Shown here in pieces: positions 1-64,000 of a DNA stretch of 64,000 bases; the stretch's first letter is position 1, and every line of letters starts with the position of its first letter. The notes beneath the pieces are model-generated. The model was not told where the DNA came from and did not search any database. It saw nothing but the letters and a program-made list of their open reading frames with translations. The stretch comes from Clostridia bacterium (GTDB lineage: Bacteria; Bacillota; Clostridia; Oscillospirales; SIG627): assembly GCA_017507325.1 (NCBI GenBank), contig JAFWBD010000059.1, positions 27,472-91,471 of the forward strand. The letters run 5' to 3'. A program made the translations under genes and the position numbers.

Positions 1-2751
1 TACCGCAATCACTCCATCGGCTTTGTTTTCCAAAGCTACAACCTCATTCCGCACCAAAGCGTTTTGGCCAACGTGGAATTGGCTCTGACGCTCTCGGGCG
101 TTTCCAAGTCCGAGCGGAGGAAAAAGGCCATTGCCGCCTTGGATAAGGTCGGTTTGAAGGATCAGATCAAAAAAAGACCCAATCAGCTTTCGGGCGGCCA
201 GATGCAGCGCGTTGCCATTGCCCGCGCACTGGTCAACAATCCCGACATTCTCCTGGCTGACGAGCCCACGGGAGCCTTGGATTCCGTAACCAGCATTCAG
301 ATTATGGAATTGCTCAAGGAAATCTCGAAGGAAAAGCTGGTGATTATGGTTACCCATAACCCCGGTCTTGCCGAGGAATACTCCACCCGTATCATCAAGC
401 TTTTGGACGGCAAGGTGGTGGATGACACCGCGCCCGTCACGGAGGAAGAGATCCGCCAAGCCGAGATCAAAAAAGGCTCCCGAAGCGCTGTCAAAGAAAA
501 AAAGCCCTCTATGTCTCTTTTCACCGCTCTTTCCCTTTCCATGAACAATCTGATGACCAAAAAGGGGCGTACGATTCTGACATCCTTTGCCGGCTCCATC
601 GGTATCATCGGAATTGCTATGATCCTCTCTCTTTCCAACGGAATCAACGCCTATATTCATGCCGTCCAAGAAGAAACCCTCTCCAGCTACCCCATTGCCA
701 TTCAAGCGGAATCGGTGGATATGACGGCTTTGATGATTTCCCTGATGGGAATCAATCAGAAGGAATCCGAAAACGCCCACGATCTGGACGCGGTGTATTC
801 CTCCAGCGTTATGAGCGAAATGATCAATTCTCTTAACAGCGCCAAGATGCAGACCAATAATCTGACCTTGTTCAAAAAGTTTTTGGAGGAAAACGAGGAG
901 ATCCGTGAATACATCTCCAACATTCAGTATTCCTACGATCTGAATATGCAGATCTACACCAAGGATGAAAACGGCGCCATCGTCAAAAGCGACGTTGAGG
1001 AAATGATGACCCGAATTATGGAGGGTATGGGCTTTGATGGCAGCTTGATGGGCACCGGCTCCTCCGCTCAGAGCTTCGGATCCATTCCCCTTTGGCAGGA
1101 AATGCTCGCCGAAAGGGACGGAACGGGAATCAGCTCCCTTGTGAAGGATCAGTACGATCTGGTTTACGGCGCCTGGCCGAACGAATACAACGAGGTTGTA
1201 CTTGTGGTCAACGATCGCAACGAATTGAGCGATTTGGTGCTTTGCGGCCTCGGCTTGATCTCCACTGAGGAAATCTTGGAGGAAATGATCGCTTCCGGCA
1301 AGGGTGAAATGCTGGACACCGCCGTCAAATCTTGGAGCTATGAGGACATTTGCTCCAAAAAATTCAAGATCTTTTTGCCCTCGGAGCTGTATCAAAAGAA
1401 CCCCGCAGGCGGCTATACTCTCTTGACCGAAACCCAAAACGGAATGGAATATTTGTTTGGCGGAGATCGCGGAGTTGACATCCGTATCAGCGGTATCATC
1501 CGTCAAAACGAGGACGCAGGCTCGGGTATGCTGACGGGGGCCTTGGGCTACACCGCCGATCTTACAAAGCATCTTTTGAACAAGATCGAATCCAATTCGC
1601 TGATCCGCGAGCAGCTTGAAAATCCGGACCGCGACGTCTTATTGAACCTTCCCTTCCTTCCCGAAGATTACGTGGAGGAGGCGGATGACGTAAAGATTCA
1701 GAAGATCCGCGATTATTTGAACTCTCTTTCAACCGAGCAAAAGGCAGAGATCTTCATTGAATTTTCCTCCGTTCCCACCAAGGAGTATTTGGATCTTGCC
1801 GTACAATCCGCGATGGCCAATCTGACCACCCGCCAGGACATTGAAAAGATGGTAATGGATGCTCTGACCTCGCAGGAGCAGGCAGGCACCGACGTTTCCT
1901 ACATTATGGATTACATCAAGCAGTTGAGCGACGATCAGCTCCGGGAAATGGTTCGAGGCGAAATCGAAAAACAGATTGCCGAGCAATACGCCAAAGGAAT
2001 CCGCGACAGCTTTTCCCGTATGCCCACCGAGCAGGTTGCCGCGCTCCTTGCCGCAAAACTGATGCCCGGGGAGCAAGGCTTTACCGCTCCGGAGCTTCTT
2101 CGTCTTTACGACGACTATATGCCTGCCAGCTATTCGATGGAGAACAGTGAAAAGATTTTGGAGAAACTGGGTCTGACAAGCGAAGACAGCCCCAGCGTGA
2201 TCCAAATCTATACCGACACCTTCGAAAACAAGGAGACCATTTCCGATCTGATCAAAAAATACAACAAGAATCAGGAAGAGGAGGATCAGATCGAATATAC
2301 CGATTACATTGCACTGGCTCTTTCCGGTGTTGCGACCATCATCAACGCCATCTCCTACGTTTTGGTTGCCTTCGTTTCCATTTCCTTGGTGGTATCTTCG
2401 ATTATGATCGGTATCATCACCTACATTTCCGTTTTGGAAAGAACCAAGGAGATCGGTATTCTTCGCGCTGTGGGCGCCTCCAAGAAGGACGTTTCCCGCG
2501 TGTTCAACGCCGAAAGCGTAATCGAGGGCTTCGCAGCCGGTGTGATGGGCATCGGAATCACACTTTTGCTTTTGATCCCCACAAACTTCATCATTCAGGC
2601 TCTCACCGATATTCCTTCCCTGAAGGCATTTCTCCCCGCAGGCGGATACCTTTTGATTCTGGTCAGCGTTCTCCTCTCCTTCTTTGCAGGACTGGTTCCC
2701 TCACGTTTCGCCGCCAAGAAGGACCCCGTGGAGGCCTTACGAACCGAGTAA
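1..2751 (+). CDS. ABC transporter, fused ATPase and FtsX-type permease (5' partial)
   Basis: A MacB/LolCDE-like exporter half with ATPase and permease in one chain, acting at the cytoplasmic membrane; substrate unknown. The frame is open from base 1, so the start and Walker A lie outside the window. Counting from base 1: Q-loop FVFQ (8-11), signature LSGGQ (about 63), Walker B with DEPTGALD (about 86) and switch histidine in VTHN (about 117). A linker leads to the first membrane segment (about 190-216). An extracytoplasmic domain of about 560 residues follows, then three C-terminal membrane segments (about 780-905) with the FtsX-like stretch [15 protein letters not shown]. The periplasm-type domain is much larger than in plain MacB. 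Large ATPase-FtsX fusions of this kind are common in Clostridia, often in antimicrobial-peptide or envelope-stress export. A strong terminator follows directly. Confidence 0.9.
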
Positions 2752-2767
2752 CAATCCGTTTTACGAA

Positions 2768-2800
2768 CGGCACCCCATGAATGGGGTGCCGCCTTTTTTT
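2768..2800 (+). terminator. Rho-independent terminator after the ABC transporter
   Basis: Stem CGGCACCCC (2768-2776) pairs with GGGGTGCCG (2783-2791) around a six-base loop and is followed by seven T (2794-2800). It separates the ABC gene from darA. Confidence 0.92.
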
Positions 2801-2858
2801 CCTAAAACCATACAAGGACGTTTTTTTGATTTTACACGGCTTTTTGCAAAACAAGTCT

Positions 2859-2887
2859 TTGACAAAGGCGAAAAGCTATGATATACT
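2859..2887 (+). promoter_or_regulatory. Sigma-A promoter of darA-holB
   Basis: TTGACA (2859-2864), 17-base spacer, TATACT (2882-2887) with an extended TGa just before the -10. The darA ribosome site AGGAGGAA lies about 50 bases downstream. Confidence 0.88.
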
Positions 2888-2946
2888 ATAAGCGAGATAT
2901 TATATACTCCAATATTCTCAAATTGAACACATAGGAGGAACCTGTT

Positions 2947-3273
2947 ATGAAAATGATTTTTGCGATCGTAAACAACGATGATGCCCCGGACGTGATGAAA
3001 ACCTTGAACCAAGAGCGAATCCCCGTAACTAAGTTGGCATCCACAGGCGGCTTCCTGATGAAGGGCAATACCACCTTTATCTCCGGTGTGGAGGACAATA
3101 TGGTGGATCACGTGATCGAGCTGATCAAGGAGCATTCCAAGAGGAGAACCCAGCTGATGCCCATTGATTACAGTCATTACAACGCCGGTGTTTCCACACC
3201 CTATCCGGTGGAGATCACCATAGGCGGTGCCACGGTTTTTGTGGTAGACATCGAAAAATACGAAAAGGCATAA
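2947..3273 (+). CDS. darA: Cyclic-di-AMP receptor DarA/PstA (YaaQ family)
   Basis: A 108-residue PII-like trimeric protein that binds the second messenger cyclic di-AMP in the cytoplasm. It matches the family in length and along its whole sequence, starting MKMIFAIVNNDDAP with the glycine-rich loop STGGFLMKGNTT (about 36-48) characteristic of DarA. The downstream effector is not settled in the family. Its start is fixed by AGGAGGAA at 2932-2940. It is the first gene of a short operon with holB (12-base gap). In Bacillus subtilis the homologue yaaQ sits in a yaaQ-yaaR-holB-yaaT row, so the neighbourhood with holB and ricT is conserved apart from yaaR and the presence of murA here. Confidence 0.95.
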   Translation: MKMIFAIVNNDDAPDVMKTLNQERIPVTKLASTGGFLMKGNTTFISGVEDNMVDHVIELIKEHSKRRTQLMPIDYSHYNAGVSTPYPVEITIGGATVFVVDIEKYEKA

Positions 3274-3285
3274 GGCTTCGCTTCC

Positions 3286-4284
3286 ATGGGTCCGATTCTG
3301 GGAAACGAAAAGCTTCTTGATGCTCTTTTTTCCTCCATTCGCCAAAACCGTTTGGCGGGTTGCTACATTTTGGAGGGTGCCAAGGGGACGGGGAAACGAA
3401 GTATTGCCCGTTTTGTGGCTGCATCTCTTCTCTGTCCCAACCGCAATGCAAAGGGAGAGGCCTGCCTGCAGTGCCCCTCCTGCCGACGGGTTTTGGCAGG
3501 AAATCATATTGACGTATTTGAACTGACCCCCGAGGAAAAGGGCAAAAGAATCCCCGTTTCGGCAGTCAGAGAAATGCTTCGAAACAGCTACGTTCTCCCT
3601 TGCGAGGGTGATTGGCGGATATTTATTCTTTGCGACAGCGAAGCCATGAAAAAGGAAGCGCAGAATGCCTTACTCAAGAGCATAGAGGAACCCCGTGATC
3701 AAACGGTCTTCTTTCTTTTAACGGCCGATGCCTCCCGTCTCCTTCCCACCGTTCGAAGTCGAGCTGTCAAATTCAAAACGGAGCCTCTCCCGAAGGACGT
3801 GATCCGCGAGGCTCTGAAAGAAAACAAACCCGCTTCCGAGATTTCGGAGGAAGCGATTTTGCTGTGCGGCGGTTCTCTGGGGAGAGCCTTGGAAATTTTG
3901 GGTGATGCCGAATTTCACGCGGCACGGCAAGTGGTACTGAAATATTTTGAGGCGCTGTTTTCCGGCGCCAGCTTTACCAAGTTGTGCTTGATTGTTTCCC
4001 CGGCTGAATGGAGCCGAGCCAAATTTTCGATCATTTTGCCGATGGTCAAATTGGCTCTTCGGGATCTGATCTGTGCTCATTTCGGTTTTGATTTTTCACC
4101 GGAATTTTTCACAAATTCCGCTTTTCTGCACGACTTTGCGGAAATCATTTCCCCTACCGAAGCGATTCGTCTTTATGAAATGACGGAGGCTTTGGAGGGT
4201 GCCACCGAGCAAAACGCCAATCTGTATGCAATGCTCTCCACCTTCCATTTGCGCTTTCAGAAATTAACCCAAAGCCTCGCATAG
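3286..4284 (+). CDS. holB: DNA polymerase III subunit delta' (HolB)
   Basis: Clamp-loader subunit delta' of the replicative polymerase, an AAA+ protein that helps load the beta clamp. The 332 residues show a P-loop-like GAKGTGKRS (about 25-33), a four-cysteine zinc module (C-N-C-LQC-PSC, about 48-66), the sensor region EAQNALLKSIEEP (about 125-137) and the delta' C-terminal helical domain. The ATG at 3286 lies 12 bases after darA with only a weak ribosome site, so it is probably translated by coupling. Unlike the usual degenerate delta' Walker A, this one keeps GKR rather than GKT/S, in line with a non-hydrolysing subunit. Confidence 0.93.
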   Translation: MGPILGNEKLLDALFSSIRQNRLAGCYILEGAKGTGKRSIARFVAASLLCPNRNAKGEACLQCPSCRRVLAGNHIDVFELTPEEKGKRIPVSAVREMLRNSYVLPCEGDWRIFILCDSEAMKKEAQNALLKSIEEPRDQTVFFLLTADASRLLPTVRSRAVKFKTEPLPKDVIREALKENKPASEISEEAILLCGGSLGRALEILGDAEFHAARQVVLKYFEALFSGASFTKLCLIVSPAEWSRAKFSIILPMVKLALRDLICAHFGFDFSPEFFTNSAFLHDFAEIISPTEAIRLYEMTEALEGATEQNANLYAMLSTFHLRFQKLTQSLA

Positions 4285-4381
4285 CCATTCACTTTTTCCC
4301 CCGTTTTTCATATGATGGTGATATAGAACGATCCGAATCCGATCGTTGTAAAAAAATGGACTGCGAAATGGGCCTATTCTC

Positions 4382-4410
4382 TTGAAATCAAAACACTTTT
4401 TTGATATAAT
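4382..4410 (+). promoter_or_regulatory. Sigma-A promoter of murA-ricT
   Basis: TTGAAA (4382-4387), 17-base spacer, TATAAT (4405-4410) with extended TGa. It gives murA its own transcript, separate from darA-holB. Confidence 0.88.
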
Positions 4411-4471
4411 AGTCTTCGTATCTGTTTTTGACTGAAAAAAGTACTTGTGAAAGGATCGAAACCTTTTTACT

Positions 4472-5776
4472 ATGGATATCAACACAGGAAAAATCATCAT
4501 TTCCGGCGGCAAGCCCTTGGAGGGTGAGATTCCCGTTTCCGGCATGAAGAATGCGGCGGTGGCAATTGTTTTTTCCACCATTTTGACGGAAGATAAATGC
4601 ATCATTGAAAACCTTCCCGACATCAGTGACGTAAACGTTTCACTGCAGATCTTGGAATCCATCGGGGTAAAGGTAAACAAGCTGGATAAAAACACGGTAG
4701 AGATCGATTCCTCCTTCGTGGCACCCGGCATTGCTCCCTTTGATCTGGTCAGCAAAATGCGTGCCTCCTACTATCTGATCGGCGCGGAGCTCGGGCGCTT
4801 TGGCCGTGCCTTTGTGGGATTGCCCGGTGGATGCGATTTCGGAGCCCGTCCCATTGACCAGCACATTAAGGGTTTTGAAGCCCTGGGGTGCGACGTGAAG
4901 GCGGAGGGCGATTACGTGGAGGCCACTGCCAAGGACGGTTCTCTCCACGGGGCCTCGGTTTATATGGATATGGTTACCGTCGGCGGCACCATCAACGTGA
5001 TGCTGGCCGCTGTAAAGGCGGAGGGCGTTACGGTAATCGAGAATGCCGCTCACGAGCCTCATATTGTTGACACAGCCAACTTTTTGAATGCCTGCGGCGC
5101 CGATATCAGCGGTGCCGGTACCGACGTGATCAAGATCCGCGGAGTCAAAAAGCTTCACGGTGTTACATATACCATCATTCCCGATATGATCGAAGCAGGA
5201 ACCTTCATGATCCTGGCGGCCGCAACGGGCGGAAATTTAAGGATCACCAACCTGATCCCCAAGCATTTGGATTCCGTTACGGCAAAGCTGTGCGAAATGG
5301 GCGTCGAGATCGAGGAGGAGGGCGATTCCCTTACGGTAAGGCGCAAGGAAGGCCCTTTGAAGAAGATCAACGTAAAAACGCTTCCCTACCCCGGCTTTCC
5401 CACGGATATGAACCCGCAAATGTGTGTGCTTCTTTGCTTGGCAGAGGGGCTTTCCCGATTGACTGAGAGTGTTTGGGAATCCCGTTTCCGCTACGTAGAG
5501 GAGCTGAAGCGTATGGGTGCCAAGATCAACATCAACGGCCGCTGTGCCGAGGTGGAGGGGGTTCCCTATTTAAAGGGCGCTTCTGTTCGCGCCGTGGATC
5601 TGAGAGCGGGATGCGCCATGGTCATTGCCGGCCTTGCCGCCGAAGGGATCACAGAGATCGACGAAATCTATCATATTTTCCGCGGATACGAAAACCTGAT
5701 CGGAAAATTGCAAGGAGTGGGCGCCGATATCAAGGTGGTATACCCCAAAAGCCTACAATATATTGACTACGAATAA
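4472..5776 (+). CDS. murA: UDP-N-acetylglucosamine 1-carboxyvinyltransferase (MurA)
   Basis: First committed step of peptidoglycan synthesis in the cytoplasm: transfer of enolpyruvate from PEP to UDP-GlcNAc. The 434 residues fit the family. Visible are the KNAA substrate motif (Lys26-Asn27) and the active-site loop LPGGCDFGARPID with catalytic, fosfomycin-target Cys121. The C-terminal part shows the usual second inside-out alpha/beta domain. The nearest Shine-Dalgarno-like run (GAAAGGA, 4449-4455) is about 16 bases from the ATG, unusually far. No nearer in-frame start fits the family N-terminus. The gene lies 14 bases before the ricT start and shares its promoter. Confidence 0.96.
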   Translation: MDINTGKIIISGGKPLEGEIPVSGMKNAAVAIVFSTILTEDKCIIENLPDISDVNVSLQILESIGVKVNKLDKNTVEIDSSFVAPGIAPFDLVSKMRASYYLIGAELGRFGRAFVGLPGGCDFGARPIDQHIKGFEALGCDVKAEGDYVEATAKDGSLHGASVYMDMVTVGGTINVMLAAVKAEGVTVIENAAHEPHIVDTANFLNACGADISGAGTDVIKIRGVKKLHGVTYTIIPDMIEAGTFMILAAATGGNLRITNLIPKHLDSVTAKLCEMGVEIEEEGDSLTVRRKEGPLKKINVKTLPYPGFPTDMNPQMCVLLCLAEGLSRLTESVWESRFRYVEELKRMGAKININGRCAEVEGVPYLKGASVRAVDLRAGCAMVIAGLAAEGITEIDEIYHIFRGYENLIGKLQGVGADIKVVYPKSLQYIDYE

Positions 5777-5790
5777 TTTCAAGGATTGCT

Positions 5791-6919
5791 ATGGATCAAG
5801 AAAACAAAGGAAAACAACAAAGCAAAAAAAAAGAATTACCGTCCCTGGTATCGCCGCAAAAAGAATCACAAAAAGAGCGATAAGCCCGTCGAAGGCGGCG
5901 CCCTTGCAAAGGATCCGACACTCAAGGAAACGACAGATACCTCTGTTGATAAGAGTGCTGTTCCCACCGTTTCCGGCGCCGAAAACCGGGCAATCCCTTA
6001 CCCCTCCTTTTTGATGTGTGAGGAAAAAGAGCCTCAGCCCGCCCCCGAAGAGGAGCGCTACGAGGTGGTCTGTGTTCGATTCCGCCCCGTGGGAAAGAAT
6101 TATTCCTTTGATCCCAACGGGCTTGTATTCACCATGGGGGAAAGTGTCATTGTGGAGACCAGCCAAGGGCAGGAATTCGGTACGGTCAGCGTTACCAATA
6201 AGATCGTGGGCAAAAAGGAAGTCGTTCTTCCCTTAAAGAAGGTTTTGCGCCGCGCCGACGAAAGGGACCTGAAGCGCAACGCCGAAAACAAGGAGCTTGA
6301 AAACCGCGCTCGCAAGGTCTTTCAGGAAAAAAACGCACAGCACAAATTGGATATGGCTCTTTCCGACGTGGAATGCTCCTTTGACCGCTCCAAGCTGATT
6401 TTCTATTTCACCTCGGAGGGGCGCGTGGATTTCAGAGAATTTGTAAAGGACGTTGCTTCCGTATTCAAAACCCGCATTGAATTGAGACAGATCGGCGTTC
6501 GGGACGAGGCCAAGCAACTGGGCGGTCTCGGTATTTGCGGAAGACCTCTTTGTTGCAGTTCTTTTTTGGATGATTTTCAGCAGGTTTCCATAAAAATGGC
6601 AAAGGAACAAAATCTTTCCTTGAACCCCACCAAAATCAGCGGTACCTGCGGAAGATTGATGTGCTGTCTTCGCTATGAAAACGACGTTTACGTGGAAGCC
6701 TCCAAGCGCTGTCCCAAGGTTGACAGCGCCGTACAAACACCCCAAGGACGTGGCGTTGTGGTGGAGACCAACGTTCTGTGCGGTCGGTGCAAGGTAAAGC
6801 TGGATTCGGATCCGGAAAACGTTCTCGTATTCCAAGCCGACCAGTTAAAAAGCCTTTCCCGCGGAAAAAAATCGCAAAATTCACCGAATGAATCGGATTC
6901 CAACGGAAACGACGCTTAA
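5791..6919 (+). CDS. ricT: PSP1-domain protein RicT (YaaT), frame change near its start
   Basis: RicT works with RicA and RicF in an iron-sulfur complex that acts with RNase Y on mRNA processing and affects sporulation and competence in Bacillus. The PSP1 core begins at about residue 91 (YEVVCVRFRPVGKNYSFDP). Six conserved cysteines are present in GICGRPLCC and GTCGRLMCC, counted on the long frame as 251, 256, 257, 288, 293 and 294. The start is a problem. The ATG at 5791 has a good ribosome site (AAGGA, 5781-5785) but is one base out of frame with the main frame, which is open from 5786. A run of nine A (5824-5832) lies between. With eight A the two join smoothly into MDQENKGKQQSKKKNYRPW. 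A TTG at 5786 abuts the ribosome site and is unlikely; an in-frame ATG at 6014 has no ribosome site. Confidence 0.85.
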
Positions 6920-6944
6920 TTTTTCAGTTTTTTTGCAAAAGCAC

Positions 6945-6972
6945 TTGAAAAATTATAGAGAAGTGCTATAAT
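6945..6972 (+). promoter_or_regulatory. Sigma-A promoter of the ferredoxin gene
   Basis: TTGAAA (6945-6950), 16-base spacer, TATAAT (6967-6972) preceded by TGc. GGAGGT at 6992-6997 serves the ferredoxin start. Confidence 0.85.
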
Positions 6973-7004
6973 GTCAGTACCAATATTTCATGGAGGTATT
7001 TCAA

Positions 7005-7178
7005 ATGGCTTACATCATTTCTGACGAATGCATGGGTTGCATGGCTTGTGTTGACGAGTGCCCCATTTCTGCAATTTCCGAGAAAGACGGCAAAGCATTC
7101 ATTGACAAGGATACTTGCATTGAGTGCGGCGCTTGCGCAGGCGTTTGCCCCGTTGAGGCTCCCCAGCCCGAGGCATAA
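7005..7178 (+). CDS. 2[4Fe-4S] ferredoxin
   Basis: A 57-residue clostridial-type ferredoxin, a soluble low-potential electron carrier. It has both cluster motifs, CMGCMACVDECP and CIECGACAGVCP, in the classic CxxCxxCxxxCP form, and nothing else. The start MAYIISDEC at 7005 is set by GGAGGT eight bases upstream; an ATG further upstream would overlap the ribosome site. It is transcribed alone from its own promoter and stopped by a terminator, which suggests a general high-level ferredoxin. It could serve the 2-oxoacid:ferredoxin oxidoreductase encoded at 44-47 kb, but that is inference. Confidence 0.95.
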   Translation: MAYIISDECMGCMACVDECPISAISEKDGKAFIDKDTCIECGACAGVCPVEAPQPEA

Positions 7179-7194
7179 GTCCTACAAAAGAAAA

Positions 7195-7227
7195 GACAGC
7201 TTCCTTTACGGGAGGCTGTCTTTTTTT
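7195..7227 (+). terminator. Terminator after the ferredoxin, overlapping the end of the opposite gene
   Basis: GACAGCTTCC (7195-7204) pairs with GGAGGCTGTC (7211-7220) with one G-T pair, followed by seven T. The stem also lies over the last codons of the convergent gene at 7206-7514, with A-rich sequence on the other side, so it may work in both directions. Confidence 0.88.
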
Positions 7228-7514
7228 ATGCCAAGCAAGGGATCGTCTTTCAAAAACGGAAGCAGCTTTTTTGCTTTGTCTTCTTCCTCTTGTTTTTGAT
7301 AGATGCGAAGAATAAAATAGAGCAGTAAATTTTGGATTTGAGGGATTTTGGCAATTTTGTGGTAGCGCCTCAGATCCTCCAAAAAGCGACGGCTGTTCCA
7401 AAAGCGTTTAAAATCCCGAGAAAGCCTTCTTTGAAGCAGAAGCAAGGCACCAAAGTACAAAAACAAAAGGAAAAACAGGATGGTTAGAATAAAGAAAAAG
7501 TAATAAAGAGTCAT
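7206..7514 (-). CDS. Small single-pass membrane protein, function unknown
   Basis: A 102-residue protein I do not recognise. Residues about 4-28 are strongly hydrophobic (one membrane segment). The rest is basic, with RRLSRDFKRFWNSRRF and a Q/E/K-rich helix, probably cytoplasmic. It is supported as a gene by the ribosome site GGGAGGAG seven bases before the ATG at 7514 and by its place 48 bases downstream of the GHL10-type gene on the same strand, with which it probably forms a two-gene operon. Its last codons run into the ferredoxin terminator. Confidence 0.7.
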   Translation of the reverse strand: MTLYYFFFILTILFFLLFLYFGALLLLQRRLSRDFKRFWNSRRFLEDLRRYHKIAKIPQIQNLLLYFILRIYQKQEEEDKAKKLLPFLKDDPLLGIKKDSLP

Positions 7515-7562
7515 AGCTCCTCCCGTGCCTACGATTTCATTTTGCCGACGACATAGGCAAAT

Positions 7563-8864
7563 TCAAGATCCATAGAAATCCTGCAAATCCCCCGCAAGAT
7601 TTCGCGTGTTGGCCAAAATGGCGGCATAGCCGTATTGAATGCTTCCCCCAAAGCCGCGATAGGAGCGGGCAAGGGTGATCTGATCGGTAATTTCCTTCGA
7701 ACCGAGGGCAAAGCCCTCCACCTTATAGGCGGCGTGGGATACGAAAAGCTTGACGCCTGTCCCATCTACCCGATCGCTCCACCAGCGCACAAGAACGTCG
7801 AAGGATGCGGCGCTGTATCCCGTTTCCCAATAGATCTGCGGAGCGATATAATCTACGTATCCACCGCGAATCCAAGCCAATGCATCGCAATATAACGAAT
7901 GGTAGGCCTCAAGTCCTCTCGTTGCGCTTCCCTCGGGATCGGAGGAGGCATTCTTCCAGATCCCGAAGGGGCTGACCCCGAAGCTAAGCCGTTGGGAAAC
8001 GGATTTTACGGTATCATAGCTTTGCTTTACCATTCGGTTTACGTTTTCCCTGCGCCAATCCTCGCGGCTCATTCCTTGGGGAGCGAGATCCGAGAAGGCT
8101 TTATCGTCCCCAAAGCTCTCTCCGCTGACGGGATAAGGATAAAAATAGTCGTCATACAAAATTCCCTTAACCCCATAGCCTTCGCATATCTCCCGAAGAC
8201 CTGCGGCGATCAAATCCGATACGGATGGCAAAGCGGGATTATAATAGAGCCTGCCGCCGTAGAAAACGGTCCAATCGGGATGTTGCTTTGCGGGATTTTT
8301 CTCCGAAAGGGAGGCGAGTGCGGCCTCCTTGGAGGGAAAGGATGAGGAGGTTATGCGATAGGGATTGACCCAAGCCACCACGTCGATCCCCAAAAAAGTC
8401 GCCTTTTCCACCAAATACGCCAAGGGATCAAGCGGCAAGGCCCCACCCTCGGCGGCGGCAAGATAGCGGGAAACGGGGAAAATCCTTGAGGCATACAGTG
8501 CATCGCCCGTTGGGCGAACTTGAAAGTACAGGGTATTGAAGCCGATGCGATGGCAATGATCCAGGATCGCATCCAATTCCGCTTGGAGCTGATCCGAGGA
8601 AAGCCCCGACCTTGTGGGAAAATTAATGTTATGAACCGAGGCAATATAGACACCGCGCACCTCCCGATCAAAGACGGGAGAAGGGCTTTCGGAAGAAATC
8701 GGAGCCTCGGTTGCACCCTGGCCGCTCTTGAGAACCGAATCGCGGGAGGACAACCACAAGAGCCCGGCAAAAGCCGAGGTGCACAGGATGACAAGGATCA
8801 GAAAATAGAGGGCAAGGGAACGAAGTGCCGCGATCCATCCCTTGTACCGACGGTGCTTTCTCAA
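7563..8864 (-). CDS. Membrane-anchored GHL10/YddW-type glycoside hydrolase-like protein
   Basis: A 433-residue member of the 'glycosyl hydrolase-like 10' (former DUF187, YddW) family, thought to act on peptidoglycan or other surface glycans outside the cell. The N-terminus is basic, followed by a hydrophobic segment (about residues 16-38) that acts as signal anchor. The catalytic-type TIM barrel starts at about 68 (REVRGVYIASVHNINFP) and shows the family blocks FNTLYFQVRPTGDALY, VVAWVNPYR and YVDYIAPQIYWE. The start is TTG at 8864, eight bases after GGAGGGAG; no better start exists. It is transcribed from a clear promoter at 8888-8916 and followed by the small membrane protein gene. Substrate not determined. 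Confidence 0.88.
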   Translation of the reverse strand: MRKHRRYKGWIAALRSLALYFLILVILCTSAFAGLLWLSSRDSVLKSGQGATEAPISSESPSPVFDREVRGVYIASVHNINFPTRSGLSSDQLQAELDAILDHCHRIGFNTLYFQVRPTGDALYASRIFPVSRYLAAAEGGALPLDPLAYLVEKATFLGIDVVAWVNPYRITSSSFPSKEAALASLSEKNPAKQHPDWTVFYGGRLYYNPALPSVSDLIAAGLREICEGYGVKGILYDDYFYPYPVSGESFGDDKAFSDLAPQGMSREDWRRENVNRMVKQSYDTVKSVSQRLSFGVSPFGIWKNASSDPEGSATRGLEAYHSLYCDALAWIRGGYVDYIAPQIYWETGYSAASFDVLVRWWSDRVDGTGVKLFVSHAAYKVEGFALGSKEITDQITLARSYRGFGGSIQYGYAAILANTRNLAGDLQDFYGS

Positions 8865-8887
8865 TAAAACTCCCTCCTCTTTTCTTC

Positions 8888-8916
8888 AGTATATCAAAAA
8901 AATCAATACATTTCAA
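8888..8916 (-). promoter_or_regulatory. Sigma-A promoter of the GHL10 gene
   Basis: Reading the minus strand: TTGAAA (8916-8911), 17-base spacer, TATACT (8893-8888) with extended TGa. It diverges from the cysK promoter. Confidence 0.87.
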
Positions 8917-8974
8917 GGGTTCAAATTCCCGACTGTAAAATTTTATTCTTCGGAAAAAAATAAGATTCCGGTTC

Positions 8975-9003
8975 TTGACGGAAAGTAGATTTCATAATAT
9001 AAT
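8975..9003 (+). promoter_or_regulatory. Sigma-A promoter of cysK
   Basis: TTGACG (8975-8980), 17-base spacer, TATAAT (8998-9003). I see no S-box or T-box between it and the cysK start. Confidence 0.85.
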
Positions 9004-9033
9004 AGTATCAGACAAATTCAGAAAGGTTTTACC

Positions 9034-9963
9034 ATGATACAACAAAGTGTTGCAGATTGCATCGGAAAGACACCTCTTTTGCGTCTTCGGAGAGTAGAAG
9101 CGGAAATTTCCGCCCACGGAATCCTTTTGGTCAAGGCGGAATGCATGAATCCCGCCGGGAGTGCCAAGGACCGCGTTGCACTGCAAATGATTCGGGATGC
9201 CGAAAGCAAAGGACTGATCTCTCCCGGTGATACCATCATTGAGCCTACCAGCGGGAATACGGGAATTGGTTTGGCTTCCTTGGCCGCCGCTATGGGCTAC
9301 CGTGTCATTCTGACCATGCCCGATTCTATGAGTGTGGAAAGAAGGCTTCTCTTAAAGGCATACGGAGCCGAAATCGTTTTGACAGAAGGAAAAGATGGAA
9401 TGGCGGGTGCCATTCAAAAGGCTGAAGAATTACACAGAGCCATTCCCAAGAGCTTTCTCCCCGATCAGTTTTCCAATCCCTCCAACCCCAAGGCACACTA
9501 TCTCACTACAGGTCCCGAAATTTGGGCGGATGCGGAAGGAAAGGTGGACGTTTTCATTTCCGCAGTAGGAACCGGCGGTACCATCAGCGGCTGCGGAGCC
9601 TTTCTGAAGGAAATGAACCCCAAAATTCAAATCATTGCGGTGGAACCCCGAGATTCTGCCGTTCTTTCGGGTAAAAAGGCGGGTCCCCACAAGATTCAAG
9701 GCATTGGAGCGGGCTTTATTCCCAAGACCTTAAATACCGATATTTACGATAAAATTTTCACGGTAAGCGAATCGGAGGCCTACGAGGCTTCCCGACTTTT
9801 GGCAAAAAAGGAAGGGCTCTTGACCGGAATCTCCTCCGGCGCGGCCTTAAGCGTTGGTATGGCCTTAGCCAAAAAGGAAGAGTATCTCGGCAAATCCATT
9901 GTGGTGCTTTTGCCCGATTCGGGTGAGCGTTATTTATCCACCCCTCTTTTCGGGGAAGAATAA
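9034..9963 (+). CDS. cysK: Cysteine synthase (O-acetylserine sulfhydrylase)
   Basis: PLP enzyme that makes cysteine from O-acetylserine and sulfide in the cytoplasm. The 309 residues match CysK/CysM. Lys45 in NPAGSAKDR binds PLP, TSGNTGIGL (about 74-82) is the substrate loop, and GTGGTISG (about 175-182) holds the cofactor phosphate. The C-terminal SSGAALS block is typical. The start follows AAAGG. It is monocistronic with its own promoter. It cannot be told from sequence whether CysK or CysM is the closer name; the neighbouring metY and metA at 23-25 kb show that sulfide assimilation is a theme of this genome. Confidence 0.94.
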   Translation: MIQQSVADCIGKTPLLRLRRVEAEISAHGILLVKAECMNPAGSAKDRVALQMIRDAESKGLISPGDTIIEPTSGNTGIGLASLAAAMGYRVILTMPDSMSVERRLLLKAYGAEIVLTEGKDGMAGAIQKAEELHRAIPKSFLPDQFSNPSNPKAHYLTTGPEIWADAEGKVDVFISAVGTGGTISGCGAFLKEMNPKIQIIAVEPRDSAVLSGKKAGPHKIQGIGAGFIPKTLNTDIYDKIFTVSESEAYEASRLLAKKEGLLTGISSGAALSVGMALAKKEEYLGKSIVVLLPDSGERYLSTPLFGEE

Positions 9964-10000
9964 GTCTCCCGAATGCCGAGGCACCCGAGAGACCATCTCA

Positions 10001-10468
10001 TTAAAGCAGATCCATACTGATCTTAATTACGCATTTTCTGACGGTAGCAGTCTCCTCACCGACCTTCAGACAAGGACGGTGTGCATCCCAAGGGAAAAAG
10101 AGTGCAAAAGAATCGGCGGTGGCGACAATAAAGTTTTCGTTTTCCACGTTTTCCAGCAATTGATAATCGGCGGAGGCATCCTCCTTTACCACCTTTTCCG
10201 TTCCGAGGAAAGGGGCGACGCCGATGCGCTCGGCTCCCTCGGGCCAATACATCAGATCAATATATTGACGATGCACCTCGGGAAAAGAGCCCTCAAAGTT
10301 ACGGGGGGTCATATCCATCACGTTGACGTAAAGCGCCTCCCCCTCAATCAGGTGCTTACCCTTCTCCATTTTGCGAATATCGTGTTGCTTCAGATACTCC
10401 AGCGCTCTCTGAACCGCCTTTGGATAAGTTTGAAGATTATCATTGGAATGCAATTTTGATAAAATCAT
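10001..10468 (-). CDS. YhcH/YjgK/YiaL family protein
   Basis: A 155-residue cupin-like protein of the YhcH/YjgK/YiaL family (former DUF386), usually found with sialic acid, beta-galactoside or other sugar genes and proposed to act in sugar isomerisation or anomer handling. The family pattern is visible: GEALYVNVMDMTPR, the metal-type EVHRQYIDLMYW and the C-terminal FFPWDAHRPCL with its histidine. A ribosome site GAGGAG lies seven bases before the ATG. It stands alone here, convergent with cysK; a promoter with an internal palindrome precedes it. Confidence 0.9.
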   Translation of the reverse strand: MILSKLHSNDNLQTYPKAVQRALEYLKQHDIRKMEKGKHLIEGEALYVNVMDMTPRNFEGSFPEVHRQYIDLMYWPEGAERIGVAPFLGTEKVVKEDASADYQLLENVENENFIVATADSFALFFPWDAHRPCLKVGEETATVRKCVIKISMDLL

Positions 10469-10516
10469 TTTTTACTCCTCTTTTCTCGATCATTCGGGAA
10501 TTATTCTTGAGTCCAT

Positions 10517-10543
10517 ATTATACCAAAACGCTTTGGATTGCAA
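10517..10543 (-). promoter_or_regulatory. Promoter with LacI/cre-like palindrome upstream of the YhcH gene
   Basis: On the minus strand TTGCAA (10543-10538), a short 15-base spacer, then TATAAT (10522-10517) with extended TGg. The spacer holds CCAAAGCGTTTTGG (10536-10523), a near-perfect palindrome with the central CG typical of LacI-family operators and with the inner half of a catabolite (cre) box. Confidence 0.6.
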
Positions 10544-10615
10544 CAGTTTTTCAAAACTTTTTGTGCTTTTCCCCATTTAAAACCTCAGTTCTTTTTACCA
10601 AAGGAGAGTTTTGCT

Positions 10616-11887
10616 TTGGCTGACGAAACAATTTGCTTATTGAACGATTCTTTTCCCCCGCTCATTGATGGGGTTGCCAATACCGTTTGCAATTACGCCC
10701 TCCACATTCAAAAGGCGGGCCTTGAGCCGATCGTCATCACCCCTTCGCATCCGAAGGCGGAGGACTCGGCCTTTCCCTATAAGGTGGTTCGCTACAAGAG
10801 CGTTAATTTCTCCAAACGCGACGGATATATGGCAGGTGTTCCCTTTTCTCCCGAAGCGGCACGACAGATTTCCGAGAAAAACGTTTCCGTGCTGCACAGT
10901 CATTGTCCCATCATGTCTACGGTGCTTGCCCGTGCCATGCGCCAGATCTCGGGTGCTCCCATCATTCTGACGTATCACACAAAATTCGACGTAGATATTG
11001 CCAACGTCATCAAAAATCCGATGCTGCAATCCGCTTCCATCAAGGCTCTCGTTTCCAACATTGAAGCCTGCGACGAGGTTTGGACCGTCAGCCGCGGTGC
11101 CGGCGAGAACCTGCGCTCCCTCGGCTATGAAGGTGACTATCTTGTGATGCCGAACGGAGTGGATCTCCCGCACGGTACAATCTCCACTCACAAGATCAAT
11201 GCAGCCACGGCGGGTCTCGACCTTCCCGAGGGGGTTCCGGTGTTTCTCTTTGTGGGCCGAATGATGTGGTATAAAGGGATCCGATTGATTCTGGATGCCT
11301 TAGCAAAGCTGCACCGCGACCACGTGGATTTTCGTTTGATGATGATCGGTGGCGGCGATGAGCTTCCCGAAATTCAAAATTATGCCGAAGAAAGCGGTTT
11401 GGGTGCAAAATGCATTTTCACCGGCCCGATCTTTGACCGCGAGGTTTTGCGTGCCCATTATCAAAGAGCCGATCTGTTTTTGTTTCCCTCCACCTACGAT
11501 ACCAACGGACTTGTGGTGAGAGAAGCGGCGGCCGGCGATCTTGCCTCGGTTTTGATCCGCTCCTCCTGTGCCTCCGAGGGCGTGACCGACGGAGTCAACG
11601 GTTTTTTGGTGGATGAAAATGCCGACAGCTTGTATCAGACGCTTTCCCGATTGGCCAAAAATCTCGATCTGTGCCGAGAGGTTGGAATCGGTGCGGGAAG
11701 GGATCTGTATATTTCCTGGGAGGACTCCGTGAAAATGGCCATGCAACGCTATGAGGTCGTGGTTGAAAACAACAAGCGCGGTCTCTATCGGCGACAAACG
11801 AAATTGGTTGAGGGCTTTCTTAAGGCCAACGGCGAATTGATGGAGGCTTTGGCCAAAATATCAAAATTCAAAAACAGCTGGCGATAA
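10616..11887 (+). CDS. Glycosyltransferase family 4
   Basis: A 423-residue retaining glycosyltransferase with GT-B fold, related to enzymes that put glucose or mannose on diacylglycerol or surface glycans; probably at the inner face of the membrane. The N-terminal acceptor domain starts with DSFPPLIDGVANTV and holds HSHCPIMS and LTYHTKFD. The C-terminal donor domain has FVGRMMWYKGI, the loop before the E-x7-E-like block (FPSTYDTNGLVVREAAA) and NGFLVDEN. The start is TTG at 10616, nine bases after AAAGGAG; the upstream in-frame ATG (10538) has no ribosome site and codes a poor N-terminus. It is followed by a strong terminator. Confidence 0.88.
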   Translation: MADETICLLNDSFPPLIDGVANTVCNYALHIQKAGLEPIVITPSHPKAEDSAFPYKVVRYKSVNFSKRDGYMAGVPFSPEAARQISEKNVSVLHSHCPIMSTVLARAMRQISGAPIILTYHTKFDVDIANVIKNPMLQSASIKALVSNIEACDEVWTVSRGAGENLRSLGYEGDYLVMPNGVDLPHGTISTHKINAATAGLDLPEGVPVFLFVGRMMWYKGIRLILDALAKLHRDHVDFRLMMIGGGDELPEIQNYAEESGLGAKCIFTGPIFDREVLRAHYQRADLFLFPSTYDTNGLVVREAAAGDLASVLIRSSCASEGVTDGVNGFLVDENADSLYQTLSRLAKNLDLCREVGIGAGRDLYISWEDSVKMAMQRYEVVVENNKRGLYRRQTKLVEGFLKANGELMEALAKISKFKNSWR

Positions 11888-11892
11888 AAATT

Positions 11893-11940
11893 CCCCGTTT
11901 TCACAAGACCGAAAGGTCCGGTGAGAACGGGGTTTTCTTT
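11893..11940 (+). terminator. Terminator between the GT4 and GH20 genes
   Basis: CCCCGTTTTCAC (11893-11904) pairs with GTGAGAACGGGG (11921-11932) and encloses a GACC-GAAA-GGTC mini-stem, followed by TTTTCTTT. It lies between convergent genes and probably serves both. Confidence 0.88.
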
Positions 11941-13388
11941 CAGCGATCGCAGATCAAAAGGGCCAATTTATCCAAGGATTTGGCCGCCATACGGTGAAAC
12001 AGATCATAATCCTTCACACGATGTACGTTCCACGTTCTTTCCGATAAAGCCGCGGCATTCTCCATAGCAGGACAGATCTCTTGATCATAGGTTCCCTCCC
12101 ACAGCGAGAGCTGCGCTCCCAGCACGTCATCCCTCGGCTCCAGATGGATGGGGTTTAAATACGCCTCGGACTGATCCCACCAATGATACCAGCTGTGAGG
12201 ATCCCAATCGTACACTTCTTTTTGAGACCAGTGCAAATAATTACGAACCACGTAAAGAGGCTTCCAAGAACCGTTGATGATCCGAAAGCCCTCCTTTAAG
12301 AGATCTTGCGGCATATGATAATGGGTTTCCCAGGCAATCACAACAGTCTCTTTTGGGATACGGCAGGCTCCCTTTTGAGGAAAACCTTCCCACACGATGG
12401 GGGTTCGCCCAAGGCTCAGAACGTGGGAGGCGACCCGCGATACGTATTCGGAATACAATTCATAGCGATCCGAAATTCCCTTTTCCTTCATATATTCCCG
12501 ACAGCAAGGGCAATGATCCCAAACCTTGATGTACGCTTCATCCCCGCCGATATGAATATAATGAGATTCGGGAAAAAGAGATACCAGCTCGGAAAATAAT
12601 TTGCAAATGGCATCAAAGCAGACTTTGCTTCCCGCACAGATGATATCATCCGTTTGAATCCTTTCACCGGTTTCGCTGAGGATCGCCCCGCTTTCCCCAT
12701 GATCCTCCAAGGAATTGGCAAACACCTCAGGGTAATGTTTGACCAGCTGCCTTGCGTGCCCCGGAATATCAAATTCGGGAATCAATTCCACACCGCGAGC
12801 GGCAGCATATTCCCGCATCGTGGCAATCTCCTCGTAAGAATAAGAATCGTGATGGGCAAGCTTCGGAAATCTTGCCGAGGGGATACGGCAAGCTTGATTG
12901 TCGATCAAATGCAAATGCACGTAAGACAGTTTCAAGAAAAAAGCCAAATCGATCATATGCAGAACCTTATCCAAGGGATGCCACTTTCTGGCAAGATCCA
13001 GCATCAGCGTGCGGAAGGGCTTATCCGCATAATCCTCGATCACAGCCCGCTCACAGCGAAGGCCGTTCTCGTCTCTCTCCAGCATCATCAGAGCGGTGGC
13101 AATCCCGTGAGCCATCCCCCCATCGGTAGAGGCGGAAACCACAAGAGAATCCTCTGCTGTGATGCGATAGGAATCCTTTTTCAGATCGGGATCATAGGAA
13201 AGGACGATCCCCTCCCGATCGTTCGGAAGGGCGCAAGGATCCAAATCAAAAATTTTGGCCGCAGACTCCGCAAGCGTATTGACAAATTTTTTCCAAGGCT
13301 CATACCCTGTTGTAACCGAAAACGGAACGAAACAGCTCCCTTCCTTCATTTGGATCTCCTTCGGCGTGGGAATGATATGTCTGATCAT
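11940..13388 (-). CDS. Beta-N-acetylhexosaminidase, GH20 family
   Basis: A 482-residue glycoside hydrolase that removes terminal GlcNAc or GalNAc by substrate-assisted catalysis. There is an N-terminal GH20b-like domain (about 1-120), then the barrel with HLHLIDNQACR, GVELIPEFDIPGH and the catalytic pair Asp283-Glu284 in HIGGDEAY. No signal peptide is visible, so it is probably cytoplasmic and acts on imported oligosaccharides or recycled wall fragments. The start ATG at 13388 has AGGAGG nine bases upstream; the frame is open further upstream but without a ribosome site. No good promoter is seen right before it; read-through from the rubredoxin operon is possible. Confidence 0.9.
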   Translation of the reverse strand: MIRHIIPTPKEIQMKEGSCFVPFSVTTGYEPWKKFVNTLAESAAKIFDLDPCALPNDREGIVLSYDPDLKKDSYRITAEDSLVVSASTDGGMAHGIATALMMLERDENGLRCERAVIEDYADKPFRTLMLDLARKWHPLDKVLHMIDLAFFLKLSYVHLHLIDNQACRIPSARFPKLAHHDSYSYEEIATMREYAAARGVELIPEFDIPGHARQLVKHYPEVFANSLEDHGESGAILSETGERIQTDDIICAGSKVCFDAICKLFSELVSLFPESHYIHIGGDEAYIKVWDHCPCCREYMKEKGISDRYELYSEYVSRVASHVLSLGRTPIVWEGFPQKGACRIPKETVVIAWETHYHMPQDLLKEGFRIINGSWKPLYVVRNYLHWSQKEVYDWDPHSWYHWWDQSEAYLNPIHLEPRDDVLGAQLSLWEGTYDQEICPAMENAAALSERTWNVHRVKDYDLFHRMAAKSLDKLALLICDR

Positions 13389-13439
13389 CTGATATAACCT
13401 CCTGAACTTGTAAGCACACTGCTCATTTTTGTATGCTGC

Positions 13440-13468
13440 AAAGAACCCCAACCGCTTCAGTTGGGGTT
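13440..13468 (-). terminator. Terminator after the rubredoxin gene
   Basis: AACCCCAA (13444-13451) pairs with TTGGGGTT (13461-13468) around a nine-base loop; on the minus strand it ends in CTTT. The weak T-run makes read-through into the GH20 gene plausible. Confidence 0.65.
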
Positions 13469-13488
13469 CCTCGGCTTTGCGTATCTTT

Positions 13489-13647
13489 TTATTCTTCGGG
13501 AGCGAACTGATCCTTCCCTACCGCGCAAATGGGGCAAACCCACTCTTCGGGAAGCTCCGACCATTCGGTGCCGGCTTCAATGCCGTTATCGGGATCGCCG
13601 ATTTCCTCATCATAAACGTAACCGCAAACTTCACATACGTATTTCAT
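13489..13647 (-). CDS. Rubredoxin
   Basis: A 52-residue protein with one mononuclear Fe(Cys)4 centre: CEVCGY near the N-terminus (Cys5, Cys8) and [11 protein letters not shown] near the C-terminus (Cys38, Cys41), the exact rubredoxin pattern and length. It carries electrons to the flavodiiron protein encoded 27 bases upstream on the same strand. GAAGGAG lies nine bases before the ATG. Together they form the known NADH-rubredoxin-flavodiiron oxygen or NO scavenging chain, except that the rubredoxin reductase is not in this window. Confidence 0.96.
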
Positions 13648-13674
13648 TGTGTTTTTCTCCTTCAAAAATTGAAT

Positions 13675-14817
13675 TTATAAAAGCTCCTTTGCCAATTGCA
13701 AAACAGCCTTTTGACTATTTTCATCAAGCGAAGCGTGGATCGTAACCACAGTTTCGGTAAAGGAGAGGTTTTTGCACCCCTCCAGCAAGGCCCGCATACG
13801 CTTGGCCGCAACGGGCGCCCAGCTTCCGTTCTCCATCAGAGCAACGGTCCTCCCCTGAAAACCGCGCTCGGTGAGAGCATGAATAAAATGGCTCATAAAG
13901 GGGAAAACGTCGCCGTTATACGTTGTGGTGGCCAAAACGATTCGATCGTAGCGGAAGGCATCCGCCACAGCCTTTGCCAAATCGGATCGGGCAAGATCAT
14001 AAAGAGTAACGCTTTCGCAACCAAGCCTTTTCAGCTCCGCCTCCAAGGCCAAAGACGCTTCCTCGGTGTGGCCGTAAACCGAGGTATAGAAGATCGCAAC
14101 GCCCTTTTCCTCCGGCGAGTACGAGGACCAAATTTGATACAAATTCAAATAGTAGGAAAGATCCTCCTTTAAAACGGGGCCGTGCAAGGGGCAAATCTCA
14201 CGGATTTCAAGGGCAGAAAGCTTTTTCAAAATGCTCTGTACCTGAACGCCGTATTTACCCACGATTCCGATATAATAACGGCGCGCCTCATCGATCCAAG
14301 GCTCATTCTCATCCAAGGCGCCGAATTTACCGAAGGCATCTGCAGAAAACAGAATTCCCTCCGATTCCTCATAGCTCATCATCACCTCGGGCCAATGAAC
14401 CATCGGAGCGGAATAGAAGACCAATTTCCGACTTCCCAGTGTTAAGCTGTCCTTCTCCTTAACGACCAAGCGACGAGAGGCAAAATCCTCCCCGAAATAC
14501 TTTTTCATCATTCCAAAGGCCTGAGCGGTGGCTACCAAAGTGGCCTCGGGGTATTCCTTGGCAAAAAGCATAATTCCCGCAGAATGATCCGGCTCCATAT
14601 GCTGAACCACCAGGTAATCGGGCTTTCTTCCGCCAAGTGCCTTTTTAAGATTCGAAAGCCAAACGGAAGTAAAGTGCGCATCCACCGTATCCATAACGGC
14701 AATTTTTTCATCCGAAATTACGTATGAATTATAGGACATCCCCTTGGGGACCGCATACTGCCCTTCAAACAGATCCAAATGATGATCGTTCACACCAATA
14801 TACAAAACATCGTTCAT
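13675..14817 (-). CDS. Flavodiiron protein (FprA-type, O2/NO reductase)
   Basis: A 380-residue A-type flavoprotein that reduces oxygen to water, or NO to N2O, in the cytoplasm of anaerobes. The N-terminal metallo-beta-lactamase domain carries the diiron ligands His73-x-Glu75-x-Asp77-His78 (HMEPDH), with further ligands in MVHWPE, SADAFG and CPLHGPVL. The C-terminal flavodoxin domain (from about 250) has the FMN loop YTSVYGHTEEA. The start MNDVLYIGVN at 14817 has AAGGAG six bases upstream. It sits between a ZIP metal transporter (10-base gap) and rubredoxin, its likely electron donor. Confidence 0.95.
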   Translation of the reverse strand: MNDVLYIGVNDHHLDLFEGQYAVPKGMSYNSYVISDEKIAVMDTVDAHFTSVWLSNLKKALGGRKPDYLVVQHMEPDHSAGIMLFAKEYPEATLVATAQAFGMMKKYFGEDFASRRLVVKEKDSLTLGSRKLVFYSAPMVHWPEVMMSYEESEGILFSADAFGKFGALDENEPWIDEARRYYIGIVGKYGVQVQSILKKLSALEIREICPLHGPVLKEDLSYYLNLYQIWSSYSPEEKGVAIFYTSVYGHTEEASLALEAELKRLGCESVTLYDLARSDLAKAVADAFRYDRIVLATTTYNGDVFPFMSHFIHALTERGFQGRTVALMENGSWAPVAAKRMRALLEGCKNLSFTETVVTIHASLDENSQKAVLQLAKELL

Positions 14818-14827
14818 TGACAGCTCC

Positions 14828-15586
14828 TTATCCCAAAAAATAGTCAAAAACAAGCATTAAAGAAAACCCGCACAGCAAGGAATACGTTGCGCCTCGCTGA
14901 CTGCCGTGAGAATGGGTTTCGGGGATCATTTCATCACTGATCACATACAGCATGGTTCCGCCCGCAAAGGCCAGTGCAAAGGGCAGGATCGCATTGGACA
15001 GAGAAACCGCAAGGTAGCCGATCAAGGTACCCGCAACCTCAACAATGCCCGTGAAAAGAGCCACCAAAACGGTTTTGGAATAACTGATGCCCGCGCCAAG
15101 CATCGGCGCAATGATAACCATCCCCTCCGGGATATTTTGCAGGGCAATTCCCCCGGCGATCACCAGCGCCTCAGAGGTATTCTCCGTACCGAAGCTGACC
15201 CCCGCGGCAATCCCCTCCGGAAGGTTGTGGATGGCAATGGCAATGACAAAGAGTAGCACCTTGTTCAATTTTTCCTGTCCGTTGGGATGCGTTTCAAAAT
15301 CCACCCCTGCAATCTTATGCAGATGGGGAACAGCCCGATCCATCAGATTCACACAAAGAGCGCCGCAGAAAATACCCGCCAGCGTAACGGGAAGGGCAAA
15401 GCGGCCGCCCGATTCCAAGGAAGGCAGAATCAATCCAAAGGCCGCAGCCGCCAGCATCACCCCTGCCGCAAAGGACAGCATAACGTCATGAAAGCGATGA
15501 TCGGCCTTACGAAACCAAAAACCCAGAAATGCCCCGATCACAGAGGCTCCGCCCACACCGAGGGCAACCGGTAATACGATTCCCAT
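14828..15586 (-). CDS. ZIP family divalent metal transporter
   Basis: A 252-residue integral membrane protein that moves zinc, iron or manganese into the cell. About eight hydrophobic segments are seen, with the two ZIP metal-site helices: HNLPEGIAAGVSFG and ALQNIPEGMVI (the second has Asn in place of the usual His). The loop between TM3 and TM4 is short with a HPNGQEK stretch. The start ATG at 15586 follows GGAAAGGAA; longer in-frame starts lack a ribosome site. It is the first gene of an operon with the flavodiiron protein and rubredoxin. A Fur-type palindrome about 95 bases upstream suggests metal control, perhaps iron for the two iron proteins. Confidence 0.92.
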   Translation of the reverse strand: MGIVLPVALGVGGASVIGAFLGFWFRKADHRFHDVMLSFAAGVMLAAAAFGLILPSLESGGRFALPVTLAGIFCGALCVNLMDRAVPHLHKIAGVDFETHPNGQEKLNKVLLFVIAIAIHNLPEGIAAGVSFGTENTSEALVIAGGIALQNIPEGMVIIAPMLGAGISYSKTVLVALFTGIVEVAGTLIGYLAVSLSNAILPFALAFAGGTMLYVISDEMIPETHSHGSQRGATYSLLCGFSLMLVFDYFLG

Positions 15587-15633
15587 TGATTTCCTTTCCA
15601 AAGAGTCTGTGCTCTTTTTTCTTTTTGCACCAC

Positions 15634-15663
15634 TATTTTCCCACAAAGATAGGATTCTGTCAA
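15634..15663 (-). promoter_or_regulatory. Possible promoter of the ZIP/flavodiiron/rubredoxin operon
   Basis: On the minus strand TTGACA (15663-15658) and, after 17 bases, GAAAAT (15640-15635). The -35 is perfect but the -10 is weak, which would fit a regulated promoter. Confidence 0.4.
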
Positions 15664-15681
15664 GAGATTTCGGAAAAAATT

Positions 15682-15700
15682 ATTGATAAAAATTATCAAT
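15682..15700. promoter_or_regulatory. Fur-like operator palindrome
   Basis: ATTGATAAAAATTATCAAT is a perfect 7-base inverted repeat around a five-base centre. Its core TGATAAAAATTATCA (15684-15698) differs from the 7-1-7 Fur consensus (TGATAAT-N-ATTATCA) at one base. It lies between the HAD phosphatase stop and the start of the ZIP operon. Confidence 0.6.
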
Positions 15701-15708
15701 AAGGAATC

Positions 15709-16347
15709 TCAAAGCAAATCCAATAGCTGTGAAAATTCCTCGACATAATAATGGCACGATCTCTTCATTTCGGAGGCAGCATCGGCAGAGCTTTCGTCGA
15801 AAATACCGCAGACGCGCATTCCCGCACCCTTGGCGCAAAGGTCCGCGTGGATGTTGTCATCCACAAAAAGGATCTGCTCGATGGGAAGGCCGATCCGCTC
15901 GGCTACCGAGTGATAAATGCTCGGATCGGATTTGGTGGTTCCGAAATCATCGCAGGACCAAACGTTTCCGAAGAAATCATACAGCCCCAGCCGCTTCAAG
16001 CAGGGATCCAGAGTAATATGGGGGCTCGCCGTTAAAACGTGGAGCCCGTAGCCGCGCTCGGAGAGCTTCCTCAAGGTTTCCGCAACGCCCGCTTTGGAGG
16101 GGATCCTTTCGCTGTAGGCCAAAATCATTCCCTCGCCCATCATCATCAGAATTTCTTCCGTGGATTTGTTCACTCCGATTTTTTTGAAATATTCCGCCGT
16201 TCCCATGGTTCCCAAGGGCGTGATGGTTTTGATGATATCATCCGCATATGAAACGCCGCAACGGTCTAAAATTCCCAGCATGGTTTCCGCATAGATGGGC
16301 ATGGAATCCACGAGGGTGCCGTCAAAATCGAATAAAACCGCTTTCAT
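15709..16347 (-). CDS. HAD-superfamily phosphatase (phosphoglycolate phosphatase-like)
   Basis: A 212-residue Mg-dependent hydrolase with the HAD motifs: DFDGTLVDS (Asp7 nucleophile, Asp9), the Thr motif in LHVLTASPH (about 104-112), the Lys motif in GTTKSDPSIY and the acidic motif FVDDNIHADL. The helical cap between motifs I and II places it with beta-phosphoglucomutase and phosphoglycolate phosphatase types. The substrate cannot be named. It overlaps the amidohydrolase gene by four bases (ATGA), so it is the third and last gene of that operon. A repeated MMMGEGM stretch in the cap is unremarkable. Confidence 0.88.
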   Translation of the reverse strand: MKAVLFDFDGTLVDSMPIYAETMLGILDRCGVSYADDIIKTITPLGTMGTAEYFKKIGVNKSTEEILMMMGEGMILAYSERIPSKAGVAETLRKLSERGYGLHVLTASPHITLDPCLKRLGLYDFFGNVWSCDDFGTTKSDPSIYHSVAERIGLPIEQILFVDDNIHADLCAKGAGMRVCGIFDESSADAASEMKRSCHYYVEEFSQLLDLL

Positions 16348-17258
16348 ACGTGATCGCTCCCCTCCTCAAGACACAAATCCTTCTCTGAAATCCCGAACAG
16401 CGCCATCGCATTGCGGAAAAAGATTCTTTCCCACAGCTCCTCGGAAATCTCATCCTCCTCCAGAAGCTGATCCAAAAAGGCAATCAATTGAAACGGAAAG
16501 GTGACGGTAGGACTTGTGATATCACATCCGAACAGAATTCGATCGGAAAACTCGTTTAGGAATTTTACCGTATATTCCCGATCCCGCATCATAGCGTTGG
16601 AACCGCTTCCGGCGGAAAGATCACAGTACAGATTGGGATTTTGGCGCATTATTTCTGCAAGCCGCCCCTCCGTAACCTTCTCCTTTATGCGCCTTTTTCG
16701 ATCCTCGGGGCTTTCCAAAACGGAGATCTCGCTCCAGAACGGAACGGCGTGGCCAACAAATCTTGCCCTCGGGTGACGCTGAAGCATACGCTCCATTTGG
16801 GGCAGGCCCGCATCATCCACAACACCGTATGCATCCTCAAAATCTGCGGCAAGATGGAACAGCATGGGCAAGTCCAATTCCTCACAGCAGGAAAAGAGCA
16901 TTTCCACCTGCGGGGAATCAAATCTGAATTTGGAAGTGATCTCCCCCACCCCCTTGGCACCCGCCTTCTTTTCGCTCTCCAAAAAGCCCATCATTTTCTC
17001 TCGCGACCAATTCTCCTCCAGATCCAAGGTCGTAAACCAAAAGAAGCGATCGGGGTATCGCTCGGAAAGTGCTCTCGCATTTTCAGCGGTTAACACCCCC
17101 GGCTTTGACTTCAAGGAAATAAAGGGCAATAGGATCCCCCGCCGAATCCCCGCTTTTTCATACATCAGAAGAAGCTCCTCGGGCGTGGGCATCTTAGAAG
17201 GTGCCGCATCATCGGGCCTCAAATGAGCGTGTATATCAATACGAAATTGTGTTACCAT
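16344..17258 (-). CDS. Amidohydrolase-family TIM-barrel protein
   Basis: A 304-residue member of the amidohydrolase_2 group (decarboxylases and hydrolases with a metal-dependent barrel). DIHAHLRP (about 8-15) supplies the first two metal histidines, LFHLAADF and FVGHAVPFWSE the next, and ILFGCDITSP the C-terminal aspartate. The reaction is unknown; relatives act on small carboxylated rings or lactones. The start ATG is 34 bases after the alpha/beta-hydrolase stop and it overlaps the HAD gene by four bases. The three hydrolases may form a catabolic set, but no transporter or regulator is next to them to show the substrate. Confidence 0.85.
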   Translation of the reverse strand: MVTQFRIDIHAHLRPDDAAPSKMPTPEELLLMYEKAGIRRGILLPFISLKSKPGVLTAENARALSERYPDRFFWFTTLDLEENWSREKMMGFLESEKKAGAKGVGEITSKFRFDSPQVEMLFSCCEELDLPMLFHLAADFEDAYGVVDDAGLPQMERMLQRHPRARFVGHAVPFWSEISVLESPEDRKRRIKEKVTEGRLAEIMRQNPNLYCDLSAGSGSNAMMRDREYTVKFLNEFSDRILFGCDITSPTVTFPFQLIAFLDQLLEEDEISEELWERIFFRNAMALFGISEKDLCLEEGSDHV

Positions 17259-17292
17259 AAATATCTCCGAAATCCATTTGACAAAGCAGGAA

Positions 17293-18048
17293 TTAACCCG
17301 TCACCTCGATCTTCTTTTCCTTTTTGTATTGAGACAAGATCCAATAGGCGGCCTGGCGCATATCCAAATGGTGACCGCCGTCAAAAATATCCAAATAGAC
17401 CGTGGAGCGAGGATATTTTGCCATCATCTCTTGAAAGAAGGAAATGCTTTGACCCACAGGAACCACAGGATCGAATTTTCCGTGGAAAATTTTCACGTTG
17501 GCCTTGGCAATGGTATCCAAATATGTAATGGGAGAGCGCTTGGCCATTTCTTCGCGGCTGTCCTCGCAGCAGGCCGCAATATGCTTCTGATAGCTTCCGC
17601 ACACGTCATACCACGCATTCAAATCCGTAATAGGAACAAAGGCTCCGATGGCCTTGAAATATTCGGGACATTTTCCTGCCATTAAAAGTGCCATATGTCC
17701 GCCGCCGCTGGACCCCAATAAAAAGACGTTTTCCCGATCGACGTTCTCGTTTTCGATCACGTAGTCAATGGCATCCTGAATGTCCTGCTTGGCAAATTCC
17801 GAACCGCAAGCCTTGACACAATCGGGATTTTTCCTCTTGTTATTACCTCTGAAATTGGGTAAAAGCAAATTAAAATCGTTTTTCTCCGCAAAGGGGAGCA
17901 TATTTTTCACTTGATTGAAGCGGTCAAAGCTCCAAGTATGCAGACCCACCAAAAGAGGCCGTTTTTCCTCGGAGGCAGAGCCGTAAAACAGCGACGGCTG
18001 GAGGGTTCCGTCCAAAGTGGATTCGATCCAAAGTTCCCTTTGTTCCAT
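17293..18048 (-). CDS. Alpha/beta-hydrolase (prolyl oligopeptidase/esterase type)
   Basis: A 251-residue serine hydrolase. The nucleophile elbow is GSSGGGH; an aspartate lies in HGKFDPVVPVGQS and the histidine in FDGGHHLDM, completing a catalytic triad in the right order. There is no signal peptide, so it is probably cytoplasmic. The start at 18048 (MEQRELW) has AAGGAG nine bases upstream; an in-frame upstream Met has no better site. First gene of an operon with the amidohydrolase and HAD phosphatase genes. Substrate (ester or peptide) unknown. Confidence 0.87.
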   Translation of the reverse strand: MEQRELWIESTLDGTLQPSLFYGSASEEKRPLLVGLHTWSFDRFNQVKNMLPFAEKNDFNLLLPNFRGNNKRKNPDCVKACGSEFAKQDIQDAIDYVIENENVDRENVFLLGSSGGGHMALLMAGKCPEYFKAIGAFVPITDLNAWYDVCGSYQKHIAACCEDSREEMAKRSPITYLDTIAKANVKIFHGKFDPVVPVGQSISFFQEMMAKYPRSTVYLDIFDGGHHLDMRQAAYWILSQYKKEKKIEVTG

Positions 18049-18095
18049 TTTATATTCTCCTTTTATTCTCCTCATAGGGGTTTGAACTTTTATTC

Positions 18096-18124
18096 ATTGT
18101 ACCACGCAATTTCTGAGATTTCAA
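18096..18124 (-). promoter_or_regulatory. Sigma-A promoter of the hydrolase operon
   Basis: Minus strand TTGAAA (18124-18119), 17-base spacer, TACAAT (18101-18096) with extended TGg. Confidence 0.82.
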
Positions 18125-18187
18125 CACTTTTCTGCTAAGATTTAAGATGCTTTGTTAAATCATGAAAGCCAAAAAGCAGTTCATCCC

Positions 18188-18216
18188 TTGACACAGCTTG
18201 ACCAAGCAGGTATAAT
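18188..18216 (+). promoter_or_regulatory. Sigma-A promoter of the two-repeat protein gene
   Basis: TTGACA (18188-18193), 17-base spacer, TATAAT (18211-18216): a full consensus promoter, so this unknown gene is probably well expressed. Confidence 0.9.
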
Positions 18217-18267
18217 TGAAAAAATTAAAAATGTGCACCATGCGCGACAAAGAAAAGGAGATTCCAA

Positions 18268-20643
18268 ATGACTTTTTCCGAAACTGTTGTATCCAAAGTG
18301 CCGGATCCCTCTCTAAAAGAGCAATTAGCAGCCATCCCCTTGGCCAAAAAAGGAACCGCACCCGATCTGCTCCGCAAAATTTGTCTGGATTATATGAAGC
18401 TCCAGATCTCGTTTCAATGGAAGCCCTCTCAGGATTATAATTATACGGTGGTTTCGCAAAAATATCCGGTCAGCTTGAAAAAAGACACCCTGCACGGCGG
18501 AATTCCCTACGTGACCATCGGAACGGGAAACCTTTACCGCGTTGCCGAATATTACGATGCAGAAACAGGAACGGTGGACGTTGGCGAGCTTGGAGAAGAA
18601 ATGGAGATCTTCGGCAACGCTTGCTCGGGAGCTGCCTCCTCTGCTTGGGCCAGATGCATTACCTCCGCAAAATTGGGCTTTACCTTCGATATGACCCAAT
18701 ACAACGGTTATATCAACGTTGGTCCCTATACGTATCCGAAGGACTTGAAGCAGTTTATCACCAAGGATTTCCACCACGGTCACAAGAGATATTCTCCCGA
18801 CGAGATCTGTTTGGAAAACGGTGCGGAAATCATGTTCGAATCCTACGCCAAGGCTCTCCCCGCAGACGGTCTTGTTAATCACGGACACGTTCGTATGGTC
18901 TCCTCGGCCCCCACGGTATTCCGCAACGCCGACGGCACCATTAACGGAAAAAACAGCTTTCTCTTATACTGCGATCAGGTTTGCTACGAAAACGCGCCTC
19001 ATCACCTTAAGGCCGCAGACGGAGAAGATGCTCCTCTTTATAAGGTACACGGCGGACTTGACGTCAAAATCAGCTTTGCAGAGCTGTTTGAAACGGGCTA
19101 TATTCCCGTTACCTTCAAGGAATTTTTGGGTGAGGCCGACGTAAAAAAGCCTTACTTCAATATGAATCATTACAAAACCACCTTTTCTGTCGAAGAGCTT
19201 AAGGAGCTTGAGCTGATCTGTAATTACCCGATGTCGGACTTTTTCATTACGGTAAGCGATCCCAACGGAAAGGTGCTCTATCGCCGTACCACAAGGCTCA
19301 AAGCCTCCTCTCCCGAGGAATGGGATCTGTATCGAGTGGCACTGCCCCGCATTCTTCCCTTGGACGAATTAAAGCCCTTCGAGGAGGCCTGCAACAATCA
19401 CCTAAACATTGATGCGCAGACCCTCAAGGGATCCGTTGTCAAGGCGATGGACGGTATTCTCATGCCCGGAACCGTTGCTAAGAAGGTATTTGAGCCTCTG
19501 ACACCCGAAAGGCTTGCCGCCATCCCTTTGGCAACCCCCGATATGACCCCCGATGAACTGCGCAAAATCGTTTTGGATTTTATGCACCTTCAGCTCTCCT
19601 TCCAATATATGCCGAGCGAGGATTACCATTATCCCGCCATCTCCATCCACCACTGCCTTTTGAAAGGCGGATGTGTCACCGCAGGCCTTCCCTATATCAC
19701 AATCGGAAGCGGAAGTCTTTACCGCATTATGGATTATATGGATCCCAAAACCGGCATTTTGGACGTAAGCGAATTCAAAAAGCTGCATCAGTGCTATTTG
19801 GGGAACGCTTGCTCCGGCGGTGCGGGTATTTCTTGGTCGCGCTGTATTTCCTCCGCAAATCTTACCTGGTGTGGCAGTATGACCAAGAAAAACGGCTATC
19901 TGCCCATAGCTCCCTGCGATTACAATTTTGACGGTGCTAATTTTATTAAAGATCCAAAATCTCCCCGACACTTCATTCCCCGCACGGTTTGTGCTCAAAA
20001 CGGCGAGCAAACCATGTTTGAATCCTATGCCAATGCCAAGCTTGCGGACGGACTTGTCAGCGGTTCGGGCGGACATATTCGACTGGTATCGGGTGTGGCA
20101 ACGGTGGTACGGCGTGATGACGGAAGCATTGACGGAGATAAAAGCTTTTTACTTTACAGCGATCAAGCCCACTACACGGGCTCTTGGGAGCGCCACCACG
20201 CGCAAAAGACACCCGATGGCAACCATTACACCGTTCAGGGCGGCGTTCGGGTGAAGGAAAGCTTTGCAACGCTGTTTTCCAAGGGCTACATTCCCGTAAC
20301 CTTCAAGGAATTTTTGGGAGAAGCAAAGGTTTCTCTCCCCAAGATCGAAACCAATATTGCGTTGGAGAAGATCTCTCTTCCCCTCCTTTCGCAAGTTCGT
20401 TTTGTTTCCAACTACGGCGTTTCCGATATCTTTACCACCGTTATCGATGAAAACGGAACTGAGCTTTATCGTGGAATTTACCGTTCTCAACTCTTCACCG
20501 AAAAAAGATTCAAGGGCAAGGATTTTCTGGAATCGGAAAAGATTGCTCCCTTCGCCAAGAGCGGAAAGAATCGAATCAGAATTCAATTCCGTCTCTATTA
20601 CGGCACCACGGAAACCGCCTACGATGCTCTTTTGACGGAATAA
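18268..20643 (+). CDS. Uncharacterised protein of two tandem repeats with possible papain-like (NlpC/P60-type) folds
   Basis: I do not recognise this 791-residue protein. It is an internal duplication: residues about 17-410 and 413-791 align along their length. Each repeat starts with a helical block (LRKI-LDFMHLQ), then GG-PY-TIG-G-LYR, a cysteine block (FGNACSGAASSAWARC with Cys119; LGNACSGGAGISWSRC with Cys515), a histidine block (HGHVRMVS, His207; GGHIRLVS, His603) and ends in a beta-rich part after the shared GYIPVTFKEFLGEA. The Cys-to-His distance is 88 residues in both. CSG followed by an aromatic helix and a later H-[VI]-R-[ML]-V strand resemble NlpC/P60 cysteine peptidases or acyltransferases; this is inference from shape. 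No signal peptide or membrane segment is seen. Ribosome site AAGGAG and its own promoter and terminator show a single-gene unit. Confidence 0.75.
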   Translation: MTFSETVVSKVPDPSLKEQLAAIPLAKKGTAPDLLRKICLDYMKLQISFQWKPSQDYNYTVVSQKYPVSLKKDTLHGGIPYVTIGTGNLYRVAEYYDAETGTVDVGELGEEMEIFGNACSGAASSAWARCITSAKLGFTFDMTQYNGYINVGPYTYPKDLKQFITKDFHHGHKRYSPDEICLENGAEIMFESYAKALPADGLVNHGHVRMVSSAPTVFRNADGTINGKNSFLLYCDQVCYENAPHHLKAADGEDAPLYKVHGGLDVKISFAELFETGYIPVTFKEFLGEADVKKPYFNMNHYKTTFSVEELKELELICNYPMSDFFITVSDPNGKVLYRRTTRLKASSPEEWDLYRVALPRILPLDELKPFEEACNNHLNIDAQTLKGSVVKAMDGILMPGTVAKKVFEPLTPERLAAIPLATPDMTPDELRKIVLDFMHLQLSFQYMPSEDYHYPAISIHHCLLKGGCVTAGLPYITIGSGSLYRIMDYMDPKTGILDVSEFKKLHQCYLGNACSGGAGISWSRCISSANLTWCGSMTKKNGYLPIAPCDYNFDGANFIKDPKSPRHFIPRTVCAQNGEQTMFESYANAKLADGLVSGSGGHIRLVSGVATVVRRDDGSIDGDKSFLLYSDQAHYTGSWERHHAQKTPDGNHYTVQGGVRVKESFATLFSKGYIPVTFKEFLGEAKVSLPKIETNIALEKISLPLLSQVRFVSNYGVSDIFTTVIDENGTELYRGIYRSQLFTEKRFKGKDFLESEKIAPFAKSGKNRIRIQFRLYYGTTETAYDALLTE

Positions 20644-20656
20644 GCGCATAAAAATC

Positions 20657-20696
20657 ACGTCTCCCGCTGAAAATCAGACGGGAGACGTTTTCTTTT
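20657..20696 (+). terminator. Terminator between the two-repeat gene and the EamA gene
   Basis: ACGTCTCCCG (20657-20666) pairs exactly with CGGGAGACGT (20679-20688), followed by TTTCTTTT. It lies between convergent genes and may serve both. Confidence 0.88.
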
Positions 20697-20708
20697 GAAT
20701 CTCGTATT

Positions 20709-21590
20709 CTACTTTTTTTGTTTGGGCGAATCCTTCAATTGAATGAAAATTCCGAGAATGATAATCAGAAATCCAATGATATTGGACAGTCTGAAGGGCT
20801 CGCGAAGGACGATGGAGGTCCACACAAGGGACATAACGGGTGTGATATATGCAAGATTTGATATTTTTTCGGGCTTTCCCGCATTCAGTGCGGCGGTCCA
20901 GGTAATGTTCGCCAGCGCCATGGTAAAAATACCATTCCAAGCCATTCCGATCGAAGGCAGTAGCTTGGGGAGAAACAGCTCGCCGCGAGCAAAATTCCAA
21001 ATCGAGGTCAATGAAAAGGTAGCAAAATAGCTGAGCATCAAAAGCAAAGCGCGATCGTAGCTGTATTTTTGTGATAGGGCGGTATACAAGCCGTAGGAGA
21101 CCGCTCCCAAAAAGCAACAAAAAGATCCCAGAAGAACACCTTGATTGGACGAAGTAAGATCCCCGCAGACCACCACCGCAACGCCCGCGAAAGAAAGAAT
21201 CAGGGCAAATATCTTCTTTGGGGTCATCCTTCTTTTCAAAACCAGGCAGGTAAAGACAATGCTCATAATCGGCCAAAGATAATTGACGATAAAGGCCTGG
21301 GAAGCAAGCATACGGTCGGTACCGGCATAATAAAACACGTAATACCAAAAGGTACCAAGACAGCCGATCGAGGCCATTTTGGCAAAATCCTTGAATCGGT
21401 ATTCCTTCAACTTGCGTATTCTTCCCGTTACCAAATGATACAGCAAGAGAAATAGGAACGCAAAAAAGGAGCTGATCCAAAGAATCTGCATACTTGTGAA
21501 TTGATTCAGCAAAAGCTTCGAAATCACGGAAACCGTAGACCAGCAAAGAATGGAAACCGAAGCAAGAAAATATTCTTTCTTCAATTTCAT
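20709..21590 (-). CDS. EamA/DMT-family transporter
   Basis: A 293-residue membrane protein with ten predicted hydrophobic helices in two EamA repeats, typical of drug/metabolite exporters. The first repeat holds NYLWPIMSIVFTCLVLKRR and the second the matching AYITPVMSLVWTSIVLREP, the family signature for the end of each repeat. The substrate is unknown; relatives export amino acids, nucleosides or drugs. The start ATG overlaps the GNAT gene stop by four bases (ATGA), so the two are coupled. Confidence 0.9.
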   Translation of the reverse strand: MKLKKEYFLASVSILCWSTVSVISKLLLNQFTSMQILWISSFFAFLFLLLYHLVTGRIRKLKEYRFKDFAKMASIGCLGTFWYYVFYYAGTDRMLASQAFIVNYLWPIMSIVFTCLVLKRRMTPKKIFALILSFAGVAVVVCGDLTSSNQGVLLGSFCCFLGAVSYGLYTALSQKYSYDRALLLMLSYFATFSLTSIWNFARGELFLPKLLPSIGMAWNGIFTMALANITWTAALNAGKPEKISNLAYITPVMSLVWTSIVLREPFRLSNIIGFLIIILGIFIQLKDSPKQKK

Positions 21591-22048
21591 ACCGATTCTC
21601 CTCTTTCAGAAGAGGAAATTTTCCGTTCCATCCGAACGTGAGGAATCCCCTCCTCCATAAATTCCTCCGAAACTGCCGTAAAGCCGCATTTTTCATAAAA
21701 GCCGCGTGCTTGGGCCTGCGCATCCACCACAACGACCTCGGGATCGAATTGCTCCGAAATGGCTGCAAGGCTCCTTTCCATAAGGCTTTTTCCCACGCCT
21801 TTGCCGCGGCTCAGGGTCAGAACCCTTCCGATCTTCACCTTCCCCGTTTCCGAAAGAGGAAAGGCTCTCAAATAGGCTGTGACTCTCCCCTCCTCTACGG
21901 AGAAAATATGCAGGCTTTCATAGTCCGTATCATCCATATCCAAGCATCGGATGTTCTGCTCCAGGGCAAAGACTAAGGCTCTGGCCTTCAAGATTTCATA
22001 AACCTCCCGAGGGGTCAATTCATCGAACTTCTTTACAACAAGCATCAT
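21587..22048 (-). CDS. GNAT-family N-acetyltransferase (ElaA-like)
   Basis: A 153-residue acetyl-CoA-dependent acetyltransferase of the ElaA group. The N-terminal half has the ElaA pattern LKARALVFALEQN and DMDDTDYESLHIF; the acetyl-CoA loop is RGKGVGKSLMERSL (about 81-94) and the C-terminal strand QARGFYEKCGF is typical. The acceptor is unknown. The start may be the first or second of two adjacent Met codons; AAAGGA lies just upstream. It is the first gene of a pair with the EamA exporter, which could mean acetylation plus export of one small molecule. Confidence 0.88.
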   Translation of the reverse strand: MMLVVKKFDELTPREVYEILKARALVFALEQNIRCLDMDDTDYESLHIFSVEEGRVTAYLRAFPLSETGKVKIGRVLTLSRGKGVGKSLMERSLAAISEQFDPEVVVVDAQAQARGFYEKCGFTAVSEEFMEEGIPHVRMERKISSSERGESV

Positions 22049-22084
22049 ATCATTCCTTTGTTTTTTTCACTCTGATCGCTGAGT

Positions 22085-22113
22085 ATCATACCACAGCGAA
22101 AAACAAATTTCAA
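22085..22113 (-). promoter_or_regulatory. Sigma-A promoter of the GNAT/EamA pair
   Basis: Minus strand TTGAAA (22113-22108), 17-base spacer, TATGAT (22090-22085) with extended TGg. Confidence 0.82.
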
Positions 22114-22134
22114 CTGCTCCGCACATTTTTAATG

Positions 22135-22170
22135 CAAAAAATCTCCCGATTATTTACGGGAGATTTTTTG
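22135..22170 (-). terminator. Terminator at the end of the arg-met-sortase transcript
   Basis: ATCTCCCG (22141-22148) pairs with CGGGAGAT (22157-22164), flanked by A-runs on one side and T-runs on the other, right after the sortase stop. The next promoter on this strand starts just downstream. Confidence 0.88.
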
Positions 22171-22177
22171 GATATCT

Positions 22178-22993
22178 TTAAATTTCCACCAGCTTTAAAA
22201 AGACAACAAAGCGCTTGGGGCTTGTATTTCCCGTGGAGCAGGTGGTCAAAACCAGAACCGTATCGTCCTTGGTGACCGAGATTCCCGAGGAAAAGACCGA
22301 TCTTGCATACACGTACCGAAGGTATTCCTCGATTTCTTCATCGCTGTCGGGCATGGAAAAGACAAGGGTATCGGTGGTGGTATGAATGGCGGCAAAAACC
22401 TCACCTCGATAGGTTTTTTCGGGAGTAAAATAGAACATATAAGGGTTTTCCTTGAAATATTCCTCATAGCGATAATTCATCAAGGGCCCGAACATCGTCC
22501 CGTTTTTCATATTGTGGCCGTACAGAATATGACCCCATTGAGAAAGATCCGCAGGATCGCGGTAATCCATAAAAAGACTTCCCGCGCGGTTTTCCTTTCC
22601 ATCGGGCAAGCGGTGAACAAAATAAGCGTTATCCTCAGCCTGCATAACCGGCTCGTGAATGATGCTGTCCTGCATATAAAGCCAACCGATCATTTTGCCG
22701 TACTGCTTCTTTAAAAGATCAAAATCAACCGTAATATCGGGCGTCAGCAGAATGTTTTTTTCAACGGTTTTGCCTTCATCATCCGCCTTAATGGGGACCC
22801 GAATCTCCTCTGGAGAGGAGCTTGCCGAGGTAACGCCCTTTTTGATCAAATCGGATTTGACGGATTTTTGAACCGATTCCTCATAAACGTATTCCACCAC
22901 TTGATATCCGGAAAACAGAAATACAGAGCCAAAGACCAAGAGAGCCAGCACAAAGACGATTTTTTTTAGCAATGAGCCGCTTTTCCTTTTCAA
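22178..22993 (-). CDS. Class B sortase
   Basis: A 271-residue membrane-anchored transpeptidase that links proteins to the cell wall or assembles pili. One membrane segment (about 11-30) precedes an extracellular sortase barrel. The catalytic triad is His160 (LYGHNM), Cys252 (LTTCST) and Arg261 (PKRFVVF). The long helix region between His and Cys marks class B. The start is TTG at 22993 after a G-rich ribosome site. It stands 36 bases after metA at the end of the arg-met transcript with no gene between. No LPxTG- or NPxTN-type substrate gene is near, so it may be a housekeeping sortase with substrates elsewhere. Confidence 0.92.
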   Translation of the reverse strand: MKRKSGSLLKKIVFVLALLVFGSVFLFSGYQVVEYVYEESVQKSVKSDLIKKGVTSASSSPEEIRVPIKADDEGKTVEKNILLTPDITVDFDLLKKQYGKMIGWLYMQDSIIHEPVMQAEDNAYFVHRLPDGKENRAGSLFMDYRDPADLSQWGHILYGHNMKNGTMFGPLMNYRYEEYFKENPYMFYFTPEKTYRGEVFAAIHTTTDTLVFSMPDSDEEIEEYLRYVYARSVFSSGISVTKDDTVLVLTTCSTGNTSPKRFVVFLKLVEI

Positions 22994-23029
22994 CGGATCC
23001 CCCCCTTTCTCTTTTTCCGAAAAAAAGCT

Positions 23030-23947
23030 TTACTGAATCTGATCGATATCATACGGTGTGGATTGATACACAAAATAATTCAGCCAATTGATAAAAAGCA
23101 GACTTCCGTGAGAACGCCAACGAACCATCGGCGGCTTTGTGGGGTCATCCTCCGGATAGTAATTCTCCGGCAGAGCCGTATCAAGCCCTTGCAAGCGATC
23201 GCGGCGGTATTCCGCATCCAAGGTCAAGGGGTCGTATTCGGAATGTCCCATCAAAAAGAACTGTCTGCCGCCGTTTTTAGCAACAATATGAACACCTGCT
23301 TTTTCCGAGGAAGCCAGAATCTTCAATTCCGGCACGGCCTCGATCTGCCTCCGATCCACGGTGGTATAACGGGAATGGGGCACGTAAAACTCGCTGTCAA
23401 AGCCACGCAGCAGCATGGAATGGGGATGATCCGCACGATGGGAATACACACCGAAAAGCTTTTGCGGAAGCTCCTTTTTGTCGATATGGTAATGATAATA
23501 CAGACCCGCCTGAGCGCCCCAGCAAATATGCATCACGCTGTGAACGTGGCTCTTGCTCCACTCCATAATCTCACAGAGCTCCTCCCAATAATCCACCTCT
23601 TCAAAGGGCTTCAATTCCACGGGAGCGCCCGTTATGATCATACCGTCATACTTTTCCGCCTTGATCTGATCGAAGGTTTTATAAAAAGCAAGCAGATGCT
23701 CCTGCGCGGTGTTTTGGGAGACGTGGGTTGCCATTCGGATCAGAGTCAGATCGATCTGGAGGGGTGTATTTCCCAAGAGGCGGGAAAACTGGGTTTCCGT
23801 TTCAATCTTTTTGGGCATCAAATTTAAAAGCAAAATGCGGAGGGGGCGAATATCCTGCGTAATGGCGCGCTTTTCCGTCATCACAAAAATATTCTCGTCA
23901 GCCAGAGTCTGCACGGCGGGCAACCCGTCCGGAATTTTAATGGGCAT
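23030..23947 (-). CDS. metA: Homoserine O-acetyltransferase (MetA family)
   Basis: Activates homoserine for methionine synthesis in the cytoplasm. The 305 residues match MetA. Catalytic Cys142 lies in HICWGAQAG; the His and Glu of the triad region are in LMGHSEYD. At position 111 there is Glu (TGAPVE), which in the family marks acetyl-CoA use, whereas Gly there marks succinyl-CoA. So the product is most likely O-acetylhomoserine. This agrees with the gene next to it, metY, which uses O-acetylhomoserine and lies 13 bases upstream on the same strand. Confidence 0.95.
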
Positions 23948-23960
23948 GGATCTACCTCCG

Positions 23961-25244
23961 TCAGACCTGCGCCAAGGCCTGCTCCAGATCGGCGATCAGA
24001 TCCTCGGCATCCTCAAGTCCTACGGAAAGACGGACCAGATCGGGCGAGACACCGCAGGCAACAAGCTCGGCATCGCTGAGCTGACGGTGCGTGGTGGTAG
24101 CAGGATGCAAACAGCAGGATCTGGCATCAGCCACGTGGGTTTCAATGGCGACCAGCTGCAATTTTTCCATAAAGGCACCTGCCGCAGCTCTGCCGCCCTT
24201 TACACCGAAGCTGATCACACCGCAGCTTCCGTTTGGCAAATACTTCTGAGCCAAGGCATAGTCCTTACAGGAGGGCAAGGAGGGACAGCATACCCAGGAG
24301 ATCTTCTCGTGCTTCTCCAAATACTCGGCAATCTTCACGGCGCTTTCACTGTGGCGCTTCATTCTGACGTGAAGACTTTCGAGGCCGAGGTTTAACAGAT
24401 ACGCACTCATCGGTGCGGGCGTTACGCCGAGATCACGCATCAACTGTGCGGTTGCCTTGGTAATAAAGGCACCGGCCAGGCCAAAGCGCTCCGTATAGGT
24501 GATGCCGTGATAGCTTTCATCGGGAGTGCAAAGACCCGCAAAGCGCTCGGGATAGCGCGTCCAATCAAATTTTCCCGAATCCACAATGGCACCGCCCACG
24601 GCACTGCCGTGGCCGTCCATATATTTGGTGGTGGAATGAGTCACGATATCGGCTCCCCACTCGATGGGACGACAGTTTACGGGTGTGGGGAATGTATTAT
24701 CCACAATCAAGGGAAGTCCGTTTTTATGAGAAAATCCGGCAAAGCGCTCAATATCCAGCACCTTCAGTGCAGGATTGGCAATGGTTTCGCCAAAGACCGC
24801 CTTGGTTTCGGGACGAACAGCCGCCTGCAGCTCTTCCTCCGTAGCATCGGGAGAGACAAAGGTCACATCGATTCCCATACGCTTCATGGTAACGGAAAAG
24901 AGATTGAAGGTTCCGCCGTAAATGGAGGCGCAGGAAATGAAGTGGTCTCCTGCTCCGCAGAGGTTAAAGATTGCCAAGAAATTGGCGGCCTGACCCGAAG
25001 AGGTCAGCATAGCGGCGGTGCCGCCCTCCAATTCGCAGATCTTGGCGGCAACGGTATCGGCAGTGGGATTTTGAAGGCGGGAATAGAAATAGCCGCTGGC
25101 CTCCAAATCAAAAAGCTTTCCCATCGCCTCGCCGGTATCATATTTAAAGGTGGTGCTTTGGATGATCGGGATCTGTCTGGGTTCGCCGTTTCCCGGGCGA
25201 TATCCTCCTTGAACGCAGGAGGTTCCAATATTTCTTTTAGCCAT
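23961..25244 (-). CDS. metY: O-acetylhomoserine sulfhydrylase (MetY)
   Basis: PLP enzyme of the cystathionine gamma-synthase group that makes homocysteine directly from O-acetylhomoserine and sulfide. Length (427 residues) and pattern fit MetY rather than Met[16 protein letters not shown], the cofactor-binding block [13 protein letters not shown], and the PLP lysine in [12 protein letters not shown]. The C-terminal block [11 protein letters not shown] binds the substrate carboxylate. Ribosome site GGAG precedes the ATG. It follows argF by 26 bases with no terminator, so it may share the arginine transcript, and it precedes metA. No S-box riboswitch is seen. Confidence 0.94.
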
Positions 25245-25270
25245 TCTGTTTTCTCCTTATAATTTCATCG

Positions 25271-26266
25271 TTATGCGAGGGTTGCCATCATCACGGCCTT
25301 GATGGTATGCATACGGTTTTCCGCTTCATCAAACACAATGGAGGCGGGACTTTCGAAGACCTCATCGGTCACTTCCATACAGTCGATTCCGAATTTATCG
25401 AAAATTTGCTTTCCTACGGTGGTTTTCAGATCGTGGAAGGCGGGCAGACAATGCATAAAGCGGCACTGCTCACCGGCACATTTCATAATCTCGGAGGTGA
25501 CGCGGTAGGGGGTCAATTCACGGATCCTTTCCTCCCACACGCCGTCGGGCTCACCCATGGAAACCCACACGTCGGTATAGATCACGTGGGCCCCGCGGAC
25601 AGCTTCCTTCGGGTCCTCGATGAATTCCAGAACAGCACCCGTTTTGGCGGCGATGCGCTGTGCGGTTTCTCTCAGATCTGAATTGGGAAAATACTTTTTC
25701 GGAGCACAGGCTACAAAATGCATTCCCATTTTGGCGCATCCGATCATAAGAGAATTGCCCATATTATAACGGGCATCACCCATATATACCAGTTTCTTTC
25801 CGTTCAGAGAGCCGAAATTCTCCCGAATGGTGAGAAAATCCGCCAGGATCTGGGTGGGATGGAATTCATTGGTCAAGCCGTTCCAAACGGGAACACCGGC
25901 AAAATGAGCCAATTCCTCCACGATTTCCTGCCCAAAGCCGCGGTATTCGATTCCGTCAAACATTCTGCCGAGGACCCGAGCCGTATCGGCAATGCTTTCC
26001 TTTTTGCCCAGCTGAGATCCCGTAGGATCCAGATAAACGGGGTGCATTCCCAGATCAAAGCCCGCCACCTCAAAGGCACAACGGGTGCGGGTGCTGGATT
26101 TTTCAAACACAAGGGCAATGTTTTTTCCCTCGCAAGCCTTGTGAGGGACACCGTTTTTCTTTTTTTCCTTCAATTCGGCCGCAAGATCCAAAAGACCTTC
26201 GATCTCTTCGGGGGAGAAATCCAAGAGCTTTAAAAAGCTCTTACCCTTTAAATTCAATTCTTTCAT
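25271..26266 (-). CDS. argF: Ornithine carbamoyltransferase
   Basis: Makes citrulline from ornithine and carbamoyl phosphate. The 331 residues show the carbamoyl-phosphate motif [12 protein letters not shown] (about 55-66), the [11 protein letters not shown] block and the ornithine loop HCLPAFHD. The start [11 protein letters not shown] at 26266 has AAGGAG upstream; the frame extends further without support. Sixth gene of the arg operon, 14 bases after argD. A catabolic role cannot be excluded, but with argH-C-J-B-D in the same operon, biosynthesis is much more likely. Confidence 0.95.
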
Positions 26267-26280
26267 GATGATTACTCCTT

Positions 26281-27447
26281 TTATTCGGCGCAAACCGAGA
26301 CGATAACGGACAAGGCCTCTTTCAATACCTCGGTAGGGATATTCAATGCGGGCAACAAACGAACCTTGGTTTTGGCTGTCAAGCAAAGAACGCCACGCTC
26401 CATACAAGCGGCCACCACGTCCTTGGCGTTCTTTTCCGTTTCAATTCCGACCATCAATCCGAGACCCGAAACGGAACGGATCCCCTTGGCATTCTGCAGG
26501 GTACGGAAGATCAAATCACTTTTCTCATTGACCTCGGCAAGGAAGGCATCATCCATCCGTTCCAGAATACTCACAGCCCCGGCACAGCAAACGGGATTGC
26601 CGCCGAAGGTAGAGCCGTGGTCGCCGAAGCCCAGAACGTTTTCCACCTTTTCACCTAGCAGCGCGGCTCCCAAGGGGAGACCTCCGCCAATGCCCTTGGC
26701 GGTACTGACAAGATCGGGCTGAATCCCGAAGCGCTGATAGGAATAAAACGCGCCGCACCGGCCGTTTCCCGTCTGCACCTCATCCACAATAAGAAGGATA
26801 TCGTTTTCACGGGCAAATTCTGCGGTTTTGCGGACAAAATCCTCGTCCAGCTTGATCACACCGCCCTCTCCCTGAACGCATTCCAGCATCACGGCACACA
26901 CGCGGTTTTCCTCGCACAGCTTTTTCAGGGCGGGAAAATCCCCTGCGGGGGTATGCAAAAATCCTTCGGTCAGAGGAAGAAACTTTTGATGGAAAACGTC
27001 CTGACCCGTGGCCGCAAGGGTGGTAACGGTTCTGCCGTGAAAGCTTCCGTTCAAGGTTACAATCTGATGGTACCCTGCGCCCTTTTTCTCCACGCCGTAC
27101 TGTCTGGCAACCTTGATGACGCATTCGTTGGCCTCAGCGCCCGAATTGGAGAAGAAGACCTTTTTCATCCCGCTTTTTTCGCAAAGCAATTTGGCAAGAC
27201 GGGTGCAGGGCTCCGTGTAATAGAGGTTTGACATATGCTGAACACGGTTCAGCTGATCGGTTACGGCCTTTACCCAAGTGTCATCGGAGATGCCGAAGGA
27301 GGTAACGCCGATTCCCGAACCGAGATCGATGTAACGCTTTCCGTTTTCATCAAAAACCTCAGATCCCTTTCCCCTCACGATGGTTAAGGGGAAACGGGCA
27401 TAGGTTCCCGCAACGTATTTTTTATCATTTTGTACAATTTGGTTCAT
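26281..27447 (-). CDS. argD: Acetylornithine aminotransferase
   Basis: PLP aminotransferase converting N-acetylglutamate semialdehyde to N-acetylornithine. The 388 residues match class III aminotransferases: SNSGAEANE (about 96-104), NGSFHGRT, the cofactor Asp in [15 protein letters not shown], and the PLP lysine in [14 protein letters not shown]. The start MNQIVQND at 27447 has AGGAGAG upstream and lies one base after the argB stop, so the pair is tightly coupled. In related bacteria the enzyme may also serve lysine synthesis. Confidence 0.95.
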
Positions 27448-27448
27448 T

Positions 27449-28312
27449 TTACTCTCCTGTAACCATGGTTCCTGCGCCTTCATCGGTCAAAAGCTCCATC
27501 AAAATGGAATGAGGCACTCTTCCATCCATAATAACGACGTTTTTCACACCCTCGCGGATGGCCTCGATACAGCACTCCACCTTGGGGATCATTCCGCCGG
27601 AGACAATTCCCTGCTCCTTCAAGGTCTGCGCTTCCTTGATGCTGACGTAGTGGATCAGGGAGGAAGGATCCTCTCTGTCCTTTAAGATGCCCGCAATATC
27701 GGTCATCATAATCAAACGCTCCGCACCCAAGGCGCCCGCAATATGAGCGGCGGCCGTATCGCCGTTGATGTTATAGGAATTCCCCTCTCTGTCACAGCCG
27801 ATGGTGGAGATCACGGGGATATAGTTCTTTTCCAAAAGGTCGGTGATGGGGCGGGTATTCACCTTGGTGATCTTTCCGACGTAGCCCAAGCGCTCATCCT
27901 TAATCTTGGCCTCGATGAGTCTTCCGTCCATACCGGAGATTCCCATGGCTCTGCCGCCCTTGGATTCGATCAGATTGACCAGCGTTTTATTCACCTTGCC
28001 CGCCAAAACCATTTGCACAATATCAACGGTTTCCTTATCGGTTACACGAAGACCATCCTCAAAAACGGCCTTCTTTCCCAATTTTTCCATCATTTCGCTG
28101 ATCTCGGGTCCGCCACCGTGAACCAGAACGATCTTCACACCGATCAGCCAAAGAAGAGCGACGTCCTCCATCACCTGCATTTTCAGGTTTTCATCGATCA
28201 TAGCGTTGCCGCCGTATTTTACCACAACGATCTTCCCGTTATAGCGCTTGATGTGGGGCAGCGCCTCCACCAAAACCTCGGCACGCTGTGCATTTGAAAT
28301 AAACTGTTCCAT
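27449..28312 (-). CDS. argB: Acetylglutamate kinase
   Basis: Phosphorylates N-acetylglutamate. The 287 residues show the amino-acid kinase pattern: VVKYGGNAM (about 31-39), LVHGGGPEIS (about 67-76), the substrate site near GKVNKTLVN, and NINGDTAAAHIAGALGAERL. The N-terminal helix ahead of the kinase core (EQFISNAQRAEVLVEALPHI) is found in arginine-inhibited hexameric forms, so feedback inhibition by arginine is likely. It lies 10 bases after argJ. Confidence 0.95.
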   Translation of the reverse strand: MEQFISNAQRAEVLVEALPHIKRYNGKIVVVKYGGNAMIDENLKMQVMEDVALLWLIGVKIVLVHGGGPEISEMMEKLGKKAVFEDGLRVTDKETVDIVQMVLAGKVNKTLVNLIESKGGRAMGISGMDGRLIEAKIKDERLGYVGKITKVNTRPITDLLEKNYIPVISTIGCDREGNSYNINGDTAAAHIAGALGAERLIMMTDIAGILKDREDPSSLIHYVSIKEAQTLKEQGIVSGGMIPKVECCIEAIREGVKNVVIMDGRVPHSILMELLTDEGAGTMVTGE

Positions 28313-28322
28313 TCAATACTCC

Positions 28323-29537
28323 TCAAGTACGGTAGTCACCGTTAATTTTCACGTAATCGTATGTCAGATCACAGCCCCAGGCAGAAGCGGCAGCCTCACC
28401 GTCACCCAGCCCAACGGCAATGGTGATCTCATTTTCCAAAAGGATCTTTTTCGCTTCCTCCTCGGAAAACGGAACGCCTGCGCCGTTTTGGCACACGCAG
28501 ACCGAGCCTTGGCAGCTCTCAAAAGAAACCGAAACGCGGGATATATCCACCTCGGCACCGCTGTAGCCAATGGCACACAGCACTCTTCCCCAATTGGCAT
28601 CGGCCCCGAACATAGCTGCCTTGAAAAGGCTGGAGCAAATCACGCTCTTGGCCACGATTTTGGCGGCCTTCTCATCCTTGGCACCCGTAACGGAGCACTC
28701 CAAAAGCTTGGTGGCGCCCTCACCGTCTGCGGCAATGGCGCGGCACAGATACACATTGACCGTATTCAAGGCCTTCATAAAGGCGTTGAAATCCTCCCCC
28801 TCCTCGGAGATGACGGGATTTTCGGCCAAGCCGTTTGCCAGAACCGTCACCGTATCGTTGGTGGAGGTATCTCCGTCCACGCTGATCATATTGAAGGTGT
28901 TTTGGATATCGGTGGAGAGTGCCTTTTGCAACATTTCTCCCGTAATGGCGGCATCGGTGGTGATAAACACCAGCATCGTGGCCATATTGGGATGGATCAT
29001 ACCGCTTCCCTTGGCAATTCCGCCGATGTGGCAGATCTTTCCGCCGATCTCGAATTCCACGGCAATCTGCTTTTTCTTCAGATCCGTTGTCATAATGCCC
29101 TCAGCAGCATCATCGCTTCCGTCGGTCGAAAGCGCGCCGACCAGAGGAGCGATCCCCTCGCGAATGGGATCCAAATTCAAGGGCTGACCGATCACGCCCG
29201 TGGAGGCCACCAATACCTCTTGGGGCAAAACATTCAGCCTCTGTGCCGCAAGAGCACACATTGCTTCGGCAACCTCAACACCGTTCGCGTTGCAGGTATT
29301 GGCATTGCCGCTGTTGCAGATCACGGCGCGAACGGGGCCGCGGGCAATGTGATCCTTCGTGACAAGAAGCGGTGCCCCCTTGACCAGATTTTGCGTATAA
29401 ACAGCCGCCGCACAGCAAGGTGCCTCGCTATAGATCAAGGAAAGATCCTTCTTGGTTCGATTTTTACGAATGCCGCAATGAATGCCTGCGGCCTTGAATC
29501 CTTTTGCGGCACAAACGCCGCCCGAAACAGTTTTCAT
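28323..29537 (-). CDS. argJ: Bifunctional glutamate N-acetyltransferase/ornithine acetyltransferase
   Basis: Recycles the acetyl group from acetylornithine to glutamate; many members also use acetyl-CoA. The 404 residues show the self-cleavage site GSGMIHPNMATMLVF, where Thr after Ala-(Met-) is the nucleophile released by processing, giving alpha and beta chains. ICNSGNANTCN near the N-terminus is also typical. With ArgJ present the operon uses the cyclic acetyl pathway and needs no ArgE. Lies 13 bases after argC. Confidence 0.95.
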   Translation of the reverse strand: MKTVSGGVCAAKGFKAAGIHCGIRKNRTKKDLSLIYSEAPCCAAAVYTQNLVKGAPLLVTKDHIARGPVRAVICNSGNANTCNANGVEVAEAMCALAAQRLNVLPQEVLVASTGVIGQPLNLDPIREGIAPLVGALSTDGSDDAAEGIMTTDLKKKQIAVEFEIGGKICHIGGIAKGSGMIHPNMATMLVFITTDAAITGEMLQKALSTDIQNTFNMISVDGDTSTNDTVTVLANGLAENPVISEEGEDFNAFMKALNTVNVYLCRAIAADGEGATKLLECSVTGAKDEKAAKIVAKSVICSSLFKAAMFGADANWGRVLCAIGYSGAEVDISRVSVSFESCQGSVCVCQNGAGVPFSEEEAKKILLENEITIAVGLGDGEAAASAWGCDLTYDYVKINGDYRT

Positions 29538-29550
29538 TTTTTAACCTCCG

Positions 29551-30474
29551 TTATGCGATCAGTCCTGTTTTTTCATCACAACCGAGCACAATGTTCATAT
29601 TTTGAATGGCGGCACCGCTGGCACCCTTACCAAGATTGTCAAAACGGGAAACCAGCATAATCCGTTCCTCATTTCCCGTCACCGTAATCTGCATATCGTC
29701 ACGCCCCGAGAAGGCGGCCGCCGAAAGGAAGCCCTCCTCATCGGCCTTTTCGGCAAAGCGAACCAGCCCCTCGCCGTAAATGCTCCGATACAAATCGGAA
29801 AGATCGCCGATCTTGCAGGTCAAGGCATCTCGTGAGAGCATAATGCAGGTTTCCATTCCGCTGTAAAAATTACAAACGATGGGGCTGAAAAGCGGAGCCC
29901 TTGAAAGCCCGCAAACGTGCACGATCTCTTTTAAATGCTTATGCTCCTGCCCCAACGCATAGGCACGGGGGGCACAAAGCAAGGGATTTTCACGGTCGGC
30001 CTCGTACTGAGCGATCATATTTTTACCGCCACCCGAATAGCCGGTCAGAGAATAGGCGGAAAGAGGTGCATCGGGGAGCAAAAGTCCCTCTCGAATCAAG
30101 GGCTCGGCCAAGGCCACAAAGCCGCTGGCGTGACAGCCGGGATTTGCAATTCTTTTGGATGTACGGATCTTTTCCCTCTGTCCGGAAAGCTCCGCAAAGC
30201 CGTAGGCCCAGCCGTCGGCTGTTCTGTGAGCGGTAGAGGTGTCGATCACCACGGTATCGGGATTTTCCATCATACTCACCGCTTCCACCGCTGCTGCATC
30301 GGGCAAGCAAAGGAAAGCTACGTCGGCACGGTTCAGCGCATCCTTTCTGGCGGCGGGATCCTTTCGATTTTCCTCGGAAAGAGTGATCAATTCCAAATCA
30401 GCACGCCCTGCCAATCTCTGATGGATTCTCAGACCCGTGGTACCGGCGCTTCCGTCAATAAAAACCTTCGTCAT
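29551..30474 (-). CDS. argC: N-acetyl-gamma-glutamyl-phosphate reductase, short (type 2) form
   Basis: NADPH-dependent reduction of acetylglutamyl phosphate. At 307 residues it is the short ArgC type. The nucleotide loop is GSAGTTGLRI (about 8-17); the active cysteine is in NPGCHASGF and the catalytic histidine likely in EHKHLKEI. It overlaps the argH stop by four bases (ATGA). The long ArgC found in most Bacillota is about 345 residues, so the short form is a mild oddity, though known in some Clostridia. Confidence 0.94.
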   Translation of the reverse strand: MTKVFIDGSAGTTGLRIHQRLAGRADLELITLSEENRKDPAARKDALNRADVAFLCLPDAAAVEAVSMMENPDTVVIDTSTAHRTADGWAYGFAELSGQREKIRTSKRIANPGCHASGFVALAEPLIREGLLLPDAPLSAYSLTGYSGGGKNMIAQYEADRENPLLCAPRAYALGQEHKHLKEIVHVCGLSRAPLFSPIVCNFYSGMETCIMLSRDALTCKIGDLSDLYRSIYGEGLVRFAEKADEEGFLSAAAFSGRDDMQITVTGNEERIMLVSRFDNLGKGASGAAIQNMNIVLGCDEKTGLIA

Positions 30475-31859
30475 TTTTCAATTCCTCCCATTAAGCTGCC
30501 TCTGACAACGCGGATCTGCTCCGCAACGGATTCGAAGGAGGTTCCGCCCTCGCTGATCCTCTTTTCCACACAGCGCTCAAGATCAATAAAGCGGTAAACC
30601 TCTTCATCGAAGAGCTCCGAGTGGCTTTGATATTCCTCCAAGGTCAGATTCTCCAGAACCTTCCCGTTTTCAATACAGTAAGCAACGATTTGCCCCGAAA
30701 TTTTGTAGGCAGATCGGAAGGGCAACCCGCGCCCTACCAAATAATCAGCCAGATCCGTTGCGTTGATGAATCCCCCTTGAGCCGCCTTCAGCATTGCCTT
30801 CGGGTTGGCTTTGAGTCCGCTGAGCATTCCGCTGAAAACGTCCAAACACATTTTAACGGTATCGCAAGCGTCGAAAACGCTTTCCTTGTCCTCCTGCATA
30901 TCCTTGTTATAGGCCAGAGGAAGCCCCTTGAGGGTGGTCAAAAGAGCCATCAGATCTCCGTAAACACGACCCGTTTTACCACGGATCAATTCCGCCATAT
31001 CGGGATTTTTCTTCTGGGGCATAATAGAGGAGCCCGTGGTATAACTGTCAGACAGCTCCACAAAGCGGAATTCCCAGCTGCACCACAAAATGATCTCCTC
31101 GCAGAAGCGGGACAGATGCATCATCAGAATCGAAAGATCGGAAAGGAGCTCCAGCGCAAAATCGCGGTCGGAAACACCGTCCAGCGAGTTCAAACAGGGA
31201 GAGTCAAATCCCAAAAGCTTTGCCTCGTAGCGGCGGTCGGTATCATAGGTGGTCCCGGCAAGAGCGCAGGAGCCGATGGGAGAAACGTTGGTTCTTCTCC
31301 GACAGCCCTGCAAGCGATCCAGATCGCGAAGGAGCATCATCCCGTATGCCATCAAATGATGGCCGAAGGTGATGGGCTGAGCTCTTTGCAGGTGGGTATA
31401 CCCGGGCATAATGGTCTTCTGATATTCCTCCGCTTTGTTGCAGAGGATCTCCAGCAAATTCACGATCTGAGAGGAAATCCCATCGATCTCGTTTTTCAAA
31501 TACATTCTCAGATCCAAGGCCACCTGATCGTTTCGGCTGCGGGCGGTATGAAGCTTCTTTCCCGCATCGCCGATCTTTTGGGTCAGAATCTGCTCAACAA
31601 ACATATGAATGTCTTCGCTGTCGGGATCAAAGGCGAGCGCACCGCTTTCCAATTCCTCCAAAATGATCCCCAAGCCCTCTGTGATCTTTTCTGCCTCCTC
31701 GGCGGTGATGATGCCTTGTTTGGCAAGCATCGCGGCATGCGCCATACTGCCGCGAATATCCTCACGGAACATTCGGCAGTCAAAATGAATGGATGAATTA
31801 AAATCATCCGCAAGCTTATCGGTCTTGCCGTCGGTACGGCCCGCCCACATCTTTGTCAT
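30471..31859 (-). CDS. argH: Argininosuccinate lyase
   Basis: Last step of arginine synthesis: splits argininosuccinate to arginine and fumarate. The 462 residues show HTARSRNDQVA (about 103-113) and the fumarase/aspartase signature GSSIMPQKKNPD. The start MTKMWAGRTDG at 31859 has GAGGAG ten bases upstream. It is first in the operon argH-C-J-B-D-F. argG, which makes its substrate, and carAB are not in the window. Confidence 0.95.
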   Translation of the reverse strand: MTKMWAGRTDGKTDKLADDFNSSIHFDCRMFREDIRGSMAHAAMLAKQGIITAEEAEKITEGLGIILEELESGALAFDPDSEDIHMFVEQILTQKIGDAGKKLHTARSRNDQVALDLRMYLKNEIDGISSQIVNLLEILCNKAEEYQKTIMPGYTHLQRAQPITFGHHLMAYGMMLLRDLDRLQGCRRRTNVSPIGSCALAGTTYDTDRRYEAKLLGFDSPCLNSLDGVSDRDFALELLSDLSILMMHLSRFCEEIILWCSWEFRFVELSDSYTTGSSIMPQKKNPDMAELIRGKTGRVYGDLMALLTTLKGLPLAYNKDMQEDKESVFDACDTVKMCLDVFSGMLSGLKANPKAMLKAAQGGFINATDLADYLVGRGLPFRSAYKISGQIVAYCIENGKVLENLTLEEYQSHSELFDEEVYRFIDLERCVEKRISEGGTSFESVAEQIRVVRGSLMGGIEK

Positions 31860-31886
31860 ATGCTTCTGTCTCCTCAAACGGTCATA

Positions 31887-31902
31887 CAATCAATCAATCA
31901 AT
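31887..31902. repeat. (CAAT)4 tandem repeat in the arg leader
   Basis: Four exact CAAT units (ATTG on the transcribed strand), followed by a broken fifth, in the untranslated leader of argH. Such runs can vary in length by slippage and could tune leader length; no function shown. Confidence 0.7.
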
Positions 31903-31909
31903 CAAATCA

Positions 31910-31924
31910 ATGAATAATATACAT
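31910..31924 (-). promoter_or_regulatory. Possible ARG-box-like operator
   Basis: ATGTATATTATTCAT on the minus strand resembles an ArgR half-site pair (TGAAT-ATTCA) but has a three-base rather than four-base centre and one mismatch. It lies just downstream of the -10 of the arg promoter. Confidence 0.3.
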
Positions 31925-31945
31925 CCAATCGTATTACGGTATAAT

Positions 31946-31974
31946 AGTATACCTCCGATCCTCTTTTTTGTCAA
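31946..31974 (-). promoter_or_regulatory. Sigma-A promoter of the arg-met operon
   Basis: Minus strand TTGACA (31974-31969), 17-base spacer, TATACT (31951-31946). It lies between the his-operon terminator and argH. Confidence 0.9.
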
Positions 31975-32020
31975 TATTATCAAAGAAAGTCTTTCCCTCA
32001 ATTCATAAACAATTTACAAA

Positions 32021-32056
32021 AAAATTCACCCGATTGAATAATCTCGGGTGAATTTT
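32021..32056 (-). terminator. Terminator of the his operon
   Basis: AAAATTCACCCGA (32021-32033) pairs with TCGGGTGAATTTT (32044-32056); on the minus strand the stem runs into TTTTTTTG. It follows the hisIE stop at 32074. Confidence 0.9.
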
Positions 32057-32073
32057 TGTATAATATACATTTT

Positions 32074-32727
32074 TTAGTTACCGGTCATTTTTTCCTGCTT
32101 TACTTTTTTATCGATAACGTGGCGGGAAGCCAATTCTCTGTGAATATCCTCCAAGGAGATTCCCATTTGAATCATCAGAACCATCACGTGGTAGGCGAGA
32201 TCGGCGATCTCGTAAACGGTTTCCTTTTTATCGTCCGCTTTCGCGGCAATGATGACCTCGGTGCTCTCTTCGCCTACCTTTTTGAGAATCTTATCGGTCC
32301 CCTTTTCAAAAAGATAGGTGGTATAGGAGCCCTCCTTTTTCTCCGTTTTTCTGCCCTCGATGAGCTTCATCAGCCCTTCCAAGGAAAATTCGCTCAATTC
32401 TTCGTTTTCCCACAGTGTATTCTCAAAGCAGCTTTCGGTTCCCAGGTGGCAGGCGGGGCCATCCTTCTCCACCATCACCACCAAGGCATCACCGTCACAA
32501 TCGGCGGTTATGGAAACAACGTGTTGATGGTTTCCGCTGGTTTCCCCCTTCAGCCACAATTCCTGACGGGAGCGACTGAAAAAGCAAGTGAGCTTTTTCT
32601 CCATGGTAATTTGAAGGCTCTCCTTATTCATATACGCCAAGGTAAGCACCTTTTTGGATACGGCATCCACCACGATTGCGGGGATCAAGCCCTTTTCGTC
32701 AAATTTCAGTTGATTGATATCGACCAT
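32074..32727 (-). CDS. hisIE: Phosphoribosyl-AMP cyclohydrolase/phosphoribosyl-ATP pyrophosphatase (HisIE)
   Basis: Fusion of steps 2 and 3 of histidine synthesis. The N-terminal HisI domain (about 1-112) has [25 protein letters not shown] and zinc-type cysteines in [11 protein letters not shown] and GPACHLG. The C-terminal HisE domain (about 113-205) has [15 protein letters not shown] and the acidic helix YEIADLAYH. 217 residues is normal for the fusion. Last gene of the his operon, 10 bases after hisF. Confidence 0.95.
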
Positions 32728-32737
32728 TTTACTTCTC

Positions 32738-33496
32738 CTATTCTCTGACCGAGATGTTGTTTTGTTTGCAAATTTTCTTCAGATCGGAAATTTCCACCTC
32801 ACCGAAATGGAAAATAGAGGCGGCAAGACCGGCATCGACCTTGGGCAGTGCTTGGAACAGCTCCACAAAATGCGCCGCGCTTCCCGCACCGCCGGAGGCG
32901 ATAACGGGAACGGAAACCGCATCGCAGACCTTTTCCAGCATTTCCAGATCAAATCCGTTTTTCACGCCGTCGGTATCGATGGAATTGACCACGATCTCCC
33001 CTGCACCGTTTTCCACGCCGCGACGGATCCATTCAATGGCCTCCATTCCCGTGTTTTCTCGGCCACCCTTGGCAAACACGCGAAATACGCCGTCCACGCG
33101 CTTGATATCCACCGAAAGCACCACGCATTGATCGCCGTAGCGCTTGGCCGCCTGCGGGATCAGATCGGGGTTTGCAATGGCGCCGGAATTGACGCTGACC
33201 TTATCGGCACCGCATTTTAACACACGGTCAAAATCCGCAAGGCTGCGGATCCCGCCGCCGACGGTTAACGGAATGAAGATTTGGGAGGCAACCTCCTTTA
33301 AAATATCGGTAAACAAGGATCTTTTTTCCGAAGACGCGGTGATGTCGTAGAAAACCAACTCATCCGCCCCGTGGCTGCTGTAATAGGCCGCAAGAGAGAC
33401 GGGTGAGGAAACGTCCTGCAGACCCAAGAAATTTTTTCCCTTGACAACTCTTCCGTCCTTCACGTCAAGGCAAGGGATGATTCGTTTTGTTATCAT
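32738..33496 (-). CDS. hisF: Imidazole glycerol phosphate synthase cyclase subunit HisF
   Basis: The barrel subunit that closes the imidazole ring with ammonia from HisH. The 252 residues show [15 protein letters not shown] at the start with catalytic Asp11, the phosphate loop TVGGGIRS and the second Asp in [14 protein letters not shown]. Overlaps hisA by four bases. Works as a heterodimer with HisH. Confidence 0.96.
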
Positions 33497-34206
33497 TTGG
33501 ACACCTCGATGGCTTCTTTCAGGTCAATGGCCCCGGTGTAATAGGCTTTTCCGATAATAGCACCGTACAGATCCAATTCTCTCAGCCGTTTGACGTCCTC
33601 CATGGTAGAAACACCGCCCGAAGCAATGATACGAAGCGAAAACCGCTCGCTCATTTCTCGGTACAGCCCAACGTTGGTTCCCTTCATGGCTCCGTCCTTG
33701 GAGATATCGGTACAGATCAGCGTGGAAACACCGATCTTCTGCATTCTCTCACAAAAGGAGAAGGCGCTCTGATCCGAAACCTCGGTCCAGCCCTTAATGG
33801 CCACAAGGCCGTCCTTCAGATCCACACCCACTGCTATTTTGTCTCCGTAGCGCTCAACCGCTTCCTCCAAAAAATGCGGATCGGTGACGGCGGCAGTCCC
33901 CAGAATCACCCGTCGGACGCCGCACGACAAATACGCCGAGACGGTTTTGATATCCCGAATGCCGCCGCCGATCTCCAATTTCAGATCGGTATTTTCGCAA
34001 ACCGACCGCACGACCTCGAAATTGGGCGTGGAGCCGAATTTGGCTCCCTCCAGATCCACCATATGGATCCATTCGGCACCGCAAAGGGCAAAATCACGAG
34101 CAACTGTCAAAGGAGAGTTGCTGTAAACGGTCATATTTTGATAATCGCCCTTCAAAAGGCGAACCGCTTTTTGTTCAAACAAATCAATTGCCGGAAAAAT
34201 CAGCAC
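33493..34206 (-). CDS. hisA: ProFAR isomerase HisA
   Basis: Isomerises phosphoribosylformimino-AICAR-phosphate in step 4 of histidine synthesis. The 237 residues show FPAIDLFEQKAVRL (catalytic Asp), LEIGGGIRD and ICTDISKDGAMKG, the two phosphate half-sites of the barrel. The start is GTG at 34206, seven bases after GGAGGG, and it overlaps the hisH end by seven bases. Confidence 0.95.
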   Translation of the reverse strand: MLIFPAIDLFEQKAVRLLKGDYQNMTVYSNSPLTVARDFALCGAEWIHMVDLEGAKFGSTPNFEVVRSVCENTDLKLEIGGGIRDIKTVSAYLSCGVRRVILGTAAVTDPHFLEEAVERYGDKIAVGVDLKDGLVAIKGWTEVSDQSAFSFCERMQKIGVSTLICTDISKDGAMKGTNVGLYREMSERFSLRIIASGGVSTMEDVKRLRELDLYGAIIGKAYYTGAIDLKEAIEVSK

Positions 34207-34826
34207 GTGCTTCCCTCCAATTCACAAAACGCTTTTAAGATTTTCAGTCCCACCTCACCGCTTTTTTCGGGATGGAATTGACAGCCGTAAACGTTCCCGT
34301 TTTGCACGGCCGCTGTCAAAGAAGCCCCGTACTCTGTGGTAGCGGTCACCGAAGCCTCACACTCCGCCCCGTAAAAGGAATGAACGAAATATACAAAATC
34401 GCCCTCTTTCAGATAGCGGAAAATATAGGAGGGTTTGGGAAAACTCAGTGCATTCCAGCCGATATGGGGAATTTTGTAATCCTTCGGGATCACATCGGCA
34501 ATGGGAAGCACCTTTCCCGGAACAAGACCCAGCCCCTTATGCACGCCGTACTCATGACTTTCATCAAACAAAAGCTGCATTCCGAGGCAAATCCCCAAAA
34601 AGGGCTTTCCTTTTTTGACCTCTTCCTTCAAAACGGGAATCAGACCGCTTTCCTCCAGCTTGGCAATGGCATCGGAAAAGGCACCCACCCCCGGAAGAAC
34701 GATGTGATCCGCACGGCGCAGGGTCTCGGGATCGGAGGTGATACAAACCTTTTGACCGATAAAGGCAAAGGAGCCGGAAAGGGAAAAAAGATTTCCCACT
34801 CCGTAATCAACGATAGCGACCATCAA
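34200..34826 (-). CDS. hisH: Imidazole glycerol phosphate synthase glutaminase subunit HisH
   Basis: Class I glutamine amidotransferase that feeds ammonia to HisF. The 208 residues show the oxyanion strand LPGVGAF, the nucleophile Cys in GICLGMQLL, and the His-Glu pair in CQFHPEKSG. The start may be the first or second Met of MMVAIVDYG; it overlaps hisB by four bases or abuts it. Confidence 0.95.
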   Translation of the reverse strand: MMVAIVDYGVGNLFSLSGSFAFIGQKVCITSDPETLRRADHIVLPGVGAFSDAIAKLEESGLIPVLKEEVKKGKPFLGICLGMQLLFDESHEYGVHKGLGLVPGKVLPIADVIPKDYKIPHIGWNALSFPKPSYIFRYLKEGDFVYFVHSFYGAECEASVTATTEYGASLTAAVQNGNVYGCQFHPEKSGEVGLKILKAFCELEGSTC

Positions 34827-35410
34827 AGCACCCCTTTTGTCGAAGGAATACGGTCGCGGTTCTTTTCATCGATGGCAACGGCCGCCTTCAAGGATCTGGC
34901 AACCGATTTGAAAGCTCCCTCTGCCAGGTGATGAGAATTTCTCCCCGCAAGAGAGCGGATATGCAAAGCCATCGGGCAATTTCTTACGAAGGAAACGAAA
35001 AATTCCTCGATCAATTCCGTGTCAAAGCTGCCGATCTTTTTGGCACGGATGCCGAGATCGAAATTCAGACAGCTCCGTCCCGAAAGATCCACGGCAGACA
35101 GAATCAGAGCTTCATCCATAGGAAGGATCATGGAGCCGTAGCGCACGATCCCGCGCTTATCGGCCAAGGCTTTTTCAAAGGCCATACCGAGACAAATGCC
35201 GATATCCTCCACGCTGTGATGATCGTCCACCACGGTATCTCCCACGCATTCAAGCCTCAGATCGAATCCCCCGTGGGAGGCAAAAAGGGTCAGCATATGA
35301 TCCAAAAAGCCGCACCCCGACCGAACGGAGGATTTTCCTTCCCCGTCCAGATTCAAATACAAATCGATATCGGTTTCCGCGGTTTTCCGCTTGATTTCAA
35401 TTTCTCTCAT
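34823..35410 (-). CDS. hisB: Imidazoleglycerol-phosphate dehydratase HisB
   Basis: Manganese enzyme of step 6. At 195 residues it is the single-function form, without the phosphatase domain of enterics. The metal motifs are HHSVEDIGI (about 67-75) and RNSHHLAEGAFKS near the C-terminus; LDHMLTLFASHGGFDL is also typical. Overlaps hisC by four bases. No histidinol-phosphatase gene is in this operon, so that activity must come from elsewhere. Confidence 0.95.
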   Translation of the reverse strand: MREIEIKRKTAETDIDLYLNLDGEGKSSVRSGCGFLDHMLTLFASHGGFDLRLECVGDTVVDDHHSVEDIGICLGMAFEKALADKRGIVRYGSMILPMDEALILSAVDLSGRSCLNFDLGIRAKKIGSFDTELIEEFFVSFVRNCPMALHIRSLAGRNSHHLAEGAFKSVARSLKAAVAIDEKNRDRIPSTKGVL

Positions 35411-36470
35411 CCGACCACCTCCAAAATCTTTTTCACCGAGGCGCAGAAGGCCTCCATTTCTTCTTTAGAGCCGATTGTAATTCTGCAATAATCCGAGATC
35501 CTCTCCCGAGAGAAATGACGGACCAGATTGCCCTCCTCCTTCAAGCGGCGATACAATTCTCCTCCGCTGACGGAAGCGTGACGGGCAAAGAGAAAATTGG
35601 CCGAGGAATCGGTAACGAAAAAGCCCATCTTCTCCAATTCTTTTTTGGTAAACTCACGGTTTTCCATCACCGTTCGGACGTTGCGGCGGGTATACTCCCC
35701 GTCTGCGAGCGTTCCGATGCCCGCGGCCATGGTCATGGAATTGATGCAATAGGGATTGATGGTATATTTGACCACGTTCAGATCCCGAATCAAATCGGGA
35801 CAGCCGATGGCAAAGCCCAAACGAGCCCCGGCCATGGAACGGGATTTGGAAAAGGTTTGCGTCACCAAAAGGTTGTCGTAACGCGCAACCAAGGGAACAC
35901 AGCTATCCGCTCCGAAATCCACGTAGGCTTCATCGATTACCACCACGTGATCGGGATTGTGGATCAAAATTTCTTCCACCTCGAAAGGTGAAAGCGTAAG
36001 CCCCGTGGGGGCGTTGGGATTGGCAATGAAGATCGTATGGGAAAGGCCGAAATAATCCTCTGCCTTCACCGAAAAATCCTCCCGAAGGGGGATCTCGCGA
36101 TACGAAATACCGCAGGCTTCGGCAAAAACCGAATAAAAGCCGTAGGTAATATCGGGGAAAGCGGCGGGGGTCTTTTCATCGCAAAAGGCCATAAAGGCAA
36201 AATTCAAAACGTCATCCGAGCCGTTGGTGCAAAGGACCTGACAGGGCTCCACGCCGTACTCTGTGCCAAGGCCGCTGTCAACGCCTTACACTCGGGATCG
36301 GGATACAGCTGAAGAGAGGCGGCAGCCTTTCGTGCGGCCTCCAAAGCTACGGGAGACGGTGGGAAGGGGGATTCGTTGGTGTTGAGCTTAATGTACTGTC
36401 TCTCTTTGGGCTGTTCCCCGGGGGTATAGGTTTGAAGAGAGGAATACCGCTCGTTTAAAAATCGACTCAT
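35407..36470 (-). pseudogene. hisC: Histidinol-phosphate aminotransferase HisC, split by a one-base frame break
   Basis: PLP aminotransferase of step 7. The first part (36470 down to about 36262) reads MSRFLNERYSSLQTYTPGEQ, with KLNTNESPFPPSP and YPDPECKALTAALAQ. The frame then shifts and the rest continues from EYGVEPCQVLCTNGSDDVL to the end, including FIANPNAPTG and the PLP lysine in TFSKSRSMAGARLGFA. The break is at CAGAG on the minus strand (36263-36259): one extra G (CAG-GAG) restores ALAQEYGVEP, as in intact HisC. Both ends keep the four-base overlaps with hisD and hisB. Either an assembly indel or a recent mutation; not an old pseudogene. Confidence 0.85.
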
Positions 36471-37746
36471 GCTTTCTCCTCGCCGCGGATCACGGCACTT
36501 CTGGCGTGGGCGGTCAAGCCCTCCTTTTGGGCAAAAAGGGCAACGCTGTCGGCAACCTTTTCCAAGGCATTTTTCGTAAAATAGGTATACTGGGTCTTCT
36601 TGATAAAATCATCCACCGACAAGGGACTGGAAAACTTTGCGGTTCCGCCGGTGGGAAGGGTGTGGTTGGGGCCCGCCAAATAGTCTCCCAAGGCCTCGGG
36701 GCAATATTTTCCCATAAAGACTGAGCCCGCATGGCGAATGGAATCCAAATAATCGAAGGGATTATCCACACAGAGCTCCAAATGCTCCGGCGCGATCTCA
36801 TTGGCAATATCGATCCCTGCACGCAGATCGGGAGCCACGATGATCTTTCCGTTGTCATCAATGGAAGCACGGGCAATTTCCGCGCGCTCCAAAAGCACGA
36901 GCTGACGCTCGATCTCTTCTTGAACCTTCTCGGCCAGATCAAGGCTATCCGTTACCAAAACGGCGCCGGCCAATTTGTCGTGCTCTGCCTGAGAAAGAAG
37001 ATCGGCCGCCACGTATCGGGGATCGGCGCTCTCATCGGCAAGAACCAGAATTTCGCTGGGGCCTGCGATCATATCGATGGATACCTGACCGAAGACCTGC
37101 TTTTTGGCCTCTGCTACAAAGGCATTTCCCGGACCGACAATCTTATCCACCTGGGGAATGCTTTCGGTTCCGTAGGCCAAGGCGGCCACAGCCTGCGCAC
37201 CGCCCACCTTGAAAATACGATCCACCCCCGCTACGGAGGCGGCGGCCAAAATGGCGGGAGAGATCTTTCCCTCTCGATTCGGAGGAGAAACCATCACGAC
37301 CTCGCGACAGCCCGCAAGCTTTGCGGGGATGGCATTCATCAGAACCGTGGAGGGATAGGTGGCGGTACCGCCCGGAACGTAGATCCCCGCACGGTCCAAG
37401 GGAATGATCTTCTGTCCCATAACCACACCCTCGGATTCATTGAGAATGAAGCCCTGACGCAGCTGCTTGGAATGGAACAGACGAATGTTCTCTGCGGCAA
37501 GCTTTAAAACCTCCAAAAGGAGTCCTCCACCTGCAAAAGCGCCTCCCCTATTTCCTCCTTGCTGACAGCAAGAGAGGAAAGCTCTGCCCCGTCAAAGCGA
37601 CGGGTGTATTCCAGCAGGGCACGGTCCTTGTTTTCCTTTACGTTTTCAATAATCTCCCGAACGATGGATTGCACGTCCACCTTGGGCTGTACTCTGGAAA
37701 AGATTTCTTCGTTTTGTACCTCTCCGTATTTTAAAATACGAATCAT
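36467..37746 (-). pseudogene. hisD: Histidinol dehydrogenase HisD, split by a one-base frame break
   Basis: NAD- and zinc-dependent last enzyme of histidine synthesis. The first 80 codons (from 37746: MIRILKYGEVQ) end in QVEDSFWRF and stop. The remaining part, LEVLKLAAENIRLFHSKQ, starts in another frame at 37516 and carries the full family core: YVPGGTATYPSTVLMNAIPA, VDKIVGPGNAFV, the zinc-site region AGPSEILVLAD and AEHDK. On the minus strand the junction is TCCTTTTGG with four T (37518-37515); five T would give DSFLEVLKLAAEN without a break. Overlaps with hisG and hisC are intact. Most likely a homopolymer assembly error or a very recent mutation. Confidence 0.85.
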
Positions 37747-38378
37747 TCTGCTTCCCCCTTTGAAAGCTGCTCCGAAAGACCCGCCACAAGGCGCATAATT
37801 TCGGAATTCTTAAACTTATAACCCGATTTATTGGCAATGAGACGGGCGCTGATGGGAACGATATCCTGCGTTACCTCAAGGTTGTTTTCCTTCAAGGTCT
37901 TTCCGGTCTCCACAATGTCCACGATCACATCGGTCAAGCCGAGGATGGGCGCGATTTCAATGGAGCCGTTCAAATGGACGATATCGATCTCCCGCCCCAT
38001 TTTCAAATAATAATCCCGCGCAATATTGGTAAACTTGGTGGCAACGCGCAGCGTTCTGCGGGGATCGTCGCGAAAGCCGACGGGAGCGGCAACCGCCATT
38101 TTACACCTCCCCGTTTTGAGATCCAAAAGCTCATATACATCGGGGGTGTATTCCAAAAGGATATCCTTTCCCGCAACACCGATATCCGCCGCGCCTCGCT
38201 CCACGTAGATGGCAACGTCCGAGGGCTTCACCCAAAAATAACGAACGGCGCATTCTTCATTTTCAAAAATCAATTTACGGGTATTTTCCAAAAGCTGAGG
38301 GCAGGAAAAGCCTGCACGATCAAACATGGCATAAACCCGTTCTCCCAATCTTCCCTTCGGGAGGGCAACGTTAAGCAT
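37743..38378 (-). CDS. hisG: ATP phosphoribosyltransferase, short form HisG
   Basis: First step of histidine synthesis, joining ATP and PRPP. At 211 residues it lacks the C-terminal regulatory domain and therefore needs HisZ, whose gene directly precedes it. Motifs: LPKGRLGERVY at the N-terminus, GVAGKDILLEY, and the PRPP loop LTDVIVDIVETGKTLKEN. The start MLNVALPKGRLG at 38378 overlaps the hisZ end by eight bases; the upstream in-frame Met is less fitting. Confidence 0.95.
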   Translation of the reverse strand: MLNVALPKGRLGERVYAMFDRAGFSCPQLLENTRKLIFENEECAVRYFWVKPSDVAIYVERGAADIGVAGKDILLEYTPDVYELLDLKTGRCKMAVAAPVGFRDDPRRTLRVATKFTNIARDYYLKMGREIDIVHLNGSIEIAPILGLTDVIVDIVETGKTLKENNLEVTQDIVPISARLIANKSGYKFKNSEIMRLVAGLSEQLSKGEAE

Positions 38379-39498
38379 TTGTTTCAAGAAGCTCCACCCC
38401 ACTTTCCGTCACACGGTAAAGAGACCGATAGCGAATCCTCTTCGGGATCTGCTTTTGAGCCGTAACGCTCTTATTCTGCAAAACAAAATCCTGAACCGCC
38501 CGTTCCACCGACTCGGAGGATACGTCCTTGCTGTAGAGTAAAACGGCATCCAGATCAAAATTTTTCTTTTCAAAGAACATATCCTCCAGAAGGTCCAAAT
38601 AGACCGCAAAGCCAACGGCCTTGGAGGCACTGCCCATTTTTTTCATCAGGCGGTCATACTGTCCGCCCGAAAGAACGGCGGTGGGAACCCCGCGGACAAA
38701 GCCCTTGAAAACGATTCCGTTGTAATAATCGATGTGATTGACAACGGAAAAATCGATCCGAACCATATCCGAAAAGCCCGCACGGGACAGAGAATCCAAA
38801 ACGCCCTCCAAAAGCGCAAGCGAAGAAGAAAGCCCCTTCTTTTCCAAAAGGCTATGAACACGGGGCAAAACAAGCTTTGCCTCCCCGTAGAGCCCCGCAA
38901 GCTCAGCAAGAATGGCACCGTCCTCCTCGCTGACTCCGACCTTGCGGCAGATGCGCATCGTATCGTGAGGATTCTTTTCACCGATGGTCTTCAGTATCTC
39001 CTTTTTTTGATCGGAGGTAGCCTCCAGACCGTTTACCAAGTCGAAGACCAGGCCGAAATCGGAGAGGTCCAAAACGCTGTCGGGAGAAAGCAGGCGCAAG
39101 CTTTTGGCGGCCAGGATCAAAACCTCGGAAAGGCAATAGGAATCCACGTCTCCGATGCATTCAATTCCCACCTGCATAATTTCCCGAAAGGAATGGGTTC
39201 CCGAGGAAACGCGGTAAACGTTCTCATCGTAATAGACCTTTTCCACTCCGCCTTCACCGACAGCGGCGTGCTTCACAATGGACAGGGTCACGTCCGGCTT
39301 CAGGGCAAGAAGCTTTCCATTGGTATCGGTAAAGGTGATGATGCTGTCGGAAATGAGGAAATCCTTATTTCGAACGTACAGATCATATTCCTCGAATTTA
39401 CTCATTTTAAACTGAGAATAGCCGTGCTTCTGATATAAATCCCGAAGACGGTAAACGGCTTCCTCTTCTTTTCTCAAATCAATGCTTGAAATACTCAT
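38371..39498 (-). CDS. hisZ: ATP phosphoribosyltransferase regulatory subunit HisZ
   Basis: A histidyl-tRNA-synthetase-like protein that activates and gives histidine feedback to short HisG. The 375 residues show class II synthetase motifs: LLALKPDVTLSIVKH (motif 2 region after FLISDSIITFTD), VYRVSSGTHSFREIMQVGIECIG, and a degenerate C-terminal block with LSGGQYDRLMKKMG. No anticodon-binding domain follows, which separates it from HisS. The start ATG at 39498 overlaps the regulator gene stop by four bases; GGAGG lies 12 bases upstream. Confidence 0.93.
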   Translation of the reverse strand: MSISSIDLRKEEEAVYRLRDLYQKHGYSQFKMSKFEEYDLYVRNKDFLISDSIITFTDTNGKLLALKPDVTLSIVKHAAVGEGGVEKVYYDENVYRVSSGTHSFREIMQVGIECIGDVDSYCLSEVLILAAKSLRLLSPDSVLDLSDFGLVFDLVNGLEATSDQKKEILKTIGEKNPHDTMRICRKVGVSEEDGAILAELAGLYGEAKLVLPRVHSLLEKKGLSSSLALLEGVLDSLSRAGFSDMVRIDFSVVNHIDYYNGIVFKGFVRGVPTAVLSGGQYDRLMKKMGSASKAVGFAVYLDLLEDMFFEKKNFDLDAVLLYSKDVSSESVERAVQDFVLQNKSVTAQKQIPKRIRYRSLYRVTESGVELLETNA

Positions 39499-39791
39499 TG
39501 CTGTTCCGTATCCTCCAAAAGGTCGATGGCCGCCCGATAGCCGCCGTTCCCGTAAGAGAGGCACTTGTTCACACGGCTGATGGTGGCGGTGCTGGCACCG
39601 CAGATTCGATTGATTTCCTGATAATTGGTTCCCTTTTTCAAAAGGATTGCAACCTCCAGTCGCTGAGACATATCCATAATCTCCCGTATGGTGCAAAGAT
39701 CCTCCAAAAAGGCATAGCAGTCATTTTTATCGGAAAGAGCGGATAAAACTTCCACCAAGCGATCGGTGGCCTTGTTTTGCCAATGATTCAT
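39495..39791 (-). CDS. TrpR-like regulator of the YerC/HisR family
   Basis: A 98-residue DNA-binding protein of the TrpR superfamily (YerC/YecD group). The helix-turn-helix is at about 48-75: RLEVAILLKKGTNYQEI followed by CGASTATISRVNKCL. Family members at the head of his operons in Bacillota are predicted histidine-responsive repressors (HisR); that role is inference here, supported by its place as first gene of this operon and a palindrome over the promoter. The start at 39791 has GGGAG seven bases upstream. Confidence 0.88.
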   Translation of the reverse strand: MNHWQNKATDRLVEVLSALSDKNDCYAFLEDLCTIREIMDMSQRLEVAILLKKGTNYQEINRICGASTATISRVNKCLSYGNGGYRAAIDLLEDTEQQ

Positions 39792-39819
39792 AGCAATCTC
39801 CCTTATTCGTAGTTTTGAC

Positions 39820-39848
39820 ATTTTAACACGCTAAAGCAATAAAGTCAA
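39820..39848 (-). promoter_or_regulatory. Promoter of the his operon with candidate operator
   Basis: Minus strand TTGACT (39848-39843), 17-base spacer, TAAAAT (39825-39820). The imperfect palindrome TTTAGCGTGTTAAA (39835-39822) covers the end of the spacer and the -10, where a bound repressor would block polymerase. Confidence 0.78.
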
Positions 39849-39879
39849 TAGGGATCCTTGAACAATCTGTAAATTTCCC

Positions 39880-39910
39880 AAAAAATGCGGATCCCCTTGA
39901 GAGGATCCGC
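39880..39910 (-). terminator. Terminator of the Leu T-box operon
   Basis: GCGGATCC (39887-39894) pairs with GGATCCGC (39903-39910); on the minus strand the stem is followed by ATTTTTT. It ends the transcript of the TIM-barrel/acyl-CoA ligase gene just before the his promoter. Confidence 0.9.
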
Positions 39911-39921
39911 ACCGAACGAAA

Positions 39922-42429
39922 TTACTTCACCGCAATGCCGAGCTTTTGAACCGCTTCCTCGCGCATTTTGTATTTTAAGATCTTTCCTGCCGCGTTCATG
40001 GGGAAAGCATCCACAAAATCCACATAGCGCGGAACCTTATGGCGCGCCATGCTGGCGGATACAAATTCCTTCAGTTCAGCTTCTGTCATATGTTCGCCGT
40101 CCTTCAGGATGATGCAAGCCATAATCTCTTCTCCGTACTGCCGATCGGGAACGCCGATGACCTGAACGTCTCTGACCTTGGGGTTGGTATAGATAAATTC
40201 CTCAATTTCCTTGGGGTAAATATTTTCACCGCCGCGGATGATCATATCCTTCAAGCGGCCCGTGATCAAATAATTGCCCTCGGGCGTTCTGCAGGCAAGA
40301 TCTCCCGTATGAAGCCATCCCTCGCTGTCAATGGTGGAGGCGGTGGCATCGGGCATTTTATAATACCCCTTCATCAGATTATAGCCTCTGGCAACAAATT
40401 CGCCGTTGACACCGTCGGGACAGTCCTTTCCGGTTTCGGGATCCACGATCTTGCATTCCACGTTGGCAAAGGCACTTCCGACGGTTTCCGTGCTAACCTC
40501 AAGAGAATCGTAGTAGCTGCTCATGGTACAGCCGGGGCTGGCCTCGGTCTGACCGTATACGGATACGATCTCCTTCATGTTCATCACAACCGTTGCCTTT
40601 TTCATCAGATCGGCGGGGCAGTTGGCACCTGCCATAATACCGGTACGAATATGGGAAAAATCGGTCTTTTCAAAGTCGGGGTGCTGCATCATGGCAATGA
40701 ACATCGTCGGAACCCCGTTAAAGGTGGTGATATGCTCATTGTGAATACAAGACAGCGCAGGCTTAGGTGAAAAATAAGGAAGCGGGTACATAGTGGCACC
40801 GTGAGTCATAGCAGCGGTCATGGAAAGCACCATACCGAAGCAATGGAACATAGGAACCTGGATCATCATACGGTCGGCAGTGGAAAGATCCATATGGTCA
40901 CCGATGTATTTTCCGTTGTTGACCACGTTGTAGTGGGTCAGCATAACGCCCTTGGGGAAGCCCGTGGTTCCCGAGGTGTACTGCATATTGCAAACGTCAT
41001 CCTTATTGACGGCGGCGGCCATACGGCGCACCTCCTCTGCGGGAATGCGCTGTGCATACTCCAAAGCCTCGCTCCAGGTATAACAGCCCTTCTGACGGAA
41101 GCCCACGGTAATAACGTTTCTCAAAAACGGCAGTCTTCTGGCGTGAAGGGTCTTCTCCTTTTTCAATTCGGCAAGCTCGGGACAAAGCTCGGCAATGATT
41201 TTGCCGTAATGCGTATCCTTGGCTCCCTCGGTCATTACCAAGGTATGGGTATCGGATTGACGCAACAGATATTCCACCTCGTGGATCTTATAGGCGGTAT
41301 TGACCGTAACCAAAACGGCACCGATCTTAACGGTGGCCCAAAAGGCAATAAACCACTGGGGAACGTTAGAGGCCCAAACGGCCACGTGAGTTCCCGCTTT
41401 AACGCCCATGGCAATCAGCGAACGGGCAAAGGTATCCACGTCATCGCGAAATTCGCTGTAGGTACGGGTATAATCCAGCGTGGTGTATTTAAATGCGTAC
41501 TGATCGGGAAATTCCTCTACCATACGGTCCAAAACGTCGGAGAAGGTAGCATCGATCAGCAGATCCTTCTTCCAAACGAATTTGCCGCTATGAGCGCGGT
41601 TATAATACAAAGCTCTTTCGTTACGGGAGGTATCTCCGAACTGCCGCATAAATCCCACGAATTGAGAGAAGATGATCTCCATATCATCCAATTCGGGGCA
41701 CCATTCGGGATTCCACACCAAGGAAACGAAGCCGTCGTAATTGACGGAGGAAAGCGCTCTCATCATCTCTCGAATGGGAAGACAGCCCTCCCCTGCCAAG
41801 CAATATTCAATGCCGTTTTCGGTTTTTCTGGCGTCATTGAACTGAACGTGGCGGATATAGGCACCGAGATTCTTGATGACGTCATCCGGAGATTGGCCAC
41901 CGGTAAAATATTGAGCGGACATCTGCCAAAGGGCGGCCAGATAATCGCTGGCAAAAAAGTCCAGAAGATCGCGCAGAACCTTGGTATCGGCAAAGGGACC
42001 CGTGGTCTCCACCAGCAAAGCGACTCCTTCCTTTTCGGCCAAGGGAAGGACGTTTTCCATCAGTTTCCGCACGTTTTCCACCGCCGCTGCGCCGTCCTCA
42101 CACTGATTGGCGCGCAAACGGATGAAGGGAATATGGAGATTTGCGGCGATGGTCAAGCAGGAGCGGATCTCATCCACACACTTTTGAAATTCAGATGCAA
42201 CGCCCACGTCCGAAACGGTATCGATACAAGGAATGCGCAGTTTTTTCTCATACAGCCTCCGCAGAGTGGAGGCGGCGGTATAATCGTGGAAGGCTCCTTC
42301 CTTATCGGTGAAGAGACGATTATAGATGTTATGGAGCTCAATCCCCTGAAAATGGAGCTCCTCGGCAATATTGCAAAATTCCTCAAACGAATTGTTATGC
42401 CACCCCTTGGTGGAAAAAGAAAGCTTCAT
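39922..42429 (-). CDS. Fusion of a sugar-isomerase-like TIM barrel and an AMP-forming acyl-CoA ligase
   Basis: An 835-residue two-part protein. Residues about 1-270 are a xylose-isomerase-like/AP-endonuclease-2-type barrel (KLSFSTKGWHNNSFEEFCN, then LLVETTGP and IRHVQFNDAR). The usual last metal glutamate seems replaced (SLVWNPEW), so its activity is doubtful. Residues about 300-830 are a complete adenylate-forming ligase: P-loop YTSGTTGFPKG, the A5-type YGQTEASPGC, TGDLACRTPEGNYLITGR, and the catalytic C-terminal lysine in NAAGKILKYKM. It should activate a carboxylic acid with ATP and CoA; the acid is unknown. It is two bases after the LeuA-like gene and behind a T-box that I read as leucine-specific, which points to isovalerate as a candidate substrate. 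Confidence 0.85.
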   Translation of the reverse strand: MKLSFSTKGWHNNSFEEFCNIAEELHFQGIELHNIYNRLFTDKEGAFHDYTAASTLRRLYEKKLRIPCIDTVSDVGVASEFQKCVDEIRSCLTIAANLHIPFIRLRANQCEDGAAAVENVRKLMENVLPLAEKEGVALLVETTGPFADTKVLRDLLDFFASDYLAALWQMSAQYFTGGQSPDDVIKNLGAYIRHVQFNDARKTENGIEYCLAGEGCLPIREMMRALSSVNYDGFVSLVWNPEWCPELDDMEIIFSQFVGFMRQFGDTSRNERALYYNRAHSGKFVWKKDLLIDATFSDVLDRMVEEFPDQYAFKYTTLDYTRTYSEFRDDVDTFARSLIAMGVKAGTHVAVWASNVPQWFIAFWATVKIGAVLVTVNTAYKIHEVEYLLRQSDTHTLVMTEGAKDTHYGKIIAELCPELAELKKEKTLHARRLPFLRNVITVGFRQKGCYTWSEALEYAQRIPAEEVRRMAAAVNKDDVCNMQYTSGTTGFPKGVMLTHYNVVNNGKYIGDHMDLSTADRMMIQVPMFHCFGMVLSMTAAMTHGATMYPLPYFSPKPALSCIHNEHITTFNGVPTMFIAMMQHPDFEKTDFSHIRTGIMAGANCPADLMKKATVVMNMKEIVSVYGQTEASPGCTMSSYYDSLEVSTETVGSAFANVECKIVDPETGKDCPDGVNGEFVARGYNLMKGYYKMPDATASTIDSEGWLHTGDLACRTPEGNYLITGRLKDMIIRGGENIYPKEIEEFIYTNPKVRDVQVIGVPDRQYGEEIMACIILKDGEHMTEAELKEFVSASMARHKVPRYVDFVDAFPMNAAGKILKYKMREEAVQKLGIAVK

Positions 42430-42431
42430 TC

Positions 42432-43811
42432 TTAGGCCTCCTCATAGATAATCTTATTCACGGCACTCAAATAGGCGCGAATGCTGGCTCCGATGATATC
42501 GGTGGAGATTCCGTTTCCGGAATACAGTTTTCCTCCCGCTCTGAGCTTCACCAAGGCGGAGCCCATAGCTTCCTTTCCCTCAGTAACGGACTGGATCTGG
42601 AAATCATCCAGCTCATAGTGATGACCGACAATCTGATCGATGGCACGGAAGGCGGCATCTACGGGGCCGTCGCCGATGCAGACCCCTTGCAGAAGATTTT
42701 CACCCTGATAAAGCGAGATCTGCGCACTGGCACTGATGATGTTGCCGTTATTGACAACGTAGCTTTCCAAGCGGTAGGTTGCGGGAACCTGCAGGGCTGC
42801 ACTGGCCACGATGGCATCCAGTTCCTTGCTGCCCACCTTCTTTTTCCCTGCGACACGCAAAAACTCCTCGTAAACCTTTTTCCGATCCTCCTCGGAAAGG
42901 TCATACCCCAGCTTGGCTACCGCGGTATTGACGGCGGCGGCATCATCCTCGGCATCCAGATAGATCGAGCCGTCCTCCACGGTGTTCAGCGTCATCACCG
43001 ATTTGGATTTTTGCGCATTGTCGGTGATCCAGGAAATCTGTTTGGTAATGCGGGTCAATTCGGTCAGGGAAAGATTGGTTTGGAAAGAATATCTTCCTCC
43101 GCAGTTTTTCACGAGAGTTGCTGCAACCGACAAAGGTGCGGCCTCCCCCGAAAGATCGGTCTTGATGGTTTCGGCACCCGCCTTCACCGCCAAGGCGGAG
43201 GAGGCAACGGCCAGGCCGTTTTGATTGGAACAACGAACCCCAAAGGGAACGTCGAACTGCTCCACCAAAGATGAAACAAAGCTTGCAAAATCATCCGAAA
43301 GCATTTCGGCCGCACTGTCGCAAACGCAAATATGAGTTGCGCCTGCCTCGATGGCGGTGCGAATGGCGGAGATTAAATATTCGGGATCGGCTCGGGTCGC
43401 ATCCACAGCGCAGAATTCCACCTCGGGCACGCAGGATGCCGCTTTGACTACGCCGCTTTTGATCCATTCGATCATTTTATCGGGCTTTTTCTTGGCCAAA
43501 TACTCCATTCCTACGGGAGAAAGAGGCACCTCAAAGCGCACGCGGGGATGCGATGCGGCGCTGAGCGATGTGATGGCGTTATCAACGCTGTCGGGTGCAA
43601 TTCCGCATCCCACAGACAAGACGCTGTTTTTCACAAAGGAAGAAGCGGTGCGGATCAAAAGCGAATCGGCCGTTACGTTTACGATTTCGGGCAATTCAAT
43701 GATATCAACGCGTAGCTTCTCCAGTTGACGGGCAATTTCAAGCTTTTCCTTAAAGCCGTATACACCGGAATCGTTGCAAAGAGTTGAATCGGCAAATTTG
43801 ATCTGTTTCAT
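42432..43811 (-). CDS. LeuA-like (isopropylmalate synthase family) protein lacking catalytic residues
   Basis: A 459-residue relative of 2-isopropylmalate/citramalate synthase. The C-terminal LeuA regulatory domain is clear (about 345-455: LESYVVNNGNIISASAQ, GDGPVDAAFRAID, ALVKLRAGGKLYSGNG), the part that binds leucine in true LeuA. The N-terminal barrel follows the HMGL-like pattern, but key residues are changed. The DTTLRDG motif is DSTLCND (Arg to Cys12, metal Asp to Asn13) and the metal HxHND motif reads RCSNQ (193-197), so both His ligands are gone. The GERAGN loop is missing. I infer a pseudoenzyme, perhaps a leucine sensor or partner of the fused ligase. The start ATG at 43811 has GAGG six bases upstream. 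Confidence 0.82.
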   Translation of the reverse strand: MKQIKFADSTLCNDSGVYGFKEKLEIARQLEKLRVDIIELPEIVNVTADSLLIRTASSFVKNSVLSVGCGIAPDSVDNAITSLSAASHPRVRFEVPLSPVGMEYLAKKKPDKMIEWIKSGVVKAASCVPEVEFCAVDATRADPEYLISAIRTAIEAGATHICVCDSAAEMLSDDFASFVSSLVEQFDVPFGVRCSNQNGLAVASSALAVKAGAETIKTDLSGEAAPLSVAATLVKNCGGRYSFQTNLSLTELTRITKQISWITDNAQKSKSVMTLNTVEDGSIYLDAEDDAAAVNTAVAKLGYDLSEEDRKKVYEEFLRVAGKKKVGSKELDAIVASAALQVPATYRLESYVVNNGNIISASAQISLYQGENLLQGVCIGDGPVDAAFRAIDQIVGHHYELDDFQIQSVTEGKEAMGSALVKLRAGGKLYSGNGISTDIIGASIRAYLSAVNKIIYEEA

Positions 43812-43833
43812 AACACACCTCACAAAAATTATT

Positions 43834-44106
43834 AAAAAAGCCCCTGAGACAATGATTGTCTCAGGGACGAAAAAATCCGCGGTACCACCCTGCTTGCCGA
43901 ATCATCGGCCAACTTTGAAGAGTTCTAACAAACCCTCTGCCTTGATAACGGGGCAAGCCGGAGTCACTTACTGAGAATTGGGCGACTCTGCTCCGGAGTG
44001 AGACTTCACCTTGTAATTTCCCACTGCCTCGCACCAAACGGCAGCTCTCTGAAGGGATGGCTTACAAAGGAATAATTCCATCACAGCATTTTTAAAAGAA
44101 CGGCGC
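43834..44106 (-). ncRNA. T-box leader RNA, specifier read as CUC (Leu)
   Basis: Minus-strand leader between promoter and the LeuA-like gene. It has the stem I AG-motif AGAGAG and distal GGTG loop (44053-44032 region), the T-box AGGGTGGTACCGCG (43890-43877) with a TGGT bulge matching tRNAs ending ACCA, and a terminator (CCTGAGACAAT stem, 43842-43866, then TTTTTT). In the specifier loop, GAAGT-CTC-AC is followed by TCC pairing with GGA across the loop and the GAGCA closing strand. I read CTC, leucine. In stretch 43812-44270 the rest (44138-44270) holds nothing I recognise. Confidence 0.85.
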
Positions 44107-44107
44107 T

Positions 44108-44137
44108 ATTATAACACGTTATACGGGGATTTGTCAA
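44108..44137 (-). promoter_or_regulatory. Sigma-A promoter of the Leu T-box operon
   Basis: Minus strand TTGACA (44137-44132), 18-base spacer, TATAAT (44113-44108) with extended TGt. Confidence 0.88.
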
Positions 44138-44270
44138 TAGGTTTTAACATTTTTTCACGGTGGCAATGGCGTAGGAGCACTTTTCGGGGAGGAAATGTGA
44201 TTGACGTATAGCGAACTGTTCAAAAAATCACAAATGGAGTCCTTCGGAAAAGCTTGGATTCAAAAGTTTT

Positions 44271-44804
44271 TTACAGCTCTGCTCCCAGCTTCATGGCTTT
44301 CATATTGGCCTCGATCATTTCGGCTCTCTTGGGGGGGATGACCTTATTCAAGGTATTCAATACCTTTTCCTCGTCAAATTCACCCAAGGCCTGCAGGATT
44401 TTGCCCACCAGAATCATATTGGCCAAGGTGGAAAATCCGTTCTCCCCTGCCAGCTTGGTTGCGGGGATGGGATATGCCACCACGTCGCTGCGCTTCACAG
44501 GGCGCTCCACCAAGGAGGAATCGTAAAAGATCATACCGCCGGGAACCACGCTGTCCTCAAAGCGATCCAAAGAGGGCAGATTCATGGCCACCAGAACATC
44601 GGGATTGGAAACGATGGGAGAGCCCACCGCCTCATCGCTGACGATCACACTGCAGCTTGCCGTGCCACCGCGCATTTCGGGACCGTAGGAAGGAAGCCAG
44701 CTGACGTTCTTATCCTCCATCATTCCCTTATATGCCAACATCTTTCCTGCAAAGAGGATGCCCTGTCCGCCGAATCCGGACAGCAAAATTTGCTTCGTGC
44801 TCAT
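44271..44804 (-). CDS. 2-oxoacid:ferredoxin oxidoreductase, gamma subunit
   Basis: The 177-residue gamma subunit of a four-subunit 2-oxoacid:ferredoxin oxidoreductase. [16 protein letters not shown] at the N-terminus and [13 protein letters not shown] (about 40-52) are the family signature. The subunit shapes the CoA and substrate site. It is the last gene of the Val T-box operon; the beta gene overlaps it by one base. No convincing terminator is seen between its stop and 44140. Substrate, 2-oxoisovalerate type against 2-oxoglutarate type, is decided by context (see the alpha subunit). Confidence 0.92.
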
Positions 44805-45556
44805 TATTTTTCCTCCTTTGCCGATCTGTCCTTATAAACGCCCAAGGGATAATAAGGAATCATTTTTTCATCGATCCACTCCAAGGCCTTTTGCGGTGTC
44901 ATACCCCAGTTGGTGGGGCAGGAGGAAAGAACCTCGATCAAGGAAAAGCCCTTTTTATCGATCTGGTTTTGGAAAGCCTTTTTAATGGCCTTCTTGGCAT
45001 TGCGAATGTTCTTGACGTTGTTTACGGTCACTCTTTCCAGATACTCCGGGCCGTCCAATTCGGAAAGCAATTCGCAAACGCGGATCGGAAAACCGCAAGC
45101 CTTCACGTCTCTTCCGTAGGGAGAGGTCTGGGTCACCTGATTGGGAAGCGAGGTGGGAGCCATCTGACCGCCGGTCATACCGTAAATGGCGTTGTTGATG
45201 AAAATAATGGTGATATTTTCGTTTCTGGCGGCGGCGTGAACCGTCTCCGCCATACCGATGGAAGCCAAGTCTCCGTCACCCTGATAGGTGAAAACGATGT
45301 GCTCATCGGGATCGGCGCGCTTAACGCCCGTGGCAACGGCGGGAGCTCTGCCGTGAGCCGCCTCGATCATATCGCAATTGAAATAGTCATAGGCCATAAC
45401 GGAACAGCCGACGGGCGCAACGCCGATGGCCTTTCCTTCAATCCCCAGCTCGTCCAAAACCTCGGCAACGAGGCGATGCACGATACCGTGGGTACAGCCG
45501 GGACAATAATGCAACGGCACGTCTGCCAATGCATGGGGTTTATCAAAAACTACCAT
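44804..45556 (-). CDS. 2-oxoacid:ferredoxin oxidoreductase, beta (TPP) subunit
   Basis: A 250-residue thiamine-diphosphate subunit. The cluster cysteines start with YCPGCTHG (about 18-25) and GCSVM; the TPP motif is GDGDLASIG with the following INNAIYGMTGGQ. Length and lack of a longer C-terminal part match the KOR/VOR type rather than pyruvate:ferredoxin oxidoreductase. Twelve bases after the alpha gene and overlapping the gamma gene. The enzyme is reversible: it can decarboxylate 2-oxoacids or carboxylate acyl-CoAs with reduced ferredoxin. Confidence 0.93.
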   Translation of the reverse strand: MVVFDKPHALADVPLHYCPGCTHGIVHRLVAEVLDELGIEGKAIGVAPVGCSVMAYDYFNCDMIEAAHGRAPAVATGVKRADPDEHIVFTYQGDGDLASIGMAETVHAAARNENITIIFINNAIYGMTGGQMAPTSLPNQVTQTSPYGRDVKACGFPIRVCELLSELDGPEYLERVTVNNVKNIRNAKKAIKKAFQNQIDKKGFSLIEVLSSCPTNWGMTPQKALEWIDEKMIPYYPLGVYKDRSAKEEK

Positions 45557-45568
45557 AATGCTTACACC

Positions 45569-46621
45569 TCACTTCTGCAAATCACAAATTGCCTTCAAAA
45601 CCTGATCGGGGGAAGGGATCATACCGCCCACACGGTTACAAAGGGTTACGGGAACCTTGCACTCACAAGCCAATTTCACGTCCTCGATCATCTGACCCAT
45701 GGAAAGCTCAACGGAAAGAATCGCCTTTACCTTCTCGGCAGCCTTCATAAAAGGAGCCTTGGGGAAGGGCCAAAGGGTGATGGGACGAATCATACCCACC
45801 TTGATTCCCTGCTTTCTCGCTTCGTTAATGGCATTTTTGGAGACACGGGAAGCAATACCGAAGGCTGCAACGCAAATTTCGGCATCCTCCATCATATACT
45901 CCTCGTACATCACCTCGTTTTCCTCGATGGTGCGGTAACGGTCATAACGGAGGAAATTGTGTTTTTCCAATTCCTCGGGCTTGAGGAACAGAGAGTTGAC
46001 AATGTTGTGGGGGCGCTCCATCTTGGTGCCGGTGGTAGCCCAAGGCTTAGCGGGAGCAGGGGCAATGTCAAAATCCAGAGAAATGGGCTCCATCATCTGC
46101 CCCAAGGTACCGTCTGCCAGAATCATAGCGGTCATACGGTAGGTGTCGGCCAATTCAAAGCCCTTCACCGTAAGCTGTGCCATTTCCTGAACCGAATTGG
46201 GTGCCAGAACGATCATATGGAAGTCGCCGTGGCCGGCACCGCGGGTAGCCTGGAAATAGTCGGACTGGCTGGGCTGAATACCGCCAAGGCCGGGGCCGCC
46301 GCGCTGAACGTTGACCACAAGAGCGGGCAGATCCGCGCCTGCAAGGTAGGAAAGCCCCTCTCCTTTCAGAGAGATTCCGGGGCTGGAGGAGGAGGTCATA
46401 ACGCGTTTTCCCGTAGAGGACACGCCGTACACCATATTAATGGCGGCGATTTCACTCTCTGCCTGAAGAAACGTGCCGCCGATCTTCGGCATTTTCTTGG
46501 CCATATAAGCCGCAACTTCCGTTTGGGGCGTGATCGGATAGCCGAAATAGTGACGGCAGCCCGCAGCGATGGCGGCCTCCGCAATGGCTTCGTTGCCCTT
46601 CATTAAAATCTTTTCAGACAT
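45569..46621 (-). CDS. 2-oxoacid:ferredoxin oxidoreductase, alpha subunit
   Basis: The 350-residue alpha subunit. AAIAAGCRHYFGYPITPQTEV at the N-terminus is the conserved substrate loop (quoted in part: YFGYPITPQTEV), followed by SSSPGISLKGEGLSY and RGGPGLGGIQPSQSDYFQ. The start MSEKILMKGN at 46621 has GAGGTG upstream; a GTG at 46630 overlaps the delta gene. Family choice: KGOR and VOR alpha chains look alike. The operon has a branched-chain aminotransferase and a T-box read as valine, so a branched-chain 2-oxoacid (VOR) enzyme is the better fit, working in the carboxylating direction. This is inference. Confidence 0.92.
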   Translation of the reverse strand: MSEKILMKGNEAIAEAAIAAGCRHYFGYPITPQTEVAAYMAKKMPKIGGTFLQAESEIAAINMVYGVSSTGKRVMTSSSSPGISLKGEGLSYLAGADLPALVVNVQRGGPGLGGIQPSQSDYFQATRGAGHGDFHMIVLAPNSVQEMAQLTVKGFELADTYRMTAMILADGTLGQMMEPISLDFDIAPAPAKPWATTGTKMERPHNIVNSLFLKPEELEKHNFLRYDRYRTIEENEVMYEEYMMEDAEICVAAFGIASRVSKNAINEARKQGIKVGMIRPITLWPFPKAPFMKAAEKVKAILSVELSMGQMIEDVKLACECKVPVTLCNRVGGMIPSPDQVLKAICDLQK

Positions 46622-46626
46622 CTTCT

Positions 46627-46833
46627 TCACCTCTCAACCTTAATAACGCAATCGGGACACATCTGTGCACAGAAAGCACAGCCGACACAAGCCTCTTGAT
46701 CTGTAATCTCGGCGGGATGGTGTCCTTTCATATTGATTTTGTCCGGAGAAAGACGGATCAATTTCTTCGGACAAGCATCGACACACAAGCCGCAACCCTT
46801 GCAAAAATCGGTTTTGAACACAAGTTTTGCCAT
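46627..46833 (-). CDS. 2-oxoacid:ferredoxin oxidoreductase, delta (ferredoxin-like) subunit
   Basis: A 68-residue subunit with two [4Fe-4S] motifs, CKGCGLCVDACP and CVGCAFCAQMCP, that passes electrons between the TPP subunit and free ferredoxin. Unlike the free ferredoxin at 7 kb it has a longer N-terminus (MAKLVFKTDF) and a linker containing HHPAEI. First of the four oxidoreductase genes; its end overlaps a possible GTG of the alpha gene. Confidence 0.93.
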   Translation of the reverse strand: MAKLVFKTDFCKGCGLCVDACPKKLIRLSPDKINMKGHHPAEITDQEACVGCAFCAQMCPDCVIKVER

Positions 46834-46858
46834 AGAAGTACTTCCTTTCGAATTTTTA

Positions 46859-47518
46859 TCAGTAATATTTTTTTTGCAAATTTAACGGAAACAAATTTGG
46901 AATTTCATCCTTCAAAGCGGGATATAAATCAGCCCGAACCGAATGGAACACAATCGGAAGCCCTACCAGACGGGAAAACTCCTCCGCCTTGGCGACTGCC
47001 GACAAAACGTCCGAAGGGGTGGTTGCCTCCCCCAAATTGGAATTGTGAGCCACGGCAGTAAAAGGAATGCCGCAAGCGGCCTCCATTTCCCGCATAACCT
47101 CAACCAATGAATCGGGATTCCGCGTTAACGGGCGGCAGAAATTGGCTACCAGAATCATTTCGTAAGAATTTTCCTCTAAAATTCTCGGAGCCAGTCTCCC
47201 CAAGGCGAGGGCACCGCGATCGTCTCCGCCGATATCCAGCACAAAGGAGGAATTCCGATCGTCCACCACGGAATACATAGCGGCCGGCAGAGCGGGAAGA
47301 TCCACGTTGGTATTGGCGTATTCCGAAGAGATCAGTGGGATTCCCATTTCCTCCAATTCCGCCAAGCTGTCCTTGGTTCTGAAATACGGATTGACGATAT
47401 CAAGATCCGCAATGGCGACCCTTCGCCCCTCGCGGCGCAGATTCATCGCCAAATTCACGGCAATATTGGTTTTACCGCTTCCGTAATGCCCCGCCAAAAT
47501 CAGAATTCGTTTATCCAT
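46859..47518 (-). CDS. MinD/ParA-like P-loop ATPase within the oxidoreductase operon
   Basis: A 219-residue SIMIBI-type ATPase. The deviant Walker A is GHYGSGKTNIAVN (about 10-22). The switch I-like region is IADLDIVNPYFRT and the Walker B-like part VLDIGGDDRGALALGR. It is not a chromosome-partition ParA, since no ParB is near. The signature Lys of MinD (KGGxGK) is replaced by HYGSGK. It sits between ilvE (8-base overlap) and the delta subunit gene, so it is translated with the enzyme. Role unknown; cofactor or cluster loading, or metabolic control, are guesses. Confidence 0.85.
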   Translation of the reverse strand: MDKRILILAGHYGSGKTNIAVNLAMNLRREGRRVAIADLDIVNPYFRTKDSLAELEEMGIPLISSEYANTNVDLPALPAAMYSVVDDRNSSFVLDIGGDDRGALALGRLAPRILEENSYEMILVANFCRPLTRNPDSLVEVMREMEAACGIPFTAVAHNSNLGEATTPSDVLSAVAKAEEFSRLVGLPIVFHSVRADLYPALKDEIPNLFPLNLQKKYY

Positions 47519-48590
47519 TGCAAACGGTTACGCACCAATTCTTCTCATCCGCAACCTTGCCCCACTGAATTCCGGTCAAGCTGTCATACAGCTTCTGAGT
47601 CAAATCACCGATGCGGTTACCGCAAACGGTATATTCCTTTCCTTTATAGAAGAGCTTACCGATGGGCGAAACCACGGCGGCGGTTCCCGTTCCCCAAGCC
47701 TCCTCCAGCGTGCCGTTTGCAGCCGCTTCAAAAAGCTCATCCACGGAAATCAATCTCTCCTCCACGGTGTAGCCCCAATCGCGGAGCAATTCCACACAGC
47801 TCTTGCGGGTAATACCGGGCAGAACCGAGCCGGTCAATTTGGGGGTAATGATCTTGCCGTCAATTTTGAACATTACGTTCATCGCGCCGACTTCCTCGAT
47901 GTATTTTCTTTCCACACCGTCCAGCCACAGAACCTGGGTATAGCCGTTTTTCTCGGCTCTCTCCCCTGCTCTCAAGCTGGCGGCATAGTTGCCGCCGCAC
48001 TTGGCATAGCCGGTACCGCCGCGAACGGCACGGACGTCTTCGGATTCGATGGCGATCTTAACGGGGTTAATGCCCTCGGCGTAATAAGCGCCCACGGGAG
48101 AGCAAATGATCACAAACGTGGTGTTCTTAACGGAATGAACACCCAAATGGGGGTCGTTACCGAACATATAGGGTCTCAGGTACAGGCTGGTTCCGTCGGA
48201 ATGAGGAACCCAATCCTTCTCGGTCTCCACAAAGGTCTTGAGGATCTCAAGGCACCCTTCTTCATCCAGCTGAGGAAGGCAAAGACGCTCGGCGCTGTTG
48301 TTCAGACGCTTGATGTTTTCCATAGGACGGAACAGACGGATCTGGCCGCTGCGGGAACGATAGGCCTTCATTCCCTCAAAAATCTCCACACCGTAATGCA
48401 GAACGGTCGAGGCGGGGTGAAGAGCAATGGGACCGAAGGGCACGATTCTGCCGTTGTGCCACCCCTCCTCGGGGTTATGGTCCATCATAAACATATGATC
48501 GGTAAAGATCTTGCCGAAGCCCAATTTGGATTCGTCTGCGGGCTTTTCTTTGGGACAGGGGTTTTTGGTGACGGAAATGGGATATTTCAT
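47511..48590 (-). CDS. ilvE: Branched-chain amino acid aminotransferase
   Basis: Fold-IV PLP enzyme that interconverts 2-oxoacids and Val, Leu, Ile with glutamate. The 359 residues fit the large (bacterial/eukaryotic BCAT) type: FEGMKAYRSRSGQIRLFRP, YLRPYMFGND, the PLP lysine in GTGYAKCGGNYAAS, VLWLDGVERKYIEEVG and TGSVLPGITRKS. It lies 40 bases after the HTH-cupin-acyl-CoA ligase stop in the same operon and overlaps the ATPase gene by eight bases. Here it probably turns 2-oxoacids made by the ferredoxin enzyme into amino acids. Confidence 0.95.
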   Translation of the reverse strand: MKYPISVTKNPCPKEKPADESKLGFGKIFTDHMFMMDHNPEEGWHNGRIVPFGPIALHPASTVLHYGVEIFEGMKAYRSRSGQIRLFRPMENIKRLNNSAERLCLPQLDEEGCLEILKTFVETEKDWVPHSDGTSLYLRPYMFGNDPHLGVHSVKNTTFVIICSPVGAYYAEGINPVKIAIESEDVRAVRGGTGYAKCGGNYAASLRAGERAEKNGYTQVLWLDGVERKYIEEVGAMNVMFKIDGKIITPKLTGSVLPGITRKSCVELLRDWGYTVEERLISVDELFEAAANGTLEEAWGTGTAAVVSPIGKLFYKGKEYTVCGNRIGDLTQKLYDSLTGIQWGKVADEKNWCVTVCNG

Positions 48591-48630
48591 ATCATAATCT
48601 CCTTTTCATTTATCTTCATTTGTCGATTGA

Positions 48631-50919
48631 TCAAAGCTTATTACGCTGAATCTTTCCGCTGACGGTTTTGGGCAATTCATCGCGGAAGACAACGAGTCTT
48701 GGGTATTTATAGGGAGCGGTATGCTCCTTGACGTAGTTCTGAATTTCCTTTTTCAATTCCTCGGTGGGCTCGGTTCCGCGGGTCAGAACGATGCTGGCCT
48801 TGACGATCTGGCCGCGAACCTCATCGGGAGCGGCGGAAACACCGCATTCCAGAACGTAAGGAAGCTCCATAATGACGCTTTCGATCTCAAAGGGTCCGAT
48901 GCGGTAGCCCGAGGACTTGATCACGTCATCGGCACGGCCAACGTACCAGAAGAAGCCATCCTCATCGCACCAGGCAAGATCGCCCGTGTGATAATAGCCG
49001 TCCCGAATGGCTTCGTTTGTTTTTTCCTCGTCGTTGTAATAACCGACGAAAAGGCCGCAGGGGGCACCGTTTTTCAGATTGATGACCACCTCACCCGCAT
49101 CCCCTCGGGGGACGGGATTCCCATCGGTATCCAAAAGCTCCACCTGATAAATGGGAGCGGGCTTACCCATGGATCCGATCTTATGAGGAGCGCCGATCAG
49201 ATTGCCGACGATCATGGTGCTTTCGGTCTGTCCGAAGCCCTCCAGGATCTGCAGACCCGTTGCCTTTTCAAACTGACGGTATACTTCGGGATTGAGTGCC
49301 TCACCCGCCGTGGTCATATGATGGACAGAGGACAGATCGTATTTGGAAATATCCTGCTTGACCATCATTCTCAGCATGGTGGGAGGCGCGCAGAAGGTGG
49401 TGATTTGGTATTTGGCAAACATCGGGAGGATCTTGGAGGCATCGAAACGGTCAAAGTCATACACAAATACCGCCGCCTCGCAGAGCCATTGCCCGTAGAG
49501 CTTGCCCCACATGGATTTGGCCCAGCCCGTATCGGAGATGGAAAAATGCAGCCCATCGGGCTCCACGGCGTGCCAATACTTGGCGGTGTGAAAATGGCCC
49601 AAGGGATACTTGTGGTTGTGCGCCGCGATCTTCGGATAACCGGAGGTGCCGGAGGTAAAGAACATCAAAAGCAGATCGTCTCCGCAGGGGCTATCCTCGG
49701 TGCGGGCAAAATGAGAGCTGTACAGGGGATATTCCTCATCAAAGCTTCGCCAGCCCTCGCGGCTGCCGTTGACAATCAATTTCATTTCCAGCTCGGGTGC
49801 CTTTTCCGCCGCCAGCTCTACCTGACGGGCTACGTCCCCGTCGGCCGTACACAAAATGGCGCGAACGCCTGCGGCGCGGAAGCGATATTCCAAATCGTGC
49901 TCCAGGAGCTGATTGGGAGCGGGAATGGCCACGGCGCCCAATTTATTCAGCGCGATCATAGCAAACCAGAACTGATAATGACGCTTCAGAATCAGCATCA
50001 CACGGTCACCTTTTTTGATCCCGAGAGATTTGAAATAATTGGCGCACTGATTGGAAAGGCGCTTGATATCCTTAAAGGTAAAGCGGCGCTCCTCCAAATT
50101 TTCGGAAATGTGAAGCATTGCCAATTTATCGGGATCCTTTTCCGCCAGCGCATCCACCAGATCGAAGGCGAAGTTGAAGGATTCGGTATTTTGGAAACGG
50201 ATGGAGGTAGGGGTACCGTTTTCATTCTCGGAAACCTCAATAAATTTCCGATAAATACGATCCTCGGTGTCCTTTTTGATTCTCTTTTTGGAGGAAACCG
50301 CCTTTTGGGTCACCAGCTCGGGAATCGGCTCGCCCGTGGGGTTGAGCACGATGGCGTAGAAAATACAATCCTCTCCGCCCACGGCGATCATTCCGTGAGG
50401 AGCGGAGCTGTCAAAATAGATGCTGTCACCCGGGCCGAGGATCTCCCGATGATCGCCCACCTGCACCAGAAGCTGTCCCTCAATGACCAGATCGCACTCC
50501 TGACCCGCATGAGTGGTCAAATCGATCCCGCGGGCCTCTGCCTCGGGATCAAAGCGGCATTTGACGTAAAGCGGCTCGGCAATACGGTTTTGAAAGGCGT
50601 ATGCCAGATTGTAATAGGTCATACCGTGGGCGTTGGTGATCTCCTGCCCTGCCCCGCGACGAGTCACGGTATAGGAATTCAATTTGGGGCTGTGGCCCTC
50701 GATGATATCCGTAACGTTTACGTTCAGCGCCAAGGCACAGCGATAAATAAAGGCAAAGTTCAAATCGCGCTTTCCGTTTTCGCAGGAAAGATACTCCTCC
50801 ACGGAAACGCCGGTTTTCCCCGCCATTTCCTCCGCGGAAAGATTTTCAATTTGCCGCAGCTCGCGAATACGCGCCGCAATTTCTTGAATTTTGTATTCAA
50901 GTCCGGTTAATTTTTCCAT
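48631..50919 (-). CDS. HTH-cupin regulator fused to an AMP-forming acyl-CoA ligase (Val T-box unit)
   Basis: A 762-residue three-part protein. An XRE-type helix-turn-helix (about 10-68, LSAEEMAGKTGVSVEEYLSC) is followed by a cupin (about 110-195, THAGQECDLVIEG and SSAPHGMIAVGGEDC). A full acyl-CoA ligase of the medium-chain/benzoate type runs from about 240 to the end: FFTSGTSGYPK, EGFGQTEST, YHTGDLAWCDEDGFFWYVGR, SSGYRIGPFEIE and catalytic Lys in TVSGKIQRNKL. HTH-cupin proteins are normally stand-alone repressors, so a regulator joined to an enzyme is unusual. The start ATG at 50919 has GGAG six bases upstream; a longer frame lies in the T-box. First gene of the operon with ilvE, ATPase and oxidoreductase. 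Isobutyrate is the candidate substrate. Confidence 0.88.
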   Translation of the reverse strand: MEKLTGLEYKIQEIAARIRELRQIENLSAEEMAGKTGVSVEEYLSCENGKRDLNFAFIYRCALALNVNVTDIIEGHSPKLNSYTVTRRGAGQEITNAHGMTYYNLAYAFQNRIAEPLYVKCRFDPEAEARGIDLTTHAGQECDLVIEGQLLVQVGDHREILGPGDSIYFDSSAPHGMIAVGGEDCIFYAIVLNPTGEPIPELVTQKAVSSKKRIKKDTEDRIYRKFIEVSENENGTPTSIRFQNTESFNFAFDLVDALAEKDPDKLAMLHISENLEERRFTFKDIKRLSNQCANYFKSLGIKKGDRVMLILKRHYQFWFAMIALNKLGAVAIPAPNQLLEHDLEYRFRAAGVRAILCTADGDVARQVELAAEKAPELEMKLIVNGSREGWRSFDEEYPLYSSHFARTEDSPCGDDLLLMFFTSGTSGYPKIAAHNHKYPLGHFHTAKYWHAVEPDGLHFSISDTGWAKSMWGKLYGQWLCEAAVFVYDFDRFDASKILPMFAKYQITTFCAPPTMLRMMVKQDISKYDLSSVHHMTTAGEALNPEVYRQFEKATGLQILEGFGQTESTMIVGNLIGAPHKIGSMGKPAPIYQVELLDTDGNPVPRGDAGEVVINLKNGAPCGLFVGYYNDEEKTNEAIRDGYYHTGDLAWCDEDGFFWYVGRADDVIKSSGYRIGPFEIESVIMELPYVLECGVSAAPDEVRGQIVKASIVLTRGTEPTEELKKEIQNYVKEHTAPYKYPRLVVFRDELPKTVSGKIQRNKL

Positions 50920-50939
50920 TTTCACTCCATATCCGGGAC

Positions 50940-51204
50940 AAAAAAGCACTCGTCCCAAAGGCATTCTTTGAGACGAGTGCGAAAACACCCGCGGTACCAC
51001 TCAAATTGCAGTAACACTGCCGCTCAGGATCCAACAATCCTTATGCATTAACGCAGCAATCACGGAAAGGTTCTACTCCCGAAAAAAACGGTTTCTTCCC
51101 TTCAGCTCAAGAGCTACAAACAAAAAACCGAATCTCTGTGACTTGCACCGACCGTCACTTCTCTGGCAGAACGATTTTTCATCCTCTCCATCAACGCCTT
51201 TGAT
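50940..51204 (-). ncRNA. T-box leader RNA, specifier read as GUA (Val)
   Basis: Minus-strand leader filling 50920-51209. Stem I carries the AGAGA motif and the GGTG distal loop (GTGAC-GGTCGGTGCAA-GTCAC). Lower stem I has AGAG pairing with CTCT, and just 5' of CTCT the loop reads TTTGTAG, giving GTA (valine), six bases before GAG as in the Leu leader. The T-box is GAGTGGTACCGCGG (51003-50990 region). The terminator is GCACTCGTC/GACGAGTGC (50980-50946) with six T. Its 3' half is nearly identical to the leader at 53.6 kb. Confidence 0.85.
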
Positions 51205-51209
51205 ATTTA

Positions 51210-51238
51210 ATTATACCATTGGATATTCTTCTTGTCAA
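51210..51238 (-). promoter_or_regulatory. Sigma-A promoter of the Val T-box operon
   Basis: Minus strand TTGACA (51238-51233), 17-base spacer, TATAAT (51215-51210) with extended TGg: a full consensus. It starts 34 bases after the stop of the upstream ligase gene, with no terminator between. Confidence 0.92.
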
Positions 51239-51271
51239 GATATTTTGCGGATTTACACCTTCGCCGTATTT

Positions 51272-53536
51272 TTACAGCTTGTTGCGCTGAATCTTTCCGC
51301 TGATGGTTTTGGGAAGCTCGTCACGGAAGACCACCACACGGGGGTATTTGTAGGGGGCGGTGTGCTCCTTGACGTAATTCTGAATCTCCTTTTTCAATTC
51401 CTCGGTGGGCTCTGTTCCCTTTGTCAGAACGATGCTGGCCTTAACCACCTGACCGCGAACCTCATCGGGTACGGCGGAAACACCGCATTCCACAACGTAA
51501 GGAAGCTCCATAATAACGCTTTCGATCTCGAAGGGCCCGATACGGTAACCGGAGGATTTGATGACGTCATCGATACGGCTGACGTACCAGAAATAGCCGT
51601 CCTCATCACGCCAAGCGGTGTCGCCCGTGTGATACATATTGTCATACCAGGCATCGGAGGTCTTCTCCGCATCCCGATAATATTCCTTGAACAGACCGCA
51701 GGGAATGCTCTTGTCGGTGTGGATCACGATCTCGCCCACCTCACCGGGTGCCACGGATACACCGTCGGCATCCACCACGTCAACGTCAAACTGAGGCGAG
51801 GCCTTGCCCATAGAGCCGAGCTTCGGCACCGTTCCCGCAAGGTTGGCAATGGCAAGCGTGGTTTCGGTCTGCCCGAAGCCTTCCATGATCTCCAGACCCG
51901 TTGCTTCTTTAAACTTTTTGAATACCTCGGGGTTGAGAGCCTCTCCCGCCGTGGTCATATGATGGATGGAGGACAGATCGTAGCGATCCAGATCCCCGCG
52001 GATCAGCATACGGAGCATGGTGGGAGGCGCACAGAAGGTGGTGATATGATACTTCCCGAACATAGGCAAAATATCGTTTTCATCAAAGCGATCGAAGTCG
52101 TAGACAAACACCGCTCCCTCGCACAGCCACTGACCGTAAAGCTTGCCCCAAAGAGACTTGCCCCAGCCGGTATCGGAAATGGTCAGATGGAGACCGTCTC
52201 TCTCGCAGCAATGCCAATATTTGGCGGTCACGAAATGCCCCAGGGCGTAGGTGTGCTTGTGCGCCGCCATCTTGGGATTGCCCGTGGTGCCGGACGTAAA
52301 GAACATCAGCGCGGTCTCATCTCCCGCAGAGGCATTTTCGGGACGCTCGTATTCCTGAGAATAAAGCTTAAATTCGCCGTCAAAATCGTGCCACCCCTCT
52401 TTTTTGCCGCCTACAAGAACCAGCGTTTTCACACCGGGGCACTGCTTGGCGGCATTTTCGGCAATATCCGAAACGTCTCCGTCGGCCGTGCAAACAATGG
52501 CGGATACCTCGGCGGCATCGTAGCGATAAACGAAATCGTGCTCCTTAAGCTGATTGGTTGCGGGGATCGCCACTGCACCGATCTTGTGAAGAGCGACCAT
52601 AGCAAACCAAAACTGATAATGACGCTTGAGAACCAGCATCACCTTATCTCCTCGCTTGATTCCGAGAGAGGTAAAATAATTGGCGCACTGATTGGAACAG
52701 CGCTTGATATCCCCAAAGGTGAATCGGCGTTCATTCTTATGCTTATCCAGATGAAGCATGGCCAGCTTTTCGGGGTAGGCATCGGCGATCTTATCCACAA
52801 TGTCAAAGCCGAAGTTGAAGCTCTCGGTGTTGGTAAAATCGATTTTCTTCAGGCAACCGTTTTCATCCTCTTCGGTCTTGACGAATTTCTCGCAGATCAG
52901 CCCCTCGGACTTGGTGGCTGTAATCAAGCTTTGCAAAACCGCTTCCTCCTTCACGGGCTCGCCCGGAAGAACCACGGCACAGAAAACGCAATCCTCTCCA
53001 CCCACTGCGATCATACCGTGAGGGGTAGAGCTGTTGTAATAAATGCTGTCACCCTCCTCCAGAACCTCGGTATGGCTTCCGATCTGAACCTTCAGCTTTC
53101 CGCTGATAACCAGATCGAATTCCTGCCCACTGTGGGTTGCCACCTGAATGGGCTTATTTTGAAGAGAGGGATCGAATTCATAGCGAACCCAATAGGGCTC
53201 GGCAATCTTGTTGCGGAATTTGTGAGCAAGGTTCTGAATGCGGATTCCCTCTTCTTTGGCAGTCTCCTGCCCCATTCCCTTGCGCGTCACGGTATAGGAG
53301 GAAAGGCGAGCGCTCTTTCCTTCCAAAAGATCGGTAATCTCAATGCCAAAGGCAAGAGAGCATTTATGAAGAAATGAAAAGGGGAAATCCAGATTACCCT
53401 CCTCAAAGGCGCTGTATTCTTCCACGCTGACGTCGGTCAGCTCCGCCATTTTGGAAAGGGAGAGTCCGGAAATCTCTCTCATCTCGCGAATTCTGAGGGC
53501 GACCTCATTCAATTTTCCGTTCGAGAGTGATGACAT
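51272..53536 (-). CDS. HTH-cupin regulator fused to an AMP-forming acyl-CoA ligase (Ile T-box unit)
   Basis: A 754-residue paralogue of the 48.6-50.9 kb gene with the same three parts: XRE HTH (about 10-72, LSLSKMAELTDVSVEEYSAF), cupin (about 115-190, with His135, Glu139 and His173 in THSGQEF and TPHGMIAVGG) and acyl-CoA ligase (about 240-754: FFTSGTTGNPK, EGFGQTETT, YHTGDTAWRDEDGYFWYVSR, catalytic Lys in TISGKIQRNKL). The ligase halves are very similar, and the last 60 residues almost identical, so the pair arose by tandem duplication. It has its own promoter and T-box, read as isoleucine; 2-methylbutyrate is the candidate substrate. AAGGAGG precedes the ATG by nine bases. Confidence 0.88.
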   Translation of the reverse strand: MSSLSNGKLNEVALRIREMREISGLSLSKMAELTDVSVEEYSAFEEGNLDFPFSFLHKCSLAFGIEITDLLEGKSARLSSYTVTRKGMGQETAKEEGIRIQNLAHKFRNKIAEPYWVRYEFDPSLQNKPIQVATHSGQEFDLVISGKLKVQIGSHTEVLEEGDSIYYNSSTPHGMIAVGGEDCVFCAVVLPGEPVKEEAVLQSLITATKSEGLICEKFVKTEEDENGCLKKIDFTNTESFNFGFDIVDKIADAYPEKLAMLHLDKHKNERRFTFGDIKRCSNQCANYFTSLGIKRGDKVMLVLKRHYQFWFAMVALHKIGAVAIPATNQLKEHDFVYRYDAAEVSAIVCTADGDVSDIAENAAKQCPGVKTLVLVGGKKEGWHDFDGEFKLYSQEYERPENASAGDETALMFFTSGTTGNPKMAAHKHTYALGHFVTAKYWHCCERDGLHLTISDTGWGKSLWGKLYGQWLCEGAVFVYDFDRFDENDILPMFGKYHITTFCAPPTMLRMLIRGDLDRYDLSSIHHMTTAGEALNPEVFKKFKEATGLEIMEGFGQTETTLAIANLAGTVPKLGSMGKASPQFDVDVVDADGVSVAPGEVGEIVIHTDKSIPCGLFKEYYRDAEKTSDAWYDNMYHTGDTAWRDEDGYFWYVSRIDDVIKSSGYRIGPFEIESVIMELPYVVECGVSAVPDEVRGQVVKASIVLTKGTEPTEELKKEIQNYVKEHTAPYKYPRVVVFRDELPKTISGKIQRNKL

Positions 53537-53550
53537 TGGGAAACCTCCTT

Positions 53551-53822
53551 AAAATTAAAAAAATAAAAACCCGCCTCAAATTTTGAGACGGGTAAAAAAA
53601 TTACTCGCGGTACCACTCAAATTGCAGTAAAACTGCCACTCTTGGAATCCAACAATTCCTATGCCTTGACGCAGCAATCACGGGAGATGTCTACTGGCAA
53701 AACGCGTTCGGACCTCCGGCTCAGAAGGGATGGGCAACACTTGAAAACTCACTATCGGCTTACACCGCCCGCCGACTCTCTGCAAGAAAGCTTTCAACGC
53801 CGTCTTCATCACAGCCTTTATG
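53551..53822 (-). ncRNA. T-box leader RNA, specifier read as AUC (Ile)
   Basis: Minus-strand leader. Stem I has AGAGAG, a GGTG distal loop between CGGC and GCCG, and lower helix GAAG/CTTC. The bulge before CTTC reads GCC-CATCC, giving ATC (isoleucine), six bases before GAG; the base after the codon is C rather than the usual purine, so this is the least certain of the three. T-box GAGTGGTACCGCG (53620-53606 region) and terminator CCCGTCTCAAA/TTTGAGGCGGG (53593-53569) with a T-rich tail. The rest of the gene-free stretch (53857-53927) shows only A/T-rich sequence. Confidence 0.83.
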
Positions 53823-53827
53823 CTGAT

Positions 53828-53856
53828 AATATATCACCGCAAAAACGATTTGTCAA
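53828..53856 (-). promoter_or_regulatory. Sigma-A promoter of the Ile T-box unit
   Basis: Minus strand TTGACA (53856-53851), 17-base spacer, TATATT (53833-53828) with extended TGa. Confidence 0.88.
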
Positions 53857-53927
53857 GGGCTTTTTTTGAAAAAAGAAAGATTTTTTTCACGGAAATTTTG
53901 CCGGTTTCTGTCTCACCTGCGACATTC

Positions 53928-55376
53928 TCAGGCTCTGTTTCTCTTAACAAGCATATGGAAGATCTTGCGGACGTTCTCTGTCAAAAAAGAATCTCTCATC
54001 AAAAGTAAGCACAAAAAGTAAGCCAAAGCTCCCACGACGATCGCGAGCAACGTAAAAACGCCGTCGGGAACGGGTAAACGGGCCAAAAGGCGGATAAATC
54101 CCGCCATCAAAAGTCCCGAGACAAAATAGCGGATCCCGCTTTTGAAAAAAGAGGACGGGGACCATTCCCTACGCATCAGATACAGCTGGAAGGCCGCCAC
54201 AAACAGTTCGGCCGCAACGGAGGCTACGGCGGCACCGAGGGCGCGATACTGCGGGATCAGAATCAGATTCAAAAGGAAATTCAAGCCTGCGCCCGATACC
54301 ACGGTGACCGTCAGAAGGTTTTGCTTTTTGGTGGGAATGAAAAACTGAGCGGAGCAGATGTTGCTGATCCCGATAACGGGGATCAAAAAGGCCAGCACCC
54401 GAAGAAGCGGGATCACCGCATCATACCCTTCCCCGTAAAACCACGGAACAAATTCCGTACTGATGGAAAACAGCCCCAGGGCAAGAGGAATCCCCAGGAG
54501 CCAAACGAAGCGAAAGCTTCTGGCCAAATAACGGCGAATCCCGAAGCAGTCTCCTTTTTCGAAGAGATAGCCGATCCGCGGGGTCATGACCGTGCCCAGG
54601 GAGGTGATCAGCGTCAAAACCATTCTGGACAGTTTGGTGGCCTGCTCGTAATAGCCGTTTTCCTCGGGGGAGGAGGTCATCAGGCCGATCATGGTTTTAT
54701 CCAGCACGGTATAGATCTGGACCGCGAGAGTGGGAATAAAAAGCGAGATCAAGGTCGGCAGATGACGGAAGGGGCGAAGCTCCTTGAAATTCGGACGGGA
54801 AAGGTGGCGTAAGATTCGGCCCCACATGGCCAAGGTAGCCGCAAAATACACCACGGAATTCCCTGCCACGTAAAGAATGAGATCCCCTGCGTCCTTCACA
54901 AAAACGAAAACGAAAACCACGCTGACCGATTTGTACAGAATGTTTCGCAAGGCCACGGCACCGAAATTTTCAAGTCCCTGATAAAACCAGGAAACGTCGA
55001 AGATCACCGAAAGGAGATTGGCCGTCAAAATCAGATAGATTCCCCAATTGTCCTGCAAAAGAGCAAAGGGCAGATAGAATGCCAAGATCAAAAGTCCCGT
55101 TACGGCGTTGAGAATTTTGATTTCCCAAAAGATCTTGCTTCGGCGAGCCATATCCTCCTGGGCATAGGCCACCTCTCGTTGACCGTAGGTGGAGGTTCCG
55201 AGGCTGACAAAGATGGTAAAATATGACACCACGGATTCCGCATAGCTGACGGTACCGATTCCCGCAGCTCCCAAGACACGGGAGAGATAGGGGGCGGTGA
55301 TCAGCGGCGTCAGCAGGGTGAACACCTGATAGAGCGTATTGTAAAAATAATTGAGGCGTATGCTTTTTTTTGCCAT
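53928..55376 (-). CDS. Polysaccharide flippase (Wzx/MVF-type)
   Basis: A 482-residue membrane protein with about 12-14 hydrophobic segments, of the oligosaccharide flippase family that moves lipid-linked sugar repeat units across the membrane. Typical parts are NTLYQVFTLLTPLITAPYLSRVLG at the N-terminus (quoted in part: TPLITAPYLSRVLG), YGQREVAYAQ and the middle block LVPWFYGEGYD-like FVPWFYGEGYDAVIPLLR. The start MAKKSIRLNYFYN at 55376 has GAGAGG upstream. Last gene of a four-gene surface-glycan operon after three GT2 genes (21-base gap). No clear terminator follows. Confidence 0.92.
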   Translation of the reverse strand: MAKKSIRLNYFYNTLYQVFTLLTPLITAPYLSRVLGAAGIGTVSYAESVVSYFTIFVSLGTSTYGQREVAYAQEDMARRSKIFWEIKILNAVTGLLILAFYLPFALLQDNWGIYLILTANLLSVIFDVSWFYQGLENFGAVALRNILYKSVSVVFVFVFVKDAGDLILYVAGNSVVYFAATLAMWGRILRHLSRPNFKELRPFRHLPTLISLFIPTLAVQIYTVLDKTMIGLMTSSPEENGYYEQATKLSRMVLTLITSLGTVMTPRIGYLFEKGDCFGIRRYLARSFRFVWLLGIPLALGLFSISTEFVPWFYGEGYDAVIPLLRVLAFLIPVIGISNICSAQFFIPTKKQNLLTVTVVSGAGLNFLLNLILIPQYRALGAAVASVAAELFVAAFQLYLMRREWSPSSFFKSGIRYFVSGLLMAGFIRLLARLPVPDGVFTLLAIVVGALAYFLCLLLMRDSFLTENVRKIFHMLVKRNRA

Positions 55377-55397
55377 AGTTCCTCTCTCATTCAAAAT

Positions 55398-56360
55398 TCA
55401 ACGGTTCTTGCCGAAAAGAAGCACCGCACCATGACGCAAAAAGGAATGCAGACCCGCATAAAAGCTGCCATATCCACCGAGTCTGTACAGCCGAAGGGCG
55501 CGAAAAACGGAACGAAGTCCTTTTTGTTCATCCAATTCGGTCACAGTTTTCCAAAAAGAAACGCAGGCCGCCGCTTTTTCTTCATAGCCGCTTTTCTCGG
55601 CTGCCGCAAGAATTTCCTTGGCACGCAGAAAACGCTTTGCGTGAAATTCCTTCAAGCCCGCGGCATCCCCCAGCCAATTTTTCAGACGGCCGAAAAAACT
55701 GCGTTTTCCTGCCCCCACCACGTTATTTCGGTGCTGACGGTAAAAAAAGGTCGGGCGGGAAAGAAAACACGCCTCATCGGCCGCAGCGGCCAGAACGGAA
55801 AGCCATTCATCGTGCAAAAACGGTGCGGGAACCCGATCCCAGCGCTGAGCGAGTGAGCGGGAAAAGGCCATAGCGGCGCCCGTCACAATGGGACGTCGGA
55901 GAATTTCCTCGAAAATTCCTTTTTTTTCGATGGATTCGGGATCAATGCGGTACACCTCCCAAAGTCGGCTTTTCAGATCATTTCCCTCTCCGTCGATCAA
56001 AATACCGTCGGAAAACAAAAGGGCTGCCCCCGTTTTTTCAAAAGCATTCAAAAAGGCTTCCACCTTATCGGGAAACCAAAGATCGTCCTGATCGCAGGTA
56101 AAAATATAATCACCGCAGCAGTAGGAAACCGCACTGCGGAAATTTTCGGCAACCCCCAAGGAAACGGGGTTTTCCAGAATCCGAAAGGGAATTTCCCCTG
56201 CCGAAAGCAGCTTCCGTGCGCGAAGAACGGTATCGTCCCCGGAGCCGTCATCGGAGAGAACGATTTCGTCGGGCAGGCGGGTTTGATTCAATATGCTTTC
56301 CAGCTGTTTTTCAATATATGGCGCCCCGTTATAGGTACAAAGGGCAACGGAAACTTTCAT
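55398..56360 (-). CDS. Glycosyltransferase family 2
   Basis: A 320-residue GT-A enzyme. The N-terminal donor fold has VALCTYNGAPYIEKQLESIL, LSDDGSGDDT and the metal motif TCDQDDLWFPDKV (DxD-like QDD). The middle part, LHDEWLSVLAAAA, carries the likely catalytic base region. A short C-terminal hydrophobic stretch may touch the membrane. It resembles rhamnosyl- or glucosyltransferases of capsule and wall-polysaccharide clusters; the sugar cannot be named. Third gene of the operon. Confidence 0.9.
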   Translation of the reverse strand: MKVSVALCTYNGAPYIEKQLESILNQTRLPDEIVLSDDGSGDDTVLRARKLLSAGEIPFRILENPVSLGVAENFRSAVSYCCGDYIFTCDQDDLWFPDKVEAFLNAFEKTGAALLFSDGILIDGEGNDLKSRLWEVYRIDPESIEKKGIFEEILRRPIVTGAAMAFSRSLAQRWDRVPAPFLHDEWLSVLAAAADEACFLSRPTFFYRQHRNNVVGAGKRSFFGRLKNWLGDAAGLKEFHAKRFLRAKEILAAAEKSGYEEKAAACVSFWKTVTELDEQKGLRSVFRALRLYRLGGYGSFYAGLHSFLRHGAVLLFGKNR

Positions 56361-56379
56361 ACGCTTTCCTCAGACATTC

Positions 56380-57255
56380 TCATTCACATTTCTTTTTTCT
56401 TTGAAATTCACCGCCGCGGGAACGGAAGAAATCCAAAAAGCCCCGCATAATATAACAGAGGCGATCCTTGCGATGATCCAAAAAGATCAAATGAAGAATC
56501 GGTCGCACCGTGAGCATCAAAAGAAAACGGATGCGAAATTTTGCGGGCACGTAAGAACGGAACAAAAGATACAGACAATCACGGGTCTGATAATATTCCC
56601 GAAAAGCCGAGCCTCGGCGGATGCGAAGGGGGCCGAATTTCACCTCGCCGTTTCCGATTTTGTGGCGAAGCGTGACGCGGCGGGTCATACAGCAGATCTT
56701 TCCCTTTTGCATCAAACGCCAGGAAAGATCCCAATCGGCCAGATCCAAAAACACCCTCTCGTTCCAAAAGCCGATCTTTTCCAGATCTCCATAGGAGCAA
56801 AGCATCGAGGACGTGATCAGAGAGGAGGTTCGGTAAGCGGTTTTGCTCAGATCCTGACGCTGTCTCGGCTCCTCCACCTCCCCGCGGCTTTCGTTGAAGA
56901 AGACAGGTCCCAAGGCTCCGACGGGATACCCCGCACGGTGCAGAAAGAGGTATTCCTCTGCCATAACAGCAAGATGATCGGGCTCCACCGTGGAATCCTG
57001 ATCAAAGAAAAACACCAAATGATCGGGCTTCCATTCCCCGCTTCGGCAAAGAACACGGTTAAAGGCGCGGGAAAGACCCAGATTTTCCCCGAAAAACAGG
57101 TATTCCGTATTTTCCCCGACCCCCTCGGAAAAAGCCGGGGACGGGGTGGGAGAATTGTCGCACAGAAAGACACGGTCGGCCTGAGCGGCAATTTTCTTGA
57201 CGTTCTCCATCACCCTTTCATCGGGATAATAGAGTGTGACAATGGCATTGATCAT
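56380..57255 (-). CDS. Glycosyltransferase family 2 (rhamnosyltransferase-like)
   Basis: A 291-residue GT-A enzyme similar to dTDP-rhamnosyltransferases (RfbF/WbbL type). AIVTLYYPDERVMENV and FLCDNSPT at the N-terminus, ENLGLSRAFNRVL, the metal motif FFDQDSTVEP (DQD), and FLDLADWDLSWRLMQKG with the catalytic acidic residues. The C-terminal basic part (YYQTRDCLYLLFRSYVP) looks like a membrane-facing helix. 19 bases before the next GT2 gene. Specificity is inference only. Confidence 0.9.
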   Translation of the reverse strand: MINAIVTLYYPDERVMENVKKIAAQADRVFLCDNSPTPSPAFSEGVGENTEYLFFGENLGLSRAFNRVLCRSGEWKPDHLVFFFDQDSTVEPDHLAVMAEEYLFLHRAGYPVGALGPVFFNESRGEVEEPRQRQDLSKTAYRTSSLITSSMLCSYGDLEKIGFWNERVFLDLADWDLSWRLMQKGKICCMTRRVTLRHKIGNGEVKFGPLRIRRGSAFREYYQTRDCLYLLFRSYVPAKFRIRFLLMLTVRPILHLIFLDHRKDRLCYIMRGFLDFFRSRGGEFQRKKKCE

Positions 57256-57286
57256 AAATACTCACCTATTCCGCCAAAAGCGGAGA

Positions 57287-58105
57287 TCATTTTTTTCTCA
57301 GCAAAATTCGGTAAATGCTCTTGCGCACGCCGGGAGGGACCAAACAAACCAAAAAAAGTCCCGCCGTGCTGTACAGAAAGCGGATCGGCCCGGTAAAGCC
57401 CGAGCGATACAATTCTCTGCGAAAAAAGAAGGCCTTTTTGAAATAATTCATACCGCCGCGACGCTCGTACATTCCGTCCGAGACCCTCATAAAGCAGAGA
57501 TTCTTCTCAAGATTCTTCACCTTAGCACCGCTTGAAATCACCCGCACCCAAAGGTCGTAGTCCTCGTGGAGAGGCATATGGCGGTAGCCGCCCACCGCCA
57601 AAATCACTTCCTTCCGAAACATCACCGTGGGATGATTGAAGGGGTTGCGGCTTTGGGCGTACCTAAGGATTTCCTCTTGAGTAAGAGGCATTTTTTTGAC
57701 GGATCTTACGCAGGAAATATCGTTCTCAAATTCATATACGGCCCCGCCCGCCAAGGCAAGCCCTTCTTCCCGAAAGGCCGCAAGCTGATGCTCCATTCGG
57801 TCCAATGGGGCAATATCGTCCGAATCCATACGGGCCACCAGAGAATGGCGGCAAAAGCCGAGGCCGAAATTCAAGGCGATGCCCAGCCCCCGATTCTCCT
57901 TCAGGCGCTTCACCTGAAGCACGGCGGGATAGCGCTCGGAAAAGAAGGCGATCACCCGATCCAATTCTTCGGTCAGGAGGCCGTCGCACACCAAAACCAC
58001 GTCATCGGGAAAAACGGATTGCGCAAACACACTCTCCAGGCTTTCCTTTAAAAAAACGGGCTTTTCCCGTCCGTACACACTCATCAAAACGCTGTAGGGC
58101 TCCAT
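57287..58105 (-). CDS. Glycosyltransferase family 2
   Basis: A 272-residue GT-A enzyme and first gene of the surface-glycan operon. VLMSVYGREKPVFLKESLESV and the metal motif ARMDSDDIAPLDRME (DSDD) are of the type found in O-antigen and capsule amylovoran/galactosyl-transferases, and RNPFNHPTVMFRKEVI plus LHEDYDLWVRVI (ED catalytic region) complete the pattern. The start MEPYSVLMSVYG at 58105 has GGAAGGAAAG upstream. Sugar unknown. Confidence 0.9.
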   Translation of the reverse strand: MEPYSVLMSVYGREKPVFLKESLESVFAQSVFPDDVVLVCDGLLTEELDRVIAFFSERYPAVLQVKRLKENRGLGIALNFGLGFCRHSLVARMDSDDIAPLDRMEHQLAAFREEGLALAGGAVYEFENDISCVRSVKKMPLTQEEILRYAQSRNPFNHPTVMFRKEVILAVGGYRHMPLHEDYDLWVRVISSGAKVKNLEKNLCFMRVSDGMYERRGGMNYFKKAFFFRRELYRSGFTGPIRFLYSTAGLFLVCLVPPGVRKSIYRILLRKK

Positions 58106-58140
58106 TTTCCCGCTTTCCTTCCAAAATATGATACCCTTAG

Positions 58141-58169
58141 ATTTTATCATCAAACGCTCGGTTTGTCAA
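58141..58169 (-). promoter_or_regulatory. Sigma-A promoter of the surface-glycan operon
   Basis: Minus strand TTGACA (58169-58164), 17-base spacer, TAAAAT (58146-58141) with extended TGa. Divergent from the atp promoter. Confidence 0.86.
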
Positions 58170-58194
58170 TGAAGAGACAAAAGACAAAAAACAG

Positions 58195-58223
58195 TTGATT
58201 TTTGTCAATAAGTGTGGTATAGT
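58195..58223 (+). promoter_or_regulatory. Sigma-A promoter of the atp operon
   Basis: TTGATT (58195-58200), 17-base spacer, TATAGT (58218-58223) with extended TGg, 43 bases before the first gene. Confidence 0.75.
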
Positions 58224-58265
58224 AGATATACTTTTTTCGGATTACAAGGATGTAAAGGAGAGGCT

Positions 58266-58652
58266 ATGGAAAAAATCGATGCCGTCGTAAAAAAGGAAAC
58301 TTATCGGATCGGTATTTTTTCCGTAGTTTTCAGTCTTGTGATGCAGGGGATCTTTCTCCTTTTGGGAAAGTGGTCCTTTTCCGTTTTGTGGGGAAATCTC
58401 TTGGGGCTGTTTGCCGCGGTCGGAAATTTTTTTCTGATGGCCTACACCGTTCAGCTTGCCGTGGAAAAGACGCCCGATGAAGCCAAAAAGACCGTGCGCC
58501 TTTCTCAGCAATTGCGTATGATCGGACTTTTCTTCATCGCACTGATCGCGCATCTTCTCCCCTGCTTTCACTTGATTTCCGTCATCATTCCCTTTTTGTT
58601 CCCGCGGCTTGCCATTGTCTTTTGGTCGCTGACAAATAAGGGGAAGGAATAA
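58266..58652 (+). CDS. ATP synthase subunit I-like membrane protein
   Basis: A 128-residue protein with four hydrophobic segments (about 12-30, 36-58, 82-100, 102-122), placed as first gene of the atp operon like AtpI, a helper in c-ring assembly or magnesium supply. Sequence similarity to AtpI is weak, so the call rests on size, topology and place. The start MEKIDAVVKKE at 58266 has AAAGGAG seven bases upstream. 33 bases before atpB. Confidence 0.72.
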   Translation: MEKIDAVVKKETYRIGIFSVVFSLVMQGIFLLLGKWSFSVLWGNLLGLFAAVGNFFLMAYTVQLAVEKTPDEAKKTVRLSQQLRMIGLFFIALIAHLLPCFHLISVIIPFLFPRLAIVFWSLTNKGKE

Positions 58653-58685
58653 TTCGTTCGTTTCCTTGAAGGAAGGTGATCTTTT

Positions 58686-59591
58686 TTGAAAAAAAGCCGT
58701 TTGATTTTTCGGCTGGTCGATCTTTTTTACATCGTTATGATGATCCTTCCTCCGCTTGCGGGGATTGTTTTGAAAATACTGACCACTCCCCCCTCGGAGG
58801 GCATCAACGTGAGCGGTGCCGGCATCTATTTTACAATTCCCATGCCCATTCAGGACTTTCCCGTCACCGAGGCTCAGGTCGTATCCGTGATCGTCATCAT
58901 CAGCATTTTCTTTCTTTGTCTGTATCTGACTCACGGACTGAAGGAAAACGTTGAATTGAAGCGCCAGCATCTGGCCGAAATCATTGTAGAAAAGGTGGAC
59001 GGTCTCGTATCGGAAAACATGGGAGAATATTTCAAGGGCTACTCTCCCTTTATCATTGCCATTCTGGCCCTTTCCGCTTTTTCCAGTCTTTCCTCGCTCC
59101 TCGGACTGTATCCCCCCACCTCAGACATCAACATCGTTGCGGGATGGTCCATTCTGGTCTTCTTTCTGATTACTTATTATAAGCTGAAATGCGGTCCTCT
59201 TTATTATGTAAAGGGCTTTTTGGAGCCCACCCCCATTTTGGCTCCCATCAATCTGATCGGAGAATTTTCAACGCCCATTTCCATGGCATTCCGTCATTAC
59301 GGAAACATTCTTTCGGGAAACGTTATCTCCGTTCTTCTGACCTTTTCCCTGAGTGCTCTTTCGGCAAAGATTCTCAGCTTTTTGCCGTCCTTTCTCAGCA
59401 GTTTTCCGATCTTGAGGGTTGGCATTCAAGCGGTTCTCTCCGTTTATTTCGACGTGTTCAGCGGATGTCTTCAAGCGTTTATTTTTGCGATTTTGACCAT
59501 GCTGAACATTTCCGGTGCCTTCCCCATGGAGGACTATTTTGCCAGGCAGAGCATCAAGAATCAAAAAAAGAAAAAACACGTTAACCAATGA
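58686..59591 (+). CDS. atpB: F-type ATP synthase subunit a
   Basis: Membrane subunit that forms the two ion half-channels next to the c-ring. The 301 residues hold about six membrane segments. The essential arginine is in PISMAFRHYGNILSGNVI, and the last helices GCLQAFIFAILTMLNIS match the family. Start TTG at 58686 with GGAAGGTGA upstream. At 301 residues it is on the long side because of an N-terminal extracellular loop (TTPPSEGINVSGAG). Confidence 0.94.
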   Translation: MKKSRLIFRLVDLFYIVMMILPPLAGIVLKILTTPPSEGINVSGAGIYFTIPMPIQDFPVTEAQVVSVIVIISIFFLCLYLTHGLKENVELKRQHLAEIIVEKVDGLVSENMGEYFKGYSPFIIAILALSAFSSLSSLLGLYPPTSDINIVAGWSILVFFLITYYKLKCGPLYYVKGFLEPTPILAPINLIGEFSTPISMAFRHYGNILSGNVISVLLTFSLSALSAKILSFLPSFLSSFPILRVGIQAVLSVYFDVFSGCLQAFIFAILTMLNISGAFPMEDYFARQSIKNQKKKKHVNQ

Positions 59592-59601
59592 TATTAATTA
59601 A

Positions 59602-59907
<306 letters not shown>

Positions 59908-59928
59908 GAAAAATTCGGTACAAGAAGA

Positions 59929-60447
59929 ATGCAAAGCTTAGAGGTTATTTCCGTTAATCTTTGGCACATCGTTGCTTCCCTCTTGAATCTTCTGCTTTTG
60001 TATCTGATGATCAAAAAGTTTTTCTATCGCCCCGTTAAAAATATGCTGGAGCAAAGACAGAACAGCTTGAACAGTCGGTATCAAAAGGCAGAGGAGGCAC
60101 TAAAGCAGGCGCAGGGCGACCAAAGGCTGTATCGGGAAAAGCTCTCTCTCGCCGAGAAAGAGGCCGATGCTATCATTCAAAATGCGGTTCGGAACGCCTC
60201 TTACCGCGAGAAAGAGATTTTGGAAAACGCCAAGTGCGAGGCTGACGGCATTGTGCGTCAGGCAGAAGAAAACGCCGCACTGGAGCTGAAAAAGGCAGAA
60301 AAGCAGATCCGCGACGAGATCGTTTCCGTTTCCGCCGCTCTTTCCGAGAAAATCCTGGAGAGAGAAGTTTCGCCGTCAGATCAAACGAATTTGATTGATT
60401 CTCTGATCCGAGAAATGGAGGAGCCCCATGAAGCCCATCGGTCATGA
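59929..60447 (+). CDS. atpF: F-type ATP synthase subunit b
   Basis: Peripheral stalk. The 172 residues have one N-terminal membrane helix (about 8-28) followed by a long charged coiled coil (about 35-140) rich in A/E/K/Q, ending in a short delta-binding part. RPVKNMLEQRQN after the helix is typical. Only a weak ribosome site (AAGAAG) precedes the ATG. It overlaps atpH by 20 bases. Confidence 0.93.
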   Translation: MQSLEVISVNLWHIVASLLNLLLLYLMIKKFFYRPVKNMLEQRQNSLNSRYQKAEEALKQAQGDQRLYREKLSLAEKEADAIIQNAVRNASYREKEILENAKCEADGIVRQAEENAALELKKAEKQIRDEIVSVSAALSEKILEREVSPSDQTNLIDSLIREMEEPHEAHRS

Positions 60448-60958
60448 TTATGCCGAGGCCTTGTTTCTCATCGCCCGGGAACGGGACTGCGTTTCCGAAT
60501 TTCTTGCGGAAACAGAACTGATCGACGGGATCCTTCGGGATTTTCCCGATTATATCGGGCTTCTTTCCTCCCCCGCCCTTTCCATGGAGGAGCGGCTCTC
60601 CAACCTTGAGGAAGCCTTCGGAAAATCTCTTTCCGAGCCCGTTCTTTCCCTGTGCAAATTGCTGTGCGAAAAGGGGCACGTTTCGTGCTTTCCCGAATTG
60701 TATCGGCATTTTTCCGAGTTGGCAAGGCTTTTACAGAATCGGATCACCGCTACGGTCTTTTATGCGGCCATGCCCGACGAGGCGCAAAAAGAGCGGATCG
60801 CTTCGGCTCTTTCGCGCAAAACGGGAAAAAACGTGGAAACGGTGTATCAAGAGGACCGCTCATTGATCGGCGGTATCAAAATTCAGATCGGCGACACCGT
60901 CTATGACGGCAGTATTGCCGCTCGCTTAAATGCTATCAAGGGGGTGATCGGGTCGTGA
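60428..60958 (+). CDS. atpH: F-type ATP synthase subunit delta
   Basis: Stalk subunit linking b to the alpha3beta3 head. The 176 residues start with [14 protein letters not shown] and end in the conserved [21 protein letters not shown] (in part: [14 protein letters not shown]). Length is normal. The start lies inside atpF with GGAG upstream. It overlaps the GTG start of atpA by four bases. Confidence 0.94.
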
Positions 60959-62444
60959 ACAAACCCGGCGAAATCAGCAGCGTCATCAAGGCGCAAATTG
61001 AGAATTACCTTGTCAAGACCCAAATGACCGAAACCGGAAAGGTTATTTTGGTGGGTGACGGAATCGCCCGTGTATACGGTCTTCGCAGCTGTATGTCCAA
61101 CGAATTATTGGAATTCGAAGGCGGCAGCTTCGGGGTGGCTCAGAATTTGGAGGAGGATTCGGTTTCCGTTGCCGTTTTATCCAACAAAAACAACATTCAC
61201 GAGGGAAGCCTTGTGAAAAGAACGGGCAAGGTACTTTCGGTTCCCGTAGGAGAAAAGTTTTTGGGTCGCGTGGTCAACGCCTTGGGCGAAGCCATTGACG
61301 GGAAAGGCCCCATTGAATCCTCCGCCTACCGCCCCGTGGAAAGCGAGGCTCCCGGTATCATCGAGAGAAAGAGCGTTTGCGTTCCCCTTCAAACCGGTAT
61401 CAAGGCCATTGACAGTATGATCCCCATCGGAAGGGGCCAGAGAGAATTGATCATCGGTGACAGACAAACGGGTAAGACCGAAATTGCCTTGGATACCATT
61501 ATCAATCAGAAAAACAGCGGCGTCATTTGTATTTACGTTGCCATCGGCCAGAAAAATTCCTCCGTGGCTCAGCTGGCAGAGGAACTTCGCCGAAACGGAG
61601 CGATGGAATACACCGTTATCGTTTCCGCATCCGCCTCGGAAAGCGCCCCTCTTCAATACATTGCACCCTACTGCGGATGCGCTATGGCGGAGTATTTTCG
61701 TGAGCAAGGAAAGGACGTTTTGATCGTTTACGATGATCTGAGCAAGCACGCTGTGGCTTACCGCGCTCTTTCTCTTCTGATCCGCCGTCCTCCGGGAAGA
61801 GAAGCCTATCCCGGTGACGTTTTTTATCTGCACTCCAGACTCTTAGAGCGTGCCGCTTGCGTGGACGATGCCTACGGCGGCGGCTCCATCACCGCACTCC
61901 CCATTGTGGAGACCCAAGCAGGCGACGTTTCCGCATACATCCCCACCAACGTAATTTCCATTACCGATGGCCAGATCTTTCTGGAAACCGAGCTTTATCA
62001 CTCGGGAATCATGCCCGCCATCAACCCCGGAATTTCCGTCAGCCGTGTCGGAGGATCGGCGCAGCTGAAAGGAATGAAAAAGGTTTCGGGTGAATTGAAG
62101 CTTTTATACTCTCAATACCGAGAGCTGCAGGCCTTTGCCCAGTTCGGAAGCGATCTGGACGCCGATACCAAATCCCGCCTTGCCTTGGGTGAGCGTATCG
62201 TCGAGGTCCTCAAGCAAGGGCGCAACGCCCCCGTTCGAGTGGGATGCCAGGTGGCGATCATCTTTGCCGTTATCAACGGATATTTGGATTCGATCGCAGT
62301 CAAGGACGTTAAGTCCTTCGAAAAGAATTTATTTTTCAAATTGGAGAATGAATACGGCCAATGGCTCAGCCGCATTGAAAACGGCTTTTACGAGGAAGAG
62401 GACGTGGCATTGCTGCGCCGTATCTTGTCCGAGGTGAAGCTGTA

Positions 62445-62445
<1 letters not shown>
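60955..62445 (+). CDS. atpA: F-type ATP synthase subunit alpha
   Basis: Non-catalytic nucleotide-binding subunit of F1. The 496 residues show the P-loop [15 protein letters not shown] (about 169-183), [15 protein letters not shown], the signature [17 protein letters not shown] and the regulatory N-terminal beta domain. Start GTG at 60955 with GGGGGTGAT upstream, overlapping the atpH stop. It overlaps the atpG start by one base (TAATG). Confidence 0.96.

Positions 62446-64000
<1,555 letters not shown>

What the first reader, a model, noticed from the sequence alone, without database searches (positions are those of the whole stretch)
39880..53856. Three T-box units, read as Leu, Val and Ile, each driving an acyl-CoA ligase: a candidate system to build branched-chain amino acids from branched short-chain fatty acids
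Seen: three separate consensus promoters, each followed by a T-box leader and then a gene set containing an AMP-forming acyl-CoA ligase (39.9, 48.6 and 51.3 kb). The Val unit adds ilvE and a four-subunit 2-oxoacid:ferredoxin oxidoreductase. Aligning the three stem I elements on the closing GAG strand gives CUC, GUA and AUC, one codon for each branched-chain amino acid. Known: T-boxes turn genes on when the cognate tRNA is uncharged, and some anaerobes make these amino acids by reductive carboxylation of isovaleryl-, isobutyryl- and 2-methylbutyryl-CoA. Inference: the region takes up the three acids and converts them to Leu, Val and Ile with reduced ferredoxin, each ligase tuned by its own amino acid.
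Basis: partly seen in the sequence, partly recalled or inferred. Interest (0 to 1): 0.88.

Follow-up and report, generated by a model that had tools for sequence, protein, structure and literature searches.

The report
T-box-switched acid-to-amino-acid operons
Three neighbouring gene sets in an uncultured gut bacterium each start with an RNA leader bearing a leucine, valine or isoleucine codon, and they are predicted to turn branched waste fatty acids back into exactly those three amino acids, which would likely explain at gene level how gut and rumen bacteria that lack the usual pathway obtain them.

Summary
Three sigma-70 promoters, T-box leaders and terminators precede three gene sets, with specifiers CUC (Leu), GUA (Val) and AUC (Ile). 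Each set has an AMP-forming acyl-CoA ligase; the Val set adds IlvE and a four-subunit 2-oxoacid:ferredoxin oxidoreductase (VorB over its cut-off). In 80 named relatives every specifier that could be read before a classified gene fits its class (Ile 69/69, Val 49/49, Leu 23/23; 7 not read). IlvC is found in 3/30 genomes with the fused ligase, 17/28 without.

Both flank the Trp aligned with MacsMa Trp259, critical for substrate binding; 4/4 held-out ligases from three genomes obey. (2) The Ile and Val ligases are fused to HTH and cupin domains. (3) The Leu set has a different ligase fused to a TIM barrel, and an isopropylmalate-synthase homologue without the catalytic motifs but with its leucine-feedback domain. 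(4) A Phe T-box elsewhere precedes ligase-IorAB-PaaK genes.

Substrates, direction of flow, tRNA response and the leucine-sensor role are inferred. A new variant of known kinds.

The parts
53828..53856 (-). sigma-70 promoter of the Ile unit (TTGACA-17-TATATT)
   Evidence: 11/12 consensus bases
53581..53821 (-). T-box leader, specifier AUC (Ile)
   Evidence: RF00230 78.5 bits, below the 93-bit cut-off
53569..53593 (-). intrinsic terminator of the Ile T-box
   Evidence: 11-pair stem then T run
51272..53536 (-). Ile-unit ligase P0002: HTH - cupin - AMP-forming acyl-CoA ligase, 754 aa (predicted 2-methylbutyrate)
   Evidence: discriminating residues Gly459, Leu462
51210..51238 (-). sigma-70 promoter of the Val unit (TTGACA-17-TATAAT)
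   Evidence: 12/12
50966..51203 (-). T-box leader, specifier GUA (Val)
   Evidence: RF00230 84.0 bits, below cut-off
50946..50980 (-). intrinsic terminator of the Val T-box
   Evidence: 15-pair stem then T run
48631..50919 (-). Val-unit ligase P0001: HTH - cupin - AMP-forming acyl-CoA ligase, 762 aa (predicted isobutyrate)
   Evidence: Ala and Met at the two discriminating positions
47511..48590 (-). IlvE branched-chain aminotransferase
   Evidence: PRK13357 471.5 bits over cut-off 307; TIGR01123 396 over 250
46859..47518 (-). P-loop NTPase (ParA/CbiA-like), function unknown, conserved in the operon
   Evidence: relative found in 39 of 42 named loci of 18 kb or more
46627..46833 (-). 2[4Fe-4S] ferredoxin-type subunit
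45569..46630 (-). VorB-type subunit of 2-oxoacid:ferredoxin oxidoreductase
   Evidence: PRK07119 539.6 bits over cut-off 399
44804..45556 (-). TPP-binding subunit (VorA/KorB type)
   Evidence: PF02775; no NCBIfam cut-off reached
44271..44804 (-). gamma subunit (VorC type)
   Evidence: PF01558; no NCBIfam cut-off reached
44108..44137 (-). sigma-70 promoter of the Leu unit (TTGACA-18-TATAAT)
   Evidence: 12/12
43860..44093 (-). T-box leader, specifier CUC (Leu)
   Evidence: RF00230 114.5 bits, over cut-off
43840..43868 (-). intrinsic terminator of the Leu T-box
   Evidence: 13-pair stem then T run
42432..43811 (-). LeuA-like protein: isopropylmalate-synthase homologue without the catalytic motifs, leucine-feedback (LeuA_dimer) domain kept; start ATG at 43811 chosen by eye
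39922..42429 (-). Leu-unit ligase P0003: xylose-isomerase-like TIM barrel - acyl-CoA ligase, 835 aa (predicted isovalerate)

Best explanation
The region holds three separately promoted T-box leaders with Leu (CUC), Val (GUA) and Ile (AUC) specifier codons in front of acyl-CoA ligase genes, one of them with an aminotransferase-oxidoreductase operon, and it is predicted to convert isovalerate, isobutyrate and 2-methylbutyrate into Leu, Val and Ile, each branch likely switched on when its own tRNA is uncharged. Predicted steps: (1) the ligase makes the acyl-CoA at the cost of ATP; (2) the VorB-type oxidoreductase of the Val operon carboxylates all three acyl-CoAs with reduced ferredoxin and CO2; (3) IlvE transaminates the 2-oxoacids. 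The Ile and Val ligases are paralogues. Their division of labour would rest on two positions beside the acyl-pocket Trp (Gly459/Leu462 for the larger 2-methylbutyrate, Ala459 with Met or Ala462 for the smaller isobutyrate). Isovalerate, branched one carbon further out, would be handled by the ligase of the other family. The LeuA homologue beside it, without catalytic motifs, is proposed to sense leucine through its retained feedback domain; the HTH-cupin parts would add DNA-level or ligand control. Shown from sequence: promoters, leaders, specifiers, terminators, domain content, codon-pocket correspondence, conservation, scarcity of IlvC and IlvD. Inferred: substrates, direction of flow, tRNA response, sensor roles.
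For: Specifiers fit gene class in every case called before a classified gene in the 80 named loci: Ile-ligase AUC 69/69; Val-ligase GUA 45 + GUC 4 of 49; LeuA-like gene CUC 21 + CUG 2 of 23; 7 leaders not called, 2 CUG leaders with no classified gene. 43 of 75 loci show both an AUC and a Val specifier before ligases; 17 of these show Leu too. Pocket: of 545 ligase columns, exactly two (459, 462) separate 40 Val- from 95 Ile-specifier ligases without exception. Both flank Trp463, which aligns with MacsMa Trp259 (alignment; [quoted passage not shown] MacsMa, which prefers 2-methylbutyrate (passages), has the Ile-type Gly. Held out: 4 of 4 further T-box ligases from three genomes (L189, L190, L191 AUC with G/L; L200 GUC with A/M) obey the rule. 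Best solved relative of both ligases is 3etc by a wide margin (Ile ligase E 2.9e-184, next 1.1e-98; Val ligase 1.1e-183, next 6.5e-110). S. aureus MbcS uses 2-methylbutyrate and isobutyrate but isovalerate poorly (PMC10026030 passages), as the split of ligase families here would predict. IlvC in 3/30 genomes with the fused ligase against 17/28 without (Fisher 7e-5; high-quality genomes 2/19 against 15/22). Short LeuC-type frames in 1/20 genomes with the LeuA-like gene against 24/38 without. A T-box switches genes on in starvation, which fits synthesis and not breakdown (established T-box knowledge).
Against: No biochemistry. The genome is a 63% complete MAG, so absences in it alone mean little; the case rests on relatives, which are not independent of each other. 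Three of 30 genomes with the fused ligase do have IlvC (G008, G020, G035) and five have an IlvD-family hit; family f15 runs against the trend (G035 has both, G057 neither). Two of the three T-boxes in the window, and most homologues scanned, score under Rfam's cut-off. The codon-pocket match has few independent origins: the AU test does not reject one Val clade (p 0.65) and the independent-pairs test found 1-2 pairs, too few to decide. The 80 named loci are the best matches to the Ile ligase and many are close kin. In 398 genomes spread over the phylum only 12, the window's own included, have a relative at E 1e-220 or better, and 7 of those 12 are broken by stops and lack a T-box core. VorA and VorC reach no curated cut-off, and both ligases score half the MbcS cut-off (442-445 against 850). 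Nothing direct gives the Leu ligase's substrate.
Confidence: 0.83

Rival explanations
1. The operons degrade branched-chain amino acids for energy: transamination, ferredoxin-dependent oxidation to acyl-CoA, release of the acid.
For: VOR and IlvE are reversible, and peptide fermenters use VOR oxidatively (established knowledge, recalled).
Against: T-boxes switch genes on when the amino acid is scarce, the wrong sense for breakdown; the ligases belong to the AMP-forming kind, which costs ATP; genomes with the fused ligase mostly lack IlvC, so the amino acids must come from elsewhere.
Confidence: 0.06
2. The ligases mainly supply branched acyl-CoA primers for membrane fatty acids, as MbcS does in Staphylococcus aureus.
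For: NCBIfam's best model for the Ile and Val ligases is MbcS; MbcS has that role (PMC10026030 passages).
Against: Neighbouring VOR and IlvE genes (39 and 36 of 42 long named loci) and amino-acid-specific T-boxes; scores are half the MbcS cut-off. A second use of the acyl-CoAs is not excluded.
Confidence: 0.06
3. Ile and Val units work as proposed, but the Leu unit does something else: the TIM-barrel ligase activates another acid and the LeuA-like protein has an unknown task.
For: The Leu ligase's best NCBIfam match is a general fatty-acid ligase family (PRK12583 653 bits, cut-off 832); the names of its solved relatives show no branched-acid enzyme (best 60 of 234 seen); the TIM barrel has an unknown role and is less conserved than the ligase part (34 of 280 against 323 of 555 positions near-invariant).
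Against: Leu specifier in 23 of 23 called named cases; short LeuC-type frames nearly absent from these genomes, so leucine needs another source.
Confidence: 0.2

Closest known systems
Branched-acid carboxylation route to Leu, Val and Ile in rumen anaerobes (Allison and co-workers, 1962-1969; seen here only as cited in PMC7356843 and PMC2812497 passages, originals not read)
   Same: Same acids and same amino acids, by carboxylation then amination.
   Different: Here a full gene set with three specific switches; the old work was physiological. In M. ruminantium the route was proposed for Ile (PMC2812497 passage).
MacsMa of Methanosarcina acetivorans (PDB 3etc)
   Same: Nearest solved relative of both ligases; acyl-pocket Trp259 conserved; prefers 2-methylbutyrate (PMC10455477 passages).
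   Different: Its chain of 580 residues is matched from residue 50, so it has no room for HTH and cupin domains; no T-box is known to me for it.
MbcS of Staphylococcus aureus
   Same: Best NCBIfam model for the Ile and Val ligases; substrates 2-methylbutyrate and isobutyrate (PMC10026030 passages).
   Different: Score half the cut-off; MbcS serves lipid synthesis; one enzyme for both acids.
T-box leader family RF00230
   Same: Stem I, specifier, antiterminator and terminator.
   Different: I recall T-boxes mainly before aminoacyl-tRNA synthetase, biosynthesis and transport genes; my searches (the last two listings capped at 12 of 18 and 8 of 26) showed no report of one before acid-activating ligases.
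LeuA, 2-isopropylmalate synthase
   Same: Sequence homology and LeuA_dimer feedback domain.
   Different: None of 157 family sequences has both Arg and Asp of the RD motif or both His of the His-x-His motif.

Membership tests
T-box leader (RF00230) | Covariance-model match over the whole leader | tested here: met
   All three match model positions 1-219; Leu over the cut-off, Val and Ile under it; homologues in L047 all over it
T-box leader (RF00230) | Specifier codon in stem I fitting the downstream gene | tested here: met
T-box leader (RF00230) | Terminator competing with the antiterminator | tested here: met
   Terminator stems with T runs overlap the 3' end of the T-box match in all three leaders
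T-box leader (RF00230) | Binding of uncharged cognate tRNA | not testable with these tools
   Needs a bench test
Branched short-chain acyl-CoA synthetase (MacsMa type) | MacsMa the closest solved relative | tested here: met
   3etc first for the Ile ligase and the Val ligase; not for the Leu ligase, which is of another family
Branched short-chain acyl-CoA synthetase (MacsMa type) | Acyl-pocket Trp259 conserved | tested here: met
   Trp at the aligned position in 165 of 165 Ile/Val-type ligases
Branched short-chain acyl-CoA synthetase (MacsMa type) | Substrate preference | not testable with these tools
   Needs an assay
MbcS (NF047394) | Curated equivalog cut-off 850 bits | tested here: not met
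   444.6 and 442.3 bits; so not called MbcS
2-ketoisovalerate:ferredoxin oxidoreductase (VOR) | VorB subfamily cut-off | tested here: met
   PRK07119 539.6 over 399
2-ketoisovalerate:ferredoxin oxidoreductase (VOR) | Curated matches for the other subunits | tested here: inconclusive
   Right Pfam domains, no NCBIfam cut-off reached for the TPP and gamma subunits; ferredoxin subunit scanned against Pfam only
Branched-chain aminotransferase IlvE | Equivalog cut-off | tested here: met
   TIGR01123 396 over 250
LeuA, 2-isopropylmalate synthase | Catalytic Arg-Asp and His-x-His metal motifs (roles recalled) | tested here: not met
   157 sequences: Asp at position 17 in 0, Arg at 16 in 8, His at both 197 and 199 in 0, a single His in 3
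LeuA, 2-isopropylmalate synthase | LeuA_dimer feedback domain | tested here: met
   PF08502 105.5 bits over 24.9, positions 3-130 of 131
LeuA, 2-isopropylmalate synthase | Leucine binding | not testable with these tools
   Needs a binding assay

The most novel reading that the evidence does not exclude
The riboswitch codon and the enzyme's active site evolve as one unit: after duplication of a T-box-ligase gene, a switch of specifier between AUC and a Val codon went with a Gly/Ala exchange in the acyl pocket, so the codon in the leader can be read as a label of the enzyme's substrate in uncultured bacteria; and in the leucine branch a dead isopropylmalate synthase lives on as a leucine sensor for an isovalerate ligase, giving two layers of leucine control.
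Probability: 0.42. Interest if true: 0.92.

Novelty: new variant of a known kind. Interest (0 to 1): 0.82.

Why it matters
It has been known since the 1960s that rumen anaerobes can need branched volatile fatty acids and build Leu, Val and Ile from them. This locus gives a testable gene set, with a separate amino-acid-specific switch on each acid-activating step, found in many uncultured gut Clostridia. If right, it would let one predict from genomes which bacteria depend on isoacids (a livestock feed supplement), and offers a general reading: the T-box codon names the product, and so the substrate, of an otherwise unassignable acyl-CoA ligase. The Phe T-box before ligase-IorAB-PaaK genes suggests that the principle extends to aromatic acids.

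Tried and rejected
Rejected or unhelpful: (1) The LeuC equivalog cut-off (TIGR00170) was reached in 0 of 58 genomes, so I used frame length (419-483 aa against aconitase-size frames of 640 aa or more) as a rough proxy. (3) A nine-row AUC clade inside the Val side looked like an independent switch, but in a 57-row subset the AU test does not reject a single Val clade (p 0.65) nor that these nine join the main Ile clade (p 0.42), and the independent-pairs test had 1-2 pairs, so independence is not claimed. (4) A search for a shared palindromic operator for the HTH domain upstream of the Ile and Val leaders gave little but A/T runs. (5) Pattern misreads: L078 (TGA, ATC) and L143 (CTA) are left as uncertain; the ten uncalled leaders (7 in named loci) were read by eye only and are in no count. 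(6) The Phe unit need not be the only Phe source: the genome has prephenate dehydratase, and T-box cores stand near only 5 of 24 homologous ligases (Rfam agrees for 5 of the 20 scanned). (7) Of 6 relatives scanned at Rfam's cut-off, 3 (L042, L050, L070) gave no T-box over it and 2 (L038, L060) only the Leu one. (8) No tRNA gene in the window. Structure prediction was not run, so the place of residues 459 and 462 in the pocket rests on sequence alignment.

Dropped rows: ligases with an incomplete ligase domain or under 300 bits were left out before the tree; 188 then became 165 after removing duplicates by their last 480 residues. In one search the 30 ligases without a Val or Ile specifier call were left out of the separation test. 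Genome lists were copied by hand; a fused ligase means a full-length match of over 950 bits. The 157 LeuA-like sequences are 151 distinct ones and include the 120 best database hits (one search lists 120 of 7999).
Full report
What is there. The window is C44:27472-91471 of a 1.64 Mb, 63% complete MAG. The 80 relatives fetched by name are nearly all MAGs titled Oscillospiraceae, Ruminococcaceae, Clostridia or Clostridiales, many from sheep, goat, deer, cattle, buffalo, rabbit or horse samples; two are titled Spirochaetales. The genes of interest lie on the minus strand. The genome search found seven T-boxes: three here (Leu CUC 114.5 bits, Val GUA 84.0, Ile AUC 78.5; cut-off 93), and UUC before an acyl-CoA ligase, UGG (by eye) before a TrpB-like gene, UUC (by eye) before pheS and pheT, and one before a threonyl-tRNA-synthetase-like gene (names of these last three genes are my reading of the translations, not a family search). 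The three promoters are the top three of the regional scan and the three terminators the longest stems.

The three units. Ile unit: one gene, HTH-cupin-ligase. Val unit: a paralogous HTH-cupin-ligase, IlvE, a P-loop NTPase, a ferredoxin subunit and three oxidoreductase subunits. Leu unit: a LeuA-like gene and a ligase fused to a xylose-isomerase-like TIM barrel.

Codon and gene go together. In the loci fetched I searched for the T-box core, read the codon at a fixed place in stem I, and assigned the downstream gene by BLAST. For the 80 named loci: Ile-ligase 69/69 AUC; Val-ligase 45 GUA and 4 GUC of 49; LeuA-like 21 CUC and 2 CUG of 23; 2 CUG leaders had no classified gene; 7 leaders not called. 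43 of 75 loci with called ligase leaders carry both an AUC and a Val codon, and 17 of these a Leu leader too. These loci are the best matches to one query and include close kin. Of 42 named loci of 18 kb or more, 39 carry VorB, 36 IlvE, 30 a Val-type ligase, 21 the LeuA-like gene and 15 all of six marker genes.

Codon and acyl pocket go together. A tree of 165 ligases shows a main Ile clade (81 rows: 75 AUC, 4 without T-box, 1 at a contig edge, 1 misread, 0 Val) and a sister side (51 rows: 38 GUA, 2 GUC, 10 AUC, 1 unread). Deeper branches are further fused ligases, seen one per locus, with AUC where a T-box was called, save one uncertain read (L143); deeper still are split HTH-cupin and ligase genes with no T-box core, some inside VOR operons (L127, L138, L140). 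Across 545 ligase columns, just two have no residue in common between the 40 Val- and 95 Ile-specifier ligases: 459 (Ala against Gly) and 462 (Ala or Met against Leu). Trp458, Lys460 and Trp463 are invariant in all 165. By the alignment, with numbering fixed by the YHTGD motif given in PMC10455477, Trp463 is MacsMa Trp259 and 459/462 are MacsMa Gly255/Val258. [quoted passage not shown] Gly leaves more room than Ala, which suits 2-methylbutyrate against isobutyrate; that is inference. In a later search of 398 genomes of the phylum, 12 had a relative at E 1e-220 or better; four further fused ligases with a called T-box, from three genomes, all obey the rule: three AUC with Gly/Leu, one GUC with Ala/Met. 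Seven other loci had stops between the domains and no T-box core. The number of independent switches is small and one Val origin is not rejected.

The leucine branch. S. aureus MbcS takes 2-methylbutyrate and isobutyrate (KM under 10 uM) but isovalerate poorly (KM over 500 uM) (PMC10026030 passages). That fits a separate ligase family for leucine. The LeuA-like protein aligns with isopropylmalate synthases, but of 157 family sequences none has Asp at the second place of the RD motif and none has both His of the His-x-His motif. Its C-terminal feedback part is the best conserved: 56 of 81 near-invariant positions lie in residues 305-463. The catalytic roles of the lost motifs are recalled. A leucine sensor is the simplest reading, untested. 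One search for a paper on such a protein gave no hits.

Need for the route. IlvC is found in 3 of 30 genomes with the fused ligase and 17 of 28 without (Fisher 7e-5), IlvD in 5 of 30 against 17 of 28. Short LeuC-type frames occur in 1 of 20 genomes with the LeuA-like gene and 24 of 38 without. The comparison ignores shared ancestry. Contrasts within families go both ways: G023 against G047 (f3) and G054 against G030 (f10) show ligase without IlvC against IlvC without fused ligase, while in f15 G035 has both and G057 neither. IlvB, LeuB and LeuD were not searched.

A fourth unit. On contig C2 a UUC (Phe) T-box of 121 bits precedes a ligase, IorA (705 bits, cut-off 651), IorB (281 bits, cut-off 230), a PaaK-type ligase (498 bits, cut-off 646) and an ACT-domain pair protein. 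This is the gene set expected for phenylacetate to phenylalanine. The genome also has prephenate dehydratase, so it would be a supplement. A T-box core stands near 5 of 24 homologous ligases in relatives.

Known and new. The physiology is old (Allison and co-workers, seen as cited in passages of PMC7356843 and PMC2812497; originals not read), and M. ruminantium was proposed to make Ile this way (PMC2812497 passage). Searches of the held library for T-boxes or reductive carboxylation together with such enzymes or acids listed no paper that by title or abstract start reports this; several listings were capped, and subscription papers are mostly not held. I file it as a new variant: known route, known switch, new combination with codon-pocket correspondence, HTH-cupin fusions and a LeuA without catalytic motifs.

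Noticed in passing
L162:2752-8814 (own genome contig C2): Phe (UUC) T-box before acyl-CoA ligase, IorA, IorB, PaaK-type ligase and an ACT-pair protein: likely phenylacetate-to-phenylalanine unit.
   Followed up: partly
L163:16076-16316 (-) (own genome contig C67): T-box reading UGG (Trp) by eye before a TrpB-like gene with no other trp gene seen next to it in L003: possible indole salvage to tryptophan.
   Followed up: no
window 46859-47518 (-): P-loop NTPase of unknown function, conserved inside the VOR operon (39 of 42 long named loci).
   Followed up: partly
L127, L138, L140: Split HTH-cupin and ligase genes at the end of Fd-VorBAC operons (with the P-loop gene in L127 and L138), without a T-box core: possible ancestor of the fused, T-box-controlled form.
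   Followed up: partly
L168:1233-1449: T-box before a Phe-unit-type ligase that reads UAC (Tyr) by eye: possible specifier change to tyrosine.
   Followed up: no
window 32738-39696 (-): Histidine biosynthesis genes (HisZ-type, HisG, HisD, aminotransferase, HisB, HisH-type, two His_biosynth proteins) directly downstream.
   Followed up: no
G020:C29: Contig carries each ligase twice in mirror image, which suggests a misassembly; its IlvC-positive status is less sure.
   Followed up: no
L101, L112: The Ile-ligase and VOR operon in MAGs titled Spirochaetales: transfer or wrong binning.
   Followed up: no
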